From Pleurostoma richardsiae (taxonomy: Eukaryota > Ascomycota > Sordariomycetes > Calosphaeriales > Pleurostomataceae), in NCBI GenBank assembly GCA_030052745.1, contig JANBVO010000038.1, forward strand, positions 62,001-126,000: a stretch of DNA of 64,000 nt. Reading direction: 5' to 3'. Each line of letters begins with the position of its first letter. Within the stretch, counting starts at the first letter, position 1. The notes below the pieces were generated by a model. That model made no database searches and was not told where the DNA came from. It was given only the letters and a program-made list of their open reading frames with translations. The translations under genes and the position numbers were made by a program. Below, piece by piece: positions 1 through 64,000 of the stretch.

Positions 1-1622
1 GCATCGTTCAGCGTAGCACTCTCGAGCGCGTCTCCGAGACTGCTCATGGGGTCCAAGGCACCAGTGGCTGCAGATTGCGCTCGAGCTGCCTCCGCGCGCT
101 TCTTCCGGGCCAGTTCTCTCGCTTCCTCAGGGCTAAGGGGACCCCGACGTTTGTTTTGAGGGAGCTCACTTTCAGGGATAGACACCATCTTACTGACGTA
201 CGCGACCACTGGGTCTGATTTCGACTGTTTGAAGTTGACCATCGCATCTCGTATTGCCGGGTCGATGAAGTCGGAGTCAGGCGACGAGTCCAGCAGCTCC
301 GGCAGGCGCTCAGCTTGCGCTATTCGAGGTGACGGCAGGGACTCGACGACCGAGACGAGGAGGGCGGTAGATAAGGGCAGCCAAGAGGAGAAAACAGTGG
401 TTAGTAGTAACCGCGGGTCCCTGGACCTCATGATGTGCGGCGGTATTGTGATGTTCAACGACTTGGTGATCTTCTCCAGCAGGACATGGTCTCCCTTTCC
501 ACCGTCTCCTCCAATAGTGGCGTTGTACGCAGCCCATATTTGCTCCAGAACCAGCTGGACGAAAATGGGCTTCAAGCTCCGGCCCTTGAGATGCTTCGGC
601 CCTAGGATCTTTTTCGTTTTCGGGTCCAAATAGAAGTTACCCCATAGAACTTTCTCCATGACGCTTCGTTTAATTCCCAACTTCTTCTCGTAAAGTCCGG
701 CAAACTGCCTGACGGTGAAAGCCCAGCCATCAATGGCACTGCCAAAAATGACGTTATTCTTCTCCGGTGCAAAATAGATCTCCTCATCATCCCGTTCCTG
801 GAATTGTAGTTCTCCACTATCGCTTTGCTGGTCGATCAACTGCGCTTCCTTGGCAGCAGCAGCCTTGACCCTCTCCTCCATCCTCTCTCGCCAGTTGAGG
901 TCCTCTTCCATTCGCTCGCCCTGAAAGAAACTGCCCAGTACTGCGTTGACCTGTTCCAACAGCTTGCTAAGATGGACATATGCCTCAGTCGGGGTCATCT
1001 TCAGTTCCGTGACGAGCCTGTCCATCTTGTTGATGACCAGCAGGGGTTTAAGCTTCTCTTCCCACGTCTGCCGGAGGACCGTAACAGTCTGGCTACACAC
1101 TCCCTCCACGGCGTCGACAAGCACGACAGCTCCATCGCAGAGGCGAGAAGCTGTGGAGACCTCGCTGCTGAAGTCGATATGTCCCGGGGAGTCGATCAGA
1201 TTTATGAGGTATTCCTTGGGCTCAGGCGTCGCTTCCGGGCTTGATCTCCGGAGCATCTGGAAAAAGAGAGATATGGCCGAGGACTCCATGGTGATTCCTC
1301 GCAGCTGCTCGTCTGGTCGGGAGTCCAGATACCGGATCTTTCCGGCCAGTTTGGGTGAGATGATGCCATTAGTGGCAATGAGAGCATCAGTTAAGGACGT
1401 CTTGCCATGATCCTGAGATGACAGTTAGACTGTGTCTCGTGCTTCAGCATGACCTGATGGGTGAAAGCACTTACGACGTGTGCGAGAATACAAATCTATC
1501 AGAACCAAATAGTGGTCAGTATCCAGCCTATAGGTAGTGAGGTCCATGTAAGAACTCACGTTTCGGACATCGTCAGCATGCTGCTGAAGCTTTGCCAGCT
1601 TTTCTGGACTGACAACCGGCAT
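1..1622 (-). CDS. EFL1: Elongation factor-like GTPase 1 (ribosome assembly GTPase), 5' part
   Basis: This cytosolic translational GTPase works with SBDS/Sdo1 to release eIF6 from pre-60S subunits. Three exons are visible: 1622-1560, a 21-nt micro-exon 1495-1475, and 1412 running off the window start. Joining them gives [28 protein letters not shown], which restores the G1 region of EF-2-like GTPases. Further on are the G2 region RGITMESSAI, G3 DSPGHIDF and G4 NKMD. An acidic, Glu/Arg-rich insert follows G4, as expected for EFL1 rather than eEF2. The ATG at 1622 begins MPVVSPEKLAK. The two introns are 64 and 62 nt with GTGAGT and GTAAGT donors. The gene is divergent from eIF3L. The 3' end lies outside the window. 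Confidence 0.93.
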
Positions 1623-2311
1623 TATGACGATTGTTTCCGACTCTCATATGGATGTAGGGAGATCATAGATAAGAATTCATCAGAGATCTATACCGAACAC
1701 CTTATATATCGTGTGAAGAAAGCTGCACTTCTAGCCTAAGAGGCGAATGAATGATGCAGTATGAGTAACAATCGGTAACAGATTTCTTCCCTTCTCGACA
1801 TGGCGGGGCAAAACGACTTGCAGTTCCTGACAAATTGTTAAGAATACCCTTGCAAACAGGCAGAAGGTGGGGCTCTCATTAACAGCGCCGCATCAGTTTC
1901 GTGTACATCGCGGGGCAGAGGAAACGATGCTTGCTGCTTTTATATCTCCGTTCTCAAAACAGCACAGGTATTCAGGTCTACTCTCATGAAATATAGGCTA
2001 TGACCAGATTGTTGAGGGGTTTCTTCATATTATGCCTTGTAAACTTGTCCAGTTACTTTTTGTGCTGTAAAAACTCCCTCTCTGTCGGATCGGAAGGAGA
2101 TGCGACTATCCAGGATTTACTCTGTATAAGGATATCAATACATGCAAGTATCGGGCTTCTCTAGCCCTAATTGTCGTCGGTGAAATTTCAAAATATCCAA
2201 CGACGGGCCCCTCAAATCATACCTCGAGCCCCGCGACGGATTTCCGAGACCTCCAGACCGACAGCAGCACTCTGGAACGGCCAGATTGTTGCGACGGACA
2301 AGCCGACAAAA
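1623..2311. other. Intergenic, shared promoter region of EFL1 and eIF3L
   Basis: About 690 bp lie between two divergent translation-related genes. I see no RNA gene, repeat or convincing ORF. A shared control region is plausible because both products act in ribosome biogenesis or translation, but no specific site stands out. Confidence 0.5.
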
Positions 2312-3868
2312 ATGAGCGCTTTCCAGAACGGCGCGGCTCCGGCGCGCGCGGTGAACGTCGACAGCGATGTGGAGGAGGAAGCCCTGGTGGCCGACTACCA
2401 GGAGCAGGTCCAGTATGAGGATGGCTTGGAGGAGTTGGAGCCTGTCAGCTCCCTTACGATGGCCCAACAGACAGATGATATTCAGTCGCGACTCGCCGCC
2501 GCCGCCCAGCCGCTGGATTTCTCGGCTCCTCTAGAGGTCAAGTTCCAGAGCTACGACCAATACTGCAGCTTGTTCCACTTCATCCTCAACTCGGATGGCC
2601 CTGTGGATCTCGAGCCGCCTTCTGTGAGCATTGCCGTCTCCTAGATGCAGTAAATCAGGCTCTAATATCGCATTTAGTACTATTGGGCGTGGGATGTCAT
2701 CGACGAATTTATTTACCAGTTCAACTCCTTCTCTTCGTACCGGATGCGGATCGCCAGGCAAGCGAACAATGAGGAGGAGGTGCAAATCCTGCGCGAGAAC
2801 CCCAACACCTGGGGATGCTACAGCGTTCTGAACGTCCTCTACTCCCTCATTCAGCGGTCGAACATCACAGAGCAGCTGGCGGCGATGCGGCGTAACGAGG
2901 ACCCCATGTCCGTGGCCGGCGAGTATGGTTCTAAGAGCATTTACCGGATGCTGGGCTACTTCTCGATCATCGGCCTCCTTCGGGTCCACTGTCTCCTGGG
3001 CGATTTCAGCCTCGCCCTCAAGACGCTTGATGATATTGAGCTGAACAAGAAGGCGATGTTCGCTAGAGTCATGGCGGCCCACTTCACGACGTACTACTAT
3101 GTCGGCTTTTCCTACATGATGATGCGCCGCTATGCCGACGCCATCCGCATGTTCAGCCACATCCTGGTGTACGTCTCGCGGACTAAGAATTTCCAGAAGA
3201 ATGCCCAGTACGACTCGATCACGAAGAAGAACGATCAGATGTACGCGCTGATCGCTATCTGCGTTGCCTTCCACCCTACCCGTCTCGATGACACCATCCA
3301 CACCGCCCTTCGGGAGAAGTATGGCGACCAGCTTCTGAAGCTGCAGCGCGGCGGACCCGAGTCCCTTCCCATCTTCGAGGAGCTCTTCCGGGCCGCTTGC
3401 CCCAAGTTCATCTCCCCCGTTCCGCCCGATTTCGATCACCCGGAGGCGAATATCGACCCCGTCGAGCATCACCTGTCCATCTTCATGGATGAGGTCAAGA
3501 CTAACATGATGAGCCCCACCGTCAAGTCCTACCTGCGACTTTACACCACGATGGATCTGAAGAAGCTGGCCGGTTTCCTGGATGTCCAACCCGAGGAGCT
3601 TCGCTCGTGGCTCTTGGTCACGAAGCAGCGGACTAAGCAGCTGCGGTGGACGGAGCATGGGCTGCTCGACGGCGAGCTCGTCAATGTTAGCGACCTGGAC
3701 TATGCTCTGCAAGGTGTAAGTGTTACAAAAGTTCCCAAGCCCCCCGCATGTCTACGCTGCGCATATACTGATTGCAAGCTGCAGGATTTGATTCACATCT
3801 CGGAAGCTAAGGTTGGCCGCAAGCTGGTGGATTGGTATCTGCGCAATCTGTCCCGCACCTACGCGTGA
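2312..3868 (+). CDS. eIF3l: Eukaryotic translation initiation factor 3 subunit L
   Basis: PCI-domain subunit of the eIF3 complex, which binds the 40S ribosome during initiation. Exons are 2312-2623, 2678-3715 and 3785-3868. The junction at 2623/2678 gives EPPS-YYWAWDVIDEFIYQF and the junction at 3715/3785 gives DLDYALQG-DLIHISEAK, both typical of fungal eIF3L. The body has the conserved stretches NPNTWGCYSVLNVLYSLIQR, YFSIIGLLRVHCLLGDFSL, VGFSYMMMRRY and KKNDQMYALIAICVA, with the PCI region in the C-terminal third. I chose the ATG at 2312 (MSAFQNG). An in-frame start at 2171 would add 47 basic residues not expected in the family. The second intron is 69 nt and stop-free in frame. The protein is about 477 aa. 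Confidence 0.95.
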
Positions 3869-4869
3869 TGGATTGCGCATGATGGATGGGATGATCTCTG
3901 CGCGTCCTCCCGCAAAATTATCTTGGTGTCCCCTTGTCACTGTGTAATATGGGAATGCGGTTACGCAGGGCTCTTTGTCAGCTGCATTGCATTGGCGTCC
4001 TGGTACGGAGGATAGGAAGTTGGGAAGATGAGTGATGACGACTTGGCAAAAACGGTCAATGATGCTGCGGCCGCCGGTGTCCTGCCCAAATAGCCCGTCC
4101 GGGACTGGATTGGTCCGGTGGTGGAGGGTAGCCCCTGCTGGCACGCCGAAAGGGGGTGTTTGCCGGCAGCCCTTAGAGAGGGCGGAGATAGTTCACGTAG
4201 AAGAAGAATGAGAAAGTGAATCACTTCCCACTGGCTGTCGGCGTCGGTCTCCTGCGCGCCACAGCTCCTTGCGTATGATAACCGACGTTGTTCCCGCTCA
4301 CCGGGTGAAGCAACGAAAATGGTTCGGCGGGTCGCGAGAGGAGTCGGTGGGCGACGTGCCGCTTGCCATCCCGCATGGAGAGGGTGCCAGGCTGCCAGCT
4401 GGCGGGTCGCCGTGTGTTTGCCGACACGGCCAAGACGGCGCTTGCAGGCAAGCTGCATCGACCTTGGCGGACAGCAGAGGCCTCCCTCCCTTGCTGCAAA
4501 CAAAGATGAGAAGTGACACCGCCTTGTCCAGCCGTCCCCCGCCTCTGCCAAGGGAAGCCATGGTCGCGAAACGTCACTCTCTCGCTCTGCTTTTGCCCAT
4601 CACGTGATGTGACTTGGGCCACTCGGAGAGACGGGCGACTCTCCAGGCCCTCCTCTCGTCTTGGCAGCGACATGCCTAAGGAATTTCGCCTGGAGACGCG
4701 GGCGGGCCTGATTGCTTGCTCTCTTACGAGAATCTCTCCACCTGAAGCTTCCTCGATGCATGTTTTCTCTCGAGTCAGCCTCTGCCGGCCGCTTCCCAAG
4801 GCTACAAGAGCACCGGCATAGCAAAACCCGAAACCTCTCCTCTACGTTACTGTCCATCGAGGGCGCACC
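3869..4869. other. Intergenic, 1 kb upstream of the USP-domain gene
   Basis: No gene is supported here. Short overlapping ORFs on both strands have no recognisable protein features. The part nearest the next gene is C/T-rich and holds one E-box-like palindrome, listed separately. Confidence 0.5.
4598..4609. promoter_or_regulatory. E-box palindrome CATCACGTGATG
   Basis: A perfect 12-bp palindrome around TCACGTGA lies about 260 bp upstream of the USP-domain gene start. TCACGTGA is the known target of Cbf1/USF-type bHLH factors. Function here is inferred from sequence and position only. Confidence 0.4.
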
Positions 4870-7525
4870 ATGTCCCAGCCGGCTGCGTCACCACCAACGG
4901 CACCGCCGACTCTACTAGCCTCGCCTCAGCCAACAGGTGCCGGGAGCCCCGACTCCGACGTCTCGCCCACCTCGCAGCCGCCGACCAAATCCCAGAACGA
5001 GCCGGCCGCGTCGGCCGACTACTTCTCCCGCACGGCATCCGAGCATCGATCTGAGAGCTCGAAGACGAGCGGCGGTGGTGGAGAGTCGGACACGTCGAGC
5101 AGGTCTGCGTCGACCGTGACTAGCCCAAGGCCGCAAGCTAGCGGCTCCCTGGTGCCAGATGAGGACCACCGCACCCCGGATGAAAACGAACGTCCCAATA
5201 TTATTTCGAGGAAGTCATCAACCGCGTCGGTCACGTTCCGAGCGCCAAAGGATCCGTCGCTGCCTCAGGGCCGCCAGCGGAGAACCGACGCTGGCCGTCT
5301 CCGAGCATCGTCGCCCACACCGTCGAGGTCAGTACTGAGCTTTTCGCACCCTTTCTTCAGTGTCTCTTCACTTTTCCTCTTCATCACGGTGGGAATGGGT
5401 CGCCATCAAGCGGTGGCGCGACACAGGCCACAGCTCTCCACACGGTCCAGCCATGGGAGAGTTTGGAGAGGCACCGTCACACGAGAAAGTCAGCTTGGGT
5501 GAAAGAAGTTGGTGCGGCTGCAGTCCTCTTTTTATGTCGCTCTCCAGCTATCGGTATCCCCACTCCGCTTCTCTAGCCTCCGGCGCGAAGGGAAAGGCCC
5601 TCGAGAGACAGGTACACTGCACTGCACTGCACTGCGCTGCACCACCTCGTCACTTCTCTGGTCTCCGGCTGCGGCCTCGAAATCCCGCGGGGGGAAGTTC
5701 GTCATGTGCTCTGCTCTTTTGCTGTTCCTGGCGTCGGTGGAGCACATACGGCGCATCTGACTTCCTCAAGCGGACACTTGCACTGAGGAATTCCCGGCTC
5801 TGCTCGTCGCACGGCACAGGAGAGTGCGCCCATTCGTCATGCCTCGCCCAACCCCACCTCCCCACTCCCTGACGGCTACACTACACTACACTCTAATCGT
5901 CGTGCCCTCTCGAAAGAAGGGACAGCCCTGGTTCTGGCCTGGGCTGGGCGAGCCCGCCAGCTCCGGACTGCCGCGCCGCTGATTCGCCCACCTTGCTGCC
6001 TTTGCCTTAGTTCTGTCCCGAGGAAGAGGCACTCACCTCCATCAGGCAAAAGGGCACCCGCCTACACTTTCCCTATCGTTTCTTCTCTTGGCTGGAACTC
6101 AGTTCGCCCGGTTTCTCACCAGCACTGCCCCTCTCTTAGCCTCCACACCCAATTGCCTCAGTTTCGACGACATACCGAACCTTCCTTAAAGCTTACCACG
6201 CTCTCTCTCATAACCTGTCCCTCTTCCCCCTCTCCAGGCGTACTCTACAATCCCTCTCACTCCTACCTTGCATGGCCGCCAGGAGCACGCGAGCAACGCC
6301 GCATTCACTGCAATGATTTCCGCGCTGACACAGCCGTCGTCCCCTCCCAGATTCCGACCGCACGTGGCATTCGACAATGTCGTCGTCGGCGAAGCTACCA
6401 AGAGCAACACTCCGTCCTACACGGTAACCGTCAGGCACGCCGGGTACCAGCCTAAGCGGCGATCCAGAACTTTCATGGTCGGCGTGGACGAGCACCCGTA
6501 TTCTAATGACGCACTGCAATGGCTGCTCGACGAGTTCGTGGACGATGGTGACGAGGTCGTGTGCGTGCGGGTGGTCGAGAAAGACGTGCGCGCTGTTGGA
6601 GAGCGAAACTACCAGGAGGAGGCAAACTCTATAATGGCGAAAATACAGGAGAGAAGCGGCCAAAGCCGTGCGATCAGCCTCGTGCTCGAGTACGCTGTCG
6701 GCAAGCTGCACTCGACGTTTCAACGTCTGGTACGATATTCTCTGCTCCCTACTGAATAGGAGGTGCGGGTGCTCCGGTTCGGCTACGGTTCGGCTAACCG
6801 TTCTCGCATGACAGATTCAGATGTACCAGCCATCTATGTTGATTGTCGGCACGCGAGGCCGCTCGCTCGGAGGCATTCAAGGACTCGTCAACACCCGCAA
6901 TTCGTTCTCGAAATACTGCTTACAATATTCACCTATCCCCGTGGTCGTTGTCCGGCCCGACGATAAACGCCAGAAGAAGAAAGAGAAGCGCAGCCAAGAC
7001 CCCGACAAGCAGAGCTACATCAAGATGCTCGCGTCGAACAAGGGTATGCACGAAGCAGACAGTGAGAATAGCAGCATCTACGACATGGAGATGCGCATCT
7101 CCCCCGACGAAGAGGCCCATAAGGTGGCCGCTGCAATCGGGTTACCAGCCGCCTTCGACCCGACGCTGAAGCCGATCAAAGATCCGTTTGGCCAGCATCC
7201 ACGGCCCTCGACGGCTCCAGCGGTCCAGTCGTCTCCGCTGGTGTCGCCTGCTATTGTTGACTCGGATGCGATCGGTCCTGTCATTGCCCCGGTCGCCTCC
7301 CCCGAAAGCGGCGACGAGGAGAGCGAGGACGAGGAGGAGGACGCCGAGTTCGACGTCCAAAGCGGTTCGCAGGTCCTGCAATCGCAGAAGAAGGAGCGGC
7401 TGCACGAGATGGAGGTCGGCGAGGCGGCGGCACTGCTGAAGAGCCAGCCTGCCGTCGACGAGGAATCCGACTCGGACGAGGATGGCGGAGGGGAGGTTGC
7501 CGGAGGGGATGTTCCCAAGGCATAG
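4870..7525 (+). CDS. Universal stress protein (UspA) domain protein with disordered flanks
   Basis: Exons are probably 4870-5331, 6238-6729 and 6815-7525, giving 554 aa. The first about 150 residues are Ser/Pro/Thr-rich and look disordered. The UspA domain starts near RSRTFMVGVDEHPYSNDALQ and ends with IVGTRGRSLGGIQGL and YSPIPVVVVRP, the nucleotide-binding end of the Usp fold. An acidic tail (ESGDEESEDEEEDAEFD) follows. Intron 2 (85 nt, donor GTACGA) is secure because it joins FQRL-IQMYQPSMLIVGTR. Intron 1 is 906 nt, long for this genome. The pair GTACTG at 5332 and CAG at 6237 keeps frame and gives SRS-AYSTIPLTPTLHGRQ, but the donor is weak. A separate downstream start for a shorter form cannot be excluded. 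Its role is probably stress-related nucleotide binding. Confidence 0.82.
5616..5640 (+). repeat. (ACTGC)n short tandem repeat in the long intron
   Basis: Four perfect ACTGC units followed by GCTGC lie inside the 906-nt first intron of the USP-domain gene. A second short run of CTACA units is at about 5877-5892. Confidence 0.7.
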
Positions 7526-8488
7526 CCTCAGGCCCGTAGGCATCTTCAAACCACCGATCCGCGCCACCACATCTGGCTGCTCTTTCCGGCTGATGCTTCA
7601 TATCTGCTTTTGGGCTCTACAAGCAAGGTGTTTCAGGATGAAGAAGGAGCCACGATACGGAAAACAATACGTGGACACATCAGTATGGCTCGGCTGGCAC
7701 GCCACCTCGCAATTCCATTGTAAAATGGGCCTGGTTTCAGTGCAAAAAGTCCGGTTTTAAGTTGAGCGAGGTGCTCCGTGCAATTCGGGCCTTCATTCGA
7801 CTTGCTGGAGCAGAGAAGGATTCAGTGCGCTCCCGGACTGACCGCTCTTGCATTTCTCTAGCTTGGCTTTAGGGGTCTATAGGTTAGAGCTTATGAATCA
7901 AATGAAGCAAAATATTCCTCTCCATCGGTGTCATCTGTGTCGTGTTCTGCATTCTGTGTCCACCGTCATGGTCCCTCTGTGCCCCTCTGCCGAGCCACAG
8001 ATAGCGCTTAATTGACCGAGTCGAGTTCTGTAACCTGCGACTGGACCCCGCGCTAACAGTCAGAAGCGCCGCGTGGCGCATTCCATCAACCTGGTGCAGA
8101 TCAGGCGTATATTCGTCACTCAGTAACCGGGGTCGTGCCCTTGTCAGCACTTAAAGAGACCAGATGTTGATCGGCGGTTTTCGCCTGCGACCAAGTCTAC
8201 ACGAGCACACGAGCCTAATCTGCGAAAACTTCCACCTAGCCAGAAGCCTGCGAAGCGAATATCGAATGTAGGACGACGGGATCCTCTCAACCTGCGACCT
8301 GTTTCAGGACAAACGTGCGACAAGGCCGAAGAATGCTCCCGCGATCTGCCACGTCTACCATCAGCCTCCGGCGCCGACGACGACAGCAGCACCACCATCA
8401 CCACCTCCATCAGCATCATCCAAGCGACCGGAACCCGACCGGCCCTCGCTTTCACCCGCGTTAGACACAACTGCACAGCAGACAGCAA
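7526..8488. other. Intergenic between the USP-domain and GPHR genes
   Basis: About 960 bp with no supported gene. Both neighbours are on the plus strand, so the region holds the terminator of one and the promoter of the other. No repeat or RNA gene was recognised. Confidence 0.45.
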
Positions 8489-10258
8489 ATGCATACCTCG
8501 CCGGAGGACTGCGGCGATGACTCCTGCACCGCCGCCGCCCCGCCCTCCGTCGCCGGCACGCTCGTCTCCCTCTCGCCCTTCATAATCACCTTCGCCGCCG
8601 TCAGCCTCTTCGCCGCCCGCCGGCTCTTCCCGCGCCTCAGCCGCGCCGGCCCCTCCACCAGCGACGGCGAGGACCACTACCTCCCGGCCTCGGCGCCCCT
8701 GACCCTCCAGCAGGCGCACGCGGAGCACGGCGCCCGCTCGCCGGGCCGGCGCCTCGCGGCCGCGACCTTCGCCGCCACCGTCGGCCTGTCCGCCGTGCTG
8801 GCCGAGCTGATCCTCGCGGAGGTCTCCGAGGTCGTCGACCCGGCCGCGCGCGACGCCGCCCTGCGCGTCGTCGTGCCCACCCTGCTCTTCCTGCTCATCG
8901 CGCTCATCCCCTTCCTCGAGGTGCAGTCGCTCGTGCGCGCCGCGGGCTGGAGCTTCCAGCGCACCGCGAGGGGGAGGGTGCCGCGGGCCGCGTGGGCGCT
9001 GCAGGCGGTCGGGTTCGGGGGGTGGCTGCTCGCGTTCTGGACGCTGGGCACGGCGGTGCTGCCCGGGGCGAACGAGAGCTACATCTATGCGCGGGACGGG
9101 CGGGAGGACTTCGACAGCACGGGGGTGGCGATCGGGACGAGGGTCGCAGCGGGGGAAGAAAAGGGGGTGGGCCTGGAGGGCTGGACCCGCGAGGCCCTGG
9201 CGAGGGCGTGCCTCGAGCGGATCGGTGTTATCGGCATCGCGCTCATGGCGCTGCTGTCCGGCTTCGCGAGCGTGTCCAGCCCCTGGCACTTGCTGGCCGA
9301 CACGCGGTCGTACCGCCGCCGACCGGTGACGGACGCTGATGTTGCGCGGAAGCAGGCCGGGCTGGACGCCACCCGCGAGATGCTCGTCACCAAGCAGCAC
9401 AGGCTGCGGTCGTTACAGAGGAAGGCCGCGGTGGCGGCGGAAACGGCAGCGGCGGCAGGGCGGGGAGGCTCGGGCGGCGTGATGGGGAAGATCGTCGGGT
9501 CGCTGAGGGGCATCGGCAACAGCGACGCACAGGAGATCAAGACGCTACAACTCGAGATCTCCGGCCTAGAGACCATGGAGACCAACCTCTCCGCTTCGCT
9601 CTCCTCCCTCCGCAGCAAACAGACCGCGCAGTCGCGCGCCGGCACCGCCGCGGGGCGGCTTCTCGCCGTGCCCACCCTCGCGTTTTCCGCGTACTGCGTC
9701 TACCGCATCCTCGCCACGACGCTCACCACCGCGCGGCGCATCCTCCGCCCCGGCTCCGCCAGCTTCTCCTCCTCGGACCCCATCAGCCGCCTGCTGGGCC
9801 TGCTCGCGCGGCACTGGGACCCCAAGATCGACCAGCTCGCCTGGGCGCGGCAGGCCTCCTTCCTGCTGTCCGGCGTGATCCTCGCCGCCAGTGCCAACTC
9901 CGCCCTGCAGACCTACCGCCTGCTCGCGCGCTGGGCCCCCGCCCCGCTGCTGCGCCAGGCCCGCGCCAACCTCGCCCTCATGGTCGGCCAGGTCTCGGCC
10001 ACGTACGTCATCAGCGCCGCCATGCTGCTGCGCGGCAGCCTCCCGCGCGAGGTCGGGTCCGCGGTCGGCCACGCCCTCGAGAGCGCCCTGGAGCCCGGCT
10101 TCGTGGACCGCTGGTTCGAGGGCTGGTTCCTCGTCGCGTCGGCGGCGACGGCGGCGGGGATCTGGGTCGGGGGCAAGCTGGCCGGCGGGTTCGGTGGTGG
10201 CGACTGGGACGAGTGGGATGAGTTCGGCGGGGAGGAGATGGGCCAGAAGAGGTCATGA
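8489..10258 (+). CDS. Golgi pH regulator / GPR89 family multi-pass membrane protein
   Basis: A 589-aa, single-exon membrane protein of the GPHR family (Golgi pH regulator in animals, GTG in plants, often annotated ABA_GPCR). Known members sit in the Golgi or ER and act in anion conductance and acidification. The N-terminal half has hydrophobic segments near residues 20-45, 90-110, 130-150 and 175-195. A long hydrophilic, coiled-coil-like loop (about 290-400, with KQHRLRSLQRKAAVAAET) splits the protein as in the family. More membrane segments follow near 410-430, 465-485, 510-530 and 555-575. The C-terminus is acidic. The start ATG has no competing upstream in-frame ATG. The coding strand is very GC-rich, which creates a long but meaningless antisense ORF. 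Confidence 0.85.
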   Translation: MHTSPEDCGDDSCTAAAPPSVAGTLVSLSPFIITFAAVSLFAARRLFPRLSRAGPSTSDGEDHYLPASAPLTLQQAHAEHGARSPGRRLAAATFAATVGLSAVLAELILAEVSEVVDPAARDAALRVVVPTLLFLLIALIPFLEVQSLVRAAGWSFQRTARGRVPRAAWALQAVGFGGWLLAFWTLGTAVLPGANESYIYARDGREDFDSTGVAIGTRVAAGEEKGVGLEGWTREALARACLERIGVIGIALMALLSGFASVSSPWHLLADTRSYRRRPVTDADVARKQAGLDATREMLVTKQHRLRSLQRKAAVAAETAAAAGRGGSGGVMGKIVGSLRGIGNSDAQEIKTLQLEISGLETMETNLSASLSSLRSKQTAQSRAGTAAGRLLAVPTLAFSAYCVYRILATTLTTARRILRPGSASFSSSDPISRLLGLLARHWDPKIDQLAWARQASFLLSGVILAASANSALQTYRLLARWAPAPLLRQARANLALMVGQVSATYVISAAMLLRGSLPREVGSAVGHALESALEPGFVDRWFEGWFLVASAATAAGIWVGGKLAGGFGGGDWDEWDEFGGEEMGQKRS

Positions 10259-10772
10259 GGCTGGGGCTTTGACTTTTTGAGAGGGGGAGTTTTGCTCTTT
10301 TCAGGAACTGGAGTTTGGGATAACTGGATGTGTACGATGTGTGATATCCGGAAATATGAGGAGGCCGGTAAGCCGTTTCTTGTACATAAGTAGGAGGGAG
10401 TCCTCGGTCTTGAACTGGTCTGCCTGGGTCGCCATGGAAATATACCAGTGTTTCTCTCACGCACGGAGTACTGGGGGTGCCTTCTTCCTATGGCTGCAAA
10501 ACTCTAGATAGAGACGAAGAAGAGAAATGTATCCGGCTGTACAGCGAAGGTCTTGCGGAAGGGTTGGGAAGTATTGCTAAATCCCGAGGTCAATTCATAC
10601 GCGCCAATCCTAATTCAAGTGCGCTGGCCTGCCAGCCTAATCACTCTGCTCAACACATTGATTGCTAGGGGCATTCTTGTTTCTCCAATCTCCTCCAGTG
10701 CCTGTTCTGCTACATTTCACGCCATCATGCATGCATTCACCTTTCTCTCGATGCTCCCCGTGAAGCCATCAA
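10259..10772. other. Convergent intergenic region
   Basis: About 510 bp between the 3' ends of the GPHR gene and NLR 1. It contains one copy of the recurrent ACGGAGTAC motif at 10463 and no supported gene. Confidence 0.45.
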
Positions 10773-13694
10773 TCAGATGACTCCCTCCTCCTCATCCTCA
10801 TCCTCCTCGTCCTCTTCGTCCTCCTCAGGTTCAGCGTCCTGCTCAGAGTCGTACTCAAGATGCTCATCGTTGTCATCAAGGCCCTCCTCATCCTCATCCG
10901 AGATCTCGTCGACCACCATCGGCGGGTCCCTCAACAGCTTGTACACCTCTTCCCTGAACTCCCTGTCGTTCTGCTCCTCCCTACAAATCTCCAGCGGCGT
11001 GAGCTGGCTGATGGAGTTCGCGACCTCGCACTGCTTTTCAGTGAACCTCCCGGCATCTCCATTTGGCCGTCTATCCGGCACCGGTCGCCCGTCTGGATCG
11101 CCTACCGCGTGAGGTCTGGCCCCGGCATAGATCAGCGTCCGCACCCATTCGTAGTCGGCATGATAGGTCGCCGCCTGCAGCGGCGTAATCTTGTAGCCCT
11201 TCGGATTGGCATCCGCCCCCCTTAAGAGCAACCACTCGATGATCTGCGCCGTTATGCGGCCGAGGTCCCGCCCCTGGAAAGGAACCCCCATTGCCTTGAA
11301 CAGTATGCCCGGTTCATGGCGCAGTACGCTGCTGTCGACCTCCTGGGAGATGACCCGCAGGTGTAGGAAAGCCTCCTTGCGCAAACGTACAGCTACTCCC
11401 AGCACGGTATCCGCTTCGCCGCCGCTGTCTTTCATCTTGAATTTACTGGATAGCACGCTCGTGAGCAGGTTTGCGGCCTGTAATTCCTGGGCTTGCCTCT
11501 CAGCAAGCCTGATCCAGTCTAGATGCAGGAGATTGTGAAGTACACCGGCCTTGCCGTTAGATATGCGGTACTTGAACTTGTTTCCGTAGGCGGCGGACAG
11601 ACGATACCACTGGCTCAGTTCTCGCCGTGCGCTGGAGCGAAGAATAGCCCAGAAATGCGGCAGAGTAGGGTTGAGGCAGTCCAGCACGATGGTCACCAGC
11701 TGTTCATCCCGCATAATGTCCTCACGGCTGCCCAAGGAGTCAGTTCCCAGGCTGAGAACCCGGTCGCACATCACCAGGCAGTACTCGTGGAAATCAGTCA
11801 CGACATCTTTGCTGTCCAAGGCTGGGATGGAGAGAAGACCGCGGAATATGGTGCGCAGGAGGGTTCTGTTGGTCTTGGCTTCGTCAACGGCGAAGTACTT
11901 GGCCGGCCCAAGCTTGATTTCTGGACCACAGAGGTACTCTCGCACCGTCTTGTGAGATAAGTCGGCCGTCTCATTTCTGGAGCCTTGACGTTTGACGCGG
12001 ATGAGTCGCGAGGGGTTCTCTCTGAGGCTAGAGAGTGTGACGAGGCAGCCACACGCTGCTGTCAGACGCGCGATATTCCCTCGCGAATTTACCAGGTCCC
12101 AGTGGCCCACTGCGTCAACAAGGACTTCAGCTGTGGGTATCTCAGCCGCATTGTAACAAAGGAGACTCAAGGCGCCCTGGGCAAAAGCTCGATCTGATAT
12201 GTTTGCAAGGATCTTTTCGTATGCCTTGTATAGGTCTTCGGGTATGTCTCCAAGTGCCTTCCAGATGTCCTCTTCTCTCGTGAGATTCCTCAGTGTCTCG
12301 AGCTGGCAGACGGCAAGTCGAAACCTATGTTAGAAGTTAGTCAGCAAATGGTGCCCCGACAGTAAACAGCAATCAGTGAACACATACATTCCCTTCGATG
12401 CTAGGGATAGCTGGTCCTCCACGGTGTGCCTCAATTTGCTGCTCCAGTGTGTATGCGCCCGCAAGAACTGCTGTATGTGCCTGCGAATGGCTTCTCTGTG
12501 CTCAGGATGGTTGCTCATGGGTATTTCTGCTGCCGCCCCGGATAGGATACGCTCGATATCGGGCTCTTCCCGGCTCGTTACAAGCAGCCACACCTTCCCG
12601 AAATGCGGTGCAGTTCCAAGCTCGCGGAGAGTCTCTAAAAGCTCGCCGCGAGGCTGGCTCTCGTCGACAGCGTCTATGGTTACAAAGACAGCGCTGACAT
12701 GCCTCAGGATGCTTCTGAGTGCCTCTAACAGGTCGGTCCGGCTGGTGGGCTGTTCAGCCTTCCTGAACTTCTCCAGAAGGTTGTGAGGAAAATTATCGCG
12801 CGATGCGCAGAGGCGCTTTAAGAGAAACCTCAGAAATGGCAGGGTCTCATCGTGATTCCTCTCGTGGAAACAATAGTAGAAGCAGAGCTCGACCCCGTCC
12901 TGTTTCCTACAGTAGTTCTCGAGCTCGTCAACCAGGTAAGAGGCTAGCACGGTCTTGCCGGCTCCGGGGATTCCATGAATCCAGAGCAGGCGCGAGCCAG
13001 GGCTCCTCCGGGCTCTCCACTGAATCCAGTGTTCTTCCTTCTGGACCCAGGTCGAGCTGTCCGAAGTGCGACGCGCGTTCCTTGCCGAGTCGTGAAGGGA
13101 GCTGACAGCTGTTCTGGCTGGCCCTTTCTCGTCATCCAGCCACCCGAGGAAGTGTCGCTTCTCGACATCGTCTAGCCGTGAGCTGATACCATCGACCTGC
13201 TGGCGCGTCTCCCTGACAATGATGGCAGTGTCTACAACGAGAAGCTCCACGAGACGAGCAACGTGGCGTTTGATCTTCTCGGCGACTTCCTTCACCTTGT
13301 TCTCGTCAAAAGCGCGAGCTTGGGGTCGGAAATAGTGTGGTATACACTTGTGCTTGGTGTCCTGGGTACCGGCATTCAGATTGATGTTGGTAATCGAATC
13401 GCAGATGTGGTGCATGGTCTTTTCAATGTCCTCGATGTCGTCCTTGACTGTCTCCAGAAACTTGAGGGCCTGCTGGCGACCGAGGTCTTCCAAAAGGGTC
13501 GCGTCACTAGAGTTGATCAGGAGGCTCATCCGGCGGAGTGTGGCTTCCAGTATGATTAACTGGCCCATATACTCGCACGCTATCTTGGGCGCCTTGTCCA
13601 GATTCTCATTGTAGTCCCGGATCTTTCCGACGCAGAGTGCCAGGGCCCGGCTGAGGAAGCTGATGATATCGATGATGGCACCAGGATCATCCAT
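10773..13694 (-). CDS. NLR-like NACHT NTPase with ankyrin-type repeats and acidic tail (NLR 1)
   Basis: Putative intracellular STAND receptor, of the type used by fungi in non-self recognition and programmed cell death. Exons are 13694-12388 and 12324-10773, giving 952 aa. An in-frame ATG at 13757 would add 21 aa. The N-terminal about 220 residues are helical and resemble the SesA/NACHT-N-type signalling domains. Walker A is HGIPGAGKT (about 240-248), Walker B is VFVTIDAVDE (about 336-345), and WLLVTSRE matches the sensor motif. The 63-nt intron splits the Met codon of SKGM-FRLAVCQL, the usual fungal NLR junction. The C-terminal part has about two ankyrin-type units (IIEWLLLRGADANPKG, VRTLIYAGARPHAVG). 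It ends in a Glu/Asp run encoded by a TCC/TCA-rich microsatellite on the plus strand. Confidence 0.88.
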
Positions 13695-16625
13695 GGTGAA
13701 GGCTGACGTATGGTCCTTGCTTTGGTGGCGAGGTGGGTTGAGGCTCACAAGGGACAAAAATGGCGATCGACAGAGATGGCCATGTGGTCGTCCTATCCTC
13801 TCCGGGGGACTCTCAGCAGTCTTATAGCCTGATCTTACAGATGGCCCATCTTCTCTAGGCCTCCAGAGTCAATAGGCGGCTTCTAGTGATATCCGGTGGC
13901 CCTTTGAAGAGACGGGTGGAAGGTAGTGCTTCTATTGCACGTCCGACAAGGTTCGAGCCGAAGGCACTGGAAGTTCAATCTTATCTGAAGCGGTCTCTAA
14001 GCTTTCTTTGGTCCCCTGGTCTGCTCGTGGAGGGAAAATCAATGCCACGGAGGCCATGATAGCTGTTCAATGCATACGTAGCACACAAAGGAACGTGAAA
14101 GCGGAAACGATGTGGACAGAAAGATCTGGGGAAATATCGGCTTTGATTATTGCCAAGCTCTATAGAGCTCCCAAGAGAGGACCATTGGATAAAAGATCTA
14201 TGAGATTAATCTTCTGCCCAGAAAGACCCGGCATACCAGGCGTTTAGGTTTACCGTGCTGAAAGCTGAGTGAAGGATCATCGGCAAGGCGTACTTGCACT
14301 ACCACGATACTAGTAGAAGCTTCTCGTGATGCACACCAGCTGGATATGCCAACTAGGACAAAAGCAATCGTTTCGGAGGTGTACAAGTCTCGCTCTGGCA
14401 ACTACTCCCTTGGAATATGTCCTCGGTTTGATAGAGTCGTTGGGATTGAAGAAGCCCAGCTTTGGAGAGCAGCACTTGCGCCACGTCCGTGAAAGAGAGA
14501 TGAAAACAAGAACGCTGAGTCTGAGACATCATCAGGACAACATCAGAGTCAAACAGCAGAGCGCGTCAGGATCCCGAGGCCGGAGGTGATGGGGGTCGTT
14601 TAGAAATCGAGGTGAGGCTCTAGGTCAGTACGGAGTAGAGGTTGAGCTCGCCGGAATCACAAAATAAATGCTGCGCTAAGCCCGACCGGCTAGACGGAGC
14701 GGGAGCAGGAAAAAAACCGTGTCATACGCCAATGGCGATGAAGAGACTGTGGAAAAAGGTGCCAGGGACTCTGTCGATGAAGGCCTCTTCGTGGAACGAC
14801 TGTTCGTGAGAGGTCGTGGGAGTCGAGGCGCTAGGTGACCTCGGTCGGCACAGCGTGGAGAGATGATGGGACGGTCGGGCCAATCAGGCGGGATTAAGGG
14901 GCCACCGGCTAGTGACCTCAAACGCGCACTTGTTTCGTTTCACATCTCGAGTCTTTCAAGGTACCGTGGGTACTCCGTACCTCCGCCGGCCTTCCTCCTC
15001 CTTCATTGAATTGGAGGTACCCACTGGCCGTACCCGTAGAATCAATCACCTGCCTGGCTGGCTGGGTAGCTCCTTCCCTTCTTTCCTTCTCGTCCTGATT
15101 TGGCGTGGTTGGCGCCTGCCCGTCTGAAACACCGGGAGGGAAGGTGCAGAATCAACCACCCGGTCGGTCTGCCCATTGTGCTCTTGCTCTTTTTGCTCTT
15201 CTTCCTCTTCAGGGCCGGCTACTAAGCACGGAGTACAGTAAGGTACCTGTGCCTTACCTGCTATACTATAGGTAGGTAGGTAGGTACCTAACTAGGTACC
15301 TAAGGCAGGCAACTTACCCATGTACCCTTTGAGACTGGACTGGTGAGCAGTGAGCACTTCCACCCTTGGCGGGCATCAGAACCACGAGCTTCCCCCTCCA
15401 GGAGCCATCCGCGGTGGACCGATGACCTTGAGAGGTGACAAGGGTGCCTGGGTGTCTGCCAATTCCGCCAACAAGGGGTTCGTTCGTGCGTTGCGAACCT
15501 CTGCAAGGCCATGATATAAGAGTACCGTAAGGCCTCTCGGCCCGAAGCAGCAACGACAGCATTCCGTTCGCCTCACGATCCGGTATCGACGCGCTTCCCA
15601 GTTGCTGTTGCAGCTTCACTTCTCCTTTACTTCTCCCGCCTGGCTGGCGAGGTTGCCTGCTTCTTTCTCTTCTGAAGGAGCCGAGCTCTCTGACACCTAG
15701 TTGTGTGTGCTTCCTCTTTGCCTTTGCATCCTGTCCCGTTCCATCCAAAGAAGCCTTCCGCTCTGCGACAAACGGAATCGTACGGGTTGCCTGTTTGATT
15801 TCTGTCCCACCGGCGCTGTGTGCCGTTTGTCTCCGGTCGAAACTCGCTGTTGTCGGGGCCACCTCCTCCTCACTACTGCCGTTGCTCGGTGCCATCCCTT
15901 CCGTGCCTGCGGTCGAGACTAACACACATCGCCAACCCCACCATTCTCACGCCCAGCCGCCTCGAAGTATGCCGTTCAGCAAAACTGTTCAACCTTCCAA
16001 TTGACCTTCCAGTTAATTTCCTGGCTCAGACACCGTCCTCAAAACCATCAGACAGGAAATTTGATTTCTATCCTTCCTGGGCTCCTGTCCTTGTGCATGA
16101 CATTTGCCGGGTGCGACTGCAGCAGGAGACCTCAGCGCTGTCTGTGATCCTTCATGCGATAAGAGGCCACCGCGGCACTGAGAATTAGCCATACCAGTCT
16201 TCGCTATATGATCCGCGGGCTCAGCGCAACAGAGCCAACGAGATTCGAGGAGCGTGCGGCATCTGGGCATAGCGATACTGTCCAATCGCTCGCATTGACG
16301 AAGGATCGCTGGTGTTCTGCGTGCCTCATTGGGCAACCCCAGTTGATCGAACCGTCATCTACCCCCATTGATACACCTCGGGTTTCGAGTTGTGTACACC
16401 GGGCCACCTCGATTGCCATAGTCAAGGAGATCCGCTCCGGGCACAGAACATCGTCATATTCTTGTTCTCTTCCCCAGATCTGTCGATTTCCAGATAATCG
16501 ACTTGGAACCCATACCGTTCCCCCGCCGCAGTCACAGCGCATCTCAGTCACCGACACAGTGCCTTACCCAATTGAACCGGGAGTATCAACAGAGAGCACG
16601 ACACCATTGCTCACACAAATTTACA
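13695..16625. other. Large intergenic region with short repeats
   Basis: About 2.9 kb between two divergent genes, NLR 1 and the GPI-type protein. I find no convincing gene. Many short ORFs on both strands lack recognisable features. It contains TAGG/TACC repeats near 15268-15302 and copies of the motif TACGGAGTA or its reverse at 14629, 14971 and 15228. The part from about 15700 to 16600 is C/T-rich, as in fungal 5' untranslated regions, and probably includes the leader of the downstream gene. Confidence 0.5.
15268..15302. repeat. (TAGG)n / TACCTAGGTA-type simple repeat
   Basis: A run of TAGG units passes into TACCTAACTAGGTACCTA, an imperfect palindromic simple repeat. Similar sequence recurs near 23430-23452. 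Confidence 0.75.
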
Positions 16626-17405
16626 ATGGGAAGGAGTCGGCGGACGTCGCGACGACCGCTGGCGCCGCGGCTCCAACTTTGCCTTTCCATGGCATCGACG
16701 GCGTCAGCAATATCACTAGCCGACTTCCAGCTGATATCTTCCTCGTCCGTGCCCCTCGGGTGCATCCTCGCCTACAACACCCCCATCGTCGGGTGCTCGA
16801 GCAGCGACTTCACACAGGGAAACACCTGCTCATCCAGTTGCGAGCGCGGCCTCCAGCTCATTGAGGCTACCATCTCCTCCGTCTGCGATAACGTCGACGT
16901 CTCCTCCAATTCCGTGCTGGGGCAGGCACTTTCAGGCGACCTGGTGGATCTATTATGTCCGACAGGCAAGACCACCACTGCTGCGACCACTTCGCTCTCG
17001 TCTAAGAGCACGACCGCGGCTGTGGTGCTCACCTCGAAAAGCGAGACCACGACAGTAACACTCGGGAGTTTTACAGTGATACCGACACCGTCGACAACTT
17101 CAGCCGTCACCGAGACCACGAAGACAGAGACGAGCACTGTCACAACTGAGGCTTCAACTTCTTCCTCCACAACGTCCGTGGATGCTTCGCCGGCTGCACA
17201 GACAACTTCGGCGGCGCAAACCCCGGCGGCAGAGACGACTAGCTCTAGTACCAAGACAACATCCTCAACGCATAAGGCTGAAGCGACGCGGGGAGGAGGC
17301 AGTCCCTTCGACGCTACCGTTGCTAACAGCTCACCGGCCCTGAGCGTTAGGTGGACTAAGCAGCTATTGCTTGCGGCACTATGCGGCCTGCTTCTTCTAC
17401 GGTGA
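16626..17405 (+). CDS. Secreted GPI-anchored Ser/Thr-rich cell-wall protein
   Basis: About 259 aa. The N-terminus MGRSRRTSRRPLAPRLQLCL has a basic then hydrophobic stretch and fits a signal peptide ending near SMASTASA. A compact domain of about 95 residues follows, starting ISLADFQL, with six or seven Cys (near VPLGC, VGC, NTC, SSSC, SVC, LLC). I know this pattern from uncharacterised wall proteins of filamentous ascomycetes. A long Ser/Thr/Ala stretch, probably O-glycosylated, precedes a C-terminal hydrophobic segment (KQLLLAALCGLLLLR) fitting a GPI-attachment signal. The ATG at 16626 is the first in the open frame. No function is known to me. The cell wall or plasma membrane surface is inferred. 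Confidence 0.75.
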   Translation: MGRSRRTSRRPLAPRLQLCLSMASTASAISLADFQLISSSSVPLGCILAYNTPIVGCSSSDFTQGNTCSSSCERGLQLIEATISSVCDNVDVSSNSVLGQALSGDLVDLLCPTGKTTTAATTSLSSKSTTAAVVLTSKSETTTVTLGSFTVIPTPSTTSAVTETTKTETSTVTTEASTSSSTTSVDASPAAQTTSAAQTPAAETTSSSTKTTSSTHKAEATRGGGSPFDATVANSSPALSVRWTKQLLLAALCGLLLLR

Positions 17406-18101
17406 CCACAAGGCTTTAAGGAATGGAAGGGAAATTTGGAAAGAAAGATGGACCCGCCTAGGGGCTGGCACATACGGAATAAATAATGTCTACGATCACC
17501 ACCCGCTCGCTTACGCAACCACACCACACATTCGCAGCCTCGGGCACATCCCGCGCCATCTAGCTACAACCTCCCTTGCTCTGTCAATGTGAACATAGCT
17601 ACGATGGCGCGATACCCTCTATACCCGCGTACGCGGAATTTGTGCACTACGAGGGCAACGACTGGAGCAAGACCACCTGTACACTTGGGCCTGGGGAGGA
17701 AATAGGGAACATCTATGGTTCAGGAAGGCAACACAGGGAAGAGGCGCCTTCAGCAAGGTCAGCCATACGTGTAACAGTTCTTTGCTGGGCGAATTTTGGG
17801 CCTCTATGCAGACAGAGGATGGACACATGTCCCAAAAAGACAGGGCGGCAACGAACAGAGATACCACCATATCATGACCATGAATCTTATGTACAACGGT
17901 TCCCGTCTCCCTGTTTTGGTGTTGTGAAAACCTTCCGTGAAATGTTTTTGAAATGCCCGAAGAGTTGCTCTTCGGCTTCCCCGCCACTATATACCCCTTT
18001 TGTCCCTCAAAGGAGAGTCAAACAAGCGTATCCCATGCATTCGAGATCGCTCAGAAGCCAGAGCCCCCCCCTGGGCCTTGCCATGCAGTGAGTCGCCTCG
18101 A
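17406..18101. other. Convergent intergenic region
   Basis: About 700 bp between the 3' ends of the GPI-type gene and the PEX11 gene. Nothing gene-like is supported. Confidence 0.45.
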
Positions 18102-19139
18102 TCACTGCGCCGTCTCTTTCCACAAGTCCCTCATCTGTATCAGGCCAGGGATAGTCCCTAGCAGGCCCACGAACCCGTCGCTCACGAACCCCTTCTCCAT
18201 GCCCCAGTGGACCGTCAGCGGCGCCCACGCCAGGTTCCGCGCCAGCTGCTTCCGCCACCTCTCCTCCTCCTCCTTCTCCTCGCCCGCCGCCCCCGTCGTC
18301 GTCGCGGTCGCGGCCCTCCGCCGCGCCAGCCCCTCCGCCGCCAGCTTCCCCAGCTCGATGCCCACGTGCACCGCCCAGAAGCGCGAGCTGAGCACGTAGG
18401 CGCGGCCCTGCTGCTGGGGCGTCCAGCCCAGCACGCCACGCGAGGAGAGGTACGCGCCGTTCTCGAGGACCTGGAGCACCACGCACGAGACGAACTGCAC
18501 CCAGTTCGCGGCCGTCGCGAGACGGCTCGCCTTGCTGCTGCTGCTGCTGCTCTCTCCTCCTTCTTCCTTCTTCTCCTCTGTGGTGGCTGAAGCCTTGCGC
18601 GAGGCCAGCAGGTCCGCCGCGAGCCGCCGGCCCCAGAAGTACATCCCCAGCAGGCTCCACAGGCGCAGTATGACCCTCGCCTCGCTGGTTAGCGAGCTGA
18701 GCGCGTTGAGGCGCGCGCTGAGCAGCGCGGCGAGCTGCGCGGCGCTGCTTCCGCCGCCGGCGCCCGGGGGAGCGACCTTGCTGCCGGGTGACGAGGCGAA
18801 GAGGATGGCGGTGCCCCGGGGCAGGGACAGGGCGAGGGCGACGAGCTCGCGGGCGGGGCGGCGCAGGAGGGAGCGCGCGAGGGAGGAGAGCACGGCGCCG
18901 GAGAGGCGGGAGCCGTAGCAGATCAGCAGGAGGACGGTGTCGATGCCGGAGGGCGTCTGCATGCAGCGGTGCAGGTGCGCGAGGAAGGCCTCGGCCTGGG
19001 AGGGCGCGGCGGCGAGGGCGGCGCGTAGGGGCGGGAGGATGGGGGAGGGCCCCTTGCTGCCCTTGGAGGGTGGTGAGGGCGGGGAGGAGGGGACCGGGGT
19101 TCCGGAGGGGAGGTCGGCGATGGGGGTCGACTCGGTCAT
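18102..19139 (-). CDS. pex11: PEX11 family peroxisomal membrane protein
   Basis: A 345-aa single-exon protein. PEX11 family members remodel and elongate the peroxisomal membrane and promote peroxisome division. After a Ser/Pro-rich N-terminus, the domain starts near AEAFLAHLHRCMQTPSGIDT, continues with the long amphipathic region to LLGMYFWGRRL, and ends in the C-terminal part with AAEGLARRRA and LARNLAWAPLTVHWGMEKG. The form fits the PEX11C/gamma-like branch of fungi, which I infer from length and the C-terminal Trp-Gly-Met-Glu pattern. I chose the ATG at 19139 (MTESTPIADL). The open frame extends upstream but has no peroxin-like sequence there. A CTG run near 18535-18550 encodes a Ser stretch. 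Confidence 0.8.
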   Translation of the reverse strand: MTESTPIADLPSGTPVPSSPPSPPSKGSKGPSPILPPLRAALAAAPSQAEAFLAHLHRCMQTPSGIDTVLLLICYGSRLSGAVLSSLARSLLRRPARELVALALSLPRGTAILFASSPGSKVAPPGAGGGSSAAQLAALLSARLNALSSLTSEARVILRLWSLLGMYFWGRRLAADLLASRKASATTEEKKEEGGESSSSSSKASRLATAANWVQFVSCVVLQVLENGAYLSSRGVLGWTPQQQGRAYVLSSRFWAVHVGIELGKLAAEGLARRRAATATTTGAAGEEKEEEERWRKQLARNLAWAPLTVHWGMEKGFVSDGFVGLLGTIPGLIQMRDLWKETAQ

Positions 19140-20790
19140 GGCGTTGGATGGTCGGGGTGGCCTACCTCGTTTTGGGTCGGATGGGCGGTGCGGCTCTCGC
19201 AAGGTGGGAAGTTCGCTGGAGCGCAAGCAATACGCGCGTTGAGAGGTTTTGGGTGCGGTGTCCACACGGGTGCCGGAGGTCGGCTCGTAGTTGTAGGGCC
19301 GTTATCGGGGTTGCGAAAGCGGCGCCTGCTCCACGACGTCTCCAGCGACGCCCCTTATAACGGCAATCTGTATCGAGCGGGAGGCACTTGTGAAAATGAC
19401 GGCCTTTCTAGCTCCCCACAGGGCCAAATTTCTCTAAGATTAATCGCGTTCATGCGATGCATCGGCTTTTCTCCCCCCTGGAAATGCAGGCTTCCCCGGA
19501 TTTCGGTAGATGAGGGGCTGTGACGGGTCAACTTACCTCGGCAGCCGGCTACACGAGAGTGGCTTTTGCGCGACGCGTCTCAGGGTGAAGGCGGGGGAGG
19601 GCGTGGAATTCAGTACAGCAGACCGCTCAAAAGGGCATTCTATCATGCAGGGCTGCTGCAATTGACGCGCTGCTTTCGTTCCTTACGCCCGCCGAGTGAA
19701 ATCGTCAGTTCTTCCTCGCGCCCGCTTGCCAAGCAGTCACATGTAAGATCACGCGCGAGCAGTTGACGACGGGCTGCTTGCTGAACCCTCAGCACATCGC
19801 TGGGAGAAAACGACACTTGACACGCATGTCATCGAAAATATTGAAGTTGAAATAGCTATTATGTTGACGGTCTTGTGTGGAGGTTGATGTTTTCCTAAGA
19901 TATGGTGGTTGTGAACGCCCAAACCGAGTAACTACCTAAGTTGTCAACCACTCTAGTAATAGGTTACAGCCTGCAGGCTGGTCGTCCAATCCATCACCAC
20001 AACAGCGATTGGTGAACAATCAGAACGTGATAAAGCCACCGTGCCGCATTATTGCTCAGACCTGCCTTAGGTTTGCTGTATCTGACGTTGGGTCCTCAAG
20101 CTGAGAGCTACCGGACGAATGAGACCACCAGGTACCTGTGTCTACGGCTATACAGCTCGCTAAGACATTCTTGATTCCAATATCGAGCCCTGAGGCTGTA
20201 TATATGTAGACTAGGCCAATAAGGTAGCTGGGTGATACGGGTTAGTAAGTCCATGGGTTGTAGATGGTTGGCATAGTATGCGGCGCGGTTGGCATACATC
20301 ACTTTCCCGGCATATAATTCGTACCAATAGCAAAAACTGAGAGTGCGAATAGCATTCCAACTTCGCCATGAAGGCAGAAGTAGCAAAAAGAGTTGGCTCG
20401 CTTCACATAACGGGACTTTCCACTCGACGCATCGCATCCCACCTTTGTCATCTAGGACACGGTCTTATTAGACATATCTGAGATAATTAAAGAGATGGGC
20501 CATTCCGCCATGCCTCCAGACCTCGCCCTTTTGGATAAATGAAGCTGGGAATATTAACAACCATAATCCGGGCTTTAGCCAAGAAGACTTCTCTTGCACC
20601 TTATGACCCCGGATGAGCTCGCATAGTGAGGATAGATGAGATGAAACTTAGAAGTGCTCCTACTAAAGAGCCAACAGTCCTCTCGACAAGAAATGAGTAC
20701 TGCTTCCGGGTACCATCTGAAGTGTTGAGCCGGACTAACGTTGGTTTGTGCCTTCCCACTGACTCTGAGACATCACTAGGATCTAAAGCC
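19140..20790. other. Divergent intergenic region
   Basis: About 1.65 kb between the PEX11 gene and the beta-propeller gene. The part from about 19780 to 20620 is less GC-rich than its surroundings. No gene, RNA or element was recognised. Confidence 0.45.
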
Positions 20791-21711
20791 ATGTGGCTCA
20801 CTATAAGCATCCGTGTGCTAGCCTTGGCTACCGCGGTCACATCAGCTGTCATTGTCCCACGGCAGTCTCCCACAACCATCGCGACTCTCCCCGATAGCGC
20901 TTGGATAGAGAACATCGTCGTGCGCTCAAGTGGTCAGGTCCTCCTCAACCGCCTCGACACACCTGAACTATGGAGTTTGGATCCTATCACTAAGCAGACC
21001 ACGAAGCTCCTTTCTTTCTCAGGCGCGCAGGGCCTGACGGGCATCACCGAAGTCGCCCCCGACATCTTCGCTGTAATAAGCGGCAATGCCACGGTAAAGG
21101 GGGCTATCAGCATCAAATCCGGCACCTGGGGCGTCTGGAAGGTTGACCTCACGGGTTCGGCCCCAAAGGCGACGCTCGTCAAGGTTGTTCCGGAGTCTGG
21201 CTTCTTTATCGGCATCACTCCTCTCAACAACGATACCGTCTTCATTGCCGACGCGGGCAAGGGATCCATCTACAAATTCTCTCTGTCCACGGGGCAGTAC
21301 AGCATCGCCGTCTCGGACGCGAGTCTGACCGCCCCTACCGGCTCGCTGATCGAGGAGGGGGTCCACGGACTGAAGTACCACGACGGGTATTTATACTACA
21401 CGAACACTTTTGGCAACGGGTTCGGCAAGATCAAGGTCGATCCAGCCACTGGCGCAACCAACGGAGCGATTATCAAGAGCTCGGGCAGCTTCCAGGCTCC
21501 AGAGGACTTCGCCATCGGCCCTGATGGCTCTGCGTATATTGCGCAGCTGTCCGGAGGCAACGTTATAAAAGTGACATCTGAGGGTCAGTCGAGCACCGTT
21601 GCCCGTGTATCGTCGTGCTCGTCGTGCGCATTTGGTCGAACGGATAAGGATAAGAACACGTTGTATATCTCCACGAGTGGTGGAGCAGTTCTGTCCGTGC
21701 CTGTTAGCTAG
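20791..21711 (+). CDS. Secreted SMP-30/gluconolactonase-like beta-propeller protein
   Basis: A 306-aa single-exon protein. The ATG at 20791 gives a clear signal peptide (MWLTISIRVLALATAVTSA), which is why I prefer it to an in-frame ATG at 20641. The mature part has the repeated strand pattern of a six-bladed propeller: VVRSSGQVLLNRLDTPELW, GITEVAPDIFAVIS, GTWGVWKVDL, ITPLNNDTVFIADAGKGSIY, HGLKYHDGYLYYTNTFGNG and PEDFAIGPDGSAYIAQLSGG. Fungal members are usually annotated as SMP-30/gluconolactonase/LRE-like. Substrate and role are unknown. A catalytic metal site cannot be assigned by eye. The stop is only about 40 bp from the stop of the convergent F-box gene. Confidence 0.78.
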   Translation: MWLTISIRVLALATAVTSAVIVPRQSPTTIATLPDSAWIENIVVRSSGQVLLNRLDTPELWSLDPITKQTTKLLSFSGAQGLTGITEVAPDIFAVISGNATVKGAISIKSGTWGVWKVDLTGSAPKATLVKVVPESGFFIGITPLNNDTVFIADAGKGSIYKFSLSTGQYSIAVSDASLTAPTGSLIEEGVHGLKYHDGYLYYTNTFGNGFGKIKVDPATGATNGAIIKSSGSFQAPEDFAIGPDGSAYIAQLSGGNVIKVTSEGQSSTVARVSSCSSCAFGRTDKDKNTLYISTSGGAVLSVPVS

Positions 21712-21751
21712 AGAGACATGGGTGGCTCGAGACTTCATATTCTGGAAATAT

Positions 21752-22864
21752 CTAAGCCTCTGAAGCCTTAAATAGCCCTTTCAGCCAAATTGATGTCGTT
21801 TTCTTGACCATCTTTAGGGAGCCTGCCACCCAAATGAGCCTCCCGTCCAAATTCTTTTTATCGACTAGTATCGCAGCAGACGACGCACGCGTGTCCACGT
21901 CCCACCGTCTCTTCACAGCACCGGGTTTGTGATAAGACCCCAGATACCGCGCGCGTGTAATCAGGTCTGGATGGTGGCGTGAGTAGCGTGTTGAGAATGT
22001 CTGCCATTTCCAGTCAGACGGCGAGCGGCAGTGGCCGAGCTGATGATAGGAGACAATTGAGACGTCCAGCACTTCTCGTTCTAGATCATGGTCGTCTGTT
22101 TCACGCCGCTGGACGGTAGTCGTATAGTCTGTTAGGCAAATTCCACATAAACCAGGGTCATCATGACAGTCTTTCACATAAGCGTACGAGTCATCGTCAT
22201 CCCAGGGTGACAACCCAGGTATCCTAGTGGGAAGTAAGGCGAGTAGGTCTCTCGGATCGCGCCTAGGTGGATGTGTGGTGACATGGTGACAGATGTGATG
22301 AGGGTAGCCACTCTCAAGAGCACGACGGTTGGACTGGCGATCTTGGAACAATAAGAGCCGGTGCGAAATACGAAGGAATAACTGATTCTGAATGACACGA
22401 GCAACAGAGCTGGTTTCCCAGCGGTCCCAGCAGGGTGAGATCTTCGCTTCAAGCTGACCGAGGCTAAGCCCTCTTCCAGGGCCAAAATAGTGTGCATTCA
22501 TGACGAGGCGGGCGTGATGGAACCCAAGGTACAGGTTCGCGAAGCCGTTGATGTAGGGTTTGCACGGGGGCTCTGCATAACTCTTCGTTCCGCAACCGGG
22601 CGCCCAAGAGTTCGAGAATTGGTGCAGCTGGATACAGCGGTGGCAAAAGAAGAAGCGCTGGCTGACGCTCTCTTCCAACAGAAGGAGAAGATTCTGTAGG
22701 CTCGTGGCGTCAAGGCTGGCTTTCGCGGCAGTGAAGAATGCGCGAAGAGCCAACTTGCAGGTGAGCGCCAGAGCCACGAAGGACTCTGGTGGAAGACACT
22801 TAGATACTCCGAACAAGATGTCGAGGGGTTGGTTTAACAGGAGGGATTCCGCTTGCGAATCCAC
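21752..22864 (-). CDS. F-box-like domain protein
   Basis: A 370-aa single-exon protein. Residues about 10-45 (LLLNQPLDILFGVSKCLPPE followed by SFVALALTCK) fit a degenerate F-box, the Skp1-binding motif of SCF ubiquitin ligases. The rest has scattered Cys and His (FFCHRCIQLHQF, HHICHHV, PGLCGICLTDY) that might bind metal, without a clear known domain. Such single-domain fungal F-box proteins are usually uncharacterised. It converges on the beta-propeller gene with a 40-bp gap. Confidence 0.65.
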   Translation of the reverse strand: MDSQAESLLLNQPLDILFGVSKCLPPESFVALALTCKLALRAFFTAAKASLDATSLQNLLLLLEESVSQRFFFCHRCIQLHQFSNSWAPGCGTKSYAEPPCKPYINGFANLYLGFHHARLVMNAHYFGPGRGLSLGQLEAKISPCWDRWETSSVARVIQNQLFLRISHRLLLFQDRQSNRRALESGYPHHICHHVTTHPPRRDPRDLLALLPTRIPGLSPWDDDDSYAYVKDCHDDPGLCGICLTDYTTTVQRRETDDHDLEREVLDVSIVSYHQLGHCRSPSDWKWQTFSTRYSRHHPDLITRARYLGSYHKPGAVKRRWDVDTRASSAAILVDKKNLDGRLIWVAGSLKMVKKTTSIWLKGLFKASEA

Positions 22865-23853
22865 ACCTCGCCGCGGCCATCCTAGCTAGCCCCATAACAC
22901 TCTTTCGAGGAAACCGGAGATTCTGGCCATTGTCGTCAGCGAAACAGTGAGAATTTCTAAACAAAAACTCGCTTGGTCGCGTAAGGTAGCCCGCTATTAC
23001 AAGAAAATGATGTGCGCTTTCGTAGGCGAACCGAGAACAAGGGAACACTTAGGGAAGCACCAGTCCATCCTGGTGTGGTTTAGGTTTGCCTCGGGCTTGG
23101 ACATGACGCCTCTGGAGCAACCTTGTTAAAGAAGCCAGACAGGAAAGCACTAATTCATGAGAAAAGTTGCTGCTACGGTAAATTCTGAGGTACCTGACCC
23201 ACTAGGTAAGATGGATGCTGCTGTAGGAGTTTCATTCCATGTTGTTTGTCTCTGATGTGAGCGGCCATGACACGACATCATCGACTTGGACCTGAGGTAG
23301 ATTACCTTGCCTAGGTACTCGAGTTGGCAACATGAAGATACCCATCCGGGAATGTGACCCAAAGGTACCTACCAGATATGTATCGTAGACCCGAAAACGG
23401 GCGACACCTTCCCTCCATGTGCCTGGGCACCTACCTAGGTACCTAGGTATCTGGTATAATTGTGGCATGGGAAGAGGTACCTGTTGCAAGTGTGCGTGGC
23501 TCCTCAGCTTCGGGGGATGGTACTTTCCCTTTGAGTATCCTGGGGGTATCTTGGAGAGAACTGCTCTCGGAAGCGTAAGGAGCTCAGCATAGAGCGGGAA
23601 GGAGCATATCGAGCAGTGGTGTCTCTTTGCTTCTTCTTTCGAGGACAGGAAATGCCTGCGCCTTACCCGATCCCTTCTCTTCCTCTTCCTCTTCCTCTCC
23701 ATGCCTCCTCTCTGTCTGTTTCTCTTGGTTCTCGTCTTGCTCGTTGTCGCCCACGTCTCGCTTTGCATCCGTACCCGCCGTCGAGTATCGCCTTGAGCAT
23801 CGCCTTCAGCATCCATATACTTGCTTTCTAATCGCTTCCTGGACTCTGTCACT
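22865..23853. other. Divergent intergenic region with TACCTAGG repeats
   Basis: About 990 bp between the F-box gene (-) and a secreted-protein gene (+). The part from about 23280 to 23460 has several TACCTAGGTA-like palindromic repeats. About 23600-23850 is C/T-rich and probably leader or promoter of the downstream gene. Confidence 0.5.
23430..23452. repeat. TACCTAGGTACCTAGGTA palindromic simple repeat
   Basis: Overlapping copies of the palindrome TACCTAGGTA sit close to single copies near 23306 and 23363. The same repeat type occurs at 15268-15302. Confidence 0.65.
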
Positions 23854-24693
23854 ATGAAGTCCACCGCCGCAGCGCTTCCAACCGTTCTTGTCTTGAAGGC
23901 CCTTGCCCTATTCCCTGGTCTGGCACTTGCAGCTGAAACAGAGACGCTTTTCAATGTCGTCGTGGACTCCCCGTCAACAACCACCACCCTGGAAGTGGCT
24001 GGCATCGTCACTGTCCTTCCAGCCCCGGAACCACTAGATCGCCGGAGCATCTCCATGGCGGCATCGACTGACGCGAGTGCCTACCTCTCACATGCCTACC
24101 GCGGCAGGGTTCCCGCCGGTGCAACCGGTGCAGCAGTAACGCGTATCGCATCCGCCATGTACGCTCTTGAGACAGCTTTTGAGGCACAGCCGCATGCCTC
24201 CGCCCGAGAGGCTGTCATGCTTAGTGCTGCTTTCAACGCAAGCGTCAATGTGACCCCTTTCCGACAGTCTGCCTACAACTGGGCAAGCATCCAGACTCAG
24301 CCTTGGTACTCAAGCCACGTGCCGGCAAAATACAAGGACGAGGTGTCCGTTTTCGTCTCCAACTGGTACGAAGCAGGGCGTGCGGAGCTTGAGGGTGTAA
24401 CAGAGGTCACATCGATTGCCTCAGCACCCCAGCGCAAACCTGAGGCAACGAAAGCCTCAAGCACAAGTTATGCAGGAACAGTCACCATTCGTCCCGGACT
24501 GACCACCATCACACAGCAAGGCTCCCTTTCGGTCGGTCCGCCTCCCTCCACGGCCAGTTTCTTGTATATCTGGCCGGCTACCACCGAGGTCGTCGCCACC
24601 GGTGAGGGATCAAGCATGAGGTGCGGGCTTGCAAGCAGTGTGGTGGCTTTCATCGCTGCCTGTGTGGCTGCTGCCTGGTTACTGGTAAACTAG
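23854..24693 (+). CDS. Secreted GPI-type protein, unknown function
   Basis: 279 aa. The ATG at 23854 gives a signal peptide (MKSTAAALPTVLVLKALALF to about LALA). The mature part carries an Ala-rich helical domain with the motif FNASVNVTPFRQSAYNWASI and predicted N-glycosylation sites (NAS, NVT). A Thr/Ser-rich linker follows (GTVTIRPGLTTITQQGSLSV). The C-terminal hydrophobic segment (SSVVAFIAACVAAAWLLVN) fits a GPI-attachment signal or a single membrane anchor. I do not recognise the family. The product is probably at the cell surface. Confidence 0.68.
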   Translation: MKSTAAALPTVLVLKALALFPGLALAAETETLFNVVVDSPSTTTTLEVAGIVTVLPAPEPLDRRSISMAASTDASAYLSHAYRGRVPAGATGAAVTRIASAMYALETAFEAQPHASAREAVMLSAAFNASVNVTPFRQSAYNWASIQTQPWYSSHVPAKYKDEVSVFVSNWYEAGRAELEGVTEVTSIASAPQRKPEATKASSTSYAGTVTIRPGLTTITQQGSLSVGPPPSTASFLYIWPATTEVVATGEGSSMRCGLASSVVAFIAACVAAAWLLVN

Positions 24694-26402
24694 AACGGTT
24701 CAGATGGATGAGAGTTGTGCTTTTGTCTGCCGAGATTGGCTCTCTTCTGAGGGAGGAACCTGGCTGGTAACGGGATATTTTGCCTAGTGGTCAGACTGCA
24801 AATAGACTTTACGCTTCATACCTAGGAATCGACGCATGCCAACCACCAATCCTTCTCTGCTGTAGTCCTCGAGGTTGATCAGCCCTGTGGAAAGAGGGTC
24901 TCTGAGTATAATGCATCTTCTTTGACTTATTATTACCTGAATGAAGTGCGAGGATAGGCAAGGTCTTGGTGCGAAGTCGGAGCGAAAGAAGCATCGGACA
25001 GACTTCCGCATCGGTGATTGATTCAAAACGGAGTCGCCAAGACCAAAACTGGGAGCACCAAACATCCTTTATCAGTCGGGTATCTACCCGGTTCCCGGGT
25101 CCGGCCTATCTCTTCCCTGCCGACTTGCCCTGCCTCCGCCACAAGGTAAGGGAAGTCTGCACTGGGCCCCTAGTAGGATCTATGGCGGACGCCCATCTTG
25201 TATTAATGAGGTGAATATGGCGTGATTTCACGCAACAAGGTGATTAGGGCTCTTCCTGATACGTTTACGGGACTGACGATCGTTGTTCCTCGTAGTGTAT
25301 CACCACAGGTCCGCCGGGAGGACCAGGAACGTTGATTTATATCGACCTCGAGCCGTGATGCCAGACAGGCTCCAGGTATAACAGTAACTAAAACTAAATC
25401 TCTGTCGGAAGGACCGCCTTGCGTGCTCCACTCCGCGACATCGTGCCCACTCCAGCGGAGAAGAGCGGCCGACCGGGATGGCCGGTTCATCATGACATGA
25501 ACGTTTTTTGCACGCGGTCGACGGATGTGCTCGACGCGTCACAGGTGAGTCGTAAGAATCCCGGTAGTAATAAGATTGAGCACTGCCCCTATTCTGCCCC
25601 CTGCGTCTAGCGCCCCCTTGCTAGCATCCTCCGCAGATAAGGCGAGCTGCAGACAAATTGGTGGAGCGTCGGAAGCGCTAGGCTGGAGTTCGCTTGTCTC
25701 CCCGTATCAATGCTCGCTCCTCTTCCGCACATCACGATAGTCGGTCTCGTTCGCTGCAGCCAAGATCACGCCTTGTGATCATCAGTCTTCCCCCATGGCC
25801 GACGTCTAGAGACGGCTGCCGTCGGCCTCTCAGCAAGCTAGAGCGCTGCCCCCTTCCCCTCTCTTGTCGTGGCCAAGCGCGCGGGGGGAGATTACGGCGC
25901 TTCCGATGGGGGGCCGTTTGCTCGGTTGTCAAAGCAGCCAGCGGCCAACAGGAAGAGGCCGCTAATAACTGCCCATGACAGCAGAGCATGGATTGATTGA
26001 ATGCGGGGGGTCTCCTCTTCGGACCCTTAACCATGTCGCCTTGATGTCCCAGCGGGACTCGGGTTCAGCCGATACGACCTGCCCTGAGCTTTCTTTCCCG
26101 TCTGCCTCTTCTTCCTATGCAGCATCGGGAAGCAATAGCTTGCTTGACAGGAGAGACGGCGAACCCGGGAGACGCCTGCAGAGTGGCCCTTCGCCTGAGC
26201 TCTATCACCGCAAACACCCTTATCTGTCCCACTCATCCTACTGTATCTAATCACCCCTATCTGATTCTATCCCGGCACGCCTATCTCAGCTTAGTCTGGT
26301 CTCGGCATCATATCCATCCTTCCATATCTCCCTAAACCATCCCGCCCCAGAAAGCAAGCAAGCGGCCGGCTGAGCCCCAGACCAGACTCGAGCCCGGCCG
26401 AG
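24694..26402. other. Intergenic region, 1.7 kb
   Basis: No gene is supported. Several short ORFs overlap on both strands without protein-like features. The last about 250 bp before 26403 are C/T-rich and fit a fungal leader. Confidence 0.45.
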
Positions 26403-28367
26403 ATGATGAACCTGCGCTCCAAGCTTCACCTGGCCATACGGCCGACGCGCAAGTCGTCGAGCTCCGGCAAATGGGACCAGTCCGGCTCCGAGAGCTCAGG
26501 AGCGGCTGGTGCTGGTGCTGGCACTGGCGCTGGCGGCCGAGCTGCCCCGCCCCCAAGGATGATGTCCCTGGCCAGCCTGCCTGCCGAGCTCCTACGCAAG
26601 ATCGCCGCGTGCTGCGACCTGCTGGACATCCTGGCCCTGCGCGGGACGTGTCGGGCCATCCGCGGCGGCGTCGATGACGCGAGTGTGTACATGGAGTCAC
26701 TTCGCATGCACGTGAGTACCTCAACTACAACAACCCCATAACGCTTTGATGCTTTTCTTCAGCTGTGTCTACTTTTCTTTCCTCCATTCTCTAGCCTCCT
26801 TCCTAACTTTCTGTGCCTCGGTCATCCCATCCCGCCTAATTTTCGCGGCATTATGATGGTGGTGACACATGTGTTGCCGTGATCCTCCTGCGTCTCCTCT
26901 TACCCCGTGCTTCCCTCCCGGGCCATGCTGTAACTGACACGCCGACTTGGGAACGAGAAAAGATACCGCCCTTCACTTCGCTATGCGTCATCGGGAGAGA
27001 TGCGTTGCTGGACGCGCTGAAGGCTCAACTGGCTGGCCATGAGCCCGCGATGCGGGTATGGGCAGCGATGGCCGTTGCCGTCGAGCGAAGGGCGAGTCTG
27101 AGGAATAAAGTCAGGGCATTTCTGGTACCGCTACTCGAGGTGTGCAGGACACGAGCTGATGATGGATCGCCACCGGTTGGTCCTAATACTGTTGAGGAGC
27201 TGGAGTCAAAAATTGCGGTCATGTCGACTCTGCTAGTGCTCGGATGTGAGTACAGTTGCAGTCTTATGTTATTCCTCGATACCCCTATCTTATCCACAAC
27301 AAGTATATGGACTTATCTGTCCTCGCTGCTTGGGGGTCGATTATGACCCTGGCTGACTTCCCTTCCTAGATTCAAACATCTGCGACCTCGAGACGAGCAA
27401 CTACCTGATGTCCCTCAACAGCTGGCGGACGAAGCAGCGCCTCTGGCGAGAGTCCAAGCTGCTGGAGAACAGGCAACTCAACCTGCAGATTGCCTTCTCC
27501 ATGGTCATGGGCGCGATACAACCCCCTCCCTGGACGCTGGGCGGCGACGAGCACGACCGGCGGATGAAGGAGCTGGCCTACCGCGTCAAGGCAGAGTACC
27601 ATTCGCACAACCTGAGCCATGTAAATGACGCGTTCTCCACCACGTGGGAGGGCCTGCAGACAAGGTCGCTGCAGCTGGCTGGCGTCATGGCGTACCTACT
27701 GAGGGCTAAGGGGCAGGAGGATCTCCCTCGTGCCGACCGGATACCCTACCTCGATCCCTCCGTGTGCGACGACGACAGCAGAAATGACGATGCGGATACT
27801 GCACAGCCCGCCCCGAAACTTCCTTTGCTGGACAGAACAGACGGGACTACATCAAGCTACCTCACTACGTCGGGACGATCCTGGCAGGAGTGGTACTCGT
27901 CCCGCGCGCAAGAGGTCGTCAGCGCCATTGACGAGGAGGACTGGTACGGCTACTACATCTACTCGCTTGAGATGGGGACGTCGTCCGATCCCGCGATGGA
28001 GGACATCCGCTTCTCCGTCGCTCCCGCGGATAACGGCAACAGCAGCAGCCGGAAGAAGTCGACGGTGTCGGCCTCGTCGTCCTCGTCGGGCAGGGGCGCG
28101 CTCCAGGTGGAGGCGCGGGGCTGCAAGGACGGCATCACGCGGGCGTTCAACTTCGTCGGGTCGGTGGCCGCGGCGACGGGCATGGTCAGCCTGGAGAAGC
28201 AGTACGTGGGTGCACACTCGTGGGCGTACGAGGGCGTGGTGACGCCGCTGGGCATCCTGGGCGAGTGGGGCCGGCAGGGCGCCACGGGCATGATGGGGTA
28301 CTTCTGGCTGTGGAAGAGGAGCTGGATGGACAGGGACGTCAAGGTGGATAGTCTGCCTTACTACTGA
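26403..28367 (+). CDS. F-box protein, three exons
   Basis: Exons are 26403-26711, about 26963-27245 and 27370-28367, giving 529 aa. The F-box is at residues about 54-90 (SLASLPAELLRKIAACCDLL, DILALRGTCRAI), after a low-complexity Gly/Ala linker. Intron 2 (124 nt) is secure: VLG-YSNICDLETSNYLMSL closes phase 1. Intron 1 (251 nt, donor GTGAGT) is less certain. The acceptor AAAAG at 26962 keeps frame and has a TAACTGAC branch-like site about 25 nt upstream. The C-terminal half has a Ser-rich insert and a conserved-looking end, GAHSWAYEGVVTPLGILGEW. Probably a substrate adaptor of an SCF ligase. The target is unknown. Confidence 0.75.
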
Positions 28368-29160
28368 TGGGTGACTGGCGTAGCTGGGTGATCATCCGGA
28401 CACAAGCGGAAAAGGAGGGTCGTGTTTAACCCCCGGTGGCTGGCTCGGGCCGAACTGTGGTGTAGGATCGGTAGTTACTTGGATATATATTTGGATTGTT
28501 GCTATGGTAATTTGGGCTAAGAGGCTCCTTGACAGACGGGTCTGGGTCTGCTACTTGGGTGCTTGTGTCGGGAGATTGAGTCCTATATAAGTTAGACACG
28601 GTACCAGCGTATGGGCTTCGTGGAACCTGGATGGAACAATAACAGGGATTTTTGGACATCATTCAGGTTTTGACTTACCTAGAGAGTTTGAAATTGTGAC
28701 TCGCGTACAAGCTAAATCTTGCTCCCGGAGTTCATGGCAACCACCGACCTCGGGCACAACGCATCATCAGGGCAGCCCTCTGTTCATGGCCTCCTTTTTC
28801 TCGCTCCAACCATGCCTAGGAGTATTTCCCCCGGCTCCTAGCTCCAGATTCCCATGGTCAATAGCGGAAAAATTGCCATGATATCGAAATACTGGAAGAA
28901 CTCTTCCGCAGGTCTGATATAATTAATCCCTTCTGTTGCCGACACGACCGTGTTGCCCTGGGAGGAGCAATCTTTATCCTACAAAAATACACCCAATCAA
29001 ACCAGCCGGGCGAACATTCGATATTGTGGTGCCAAAGCTGCCTATATCTAGCTTGTAGGGGCTCTTCAGCCGCTCTTGTTGATTTCGCACCTCCAAGAGC
29101 ATCTCTTTTAGCTCCAATGGGCACGAACGCTGCGTGTCGAGGAAGGCATTGAGAGCCAGA
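28368..29160. other. Convergent intergenic region
   Basis: About 790 bp between the F-box gene and NLR 2. No gene or repeat was recognised. Confidence 0.45.
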
Positions 29161-32100
29161 TTAAGTCTTCATAGGAGCGCACTCCCCTTCCTGTTCTGTC
29201 TTAGGCACGTCGCGAGCTGCGCCTTTTCCAATGCGCTCTCCAACGATACGCAACAACTCCATACCCTCGTCGTTTTGGGTGGCCATCGCCATGGCCAGTG
29301 CATCCTGCCATGTGGTATCAGAGCAGCCGCGGGCAAGATGTTCGATGAGGTATAGGAAATCTTTGCCCAGGTGTGTCGCGCGGACAACAAGCCCGGCCTC
29401 TACATCCGTTGGCGGCGGGGCATCTGAGGAACGAAGATGGGGGGCCTGAACGATGAACTTGGCGAGCTGACTCGAGTGACAGGTGACTTCCACCGGCAGC
29501 TGCCCCTTCTTCGAGATATCATGCCGGACCAGGCAAGAGATAAGATCGAGGTATCGGGTAGCAGCTTTGACTTGGAAGTCCGAGCCTTTCGTCACCATTC
29601 CGTTCGCTTTGCCATGAAGTCCTTGTCGGCACTGCGTTATCAGTGGCGTAACATCACGAGCAAGAAAGTTCTCCATATGTGATGGCCAACTATGGAAACT
29701 GCAGCAAGAGTCAGCGATTATGGCTCGTCTCTCAAGTTCACTCAACATAACCCTCAACAGGTCCAGCAACACGTCGAGAAACTCGAAAGGTACAATTAGC
29801 TTCTCAGTTAAAAATCGCCCTTGTCTTTCAGGATTACCCCCAGAGGTTCGAAGGGGAAAGTATTTCTCGACGGATGTTTTGAACAACCAGAAGACGTGCT
29901 TGAACGCTGAACAGCCATGCTGGAGGTGCTCGGCGCCTGGGTCTGCTCCTAGCAGCACAAGATCCGTTGCCATGGCGTAGAAGCTCTTCGATCTTTCGGT
30001 ACAAGTCGGAAGATTAGGTGTCGGATTTGCTTCTTCGAGTGCAATCCAAAGCGGAGGTAAACGCCTCGGGCCGGACACAACATTGGGGTCCGCTCCTCGC
30101 AACGTAAACTGCGCGAGGCCGTGTTCCCAGCCCGACACTATAGCGACATGCATAGGTGAATGCAGGGGAAAGGCGCTCATTTCATCTGCCATGGCGTTGA
30201 TGCGGACCATAGAGTGCTTTGTCAAAAATTCGAAACCAACCAGGTCGGATGCTGCCACGCAATGGCAAAAGATATCCTGCAACTCCTGGCTGTTTTTCAA
30301 AGTGACAGGACATCCATATGTGGTGACGTGCTCTTCAGCCAGTTCCCAGGCTCTCAGCTGACAGCAGCGGCGCAGAAGTGTGCTCCCGCGGTGGCCTCCT
30401 AGGCGCACACCCGCGGATTGCAACACGATCCTGACGATTTCAAGCCTCGCATGGGACATGCCTTGCAGCGCCGTGTTTAGACAGGCCTCGATATCTTGAC
30501 TTGCAAAGTCGCCTGCTGATAGATTCATCAAGTCTCTCGCGAGCGCGATATTTTCGTTTCGGCATGCATGCGACAGTAGGCTAATAAGGCGAGGCGGGTG
30601 ACTGAGAATATAGGAGAGGGTTTCCTGGTACAGTGCATATTCATGCCTCTGGGTCAACCATAGAGCTAGATAAAGCTGCCTATCATCCACGCAGCGATAT
30701 GCAATACGTGATCGGATGAGCCTGAAAATCTCCAAAACGACATTGTCAGGCTGACCACTCGATAGAATAAGAGCCAAGGGGTGACGGCTCCCTTGGCAAA
30801 GATCAGGCACGGCCCCGAGCTCAATGAGAATTCGAACCATGTCGACGTTCCCCTTGGCACAAGCAAACTCAACAAGAGGCTGCTGCACAAGCCCTAGAGA
30901 GTTCGGCTCCAGTACTTTGCCCATTTCCGCAACCACTGGAGCTTTGTTCGAATACACGCCGGCAATGACAGCACGTGCCTGATTGTCGCTTGGGTCGGCT
31001 CCCCTGGCGATCAGGCTGCTGACCATCTGAACTCTGCCAAACAATGCCACAACAGGGAGGAGGGTCCGGAGAAGTCCTGGAGTAAACGAAATTTCAGAAA
31101 GGTGGCCGGAAAACATGTTGAGAACCCTCATGATGTCAACTATGGTTTTGATACCGCGCTTGCTCCTTAACTCGTTTCGGAGGAGGAGGGCATGGCTGCT
31201 GAGGATGGCCCAAGCAACTCTCAGGGACACGTTGCGGAGCAATGAGAAGCCCTGAAGATTGATGACTGTTGGCGTTTCTTGAGCGAAGAAAGAGCATAAT
31301 GAAGGGGGGCTCCACCCTTGCCCGTTTCGCAGGATTATCCTAGGCCGTTTGTCGGGTTGTAGGTATTTTAAGATTGTGAATCTGATTCGAGTGGCATAGA
31401 TTTTGATAAATGCCGAGCATAACTCGTATGCATCGTTGTCTTCTTCGAGATACTTGCTATGTGCCAACCAGTACTCAGTTGCATACTTCAGGAAGTGATG
31501 CGTCGGCGGAATTGATCCATTTAATGTAGCCAAATCGGAGAGGACCCCCTCTATCCTCGGATCTTTCGTTGCCTTGGGCACTAGCAGTCTTGAAGTAAAC
31601 TTCTTGACCGTTCGTAGAGGTGGTAGCGCCGATTTGATTATCTCCGACGGTATCTCACTGGCTCGGAGTCGAGGGACAACGGTTTTTGAGACTTGCCGGT
31701 TGAAATCGGGATAGCTGAGATAGGTAACCGTTATGCCTGCAAGTTCGGCATGGGCATTCTCTATTGTGAATTCCCATTCACAAGACTGATTCTTGCTGCT
31801 GAGAAGAAAACTTCTAACACTGTGGTGTGTCAGATGAAGTGTAGTCTCTTCCTCGTCAAACATAACGAGGCTTCCACAGCAACCCATAACTGAGAGTATG
31901 TCATTGACTTCCCAATCACGGTGCCGGATGGTAATTCCAGCTTTGACTGCAAGAGCCTCTCGCAACTCCTCTGCGGTAAGTGGCCGGTATGCCGCAAGGA
32001 GACATTTCAGAATTTTCGGCTGGAACAGCGGAGCAAGCCGCTTGGACTTGTCAAGGACACGACAGAATAGTGAATATAGGTCGCTTGGGAGGTTGCCGAT

Positions 32101-33777
32101 GCTTTCGCGAATGCCGCCATCAGTTTTCTCCATGCATATGCAGTCAATCTGCAGAACGACCCATAGGAACCTTGCCTCGTACAGTTAGAGGTATAAAACC
32201 AACCAATTGATCCTGGTGCAAACGTACATGCCTTGTGCTCCCTCCAATAGAGCGTTCTCGATTTCCCTCAAAAGGCCGGGGTCCCGGGTTCCAAGCTCCC
32301 CTAGAGATTGTCGATTTTGCAGTTCTGCACGAATATAGTGTTCAATATCGGGATTACGGTCTGATAGTAATAGAACTCCTCGGCGGTCGAACATCCCAAA
32401 TTTCCAGCGCGTCATAATGTCCACTTCGGATCTGGCGGACATACAAAGATGAAGGTTGAAAATATCTTGGAAACGGCGCATGGTGTCTAGAATAGTTATT
32501 CTTGCATTTTCATCACACTCGTCGAGCCCGTCGAGGATGAAGTAGGCGCAGTGCTCTCTCGGAATGACATATTCGAGGGATGCGAGTATGCCGTCTTCAT
32601 CCAATGGTGGTCTGAGACTTCGGAGACTCTTGACAATTTCGTCATTATTGTCGAACAGGAACTGTAGGACCTGTCGAGCAAAGCTTCCTGTTACCGATCG
32701 CGTCGTGAGGCTCTCTGGATCATCGTGACGACAAAAGAAGTACATGATGTTCGCCTTCTTGTTCCCAATGGACAAGTCATCGACTATGTTGGCCAAGAGG
32801 ATCGACTTCCCCGAGCCTAGCTTGCCGCTGACAATAAAGGTGGACGACCGGCTTTCGGTCCTCCAAGTTCGATATTCTTTGTCATTTTTAAACGCAGTGG
32901 CATTGCCACGTTTTCGAAGGAACTTCCATGTCTTCTCGTGACGGTAGCTGCTGCATGCCTTAAGCCATCTCAACTGCATCTCGAATACCTTTGACTGCGA
33001 GAGCGGGACTGCCATGCGAGCGACTACGGAGCGGAATCTGGAATTCTCTTTGGCCTCTTCTTCAACCCTTTGACTAGTCAGGATACCTACCTGCTCCCTG
33101 ATCGAGCTTGACCATAACTCCAGGTCGGCCTCTAGGGACTTCAGGCTTGATTCGTCGACAGACCCTATTAGCGTGGCCAAAACTGACTTGTTCGCGAGTC
33201 TCATGACATGCTGGCAGAGCTTGACGACAACGATGAAATATTCCGAGAGGTCAGATCGGAGCGCCTTCGACCGTGGATAAAGAATGGCGAGCAACTCGTA
33301 GCGAGGTGCTGAACGGCCAACACGCATGAAGAGAAGAGAGAGCTTCTCTAGTGATGATGCGCCACCGGACAAGAGCTGAAGAATGTTAGCTGTCAAAATT
33401 TAGTAGGGGGAGAAGGAATGCCAACTACTAACTAGGAGCGTGAGTCGGACAACAGACCACACACCGCAAGCAATGAGATTTTGTGAGCCGCCAACGAGGA
33501 TGTCTCCCAGGCCTGCAAATTGCTGGACGGCCTGGAGCAGGCTGATTAGTCTCGGACCGAAGCATCTTGCTCCAACCTTCCCTCCAGACGTCCGGTCAAT
33601 CTCGGCAACCACGGCTCTGACATCGCCAATCTGTGGCGGGGATAAGGATGCTTTCGACCTCTGGGCTCTGAAGGTAGCCTTCTGCTCTCCGGATAGGGAG
33701 GCTTCAAACTCCGAGACGGCTTGGGCCAGCCGGATTTCCGGCTTCAATCGAGATGCGTTTGCAACGGCGAACGACAT
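29161..33777 (-). CDS. Large NLR-like protein: DUF7708-type N-terminus, NACHT, ankyrin-type repeats (NLR 2)
   Basis: 1500 aa from exons 33777-33433, 33375-32228 and 32170-29161. The start MSFAVANASRLKPEIRLAQA matches the usual beginning of this family; the frame is open upstream. The N-terminal domain (ACGVWSVVRLTLL, EKLSLLFMRVGRSAPRYE) is of the DUF7708 type seen before fungal NACHT domains. Walker A is GKLGSGKS (about 299-306) and Walker B is YFILDGLDECD (about 393-401). Intron 1 (57 nt, donor GTTAGT, branch CTAAC, acceptor TTCAG) and intron 2 (57 nt) both close. Intron 2 falls inside the Met codon of AQGM-FLWVVLQID, as in NLR 1. The C-terminal about 900 residues contain diverged ankyrin-like units such as GNVDMVRILIELGAVPDL. 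Likely a cytosolic recognition or heterokaryon-incompatibility-type receptor. Confidence 0.88.
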
Positions 33778-34307
33778 TCCTCGAAGCTTTGCAACTCTGT
33801 CTACACGGTACGTAGCTTCGCGACAGAGTGGGCAGGCCGTAAAGCAGTACAGGTTGGAGCCTGTCATTTGAAGGTGATCAGGCTCTGATGCACGAGCAAT
33901 CCTTTGCACAGCCCCTCCCTGAATTTAGACCACTCACAGCTCTCAAGAGACGGATGTGTGAGGCCGTGGCAGTAGGTGCCACCTGATAGGTCGTAGTTAG
34001 ACACTACCTTCCTGGTTCAGAGTGGTGGGAAGATAGGGTGGCACGGCCACGAGGAGGATTAGCATGACACTGTCAGACCAATCATACGGTATTATACTGG
34101 ACTTTCAGAAACCATTGTTCTTGCCAGTTCTTATTAGACTTGTAGGTTTAGCTAGTAATTTTCCTGATAATGAAGTAAAGGATTATCTAAAAAGGTCATA
34201 AAGGAAAGAAAGTCTTTTCCTTAATACAGATATATTTCGATCCGACGTAGTTGAATTAGTAGGTAGATAGATCTCCTTCTGAGACTCTTCAGTTTAAGCC
34301 CTTATAG

Positions 34308-34372
34308 ATATGCCTTGTAGATATGCCTTGTAGATATGCCTTGTAGATATGCCTTGTAGATATGCCTTGTAG
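34308..34372 (+). repeat. 13-nt tandem repeat, five perfect copies
   Basis: The unit ATATGCCTTGTAG occurs five times without mismatch. A decayed partial unit (GCCTGTAG) follows. The core ATATGCCTTGTA recurs once near 49467. Confidence 0.9.
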
Positions 34373-34425
34373 GCCTGTAGAAATGTCCTTTAGGAGTGCT
34401 GTGTAGAGAGACGAATTCGGAATAT

Positions 34426-34731
34426 CTACTTAGCCAATAGGAGCCCTTTTTTGGCTTCCAAGGACAGTTCTTCTGGGATATTCATGCCTACACGCCTTAT
34501 AATTAGATACGGTACATCTCCTGGGCCTACCTTTGCTAACCTTGCTGCTACCTGGGCAATTCTATCTTGGTCCTGGCTCTTGGACCGAGTCTTAACACCA
34601 TCCGACCCTGGGAATATGTATGCATCGCGGCTTTCGCAGGAGTCTCTCGAAACCGGATATAAGATTGCATATGATGATGGGAGAGTTACAATAACCTCGA
34701 CCTCGATCTGCTGAGGGGTTCCAGAGATGTC
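34426..34731 (-). other. Unassigned open frame of about 100 codons
   Basis: A stop-to-stop open frame without an early ATG encodes a hydrophilic, protein-like sequence including SYAILYPVSRDSCESRD, DRIAQVAARLAKVGPGDVPY and MNIPEELSLEAKKGLLLAK. I do not recognise it. It may be a fragment of an old repeat-borne gene or an exon of an unknown gene. Confidence 0.3.
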
Positions 34732-34871
34732 TCAAGAGACTTTTCCCCCGTCACACCGACATGCCAACATTGGAGCCTGTGTCGTGCCAGGAAGCTTCGA
34801 CGGAATATTCCCTGGCTTGAGGGACCGAGTACCTAGGTTGTCTGGTTGTTTACAACAAGAGGCAGGTAGGG

Positions 34872-35198
34872 CCATGAGACTCTCGATACCTGCGGGAGAC
34901 CCTACGAAGAGAACTGTCTCTCTGCCTCTACTAGCCCGGACGTATACAGTGTAGGCTTTTAGCTTATAGACGGACTCCGTTATAGGGTCTCCCCTTGAAG
35001 ATTCCGAGGGCCTGTAGGCTGTGGCTTAATTATCTGTACAGTGGATTGGTCGAGTTTAACCTCCTTGAAGAGATAGTGAGAAGTACTGTATGATGAACTG
35101 TCTTTACTATCATACCATTTATTCTAACTCTTGGCAGCGGTGAGATAGTTCTCTTGGTAGGATCCTCCGTACAATGAGGGATGTGAGACTCTTCATGG
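34872..35198. repeat. Imperfect inverted repeat
   Basis: The arms are about 34872-34920 and 35142-35198. Their best part is CCTACGAAGAGAACTGTCTC at 34901-34920 against CCTACCAAGAGAACTATCTC on the minus strand at 35161-35142, 18 of 20 identical. Both arms also share CCATGA-GACTCTC-like sequence at the outer ends. The spacer is about 220 bp. It could be the ends of a small decayed element. Confidence 0.5.
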
Positions 35199-35516
35199 TA
35201 AGGTACTCTCGGACCCATCCGGAAGTGGGGCCCCGCAGAAGGCGAATGGCTTTCCGGGGTCGGCGGCCGGGGCCGATGACTAACGGCATCGTCAACCGAC
35301 CTTATCTGACCTCAGCTTATCGATTGTTCGCTTCCATCCAGGCAATTCGGACAATTACAGCTCACATCGAGGGTTCCTGCGTCGGTAACGACGACCACTA
35401 CAACTACGCCGTGCATACCGTCAACTGCCACTGACTTCCCGCTTTCATCTACCCGGAAGCTCCCCACATCCGCCGCCGTCGGCGCTCCCATTCCCGCTCC
35501 CACTGCCGCCGTATCG

Positions 35517-38182
35517 ATGACCGCCGAAGCGCCGCCGGAACCCAACGGTCGCAAATACCGCTCCAAGAAGCAAAGACCGTGCGATCTCTGCCGCTCCAGG
35601 AAGATCCAGTGCAAGCTACAGGGAAATGGAGTTGCCTGCGAGATGTGCAGGAAGTTGGGGCGGGGCTGTACATTTGTTCTGGGGCCTCTGACGAGGAAGT
35701 ACCGAGCTTGTGCCAGCAGCGACAACGGTAGCCGCACGGAAACGGGCTCGCTTCTGCCCTACGATCAACAGGAGGACCCAGCAATGGGAGAAATGTCATT
35801 GTCGAACAATAGTGACTTGCACATGGCTGTCGATGTGGACCCCTTCTGGCTGCCCCCGGAGCTGCGTCTGGGCGGGCAGACATCGTCGAACATATTGAAT
35901 ATGGACTGGTCTAGCATGGAATTTGCCCACAGTAAGTTGCGTGCTTGGGTCGCAAAGTGGTTACCGTATCTGACGAGAATGCAGGCACGATCCCGAACGA
36001 GAGCAGTCGAAGCCTTCCCTCACCCCGAGCCGACAACGACGGCGTCCTCCCGCCTAACGCGATCTCACCAAATCATAACAACTTGCGGCCGGGTTCTGGG
36101 GGTGCCGCTTATACCGTTGTGTCGAGTGGATCACCGTCCACTGTCCCTGAGGCCGATATGCAGACGTCGCCCCAGGCCATGGATATGAATGCGGGATATG
36201 GCTTGGGAGGCTCTCCTAGACGTTCTATCACTGAGGCAAATAATGTGGAGGCAAGGCAGTATGCTCTACAGGGCTGGCCGTCGGAATTCTCTTTGGAGTC
36301 TCGGAAAGGATATTCAAACATGCTGATCGGCCTTTCTTGCGAGTCGGATCCCTATCTTCTCCGGAATTACTACTATAACGAGCATGACATCTACCCGATG
36401 TTCCGCCTCGATTTTCGCAAGGTCGTGGACGACGCCATAATACCACAGTCTGACGACGACGCATCAACGTGTCCGCCGGGCCAACCTCGTCGGCCCCATG
36501 GATCCATCCCCGTCCATTTCGTCATGGCTGATGAAGAGATATGGAAGGATGATGTTAAGGCTGCTGAGGGCCTGTTTTCAGGAAATACTACCGAGAAAAG
36601 CGATATTGAACTTCTGGGTAAGCTGGTGCCTCCTGATTTAGGGTCACGGCTACTCAGATTGTGAGTCATTCCGGATTGTAAGACCACCCTGATCGCGACA
36701 CCGCTGACTACTCAACAGATACGCCCAGTTTGTCCATCCTCGATTCCCTGTGCTCTCTCTCCGGGACCTAGAGCGAATACCAGAGTCTGACTGCAGCCTG
36801 TCGGTCCCCATCGGCCTTCGAAGTGCCGTTTACGCTCTAGCAGCCCCTTTCACTTTCTTGGACGATGAGCTCAGCGTCTCTAAGGGGTACCTACAAGTGT
36901 CTACGGAGGATCTGTGGGCTATCGCACACCGCAGCTTTCAGCGAGCGAGTCGCTTGTCGCATTTGTCCTCATTACAGCTGTGTCTCCTGCTGCTCCAGAT
37001 GCCTCCCCAGAGCTACGTTGCAGCAGATCCCCCGAGTTTTTGGGCACTGTCTTGTTCGGCTCTAGCCTTGGCAGAGAGTCTGGGAGTCAACCTCGACCCA
37101 TCAGGTTGGCGGCTACCTCGGGAAGAGATTATATTGCGAAGAAGGCTCTGGTGGTTCACTTACACGGTGCACACTTGGGAGGCTCTTGTTTGCGGGCGGC
37201 CTTCCCACATTAATGATGCGAACTGGGATGTTTCAAACCTCACAGCGGATGACTTCGAGGGGGATGCGTTCGAGGATCCCGAGATTCGAGAATCAATTCT
37301 ACAGGAGATACCGATTTGTTTGGCGCAGAGTGCATTGAGCTTGATCGCTGCTGATGTATTGAAAGAGTTCTAGTAAGTGACGACACTGCACTACTGAATG
37401 TGGTGACACCGTGCGCTGATGCGATCTCCTATAGCACATTGAGGGCAAATCGTGAGCCTCTCACACTAAGTGCGCTCTTGAGCCGTGCGCAACCTCTGCG
37501 AACACGCATCGAGAGCTGGAGGCAAACGCTCCCCTTACTTTCCAAGCCAGCCTCCGACCTGGACGAGCACGAGTTTGAACATGGCGCTGCCTTGCGCTTG
37601 TCGCATCTGACGCTGGAGATACTCATCTTCCGGGCACTTCTCCGGCCTCTCATCTTTCAGGCTGTGACTCCACCTGAGAGCTCGAGAGAGCCGATATCTA
37701 CGATATTCGAGAACAGTTATACATGTGCCAAAGTGGCGACGGAGATCGTCTCCTCGCTGCAAGCCAAGCATTTCGCCAGCTTTTGGCCTCCATGTGAGTT
37801 CACCGCCGGCTTCGAAGCTCATGGGGGCCTCGCCAAGGCCGCATAAGGGTGCAGCTGTAACACCGGCGCTCGTTGAACTAACCTGAACAAACTTTTGACA
37901 GATGTGCGATACCAATTGTGCTATGTTTCGGTCTTTCTATTGATGAACTTGGCCCAATCTCCCACTAGGGAGATCGCCGCCCGGACTTTGTCGCTGCTGA
38001 ACAAGTGGCGGAACACACTTCGGATCCAAGCACGAGCGTGGCCGCTGGCTAGGCTTGCCGCCATGAGGCTTGACGCCGTCTTCTGGAAGGGGCTGTCCAC
38101 GGCTGTCCACGGCGCAGGGCCGGACAGCCCAGCCATAACACTACTAAGGGAACAGAACCTCAAGGGTTCTGGAGAGCGATGA
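35517..38182 (+). CDS. Zn2Cys6 transcription factor with fungal-specific domain
   Basis: 794 aa from five exons: 35517-35931, 35985-36660, 36719-37372, 37435-37793 and 37902-38182. All four introns (53-108 nt) have GTAAGT or GTGAGT donors and close in phase. The zinc cluster has Cys at residues 22, 25, 32, 41, 44 and 51 (CDLCRSRKIQC and CEMCRKLGRGC). The middle-homology domain covers roughly residues 330-600, with LYAQFVHPRFPVLS, RRRLWWFTYTVHTWEALVCG and RPSHINDANWDV. It is the only transcription-factor gene in the 35-53 kb block. It lies next to the catabolic genes on the opposite strand, so it may control them; this is inference from position. No DNA target can be read from the sequence. 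Confidence 0.88.
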
Positions 38183-38683
38183 CAGCACGATCGGAAGATG
38201 GACGAATGAAACCAAACCGACCAACTTAGTCACTGACTGGATCACTGACCGGAATAGAGGCACAATATGAACATCAGAATTGAGGTCATCTGCAATGCCG
38301 ATGATTCGAGGGTTCTATCCTCAGACTTAGCATCCTGACAAGCTGCTGAACTGGCCGATCCACTACCCCTTTAGCAGGTCTCTTAGCTTTTGAAACCCCT
38401 GCCTTTCTCATGGCGGTGCGATGCAAGTCAATCTGGGATTGGTTCGAATCTACAGCAGGCATCCCGGGCTTAACGGTACCGCCGTTTTCATGTCGTGCAT
38501 GAGACGTTGGCCAGCATCATTGCAGCGTGCTGAGCGCAATCGTCGCCTCCTCCCAGCGCTGAGCTCAACCAGGTAGTCTCTCGGCTGCTGCGTCCAATTT
38601 GATCCTCCGGAACAACGGACATAGCTGCTTTATATTCCTTGCACATTCCGTCGATTCTCGAGCGTCCAAAATAATCCCTCGGC
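38183..38683. other. Convergent intergenic region
   Basis: About 500 bp between the stop of the Zn2Cys6 gene and the stop of the M20 hydrolase gene. No gene was recognised. Confidence 0.45.
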
Positions 38684-40216
38684 CTATGTCGTGCCGCTCC
38701 GTGCCTGCGCGGCATCGTAGCGCAGAATTGCCCCCAGCAATACCTGCGCCCCAATGATGCAGTCTTCTGGGCTACAGTACTCATCCGGGGTGTGGCTCAT
38801 GCCGTTCCTGGTGGGCGTGAAGATCATGGCAGTTGGGCTCCTCTTGCTCACGTTGCAGCTGTCATGGCCGGCGCCGCTATGCATGTGCCTCCAGAGCTTG
38901 TAGTCCTGCGTTGCTCCCGGCAGCTGGCCGCAGATCTCCTCCGCCGACTGCTCGACGGCGGCGATGCAGTCCTTGTCGAACTCGACTGCCGTGTTCTCCG
39001 TCAGCGTCGTCCACTTGACCTCCACGCCGCGCTCGCAGTCCTCCTTGGCGATCCTATCAAAGGTCTCGCGGCACCGCGCGACCATCTCGGCGAGCTTCTC
39101 GTTGCTGGGGTGACGGATATCCAGCGTGAAGTGCACGGTGTGGGCCATGGTGTTCACGCTGCCGGGTTCCGCGCGGAAGATGCCCGTCGTGATGAGCCCG
39201 GATAGGTCCTTCGCGATCGCGTTCGAGGCCGCGACCATCCTCGCCCCTGCCAAGAGGGCGTCCTTCCGAGCCGACAGCGGCGTCGTCCCAGCGTGACTGT
39301 CTCGGCCCTTCACCTCGACCTCGAACCAGCTATATGCCTGCGCGCCGGTGACGACACCGATCTTGCGCCGCTCGTCCTCGAGGATAGGTCCCTGCTCGAT
39401 GTGCAGCTCGAAGTGGGCGCCGATCGGCTGTGCCTCGTATGAGGCCGGCACCCCGCCCAGGAACCCGATCCGCTCGAGCTCCTCCACAAGGGTGCGCGGC
39501 GGGGTGTTACCGCTTCCAGGGTTTACCTCCGGGCAGTTCCAGGCCGTCTCGAGCGGGATAGAGCCAGCCCAGACGCCGGAGGAGACGGTGACCATAGGGA
39601 ACCTCGCGCCCTCCTCACTAATCGCACGCATGTCAGCAATTCACCCTCACCAGAGAGCTTGTGGGGGTTGTCTCTGCGTACGAACTTTGTCCAGTCCACG
39701 ATCCCCACGGGGCCCTCCGTCTCATATCCGCTCTCATGGAGCGTCCTCAACACCTCCAGTCCCGCCATGACACCGAGGATACCGTCGTAACGCCCGCCTG
39801 TTGGCTGCGTGTCCAGGTGCGAGCCCATCATGACCGGCGGCTTGGTCGTCTTACCGGGCCGCACGGTGAAGATGTTGCCCATCTGGTCTACCGTCACTGT
39901 GCAGCCGACCGCCTCCGCCTGCTCGATCAGCCAGCGCCGCACTCGCTTGTCGTCGTCGTTCAGGGCCAGCCGGGCCATCCCCGTCTCGGTGTGGTGTCTG
40001 CAAGACGCGGCCGTGAGCTTCACTGCACATGTCGCGTGCAGTGGTAAGGGGGATCACCTACTCGCCGTACCGGTGCGCTTTGCCGAACTCGCAGGTTGAG
40101 TGGATTGAATCCATGAGTCTATCGCCATTGACACGCAGAGAGGTGAAGTCGCGCTTGCCGGCCTTTGCCGAGGAGACCGGCTCGGCAGTCGCTTCTCGAG
40201 CGTGGTTGACAGTCAT
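38684..40216 (-). CDS. M20 family hydantoinase/carbamoylase-type amidohydrolase
   Basis: 466 aa from exons 40216-40062, 39997-39686 and 39617-38684. The family hydrolyses N-carbamoyl or ureido amides (N-carbamoyl amino acid hydrolase, beta-ureidopropionase, allantoate amidohydrolase) with two metal ions. Visible metal and catalytic residues are in MGSHLDTQPTGGRYDG (His and Asp), NEEGARFP (Glu pair), FELHIEQGP (His) and HSGAGHD (His), and GRDSHAGTTP of the dimerisation domain is also present. The NEEGARFP motif is made only by splicing out the 68-nt intron 2, which supports the model. That intron has an unusual donor, GTTCGT. The protein is probably cytosolic. Substrate is not decided by sequence. 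Its neighbours point to a ureide or carbamoyl intermediate of nitrogen-compound breakdown. Confidence 0.9.
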
Positions 40217-41014
40217 TGTGAAGCAGGGATCGCTGGAGAGACGGGCACAAAGCAACGGGCAGCGGGTTCAAGAGCGCAGAGAGAGGATATGATTCTAATA
40301 TAAAGCATGTTATCTATAGACTGGAAAGGTTGATGTTCCCTCTGCAAGACCTCTACAACCCCGGAGAATCTCCTATTCCGGGTTTCGGTCATCATTCGCC
40401 CTCCCTCACGACTTGGAGTGGTAGAACATATCGCGACAAACCCCTCCTGTCCCTCTATCTCTGCCGCGTTCCGGGCGGGAACGGCCGAGTGGCCGGCATA
40501 TCAGCCGGCGGACGGGCATCGCGCAGATTCAAGTGGGGTTTCTCCTCTCCAACGTTATCGGCCGTGGTGGTCTGGATACGACGCCCGGCCACGGCGAACT
40601 TCACGCCAACGGCACCCCATTTTTTACGTCACCGTCGACCTGATAGCGGGCGGACTTGCTGATAGGCCGACTTTGTTCGCTGGGGATACGGCGATGGTGG
40701 CGGGTCGATTACCTGTGAAAATAGACAAGCCTTGAACGTGGCCGCATGGCATTGATATCTCGACTCTGAGGATGACTTTATCACTGCCAGTGCGCGCGGT
40801 AGAAGGATTTTGTACTGTCACAGGCAAGTACTGTAACTTCTGCCGTATTTTAACGTTAGGTAGCTCTAAAATAATGAGGAATTCGTTGAGGGATTGGGGT
40901 CTCAAAAAGTAGGCCGCTTCAAAAACTCGTGCAATTCATGATTCATCTCGCTACTACTCGCTCCGTATAACTCATATACATAAATAGAACATCCAGCAAG
41001 CCTTCTCCTCCTTT
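40217..41014. other. Intergenic between the M20 and DUF1989-deacetylase genes
   Basis: About 800 bp between two genes on the same strand. No ORF is supported. A CTCCGTATA copy of the recurrent motif lies near 40968. Confidence 0.45.
40310..40315 (-). promoter_or_regulatory. GATA-factor-like site AGATAA upstream of the M20 gene
   Basis: HGATAR match on the minus strand, about 95 bp upstream of the ATG at 40216. HGATAR is the target of AreA/NIT2-type nitrogen regulators. Single matches are common by chance. Confidence 0.3.
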
Positions 41015-42727
41015 TTAGGCCTTCCCAGCAGCCTTCTTCTGCTCCGCCAGCCACGCCGTCGCGATCTGCTCGCAGGTGCAGAACTCGACCGCGTCCCCGA
41101 ACCCCCTGAGCCAGCCGATGAAGCGGTCCACCATGCCGATGATGTGCGCCAGGCCCGTGACGTCCGGGTGCACCAGGATGGGGAACACGAAGTCGGCGCT
41201 CTCGCCCCCCTCCGCGCCGCCGTTCTCCCACAGCCACATGAACTTGTCCTTCCACATCTGCTCCACCACCCGCGACGACACGTACCCCATGCTGTTGGGC
41301 AGGTGCGGCAGGTACATCATCGGCATCATGTCCTCGTTGTACCAGCCGCACGGCAGCTCCACCAGCGGGTGCTCGCCGCCCGCCGGCCACGCCTGCGAGG
41401 CGATGGCCGACGGCTGCAGCCACGACGAGGCCGGCTGGGAGAAGTCGATGGCCTTGATGGGCGGGTCGGCCGGCGTGAAGTAGGGCTGCGAGTCGTGGTG
41501 CATGAGTGACGAGTCGTACAGGAACTCGTGCTCGCGGAGCAGCTTGACCGTCGTCTCGCGGATGGTGTACATGGGCGCCCGGTAGCCGCGGGGCTTCTTG
41601 CCGACGAGCTTGGTCGCGACGTCGATGCTGCAAGTCATTAACTTAGTAAGAGAGATAAGAAGATGGGGCGTGAGACATACCATTTCAAGAGCACATCCCG
41701 CTCCTGCTCCTCTGTCATCTGGTAGATTCCCTCATGTGCATAACCATGCAGCCCAATCTCGGCCCCCGACTCGAGGACCGCCTTCGCCGCGGCCGGGAAT
41801 GTCTCGGCGGTGTGGCCGGGGATGAACCAGGTCACCTTGTCAGCGACGCCGTTCTTCTTGAACATGTCGAGGATACGGTAGACGCCGACCTGCCCGGCGA
41901 AGATGCCCGAGCTGTAGTCGGCCATGTTGTTGTCCGGGTGGCAACCCGTGCCGAGCCAGTGCGAGACTGCGTCAAAGTCGATCGACAAGGCGACCTTGAC
42001 GTGGTGAGGGCGCGAGCGGGTCGGCATGGTAGTCAACGCCGCCGCTGGCTGCTCGCCGGCGCCGCTCAGCTGGTACTCGCAGTCTGTGGGCATGCCCCCG
42101 TTCACCGGGGCCAGGTCCTGCGGGCAGGCGCTGATGACGATGATGAGGTCCGTCTCGGCCCTGAAGTTGACGAACTGGCCCTTCTCGCTGGTGGGGGCCC
42201 TGATGTCGAGGCCGCCGTAGTGGTCAATAGCTACATTCATGAAGAGGTTGAGCGGGTCGGGGACCCAGTCATCGGCAATGCGAAAGTCGGGGAAGTTGTC
42301 CTTCAAAGCCTGTTTTGCTAGAGTGTTAAGCAAGCAGAAATACCTACCAATTGTTATTACGGCAGGAGTGATATGCGCGAACCTTGTGCATGTTGTCGGT
42401 GCAGTTATCATGGTAGCCCTCGAAGCCCTGCATGCGGTATCTCTCTGCGTCACAGGCTGACCAGATCAGGTCGTGCGTGCCACGGGTGGTGTCCTCGGTC
42501 AGTGTCAAGATGGGCTTCCTCCGCGTGCTGTACAGCTTGTCGCCCTTGGACAGGACCACCTTGAGGAGGACGGTCCGCGTGTGGACCATGGAAAGGAAGT
42601 CATTAGGGTCACTTGGGTTGAAGGCCCAGAAGTCCAGGACCTGCTTGCCGTAGGTGTTGACGATCTTGATGTCCTGGCCTGCCTTGACTGGAAAGGCGAC
42701 CGCCTTGCGTGCTGGGATGATAGGCAT
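41015..42727 (-). CDS. Fusion of DUF1989 (urea carboxylase-associated) and NodB polysaccharide-deacetylase-type domains
   Basis: 528 aa from exons 42727-42383, 42309-41681 and 41627-41015; introns are 73 and 53 nt and both junctions close. Residues about 1-195 are a DUF1989 domain (MPIIPARKAVAFPVKAGQDI, CDAERYRMQGFEGYHDNCTD, DPLNLFMNVAID). Bacterial homologues are urea-carboxylase-associated and include carboxyguanidine deiminase subunits. Residues about 218-520 are a NodB-fold hydrolase: VALSIDFDAVSHW (Asp pair near 226-228), HGYAHE (His near 303 and 307) and GYRAPMYT. This branch resembles cofactor-free or cyclic-amide hydrolases (PuuE allantoinase, HxnM cyclic imidase) more than chitin deacetylases. 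There is no signal peptide, so a cytosolic small-molecule amidohydrolase is more likely than a wall enzyme. The junction DNMHK-ALKDNF inside DUF1989 and LLK-CIDVATKL inside NodB argue against two separate genes. Confidence 0.86.
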
Positions 42728-43503
42728 CTTGGTAGGCGAGCGATGGGTTCTATGATAGATATGGAACTTGTTCTCTCCCGAATCTCTTCAGCAAAGATGA
42801 AAACACTCTTAACGATTTCAGGGTCTTCCACGTTTGAAGAGAGCATAGATGAGGGTCATCTAGAGCTTATGCGGGGCCTCGTCCGCGTTCATACTAAGCG
42901 TCGAAACGTTGTAAGATGAGTGGTTAAGCTTGGCCGCTAGCACCGCCGACAGGCCTGATAGCTAGACTGCGACTCCAAGAGATTGGTTCCTTCGCCCGAT
43001 GATGGGGCAGCGGTTTGGCTGGGGGATGTGGAGTGTGGGGGACAGGATCTGCTACAAATATCTCATTATTTGCCAGACTACCTCCCTTATCTAGCTCTAG
43101 GGTATGCCGGTAAGCAGTGTCACTATATCAATCGAGTTGGCCATCCGACACCGAGTCTATTTGGGAGATCAGCGTGTACTCTTCGACGGAACCTCCCGCT
43201 CGCCGAGATAGGTGACGTCCAGTCATCTGTTAATATAATTTCAAGCATCTGTGGGCTACTGGAGGAATTGTGCTATCACTGAGTTGTATGTTGCGAATAG
43301 AGCATCGCCATAGCCATACTCGAGCTTCATACACAGCTTCCGACATCGTTTAACAATATCCTCAATTAAATGTATCTTGTGAAAGGCAGATTAAGCTCCC
43401 GTGGTCTTCCCTCGTTAGATCTGCCGGCACAGGTCTACACGGACTATTACAGCAAGTCTATATTGAGTCTATCTTCAAACGGACCAAGAGATACTCTACA
43501 CGC
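42728..43503. other. Intergenic between the fusion gene and the monooxygenase gene
   Basis: About 780 bp between same-strand genes. Apart from two TGATAG sites nothing was recognised. Confidence 0.45.
42753..42758 (+). promoter_or_regulatory. GATA-factor-like site TGATAG close to the fusion-gene start
   Basis: HGATAR match about 26 bp upstream of the ATG at 42727. A second TGATAG is at 42956-42961. Both fit nitrogen-regulator sites but could be chance. Confidence 0.3.
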
Positions 43504-45457
43504 TCACAGCTTCAATATACTCATCAAATATGCCTTGAGCCACTGCCCGTCAATTGGTCCAGCAGATCCAAGCAGGCCGTCCGGCCGGAGAACAACTAGC
43601 CCTCCCTTCTCCATCTCGACACCGAACTTCTCGTGCGCAATGCTTGTAGCATCGTAATACGTGTCGCCGAAAGGCTTCGTGCCGATCGCCTCGTAAGGGG
43701 AGCAGCCAACCACCGGGCTGATGGTGATCCACCCGATAGTGCCCTGCGGCTTGAGTTCCTCGTTGGACTCCAAGTGCTTCTCTAGCGCCTTGAGTGAAGG
43801 ACGGGTTGAGTTGACATTCCCGGTGAAGACAACGACCCAGAACTTGCCCAGGTTCCGCGTGATGCGCTGGAATCGAACACTTCGGTTGGTCCCCGGCATA
43901 GCCAGTTCGACATCTGGCGGACGGCTGCCTGGCACGACTGCCAACGGTTGACCAGACGCCTGGTTGAGGATGTTGCTAGGATAGGTGATGCCGAGGCCTG
44001 TATTAAAGGGTGCAGCCTTCTCGAAAAGCTCGCCGAGCGCTAGATACGGATCGGCGCTGGGATCTCCCTTGTACCAGGACGGCCATTTGTGCGACATGAG
44101 CAGGGCGATGTCCTTGTCGTAGTTGATGAGCTGCTGCACGGCGCTCATACGCTCTGGGGAGTACGTCTTGAGCACGCCGTCCTGCGTGATCCCGCGGATC
44201 TGGAGCGCTAGCTTCCACCCCAGGTTGACGGCGTCGTGGATGCCCGTGTTCAGCCCTTGAGCTGCGCCGCTGCTGTGGGTGTGCGCCGCGTCGCCGCAAA
44301 GAAAGATGCGGTCCTTCGCCGAGAAGTCTCGAGCCATACGCTGTCCAATAGTATACCTGGCACTGTCAGCTTCACTTGTTAGATAAGGCTACTCGGAAAG
44401 GGCTTACAAGGTCCACCAGTGGACTTCCTTGAACTTGACGTTGAAAGGCTTCATGCTCTCGATGGCCTCTGCTACCGCGACCTCCTGTGTGATACCGTCC
44501 GGATACTTGGCAGCAATTTCCGGGCTGTACAGGTAGCCAATGCGCGTTGCGCCGTGATCAAGGGGTGCCCACAGAACATTGCCGTGTGTCCGGCTTTCAA
44601 TAGCACTAGTTGACCTCGTCAGGATGCTAACCAGATGGATGGCTCATAGAGTTGGAACCTACCCATACGAGCGGTTGAGCGGCATGTCAGTCTCCACGAG
44701 GCCGTCGATGCGAACCCATTGGTCTTCCGAGGTGTCGCCATCGAAGGGAATACCTGCATGTCTGCGCACAAAACTGCGTCCACCATCGGCACCGACGAGG
44801 TACTTGCTGCAGTGCCGTCAGCCAACTTCTTGTCCAGTTCGTCTATTTGGCTCGCGTAAGTATCTCACCTCTTAAGCTTAAAAGTCTTCTGCGTCTTTCT
44901 GTCTGTGAATGTTGACGTTACTGCGCAGGAGTCGGGTGGCGCAGATTCATCCACTTCGAAGTCGACGCACTCAACCGACTGGTAATAAGAGGCGCCGACT
45001 GCTTCGAGCTTCTCTCGGAAAATGGCTTCAGTGTACATCTGACGGAGCACGAGCGTGAAGTCATACGTCGTGTCACTAATATTCTCCATGAATGTCCAGA
45101 CCCTTCCAGGTATCCTGTTTGGGTGCAGGTTTAGCCAACACGGGTAAGATCTTCTCAGGGGGTGCGTCTGGGTACATGGTCTCACACTCTCTGTCCATCC
45201 TTGTATGTGACGCTGGTCCGGCAAGCGAAACCCAGCTGCAACATCGGCTCTATCAGGTCGAGCTGGTCGAGCTGTTCCGTGGTTCGGGGGAATAGCGCGA
45301 TAGCGCGTCCGTAGGCATCCTGCGTGTTCTTGTCGTACTGCTCGAGCACACAAGCAGAAACGCCGAATCGCTTGAGCTGATATGCCATCAGAAGGCCTAC
45401 CGGCCCTCCACCCACGATTACCACATCATACTCGGCAACCTCGCCGTCCGCCGCCAT
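43504..45457 (-). CDS. FAD-dependent monooxygenase, phenol 2-monooxygenase-like
   Basis: 570 aa from five exons: 45457-45186, 45114-44869, 44806-44663, 44605-44408 and 44356-43504. Introns are 51-71 nt and all close in phase 2. Family members use NADPH and O2 to hydroxylate aromatic or N-heterocyclic rings. FAD binding is shown by YDVVIVGGGPVGLLMAYQL (GxGxxG, residues about 10-28), the YLVGADGGRSFVRR region (about 175-190) and RIFLCGDAAHTH (about 303-313). The C-terminal about 180 residues match the thioredoxin-like domain of phenol hydroxylase-type enzymes (FQRITRNLGKFWVVVFTGN). HxnV of the Aspergillus nicotinate pathway belongs to this general family, so a role on a hydroxylated pyridine or piperidone is possible but not proven. 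Two GATA-type sites lie within 80 bp upstream. Confidence 0.9.
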
Positions 45458-45495
45458 CCTGATCTTGTTGTCCCTCAGGTCTGACCCCTTTGGGC

Positions 45496-45501
45496 CTATC
45501 T
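45496..45501 (-). promoter_or_regulatory. GATA-factor-like site AGATAG upstream of the monooxygenase gene
   Basis: HGATAR match about 40 bp upstream of the ATG at 45457. It is one of two within 80 bp. Confidence 0.3.
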
Positions 45502-45530
45502 CACTTGGCCAGTACTTTGACTATGCGATT

Positions 45531-45536
45531 TGATAA
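45531..45536 (+). promoter_or_regulatory. GATA-factor-like site TGATAA upstream of the monooxygenase gene
   Basis: HGATAR match about 75 bp upstream of the ATG at 45457 and 30 bp from a second site. Closely spaced pairs are typical of AreA-controlled promoters. Confidence 0.35.
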
Positions 45537-46710
45537 GGGAAATAAAGCAACGTAGAGAAGTGGCTTAGGTCAAAAGTATGTAACTTCGAGTCTTCCGAGT
45601 TAGAACTGTTTACCTTCCCTAATGAAGACTATTTTCGTAGGTTTTCTTTGACATTATATTCACAATATGACTTTGAGCCCATGTCATCGGCCTCGGCCGA
45701 TGGGTGTTAAGTGGTTCGAGACTAAGAGCCCCCACCGGACACAACGGCGAAGTCACCTGCGCTTGGCCGGGTTTTGGCCCCTATGGATGCCTATAGGGGA
45801 CACTTGCTCAAACAGTACGTCGGCATACCTACCAGGTAGTCAGGTCGTAATTAAAACATGTTGTGCCAATAGAACTACGGGGACAGATCTACAGGTTTAA
45901 CTCAGTTGCGATCATTGCGGAACATAGAAGGCCAGCTACGCGCGATCGTCTGGAAATTTTCTATGGGTGGCCTATTAGAAAGGATTCCGGTCAGGTCTAT
46001 GCTAGAGTTTGGTGTCTTCTAATTCTCTGTAATTAGACAGCGAGTGAAGCAGTCCGTTCCCAAACAATTGGTGGAGGCTTCCACCTGGAGTTCGGTATCA
46101 TTGGTGTACAGAGTACCTGTTCTGAAGACCCAAGCTGGTAGTTTGGCGTCTTATCGCGGTCTTCTCCGATCTCCCAACTTACGTGCGGGCCTCATGTTGC
46201 CCTTTAGCAGAATCCTTATCCCCCGACGGCCGTACACGTAGAATTCACGACCAACCAAACCCTAACCCGAGCTGAGTTCCGCCTCATTGAGGTTGTTAGT
46301 TAATGATCATCTCGACGGACTATATTCTTTGTAAATATTATGAATGAAGGCGGTCGAGACTCGAACACCTATTAACTGCCCACATAATGACTATTCTTCC
46401 TATTTGAGCAGGGGTAGCTATTTGTGACTTGACTCCTCCGCGAGGCATTCTCGACACAAACAGCCAGAAACGAACGGACATCACCTCTGAATTTATCAAG
46501 TATGATATAAGCCTATGGGTTAGTGCAAGGCATACAATATCGAGGGTTCCAACTCTCGAATTGAAATAATTATCAGACATAGATGGTAGTATTCTAGACT
46601 ATAGTTGTCTGATGAATGCCATCGCCAGCAAACAACAGTGCCAGCTACTGTTACATTTTTTTCGCAGTTCATAACGTATATCGTCTCAGCAGCTCTTATT
46701 GGAAATAACT

Positions 46711-48795
46711 CTACAATACCCCCAACCAACCAGAAGGATATCCGCCCACACGGGATCTCGCGAGAACAACGACCATCGTGCTATCTCGCACCACTGGCGC
46801 TGGTGTTTGTGACCTTGCATCTCTCTGGATTGGTTTCGGAGCCGACGCCGTAGCCTTGAAACGATAAACGGCTTCATCGACGCCGGCCACCCGCTCCATA
46901 CTTATAGCCTCGGAAGACAAAGTGGAGGAGCTCACAGTAATCTCAACAATGGGAGGGCTGCTGACAGGCAACTTCTCCTCGCCACGATCGACAACGATCT
47001 CGCCTTCAATCAATATGCTAAGCGAGCCAGACCCTTCACTGTCTCTGGGAGTAACCTCAGAGTTCTTAACAATCAACTTCGGTCGGTGAGCTCTGCTTAA
47101 GCCATTGGGGGGTGTCAACGACACCGTATCCGACTCGAGCGGCGGAGTCAAAGGCGGTGCGATGCGCCTGTGTGACTGCCCTTCGTATGCGTTCGCCCAC
47201 CTCAGCAGATTGACGTCGTCATATGCCCGGCTCGCAAAGGTCAGACTGACAGGCATGTGCTTATCCTCCATGATGCCCATCGGTATTGAGACAGTAGGAA
47301 TACCAAGGTGCCGTATCGCCCTGTTTCCAGTGCTGTAGAGCACCCCGTTCCGGTACGCGTATGCCGCACCGTCGTCGTCGACGTCTGCATCGGCGGGCCC
47401 GACGTCTCCTGCTGCGGGGAAGACGACGCAGTCGCACTTGTTTTCAGCTAGCCAGACGTCCAGGAGCTGTTCCCGCATTTCTTCGAGTGCTGAGAGGCCC
47501 CTTGCCAGGTCTTTGGTCTCGTATAACGGCGCAGCACGAATATACTCAGCAAGTTGGGTCCAGTGAATCGCATTCCTGGGGTCGAGTTGCTTCAAGTCAG
47601 GTGCAGTCCGCATAGAGTCGGGGTAGATCGAAAGCCCATCCACACCCAGGATATCTGGGAGTTTGGGATCCTTCGTGGATTGAAGGAAGTCGTTCCAGGC
47701 ATGGGCAATTAGCGGCCCTCTTTCTGCGGAGTTCCAGTCGTCTGGCAACCGTGGGCACCCATCCGGAAGGAGACTTGGGTTCTCGTAGGCTGTGACTGCT
47801 GGAAAGTCGGGTACGATAAGAATCTCCGCGCCAAGCGCCTCGAGGTCTTTCTTAGCCTGCTGCCAGAGCTCTTTTACAGCGTCGCAGGTGGTGACCTCTC
47901 TTGCACCCGGCGGTGGCGGCCCGCCGATATAGATTTGTGGCACCGCGATTCGGACACCTTGGAGAGACGTACAAGATTCAATCTGCCTAAGTGAGCCCAG
48001 GCCATCTGGCCACGGCTTCGGCAGCTTCACAAATGGTTGATCTCGCCAGAAATCGCCACCAGTGACGGCGTCGTCCACTGCGATGACCTCCAAGAGCCTG
48101 AGCATATCCTTCATCGTCCGAGTGTGAGGGACCACAACATCGCACGTTGGGTACAGCGGCCAGTTCCCCCGGATTGAGATCCAGCCCCGGGAGGGTGTGT
48201 ATGCCACCAAGGCATTATTCGATGCCGGCGATCGTCCGGATGACACAGTCTCCTCACCCATGCCGAATGCAGCGAATGACGCCGCCGTCGATACACCGGA
48301 GCCGTTTGAAGATCCGGATGCGAATCCGGCGGCAAGGTAGTTGAGATTGTACGGACTCTCCGCGCGCCCGTATATGCCTCGTTGCATGCCGCCGTATGCC
48401 ATCGGCGGCATGTTCGTTCGGCCTATCAGGACGCCTCCCGCCTTTCGAATCTCGTTGACGGTGAAGGCGTCCTCATTGGCGACTAATTCCCTGAAAGCTG
48501 GAGAGCCAGCCGCGACAGTCATGCCTTTGGCCTTGTAGCTGTCCTTGATGGTGTAGGGGATGCCCTCAAGGGGTCGGACCGGTGCGCCAGACACGCGGCG
48601 GTCATCGGACGCGGCCGCCTCATCGAAGACCGAAGTGTTCAGAACGGGGATGGAGTTGAGAGAGACGCCGCGGCAGTCGTAAGCGCTGACTCGGCGGAGG
48701 TACCGGGCGACCAGATCAACGCTTGTGATGGCCCCTGAAGACAGCGCCGCTTGCAGGTCGTCAATGGTGGCTTCTACAACATTCAACCGAGCCAT
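46711..48795 (-). CDS. Amidase-signature family amidase with C-terminal extension
   Basis: 694 aa, single exon. The ATG at 48795 starts MARLNVVEATIDDL. Amidase-signature enzymes cleave carbon-nitrogen amide bonds with a Ser-cisSer-Lys triad. Visible are the Lys in GIPYTIKDSYK (about 84), the cis-Ser in ASGSSNGSG (about 162-163) and the nucleophile Ser in EETVSSGRSPAS (about 186). The downstream RGNWPLYPTCDVVVPHTRTM corresponds to the usual S-x-D-x-x-GP-x-TRT region. The loop motifs differ from the classic GGSSGG form but the triad looks intact. The last about 140 residues (after SLTFASRAYDDVNLLRWANA) form an extra, hydrophilic domain of unknown function. HxnN of the nicotinate pathway is also an amidase. 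Here it could release ammonia from the product of the neighbouring hydrolases. Confidence 0.9.
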   Translation of the reverse strand: MARLNVVEATIDDLQAALSSGAITSVDLVARYLRRVSAYDCRGVSLNSIPVLNTSVFDEAAASDDRRVSGAPVRPLEGIPYTIKDSYKAKGMTVAAGSPAFRELVANEDAFTVNEIRKAGGVLIGRTNMPPMAYGGMQRGIYGRAESPYNLNYLAAGFASGSSNGSGVSTAASFAAFGMGEETVSSGRSPASNNALVAYTPSRGWISIRGNWPLYPTCDVVVPHTRTMKDMLRLLEVIAVDDAVTGGDFWRDQPFVKLPKPWPDGLGSLRQIESCTSLQGVRIAVPQIYIGGPPPPGAREVTTCDAVKELWQQAKKDLEALGAEILIVPDFPAVTAYENPSLLPDGCPRLPDDWNSAERGPLIAHAWNDFLQSTKDPKLPDILGVDGLSIYPDSMRTAPDLKQLDPRNAIHWTQLAEYIRAAPLYETKDLARGLSALEEMREQLLDVWLAENKCDCVVFPAAGDVGPADADVDDDGAAYAYRNGVLYSTGNRAIRHLGIPTVSIPMGIMEDKHMPVSLTFASRAYDDVNLLRWANAYEGQSHRRIAPPLTPPLESDTVSLTPPNGLSRAHRPKLIVKNSEVTPRDSEGSGSLSILIEGEIVVDRGEEKLPVSSPPIVEITVSSSTLSSEAISMERVAGVDEAVYRFKATASAPKPIQRDARSQTPAPVVRDSTMVVVLARSRVGGYPSGWLGVL

Positions 48796-48914
48796 GGTCA
48801 CTTTCGTGAATCTATAACTTCAACTTTCTTATGAGTCTGGGGAGAAGATTCATTGCTCATTAAGAGCTTCTCTCCCTTTATCGCTCCTGTGGACACCGAA
48901 CACCGATCGGCCTA

Positions 48915-48920
48915 CTATCG
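48915..48920 (-). promoter_or_regulatory. GATA-factor-like site CGATAG upstream of the amidase gene
   Basis: HGATAR match about 120 bp upstream of the ATG at 48795. Weak evidence alone. Confidence 0.25.
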
Positions 48921-49510
48921 GAGGCTGTTGCGGCGGGTTTTCGCAATATCTATATTAGCCCGGGGGCGTTTTCGACCTAATTGGTGGATGCACAACAGGG
49001 TGGATGACTTTGGACTCCTGAATGAGCGATATGGGGGAGTACGGAGTCATCTGTCATTATGTTTTGCAGCCAGTCATTGGCGGCGTCAGAGCTGCATACC
49101 TACCTGGGCAGGTAACGAGGACCTTCATAGTCATTACTGCGTATAGTCAGAATGGAGAATTGGCACGTCAACATCCTCGCTTCTTTTTCTCGGCGCACGC
49201 AAGTCTCTTGGCGTGAAGGCTTCCTACACCTATTTTTGCCTCTACTGGTGATTAGCTACTGTCTACTGCAAGCTCGTACGAGTTCGCCGCCCCCTCCCCC
49301 CCTCCCCCAACTTTTTTTCATTCCCTCCACACACATCGGATCGCGAGATGACCAGATTCACGATTTTATCTATTCTTAAGCATCTTTCTTGCTTGATTTA
49401 ACTCTGTTCGGTTCACGGTTACGTTTGGTAAATAGATCTGGTTCTAAGGTATGTATCTATATAAAATATGCCTTGTAATTGTTTAAGTTGCTTGATTTAT
49501 CTTATTAACT

Positions 49511-49625
49511 CTCTGGTTGGCCTTCCGGCTGTCCCTCCTGGCTGGCCCTCTGGCTATCTCTCTGGCTGTCTATTTCCTTGGCTATCCTTCTGGTTGTTTT
49601 CCTGGTTGTTTCCCTGGCTCCTAAG
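49511..49625. repeat. Imperfect CTGG(C/T)TNT short-period repeat
   Basis: About ten diverged units of 12-16 nt such as CTCTGGCTATCT, CTCTGGCTGTCT, TTCTGGTTGTTT and TCCTGGTTGTTT. On the minus strand this reads as an Arg/Thr/Gln/Ser-rich low-complexity string, probably not a gene. Confidence 0.7.
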
Positions 49626-49762
49626 ACCTTCCTGGGTAAAAAAAGCGCCGCTCTTTCGCCTCTCAAACTATATAACAACATCTGCTGCGTGATCTCGAAT
49701 TCAGTCTTGAATACCACATCAGCAGTAGCAGAGCCATGTTTCTCCCAATGTCTTATTACTTG

Positions 49763-50588
49763 CTATGAGAGGACACTAGACTTGGGCAGGTTCTTCAGAA
49801 TTACCAGAGGACCCAGAACCCAGGTACTTGTTTCACGATTGTAAGCCTTGGTGTTTTGTTCTCCCCCATCCACCACACTTCCCTCGTCGGCTCTCGCCTC
49901 CATTATCACGGTCTTTGCATCGCCACAGTTGGCTGCGGCCGCTTCGACACCAGCCAACTGTGCTCCAAAGCCGCTGGTTTGGTAGCTACTGAACTTCCAA
50001 GCTGGAACCTTAGAGTAGAAGAGGTCGTCAAGCTCCTCCAGGCTCCGCTTGCCAGTTTCAGGAAGCAGGAAGAAGCACCACATGACTGCGAGGAAAGAGA
50101 ACGAACCATAGATGAACCCGACACGTCCTTTGAGCCCACCATATCCCTCATTCTGCATATAGGGGTTGACGAAGGTGATGAGCACCGAGACGCAGAGGCC
50201 AATGAACGTGCCGATCATGATGGTCTTTTCACGCAGCTGCAGCGTTGGTGTCTCGGAGGTGACGATCCAGACAATGGAGGCACCGTCAGCAACTGTCGTC
50301 GACCTCGTAATAATACAGAAGACTCTCAACTCACCAGCCGCTCCAGCCTGTTGCGAGGAAGAACTTCCAGATGAATAGCGCAGCCAACGCGCCCTTCATA
50401 GCGTTCTGGTCATTGGCGAGCCCGAAGCCTGTTATCCCTGAAATGATGTACATGCATGACCCCATGATGAAGGCCGACGCAATCATGATCCATCGCCTTC
50501 CGAGCCGATCTGGAAAGTAGAAGGTGAAGGAGCTCGACGTGGTCGTGGTAAGGACGAGAAGCACCTGGATTTGGTACGTGTTATTCAC
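49763..50588 (-). pseudogene. MFS sugar-type transporter, C-terminal remnant
   Basis: Two neighbouring open stretches match the C-terminal half of a fungal sugar-porter family transporter. The first (50588-50331) has DRLGRRWIMIASAFIMGSCM. The second (about 50329-49763) has IVWIVTSETPTLQLREKTIM, then NEGYGGLKGRVGFIYGS and the PETGKRSLEELDDLF signature. Transmembrane segments 1 to about 6 are missing. Only about 580 bp remain before the next gene, too little for the lost half. The intron between the two stretches cannot be closed with a normal length (only about 31 nt keeps frame). I read it as a truncated gene. Its last state may have been a transporter for the cluster's substrate, or an unrelated sugar permease. 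Confidence 0.7.
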
Positions 50589-51165
50589 CCCGATGGTCTA
50601 TACAGTTCATCTTTGTACGAAGGGGCTGTGCTCCCTGGTTGATCGTACGATACAGATCATCGAACTGAAGAACATCAGCATAAAGTTGCATCTTCGAAGC
50701 ACTGTTATCGTCATTTTCAGGTCTCGCCTTCTGAAGAGTTTCCTGTAGCGATGGAGCAACAGTATCACAACTTGATGCATCGTTTGGTAACTTGGCTCAA
50801 TCACTACGTCACCATCACCTCTGATATGTATAAGAAGATGACAAAGGAAGGAGGTATCCAGAAGCTGAACTCGACCTTCGGAGGTAGAGTTTCTTGCTGG
50901 GAGAGCGACGATCAGGAAGTCCGCCAAATTACAAGGAAGGACGACCCTTTCACACGATCAACACGCTACGCCAAGGAGCCGCATATTCTACTCGCGCCTT
51001 CAAGTGCCACGACTTATCCTCGTACCGAAGCTATGCACGTCATAAGTGTCTTTGATTCTAAGAGAGTTGTACATCCGACTGTTAGCATGGTGAAGGTAGT
51101 TGAACTTGGCAAATAGTCTTCTATCAAGAACGAAATGCCATATTACTGCAGGACTATGGCTCTCC
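50589..51165. other. Intergenic between the transporter remnant and the esterase gene
   Basis: About 580 bp. One minus-strand open frame of about 70 codons (with TLQKARPENDDNSASKMQLY) is protein-like but unrecognised. No transporter-like N-terminal sequence was found here. Confidence 0.4.
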
Positions 51166-53939
<2,774 letters not shown>

Positions 53940-54677
53940 AATGCCGGCACAGCCGGCATGCAGGGCCTTATACACAGGAAGGCCGGGATGAATGCAACGC
54001 AGTGGCCTCCTTCCATCAGCACCCGTGAAGAGCGGACAGGCACGAGCTACCCTTGCACCATGGACTATCCCGTCCGACGTACGATGCTCCACCACTTCGC
54101 AGCCCAGGCGGCCACCGACCATGCAAGTGGCGTCCCGCAGCCGGCACAGCTGCCGACTTTGGTGAAGTACAATGTGTTTAACGCACTCGGGCGTAATGCG
54201 GCCGCTCTGGGTATCTATTGCACGAAGTGGCTGCTTTGTGATTCCATGTCGCCGTTCGGCTCGACGGGGCCTCTCGCAGCCTCTGACATACTAGAGGCAC
54301 TGCCCGGTAGCACCTGTCCTGACAGCCTACGGCCGACGGCGCTGCAGCTGACTGTTCCCCATCGGCCCTGGATAGACCTGTTCCCGCTGCCGCGGATGCG
54401 AGACAACATACTCCTTGCGACGATGGACACACGGCAGCTTAATGGGAGGGAGCTATGCTTCGACATGGTCGAGGCCTACGGCACAACCAGCGCCGGACCT
54501 GAGGATCCACTGCTCCTCGTCTGGGGCGAGCCGTGGGATCCCTACGGCTGGGAGGCAAGCGTGGCATTTCTGCGGAAGTGGGGTTGGCTGCTCCGTGGGT
54601 GTCGTGAGATTCTTGAGTCGACCAACCACTGGCGCGAGCTGAGGGGAGAAATGAAGCTGGACTTCAGTGGTTTGTAA
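53940..54677 (+). CDS. DUF3425 domain protein lacking a bZIP region
   Basis: At least 205 aa from the ATG at 54061 (MDYPVRRTMLHHF); 53958 and 53988 are in-frame alternatives. DUF3425 is usually C-terminal to a bZIP domain in fungal transcription factors. It is visible as VPHRPWIDLFPLPRMRDNIL, LVWGEPWDPYGWEASVAFLR and KWGWLLRGCREILESTNHW. No basic region or leucine zipper is found upstream. It is either a stand-alone DUF3425 protein, which fungi also have, or a truncated regulator. The 5' limit is therefore uncertain. Confidence 0.7.
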   Translation, partial: NAGTAGMQGLIHRKAGMNATQWPPSISTREERTGTSYPCTMDYPVRRTMLHHFAAQAATDHASGVPQPAQLPTLVKYNVFNALGRNAAALGIYCTKWLLCDSMSPFGSTGPLAASDILEALPGSTCPDSLRPTALQLTVPHRPWIDLFPLPRMRDNILLATMDTRQLNGRELCFDMVEAYGTTSAGPEDPLLLVWGEPWDPYGWEASVAFLRKWGWLLRGCREILESTNHWRELRGEMKLDFSGL

Positions 54678-55230
54678 TAGGCGATAGTTATGGTGGCTAA
54701 GGTAGTCAACAGGTCTAGGGGCTCTAACAAGGCCGACTCAGACCATGCGTTCAGTCATGAGAATTATCATCCTCGTTGGATTGTTGTGAGGAGGGGGACT
54801 CAGCTGCCAAAGCTGGCTGTATGATTCATAGTGTTTCGCGCAGTTTCGGAGCAGACTTCTTTTGACAACCTCCTCATCCAGTCTGACTTTGTTGCATGTC
54901 CTGAAGGCTGTGTTACCCGCGATGCTACTGCCACGGAGTCACAACTTACGTTCAGTGTCTCACCCCAGGGGCTACGGTGTCTCGACAGATGAGATGGTCG
55001 AAGGTAGAACAGGACAATTAAATGAGCTAACAGGACGGAAGACAGGATAGTCTACAATCCTTCAATTCATATCGTATACCCACTGCACAAGCTGCCAGAG
55101 GAGGGCTCCCGTATGCCCTCCATCACCACACATATCTTTTCTGCCGAGCTGGATACTGCGACAAATAGCCACCCGTCCTCAAATCCCCATACAGCAATTC
55201 ATCCCGCCGTCTCCTTTTCATTTCCTGCTC
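54678..55230. other. Intergenic region
   Basis: About 550 bp without recognised features. Confidence 0.4.
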
Positions 55231-55612
55231 TCACTCCATCCGCTCCAGCCACTCCATCTCCCACTCCTCGTACCCCCGCTGTACCATCAAGCCATCCATC
55301 CTCCACTTCCGCTGCATTTCCTCCTCCAGAATCCTCTCCTTCTCTGCTGGTTCCCGCTCGGCATTCCTCTGGGCTAACTCTAGCCTGCCATCGTTATAAC
55401 CCAACTCGGATGGTCTCGTCATCTGCCGCACCATCCGCTCCGCCCATGCGGCGTCCAATCCACCTGAGTTCGTCCGCGTCAGGGGCACCTGCCCCGAGTC
55501 TATGCGGAACTTGAGCTTCGGCCTTGATTTTCCCCTTGTCTTTCGGGTTTATTTGCACTGGCTGCGCTGTGCCCATGCTTACGACCAGACTTCCCCTTGT
55601 TTGCGCTTGCAC
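55231..55612 (-). pseudogene. Possible relic of a hydrophilic, helical protein gene
   Basis: Two overlapping minus-strand frames look like one protein out of step. One (55612-55394) has RGSLVVSMGTAQPVQINPKD. The other (ending 55231) has LKFRIDSGQVPLTRTNSGG, then GLDAAWAERMVRQMTR and a Glu/Arg-rich helix (LAQRNAEREPAEKERILEEE). A frameshift or an unseen intron near 55510 would be needed. I do not recognise the family. It could also be a real small gene starting inside the second frame. Confidence 0.3.
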
Positions 55613-55800
55613 TTGTGAGCGGGCTATTTCGTCGTCGCTCTCGTCGTCACTTGCAGGTCAACGGTCAGCTGCCGCATAGTAGTAGACAAGGTGATAAAGT
55701 GAGATATCAGTCAAATACGAGCCCTGAGAACACATATTCATATCAGTTGATGGGGAAGATGTTTGCATTCTACAGACAGTTCACTTCTGTAACCTAAAAG

Positions 55801-57324
55801 CTATGCTACTCGCCAGAATGGAGCTAATTCTCCAAAAGGTGACTCTTTCACAATGTCAAGAGACGTCGGGCATTCGCACTCACACTCTATCTGCATTCCC
55901 GGAATCTGGCACTCACACTGCCTCTCCAGTCCCAGGACAATGCATTCGCAATCCCAATTTGACCCTGGGTATTTCCTACCGACTAGGCCCTTGGGAGATA
56001 TGCCACGCCGCTCCTCATGCCATTTTTGTGACCGATGCCTCCGCCTCATAGATGTGAGGTTAGGGAAGCACATCTCCCACAATTTGGTGTCCCAGTACTG
56101 TTGCTGAAGCTCCTCACAGGTTGGAAAGTGCGGAAATGTGCCGGACGCCGGATAGAGTCGAGGGCTATCGAGGAATACCCAGGCCCTTTGTCGATATATG
56201 TTTTGATGGAGCTCTGATGAATTAGAAATCCGTGGCCGAAGGATCTGGTACATTGCCGAGCCTTTCTCGTGGTGTAGGTCCTCCATGCCATCGGGGCCAT
56301 GGACTGAAGATCGGTCATGAATAAACGGTATATGGCAAAAAGGTCCTCCTCGGCAGCCGTCAAAAAATTCTCTGAACCACAGCTTCAAACAATCCAGTCC
56401 ATTTGGTCCGGCTGTAGCGTATCGGAGAAAAGTCGTGACAAGATCAAAGCCAAAGCACCCCAATCCGGATGAGATTTCGCTGTCAGCAGATATGAAGCTG
56501 CTGGACAGATCGGAAGCGTACTCATCCGCGTTGATGTAAAGGCTATCTGGGTACAATAGTCTTGTGGTGGTAAGAGAGGAGAGAGAGCCCGTAGGAATAT
56601 CCGGCAGCCAGGAATATCCAGACTGGGCAAACATAGCTCCGTATAGGGACTGGATGTATTTGTGGACACAGAGAATGCCCTCTCTTTCTGATGGGTAAAT
56701 CCTCCGGCCTTTGTACATATATAACAGCTCTGAATCGAAAACTGATCCGAATTTTGCTTGGGGTCGGGAAATCTTGGACAGAAGCTCATGCCGCAGAGAT
56801 GCCCTCAAGAGTCGTCTTCTCTCGATATCTGTAAGAGTGGCAGCGTCAAGCCTTGAACTGATGATCTGACCTCTAAACATTAAGTGTCTATGAAGCGACA
56901 ATTTAGGAAGACAAAGATATTCTCGGGGTGGGAAGATGGCGGTGGCCTTGGTGACGTAGTCTTCGATGAAGAATAGTAACCGGTTATGGAGCCTCCCGAT
57001 TTCGTCGATCAGTCTGTGGTCATGCGTCTTGAATGGGTCAGGAAGCTGCTGTGATTTCCACAAGTTGAAGTGGTTGATAGCCGAAACTGGGTAGGTATCT
57101 GGAGCATCCCAGGATGGAAACCCAATAATGCACAGGGCATCTTGTATCATCTCAGCATCGAAGTCGGCAGTAAGCAATCTCTGAGCGATGATTGCTTTAG
57201 ATGTAGTATATTGTTCGAGCATGAGAGGCGAAGCCGCTATGAGCTGTAACATAGAACGCTTGGAATGGACACAGACGAAAATGTGTAGACGAATTTCTGG
57301 TGGAAGCTTCTCGAAATGATCCAT
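55801..57324 (-). CDS. F-box-like protein with Cys-rich C-terminus
   Basis: 507 aa, single exon. The start MDHFEKLPPEIRLHIFVCVH, followed by SMLQLIAASPLM, fits the fungal F-box-like N-terminus (LPPEIRxxI). The middle has no recognised domain. The last about 50 residues carry an unusual Cys-Glu-Cys pattern (DCECIVLGLERQCECQIPGM and QIECECECP), which suggests metal binding or disulfides. The last residues, SLDIVKESPFGELAPFWRVA, are ordinary. Role unknown. SCF adaptor function is inferred from the N-terminus only. Confidence 0.68.
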   Translation of the reverse strand: MDHFEKLPPEIRLHIFVCVHSKRSMLQLIAASPLMLEQYTTSKAIIAQRLLTADFDAEMIQDALCIIGFPSWDAPDTYPVSAINHFNLWKSQQLPDPFKTHDHRLIDEIGRLHNRLLFFIEDYVTKATAIFPPREYLCLPKLSLHRHLMFRGQIISSRLDAATLTDIERRRLLRASLRHELLSKISRPQAKFGSVFDSELLYMYKGRRIYPSEREGILCVHKYIQSLYGAMFAQSGYSWLPDIPTGSLSSLTTTRLLYPDSLYINADEYASDLSSSFISADSEISSGLGCFGFDLVTTFLRYATAGPNGLDCLKLWFREFFDGCRGGPFCHIPFIHDRSSVHGPDGMEDLHHEKGSAMYQILRPRISNSSELHQNIYRQRAWVFLDSPRLYPASGTFPHFPTCEELQQQYWDTKLWEMCFPNLTSMRRRHRSQKWHEERRGISPKGLVGRKYPGSNWDCECIVLGLERQCECQIPGMQIECECECPTSLDIVKESPFGELAPFWRVA

Positions 57325-58154
57325 CTCAGCGCGTCCCCTGCAGATGGACTGGGGCGTTCGGTGACAGGTTGTTGAAGTCCAAGTGAGAAGGAAGCTGGGG
57401 AGATCGTGGACTGTGAGATCGGTTGATCAACAGTGGATGCAGTTGGTAGAACGGTTTGCTGTGAATGGAGTGACGACTGGCGTTCTGTCCGCTAACTTAG
57501 ATCAATTACAGCGTGTATGGAGTTGATGGTGTACAAACTTCTCAGGATGGGCGGCTGAGTTATATTTACTGCTCTCGGAGAAAGCTGCAACTCGAAGTTT
57601 GCTGTAGGAGGTCGAATAATGGCAGAGTAAAAGCGACAGTGAACTGTATTTGCATTTGACCACTTTGTTGCACGTGCCCCCATGAAAAAAGGTCCTTTGG
57701 TTCTAGAAGTACAAGCTTAACCAACGGGGAACGATACTGAGTTCCTGGGCGAGCGGAAAGCCGGGATATCGCTCACGACAATGGGCATGATGAGGACTAG
57801 CCTACCGCCCCAGGTGACGGGCGTCGGCTGGTAGGAATCAACGAATATACAAACATATAATTAGCATGTGGCATACAGACAGGATAAACAACAGAACACA
57901 TAGAATGTAGCAGCACGACACCTAACTCACAAAGCGGCAGATATTAAACTTGATAAACTTTGCATTCATGACTGATTCATTTATTTTTATCCCCTTATTA
58001 CCATACCTGCCGAGGAAAACAGAAATAAAAGAAAAATCCAGCGAAGAAAAGCCAATGGTGTCCCAATCTACACTATACATACAAAGGGATATGGGGAATG
58101 CGCTCCAATTACAAATTTGTCGTGTCTCTAAGCTCCTCGCCTCCCCGGACAAAG
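57325..58154. other. Intergenic between F-box-like and CDK1 genes
   Basis: About 830 bp, AT-richer between about 57840 and 58090. It holds the F-box gene's promoter and the 3' flank of CDK1. No gene was recognised. Confidence 0.45.
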
Positions 58155-59240
58155 TCATTCAAAATATGGGTGGTTGACGGCAGCCTTGGCAGAGATGCGG
58201 CCCGCAGGATCGTAGACGAGCATGGCCTCGAGCAGGTCAAGGCCCACGTCATCGAGGTTGTGGCAGAGAACAGCAGAGGGATCTCTTCTCCACTTGGGGA
58301 AAGAGGATTTGAAGTCGGGATACGACGTGACGCCGGGCCAGACATCGTCTGTGGGAGTTCCTAGGATACTATAACAAGAAAGAAGGCCAGGCTAGTAAAA
58401 ATGTGTAACGTCTTTAACGCAAAGAGCAGGCGACGTACTTACCGGAAAATCTTGAAAATCTCGTCAATCTCCGAGTCACCAGGGAACAAGGGCTTGCACG
58501 TGCACATCTCGGCAAAGATACAGCCCACCGACCACATATCGACACCAGTCGAATACTGCCTGCCGCCGAGCAGAATCTCGGGCGCGCGATACCAGAGCGT
58601 CACGACCTCGTGGGTATATGTACGTAGGGGGACGCCAAAGGCGCGGGCGAGGCCAAAGTCGGCGAGCTTGAGATTGCCGTCCCTGTCAATGAGCAGGTTC
58701 TGGGGCTTGAGGTCGCGGTGCAGCACGCGGTGGGAGTGGCAGTAGCGGACGCCCTCGCACAGCTGCAGCATGAACTTCTTGATGACGGCGTCGCCGAGGC
58801 CCAAGCGGGCGAGCTCTGCCGAGCAGCCCTCGGGTAGGGTCTTGCCGCGGCCGCCGGCGCTCACGGGCAGCGCATCCATGTACTTCTTGAGATCGAGGTC
58901 GAGGAACTCGCACACGAGGTAGAGCTTGTGGCCGTCGGCGTGCACAATGCTGAAGAGGCGCATAATGTTGGGGTGCTTCATCTCCTTAAGCAGCGAGACC
59001 TCACGGATGGCCGTGCTGGGCACACCCTCGTCATCGGCCTCGAGGCGGATCTTCTTCAGCGCGACTATGCGGCCGCCGTTGGCGAGATCACGGGCTTTAT
59101 ATACGACACCATAGGTACCTGTGCGGCGGTTAGCTTGGTTATCCTTATGGCGGAGTGCGCGTATTGCGCTTGATGCAGCAGCTGCTGCTGCCGGGAAACT
59201 CACCCTCGCCGACCTTTTCTAGCTTCTGATAGTTATCCAT
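58155..59240 (-). CDS. cdc2: Cyclin-dependent kinase 1 (cdc2/CDC28 type)
   Basis: 308 aa from exons 59240-59204, 59118-58443 and 58368-58155. The main cell-cycle kinase, active with cyclins. The start [13 protein letters not shown] joins to [16 protein letters not shown] across an 85-nt intron with a GCTAAC branch site. Visible are the Gly loop, VALKKIRL (Lys), [10 protein letters not shown] (PSTAIRE helix), [30 protein letters not shown] (DFG and activation loop with the Thr for CAK), YRAPEILLG and, after intron 2, [16 protein letters not shown] family-typical extended loop (about residues 85-105, [12 protein letters not shown]) is that of filamentous ascomycetes. It ends NHPYFE with almost no tail. 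The Gly loop Thr-Tyr pair (inhibitory sites) is intact. Confidence 0.96.
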
Positions 59241-60242
59241 GGTTTATCTGGGTTTTTTATGACAAACAGGCCCGCCTGTTTGAAAAGTTGCCAATGACAA
59301 AACGAATGAAAAGGGGATGAAAAAAGGGCACCAGTGCAGAGAGTGTGTAGGTGGGGTGAGGCGGCGAGGTTTACGAGGGTACACTTCAACAGCCCCGTCA
59401 ACAAAAAAAAAGGTGACAAGGGTGCTTCTTCTCCAATGTCACACAACAGGGGAACCGGCTGCTGCACAATCGAGCTCCTCTTACTTTAACGCCTCGTCCT
59501 GCAGTCGCTTTGGGGGGAAGGAGGGGGGAGGGGTTCCTTTGCTTTTTCTTCGACAGTTTCTCCCTTTTGTTTGTGCGACGGTTCGTCTGTCTGGCACTCT
59601 CTCTGTTTACCTGCGACGGGACGGAGCGAATCACTTTGTCTTTTGCTTACCCCGCGCGCGTCGACGCGTTGTGGCGGGACGTATCGATAAGAGCCTGTCG
59701 TGCTGGCGACGAGTCGCCGACCCACACCAATCGCCTACTGACTACGGAGTAGTTAGTCCATTACTCGTTATTGCTATTTTTATATTTATTTGTATGTTTA
59801 TATTTTAGCCTATCCAGACCAACACCACATAATAATAAGCTCCTGTCAAGACGGTACACCATTGCCTTCCTTTTAACTCGACAGGATTTCTCACACTTGT
59901 GGCTTGAGCAGATATGCGAAGCAGGACTGCGGGCATAGAAGCTCCTGGAGCCGGGAAAAGTGTTTGCAGTGCATGATTAACCCAGAGAAAGATATATCTT
60001 CCCACGATCCAAGGACGGGTAGAATACAACCTACATGACGGAACAGCAACATGCGCCAAATGATGCGCCCACACAACAGGCTAAACACTCTTCACACTCG
60101 TCGTCTGATGAACTCATCTGACCTCCTGTAGTCCCTGCTTCCTTGCCGACCGGTGGTGTTCCAACCTGAGACGAGCGAATGTCAGCTTTGCTTGTGTGGT
60201 CACATCATCGCACAAAAAGAGGTGTTGACTGAGGCCAGGGCA
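59241..60242. other. Intergenic between CDK1 and AIG1-type GTPase genes
   Basis: About 1 kb. The part next to CDK1 (59241-59650) holds C/T- and A-rich tracts, as in a fungal promoter and leader. A TACGGAGTAG copy lies at 59743. No gene is supported. Confidence 0.45.
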
Positions 60243-61270
60243 CTAGCAGCGGCCGCTAAGGTAGTAAGCCATCTTGTGTCTTCGTCGTCCGGCTGTACAA
60301 AACTTAGCTGTGAGATGCGGGAAGGGCAAGATTGTGTCCATGGAGAGCTGGGGCCGCACCTGAGACGTCTTCAGCAGAGTCTGCTGCTGCTTAAGATTCT
60401 CTACCGTATTCCGCAACTCGGTGATCTCATCGAGCAGGCCCTTTTTATCCTTCTTCATCTCCTCCAGCTGCGCTTCGACAAGTGCGAGCTTCTCGCCCAA
60501 TTGCTGATTCAAAAAAAGTCCTGCCGCCGAGTTCGCCACCACTCCACCGTTCTTGCTTAGGTCGTCCTGTAGTGCGAGAACGACACGACTCTTATTGACA
60601 AGCTTCCGGATGATATCGAGGGCAGACCGCTGCGTGTTGTCATGCTTGACCACCTCCGCGCCCAGACGATGCATCTCCCCCCAGATGTGCGGCGTGGAAA
60701 TCCGTTCTTGCTGTCTCCTCTCGCACTCGTCCAGAGTCTCAGCCCGTACAGCATCCCACATTGTAGTAGCAATGATGACGTGGTTGAACGCGTCTTCGCC
60801 GCAGATCTTCTCAAAAAGTCGGGTACGATTGCTCTCAGACTTCTTAAACTTGATTTCGTTGATCTGCTGGAGGAGGATCACCCCACTCAGCAGAGTGTCC
60901 TTATCGTATGTCGTCTTCAGCCACTTGGCCATCAGCGTCAGGATGTCCGCATCGGTCCTCTCCGAGTCGTCGAACCCAGGTGTATCGACAAGCACGACGC
61001 GCTTGCCATCAACATCGAGAGAGGACAAATCGATATCTTCGGTACCTGTATGTTGGTCAGCTATAACATGAATGGCAAGATGCAGTCGAGTTCTGGGAAG
61101 AATGCTTGCCGAAATTAAATCTAGCAGAAGGAACACGTACATGAACTTGGACCATCGCTGACCTTCAGATCGCTACGCCCTGTGGCCCTATTTATAAAGG
61201 TCGACTTTCCTGCACCGGTAACGCCAATAACTGCTATCAGGATTGGGTCGGGATTGAGAAGATACGGCAT
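60243..61270 (-). CDS. AIG1-type (GIMAP/IAN-like) GTPase with coiled coil, copy 1
   Basis: 310 aa from exons 61270-61141 and 61045-60243. TRAFAC-class GTPase related to plant AIG1 and animal GIMAP. The P-loop GVTGAGKSTFIN is near residues 16-27, G3 is VVLVDTPGFDD, and IIATTMWD corresponds to the G4 region. The 95-nt intron (GTACGT donor) splits the Cys codon in GPSSC-TEDIDLSS. A coiled coil of about 60 residues follows (LGEKLALVEAQLEEMKKDKK, ITELRNTVENLKQQQ). The C-terminal about 35 residues look unconserved, and another 3' exon cannot be excluded. Fungi have many such genes of unknown role. It is divergent from copy 2, 930 bp away. Confidence 0.82.
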
Positions 61271-62199
61271 TATGCTATCGAACCTAGTACAGGGAATAGA
61301 TCGACGGCTTTGGGATGTTTAGAGGGCTTTGTTGAAATCGATCGTATTCTTCAGCATAGGGGACCACTAGGCTTGCGATGCACAAAACACGCTGGACGAG
61401 ACTGATATATCCTGACTGCAAAGACCTCACATCTCATTGATGCATGCAGATGTCACCAGCTCCCCAGCCGCAGTTATCAGCCTCAGCATCCGAGGCGCTA
61501 ATGTACCATTGATAATGCTATGATCATGTTAAAATGGTGTCATTAGCAAGCCTCCTGGTCTACCAGACTGGTTAGGATTTCCTGTCTGGGAAAGCCTTGT
61601 CTAGAAGGTAGGGGGGTTCCATTGAGGTGTCGTGCCATAGCGGCACGAATCTCGAGATACATTAGAAAGCTGCAGTTCGGAGCCTCTTCCGACAGAGTGC
61701 TGGGATGGCGGTTCAGCCCAGCAGAGTCAAGTCGGACTTCACACACGCTTGGGCTTCAGCCCGATTGGGATAGTGGTCGCACTGCAAAATCAATAATTCA
61801 CTGTCGGGGAGGTTCACTGGCCCTCCGGATTGGCCAAGCGGATGGACACTGTTATATCTCGTCACATGGATTATGTATGTATGATCTTGGGCATGTGGCC
61901 AGGCAGAGACAGAGCTGAAAATGTTTGTCATGCAGGATCACGCATTTGACTGGGCTGAGCAGCCACATAAGGTGATGTTCCCTCAACATTTGCCGCAAGC
62001 ATAGTCAACTGACGATAATGCTTCGAACAAACACCGATGTGGGTTCCAGAGAGAAGACAGTCAAATGCTAATGGAGGCCGATGTTATCCGGGGGCGCGCG
62101 AGATTGCAACTTCTCGTCCTGTGTCTTCAGAGTTCTTGACTAGAGCCAACTCGGTAATTCCCACCCTTCACGAGCCATATGCCTACCTAGTTATTAGCA
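61271..62199. other. Divergent intergenic region between the two AIG1-type GTPase genes
   Basis: About 930 bp, likely holding both promoters. No gene was recognised. An open frame from 62037 reads into copy 2, but its translation is Cys/Trp-rich and not GTPase-like, so I treat it as leader. Confidence 0.45.
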
Positions 62200-63578
62200 A
62201 TGGATCGATACTCGGACTTCGACAGAAGGCGTACAAATTCCTGGTCTGGACACGAAAGCGGGTGCCTAGCATCTGGGACTCCCGGGAATGGAATGCTCAG
62301 TGCGCGACGAAGTATGACCCTCGATGTGGAATCTTTCAAGCGGACACCGCCTGCAGTGACGCAAACAAAAGAGTGTGTCGATTCAATACTGATTATTGCT
62401 TGAGGTGTGCTGATACAGCCTTTGGCAGTGAACGAGCAAACTCCTATCGCACTGCCATTCTCCTTCTCGGTAGCGTAGGTACGGGCAAGTCGTCACTGAT
62501 CGCCAGCCTGGTTAATAGCAACGTCCCAGTCGGTCATGACCTCTATCCATGTACGTGCCTCAAGTTTTGGCCCATACCACGCAGATCGGATCTGACACCC
62601 CAGACAGGTACCTCGGACCCCGAGGGATATGAATATCTTGACGACGTTGATGGGACACGGTTTCTTCTTATAGACACCCCGGGCTGGGACGACGTGAACA
62701 AGACGCACATGGCGATTCTAACATCCATTGTCGAATACATGCGCAGCAAAAGAGACTGTAGAGTTACAGCAGTCCTCTTTCTATGCCGCATAAATGACAA
62801 CCGCATCACTGGGTCCACGAAGCTATATCTCCGTCTTCTTCGAGCTTTTTGCGGCGAGCACTTCACACAGAACATAGTTCTGGTCACAACTATGTGGAAT
62901 CAAGTTGCGCCCCATATCCTTCCCGAAGCAGAACAACGAGAGGCCGAGTATAACTTCACTGATGCCTTCTGGGGCGATTTGATAGAAAAGGGGGCTCGCT
63001 ACGAGAGATGGGACGGCACCAGCGCTGCAAGCAAGAGAATTATCCAGGGGTGTCGACGGTCGGATGGGCCGCTTCCTCAGATCCTTCTTGAGGTTGAGCG
63101 TGGAGTTCCCGTCGAGCAGACAGCCGCCGGACAGGTCCTGACCGAGGAGGTTCGAAGACTGGAAGAGAAGGAGCGCAGGAGGATAGAGGAAGAGGAAGAG
63201 GAGCTGAGAGAGCTCGAGCACGAGAAGCTTCAGCTGCAGAGAACTGTTAGAGAGATGGGAGCTGTCCCACAGCCACTTTACGATCGCCAGTCCCAAGCTT
63301 TCATTCCTTCGGCAGCTACAGCACCAGGGCAAATATTTTCTCCCCATTATCACAATCCCAGGAGTCACCGTCACGGAAGCAGAAATCCCGAAGGAAGGGA
63401 TGAGTACGGGAATCCACGAAATCTCGCGAGGTACGATGCCAGCGAGAGTCCTAGCTCCGAGAGCCTCGATGATGAAGGCGGCGAAGGGCCTGCACAACGA
63501 GCCCGTTGGGGCTCGGGGAGAAGACCTAGGGATAGGCGAAGGCGTGGCGGGTTTTTGGATTCCTTCTTTGGGCTATAG
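62200..63578 (+). CDS. AIG1-type GTPase with coiled coil, copy 2
   Basis: 421 aa from exons 62200-62372, 62429-62550 and 62608-63578. Intron 1 (56 nt, donor GTGTGT, branch TACTGAT) joins TQTK-DERANSYRTAILLL. Intron 2 (57 nt, GTACGT donor) joins LYPC-TSDPEGYEYLDDV and is stop-free in frame. Without splicing it would insert 19 residues before G3. The P-loop is GSVGTGKSSL, G3 is FLLIDTPGWDD, and LVTTMWNQVA matches copy 1's TTMWD. A Glu/Arg coiled coil follows (EEVRRLEEKERRRIEEEEEE). The long tail is disordered, Arg/Ser-rich and ends GGFLDSFFGL. An upstream ATG at 62037 would give a longer unspliced N-terminus. I prefer 62200 because the spliced form is clean. Confidence 0.8.
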
Positions 63579-64000
63579 AGTCACTGAGCCTCTGGTTGTT
63601 CATCAGGCGGGGACATGGGGATCACGACCTGACAAGTCTAGCTAGAGCTTCGATTACCTTATAGCAGACAGGTATCTACTAGCTTACCAACTGTTTGAGG
63701 GATGGAGCTTCGGTATTAGTTACATCTGCATCCAAATCCTAGACACATACGGTGGATTGATGGGACTTAAGGAGGCATTGCCCTTCTTCAAAGTATCCAA
63801 GATTCATTTTGATACCAAAGGCAACTTCCATAACGACAACTTCATCGACTAAATCGAGCTAGATTACGTTAACATCCAGCCTCGACAGCGTCTAGACCTG
63901 TTCAGTCCGATCGAACTATGGTATTAATAGTCGCAACTCTAATCGGACCACTTGTACGAGAGATCCACTCCGCAACAAGAGGTCCACCACTACCGTCATG
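63579..64000. other. Unassigned sequence at the window end
   Basis: About 420 bp downstream of the second GTPase. One plus-strand frame (about 63690-63850) reads as a protein-like stretch with LDTYGGLMGLKEALPFFKVS, but I cannot assign it. It may be the edge of a repeat or of a gene outside the window. Confidence 0.3.

Follow-up and report, generated by a model that had tools for sequence, protein, structure and literature searches.

Introduction

DUF1989 is a large family of metal-site proteins, for which only two reactions are reported in those parts of the literature that were available to us. In the TMAO demethylase Tdm, PMC12560246 gives C263, C279 and C343 as the zinc ligands of the DUF1989 domain and proposes H276 and D346 as iron ligands, while D198, a bridging residue according to earlier work, is doubted in this role. 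The bacterial DUF1989 protein pair CgdAB is described as a carboxyguanidine deiminase (PMC11271267), and cgdA/B are named in a guanidine operon (PMC12508155). Among the NodB-type hydrolases, HpPgdA binds a metal and PuuE is said to bind none (PMC3084791). In the nicotinate route of A. nidulans, the SDR HxnW is followed by the cyclic imide hydrolase HxnM and then by the amidase HxnN, with the phenol-hydroxylase-like HxnV acting earlier (PMC9304392).

In this study, we focus on a gene of Pleurostoma richardsiae in which a DUF1989 domain and a NodB-type hydrolase are joined. The enzyme families concerned are known and only their arrangement is new, so that the gene does not amount to a novel type of system, and no description of a DUF1989-NodB fusion was found in the literature searched, which lies mostly outside the subscription journals. 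The fusion with a known type of ring-opening hydrolase suggests that the reaction of DUF1989 is chemically adjacent to ring opening, and the search for the function of this family is thereby narrowed.

Gene Structure and Domain Architecture

The gene lies on the minus strand of the window, that is, the whole 64-kb stretch of P. richardsiae DNA analysed here, and is interrupted by two introns (Table 1). Its spliced product is identical (100%, full length in a protein search) to the deposited P. richardsiae protein P0001. The sequence-only reading had claimed a single gene combining both domains and had proposed a profile search, and Pfam indeed matched both in one protein, far above the cut-offs: DUF1989 (PF09347) at residues 3–171 with 174.2 bits against a cut-off of 27, covering profile positions 2–168 of 168, and Polysacc_deac_1 (PF01522) at residues 260–360 with 57.8 bits against 23.1. 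The whole NodB-fold hydrolase extends over residues about 216–524, and contains the Asp pair (D226/D228) and the HxxxH motif (H303/H307) that this reading had named. Also borne out are the position of one intron inside each domain and the absence of a secretion signal, as DUF1989 starts at residue 3 and, judged from the sequence, leaves no space for a signal peptide.

The domain joint (residues about 172–217) lies inside exon 2, which belongs to a single 275-codon open frame (41638–42465). Since the joint is thus located in one uninterrupted exon frame, the fusion is independent of splicing and is not a misjoined pair; with the recurrence of the architecture among the homologues, a chance or mis-splice origin is ruled out. 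In seven shortened homologues, DUF1989 continues in frame into the first part of NodB. Their ends, ...LLKW (P0073, P0074, P0076–P0079) or ...FLKW (P0082), coincide with the start of intron 2 here; one of the seven comes from Penicillium malachiteum, and most of them from contigs without an organism name. DUF1989 is matched three times in the P. richardsiae genome, and exons of the fusion gene account for two of these matches. A structure model of poor quality (mean pLDDT 69.3) was obtained from an alignment of 30 fungal rows, and a good one from 94 rows. The alignments and the predicted structure show that both domains are complete and folded, that their metal-site residues are conserved, and that a flexible linker lies between them.

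Table 1. Coordinates of the fusion gene, its exons and introns, and the neighbouring genes in the window.
Feature	Coordinates	Strand	Description
DUF1989-NodB fusion gene	42727-41015	-	three exons; product of 528 aa
Exon 1	42383..42727	-	encodes residues 1-115 with the initial two thirds of DUF1989; includes D32, C92, H106, C109
Intron 1	42310..42382	-	73 nt, GT...AG; after residue 115, within DUF1989
Exon 2	41681..42309	-	residues 116-324 and part of codon 325; domain joint in one open frame; end of DUF1989 (C177, D180), low-confidence linker 201-213, start of NodB (D226, D228, H303, H307)
Intron 2	41628..41680	-	53 nt, GT...AG; splits codon 325, within NodB
Exon 3	41015..41627	-	remainder of NodB up to residue 528, and stop codon
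Zn2Cys6 transcription factor	35310..37373	+	Zn_clus barely over cut-off, Fungal_trans clear; several frames, approximate limits
M20 amidohydrolase	38684..40053	-	spread over two or more frames; beta-alanine synthase (1r43/1r3n) is the best solved relative, with E 1.8e-72
FAD aromatic monooxygenase, phenol-hydroxylase type	43504..45520	-	FAD_binding_3 and Phe_hydrox_dim; several frames, the middle one without a Pfam match of its own
Amidase-signature hydrolase	46711..48819	-	702-codon frame; best solved relative 6te4

Metal Site of the DUF1989 Half

The Tdm residues C263, C279, C343, H276, D346 and D198 align to C92, C109, C177, H106, D180 and D32 of the fusion, respectively, and Tdm (9q59) therefore resembles the fusion in having a DUF1989 domain with all six metal-site residues aligned. 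It differs in carrying a second DUF1989-like domain and a GcvT-like domain, and the accessible part of PMC12560246 describes no NodB domain for it. The fusion also fails the TMAO demethylase equivalog NF053776 (109.6 of 1100 bits), and no GcvT family is present among its four Pfam matches with E up to 1. A further relative is the bacterial protein TM1040_0329 (3oru, 3siy), which matches the N-terminal half of the fusion with 44% identity over 195–196 residues and an rmsd of 1.3–1.5 A; it is a stand-alone DUF1989 protein for which the entries listed give no activity, whereas the fusion has NodB as well. CgdAB and the fusion share the DUF1989 family, the former being a two-subunit bacterial enzyme. 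The fusion remains below the cut-offs of NCBIfam TIGR03424 (101 of 284.7 bits) and TIGR03425 (63.7 of 205.95 bits), two urea-amidolyase-associated families whose models, UAAP1/UAAP2, we take to correspond to CgdA/CgdB.

Conservation within the family was assessed in 43 of the 88 two-domain proteins retrieved (alignment A3). All six metal-site residues of DUF1989, including the three zinc cysteines, are retained in 42 of these 43 fusions, the exception being P0072 of Penicillium herquei, in which DUF1989 has decayed and NodB is intact; in the NodB half, D226, D228 and H303 are retained in 43/43 and H307 in 42/43. In an alignment of 19 sequences, some fungal, some bacterial and some without a named source, 38 DUF1989 positions are invariant. 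The case of P0072 is consistent with a role of DUF1989 that is mainly stabilising, oligomerising or regulatory, with catalysis by NodB alone, as are a sister clade with a decayed SDR and a conserved NodB (see below) and the Tdm model, in which DUF1989 makes up a significant share of the dimer interface according to PMC12560246. Such a purely structural or regulatory role is nevertheless unlikely, since the metal site is kept in nearly all of the aligned fusions and DUF1989-only proteins exist in fungi.

Relatives of the NodB Half

In both sequence and structure comparison, HpPgdA and PuuE, and not the chitin deacetylases, are the closest relatives of the NodB half. The VIA structure comparison was a second look at Foldseek matches, in which absence from the list carries no meaning; the comparison with PuuE had been suggested by the sequence-only reading, and it placed PuuE among the nearest structures and the chitin deacetylases far lower. 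The best solved relative is HpPgdA (H. pylori HP0310, PDB 3qbu), which is without DUF1989, and the PuuE allantoinase (3cl6, 1z7a) shares 24–26% identity with the NodB half. These comparisons, made at the level of sequence and predicted structure, show that the domain belongs to the small-molecule (cyclic imide/allantoinase-like) branch. The likeness to PuuE- and HxnM-type hydrolases proposed in that reading thus holds at the level of the branch, and not at that of orthology: the fusion misses the PuuE equivalog TIGR03212 (53.1 of 424.6 bits) and, as discussed below, is not an orthologue of HxnM.

A cell-wall deacetylase of the chitin or peptidoglycan type with an unrelated passenger domain would agree with the shared NodB fold, with database names such as 'peptidoglycan deacetylase', and with the earlier work cited in PMC3084791 on HpPgdA deacetylation in a crude peptidoglycan test. 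The same paper favours a small substrate for HpPgdA, which lacks a signal peptide. The N-terminal position of DUF1989 makes secretion of the fusion improbable as well, and its C-terminal part does not fall among secreted chitin deacetylases, which the sequence-only reading had named as the outcome that would speak against its proposal. We therefore reject a secreted chitin deacetylase, consider any cell-wall deacetylase extremely improbable, and regard the names 'peptidoglycan deacetylase' and 'polysaccharide deacetylase' given to such fusions in databases as probably wrong.

The same genome possesses an hxn-like cluster, recognised by domain types, at about 186000–202500 of contig C56 (G000:C56; L021, L022). 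It comprises an SDR, a Fungal_trans regulator with a C2H2 match slightly under the cut-off, a NodB protein, an amidase, a phenol-hydroxylase-type monooxygenase, an FMN oxidoreductase and a second FAD monooxygenase. The HxnM-like NodB of this cluster is 39–42% identical to that of the fusion. The NodB tree comprised 58 rows (20 of the 88 two-domain proteins, 28 of 99 NodB-only proteins, and 10 from the same genome or from bacteria; fragments mostly omitted) and was rooted by an outgroup. In this tree the C56 gene and four bacterial relatives form one clade (100/99), and the fusion falls in a second, fungal one (97/95), although the long C56 branch may be misplaced according to a program warning. 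With the C56 gene standing for HxnM, as A. nidulans HxnM is not among the rows, the fusion does not lie in the clade of HxnM-like and bacterial cyclic imide hydrolases. HxnM of A. nidulans, furthermore, is without DUF1989, unlike the fusion. It is thus quite improbable that the fusion is the nicotinate-pathway HxnM with an extra domain, acting on 3-hydroxypiperidine-2,6-dione, even though an FAD monooxygenase, an amidase and NodB stand side by side in parallel to HxnV, HxnN and HxnM, and HpPgdA is the best solved relative, as reported for HxnM (PMC9304392). Given the separate hxn-like cluster and the split between clades, the fusion is best viewed as a paralogue in a parallel setting.

Gene Neighbourhood

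The amidase, FAD monooxygenase, fusion and M20 amidohydrolase genes are all encoded on the minus strand, with the Zn2Cys6 regulator on the opposite one (Table 1). Beta-alanine synthase, the best solved relative of the M20 neighbour, is presumably the N-carbamoyl-beta-alanine hydrolase of yeast. The M20 enzyme would match a pathway in which NodB opens a ureide ring and leaves an N-carbamoyl product, and the amidase fits a plain imide, which leaves a plain amide, so that the neighbours indicate no single type of ring. Adjoining the amidase, open frames occupy 49763–50597 on the minus strand; for the frame at 49766–50395, the match is to a sugar-type MFS transporter and is confined to the C-terminal part of the latter, so that the frame is possibly a remnant.

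In a comparison of 110 spaced CGG/CCG patterns (a few of them duplicates) over the 64 kb, CGG-N6-CCG was the best. Five upstream regions had been chosen, together 8.2% of the window, and they hold 7 of its 22 occurrences, against 1.8 expected, distributed over four of the five. The sites of UaY and Ppr1 have N6 spacing. As the pattern was selected post hoc, it is not counted as evidence of a shared regulator site.

Distribution of the Fusion

Both domain profiles were matched in 88 of the 299 homologues fetched, which are the best-listed matches of the protein searches, and 59 of these 88 proteins are full length. All named carriers among these homologues are ascomycetes, and include Stachybotrys, Clonostachys and Sporothrix, which we take to be Sordariomycetes, Penicillium, Exophiala and Talaromyces (presumably Eurotiomycetes), Mollisia and Hyphodiscus (presumably Leotiomycetes), and Zalaria and Rhizodiscina (presumably Dothideomycetes). 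The DUF1989 half occurs alone in Fusarium, with proteins of about 200 aa (many among P0125–P0144), and in some other fungi. Some of the Fusarium proteins are labelled 'polysaccharide deacetylase family' despite lacking NodB. These DUF1989-only proteins and the decayed DUF1989 of P0072 indicate that the two halves are able to exist apart.

The DUF1989 tree was built from 57 rows, comprising 20 fused and 12 stand-alone proteins, 24 bacterial ones and one from the same genome, with fragments mostly omitted. It shows fungal stand-alone copies interspersed with fused ones, in a topology that is weakly resolved and whose bootstrap has not settled; the stand-alone copies may equally stem from loss, from fission or from broken gene models. 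A stand-alone DUF1989 gene with about 28% identity is also present in the P. richardsiae genome (G000:C46:503015-503566; L023, L024), where it stands between frames that encode a quinolinate phosphoribosyltransferase on one side and an amino-acid permease on the other.

SDR-NodB Relatives

Within the fungal NodB clade, three architectures are found, namely DUF1989::NodB, SDR::NodB and NodB alone. The SDR::NodB proteins (e.g., P0257, P0268) share the clade and the C-terminal NodB with the fungal fusion, and have an N-terminal SDR in place of DUF1989; they come from environmental contigs, and are called fungal only on account of their placement inside the clade. The YxxxK motif is kept in 4 of the 9 SDR::NodB proteins examined and the usual glycine motif in none of the 9, perhaps because of gene calls that start late.

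In the NodB tree, the 20 DUF1989 fusions form one clade (81/97). Its sister group (joint support 97/99) is a clade (99/100) with named members from Penicillium, Aspergillus and Talaromyces and with a P. richardsiae paralogue, and SDR fusions occupy deeper branches. The N-terminal region of the sister clade had no SDR match in any of the five proteins run through Pfam, but is still SDR-like in profile comparison (hhalign probability 97.7). The P. richardsiae paralogue (G000:C83:3992-4762; L019) has a NodB domain 62% identical to that of the fusion, and groups with the decayed-SDR type. The simplest account, some supports being modest, would be an ancestral SDR::NodB protein in which DUF1989 later substituted for the SDR.

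A Rhizobium locus (L105, 2880–11902) contains a NodB gene of the related bacterial clade together with genes for an amidase, an SDR, a CobW-type metal-handling protein, and solute-binding and ABC-transport proteins, and may be an operon for the use of a cyclic imide. Among the SDR sequences compared, this SDR is the best match, at 32–34% identity, for the SDR domains that P0257, P0268 and P0274 carry; P0261 and P0264 better match another gene of the locus, and P0270, P0276 and P0279 match none. The matches to the Rhizobium SDR lend support, short of proof, to the view that NodB opens a compound supplied by its N-terminal partner.

Bacterial Counterparts

A fused counterpart was found neither in 20 bacterial genomes chosen for DUF1989 relatives (E up to 1e-8) nor in 190 alphaproteobacterial genomes (E up to 1e-50), one genome being common to both sets. 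At E 1e-50, the 190 genomes contain a close NodB in 10 cases and a close DUF1989 in 8, and in the one genome with both the two genes are 65 kb apart; a close NodB is also present in 4 of the 20 DUF1989-selected genomes, never adjacent on a contig. Of 461 bacterial DUF1989 loci, the best 80 were examined together with flanks of at most 10 kb, less where a contig ended. A NodB match lies in the flanks of 19 of these 80, and 18 of the matches are strong. As 16 of these 18 are from Bradyrhizobium, with one each from Bosea and Microvirga, few independent adjacency events are represented. Four of the 18 flanking NodB proteins (two Bradyrhizobium, Bosea and Microvirga) were placed in the NodB tree, on a branch separate from the fusion, and the remaining annotated neighbours of the bacterial DUF1989 loci show no clear shared theme. 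That close DUF1989 and NodB genes are rarely together in the two genome sets counts against a two-step enzyme as the best explanation.

In the Microvirga locus (L056), DUF1989 lies about 4 kb from a group of NodB, ureohydrolase and M20 genes. Together with the carboxyguanidine deiminase activity described for CgdAB, it speaks for an order in which NodB acts first, on a ring resembling iminohydantoin or creatinine, and the guanidino or carboxyguanidine-like acid formed on opening is then deiminated by DUF1989. We regard this order as rather unlikely, in view of the SDR::NodB proteins, which carry the presumed upstream enzyme in the slot of DUF1989, and of the missed cut-offs of the urea-amidolyase-associated families.

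Proposed Function

The reading as a fusion of a small-ring hydrolase is well supported, and the two-step enzyme for cyclic amides or imides put forward in the sequence-only reading is supported in part, its order of opening and then deiminating being retained only as a rival. On balance, the protein is probably a cytosolic bifunctional ascomycete hydrolase, as judged from alignments and models, in which DUF1989 would ready a cyclic imide or ureide and NodB would open the ring; both the compound acted on and the half that acts first are inferred. In this mechanism, the FAD monooxygenase would act earlier, on an aromatic N-heterocycle. DUF1989, via its Cys3 metal site, would then attack a small nitrogen ring at a C-N or C=N group. 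This hydrolysis would set free ammonia or an amine, and the cyclic imide or ureide that remains would next have its ring amide hydrolysed by NodB. The neighbouring M20 amidohydrolase and amidase would free the remaining nitrogen. By analogy to HxnW followed by HxnM, DUF1989, which occupies the N-terminal slot of the SDR, might supply the imide for NodB. Weighing against this reading are the occurrence of the two halves apart from each other, the incomplete motifs of the SDR domains, and the neighbouring hydrolases, which fit different types of ring.

More tentatively, and as a possible though doubtful extension, the locus may encode an undescribed fungal route of N-heterocycle catabolism with a bifunctional DUF1989-NodB enzyme, in which DUF1989 replaced the SDR of an older SDR-NodB protein, hydrolysis taking the place of dehydrogenation before ring opening, and a reactive cyclic intermediate would be passed between the active sites. 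The fusion of two different enzymes to one type of hydrolase offers an experimental handle on this possible nitrogen-scavenging pathway of fungi.

Other Features of the Window

Two large frames of NACHT/NPHP3-type STAND NTPases are located on the minus strand (12333–13868 and 32188–33399), each followed by a long ankyrin-matching frame, the match being clear at 29164–32184 and weak at 10776–12329. Divergent frames at 60246–61172 (minus strand) and 62019–63575 (plus strand) show weak matches to AIG1/dynamin-type GTPases.
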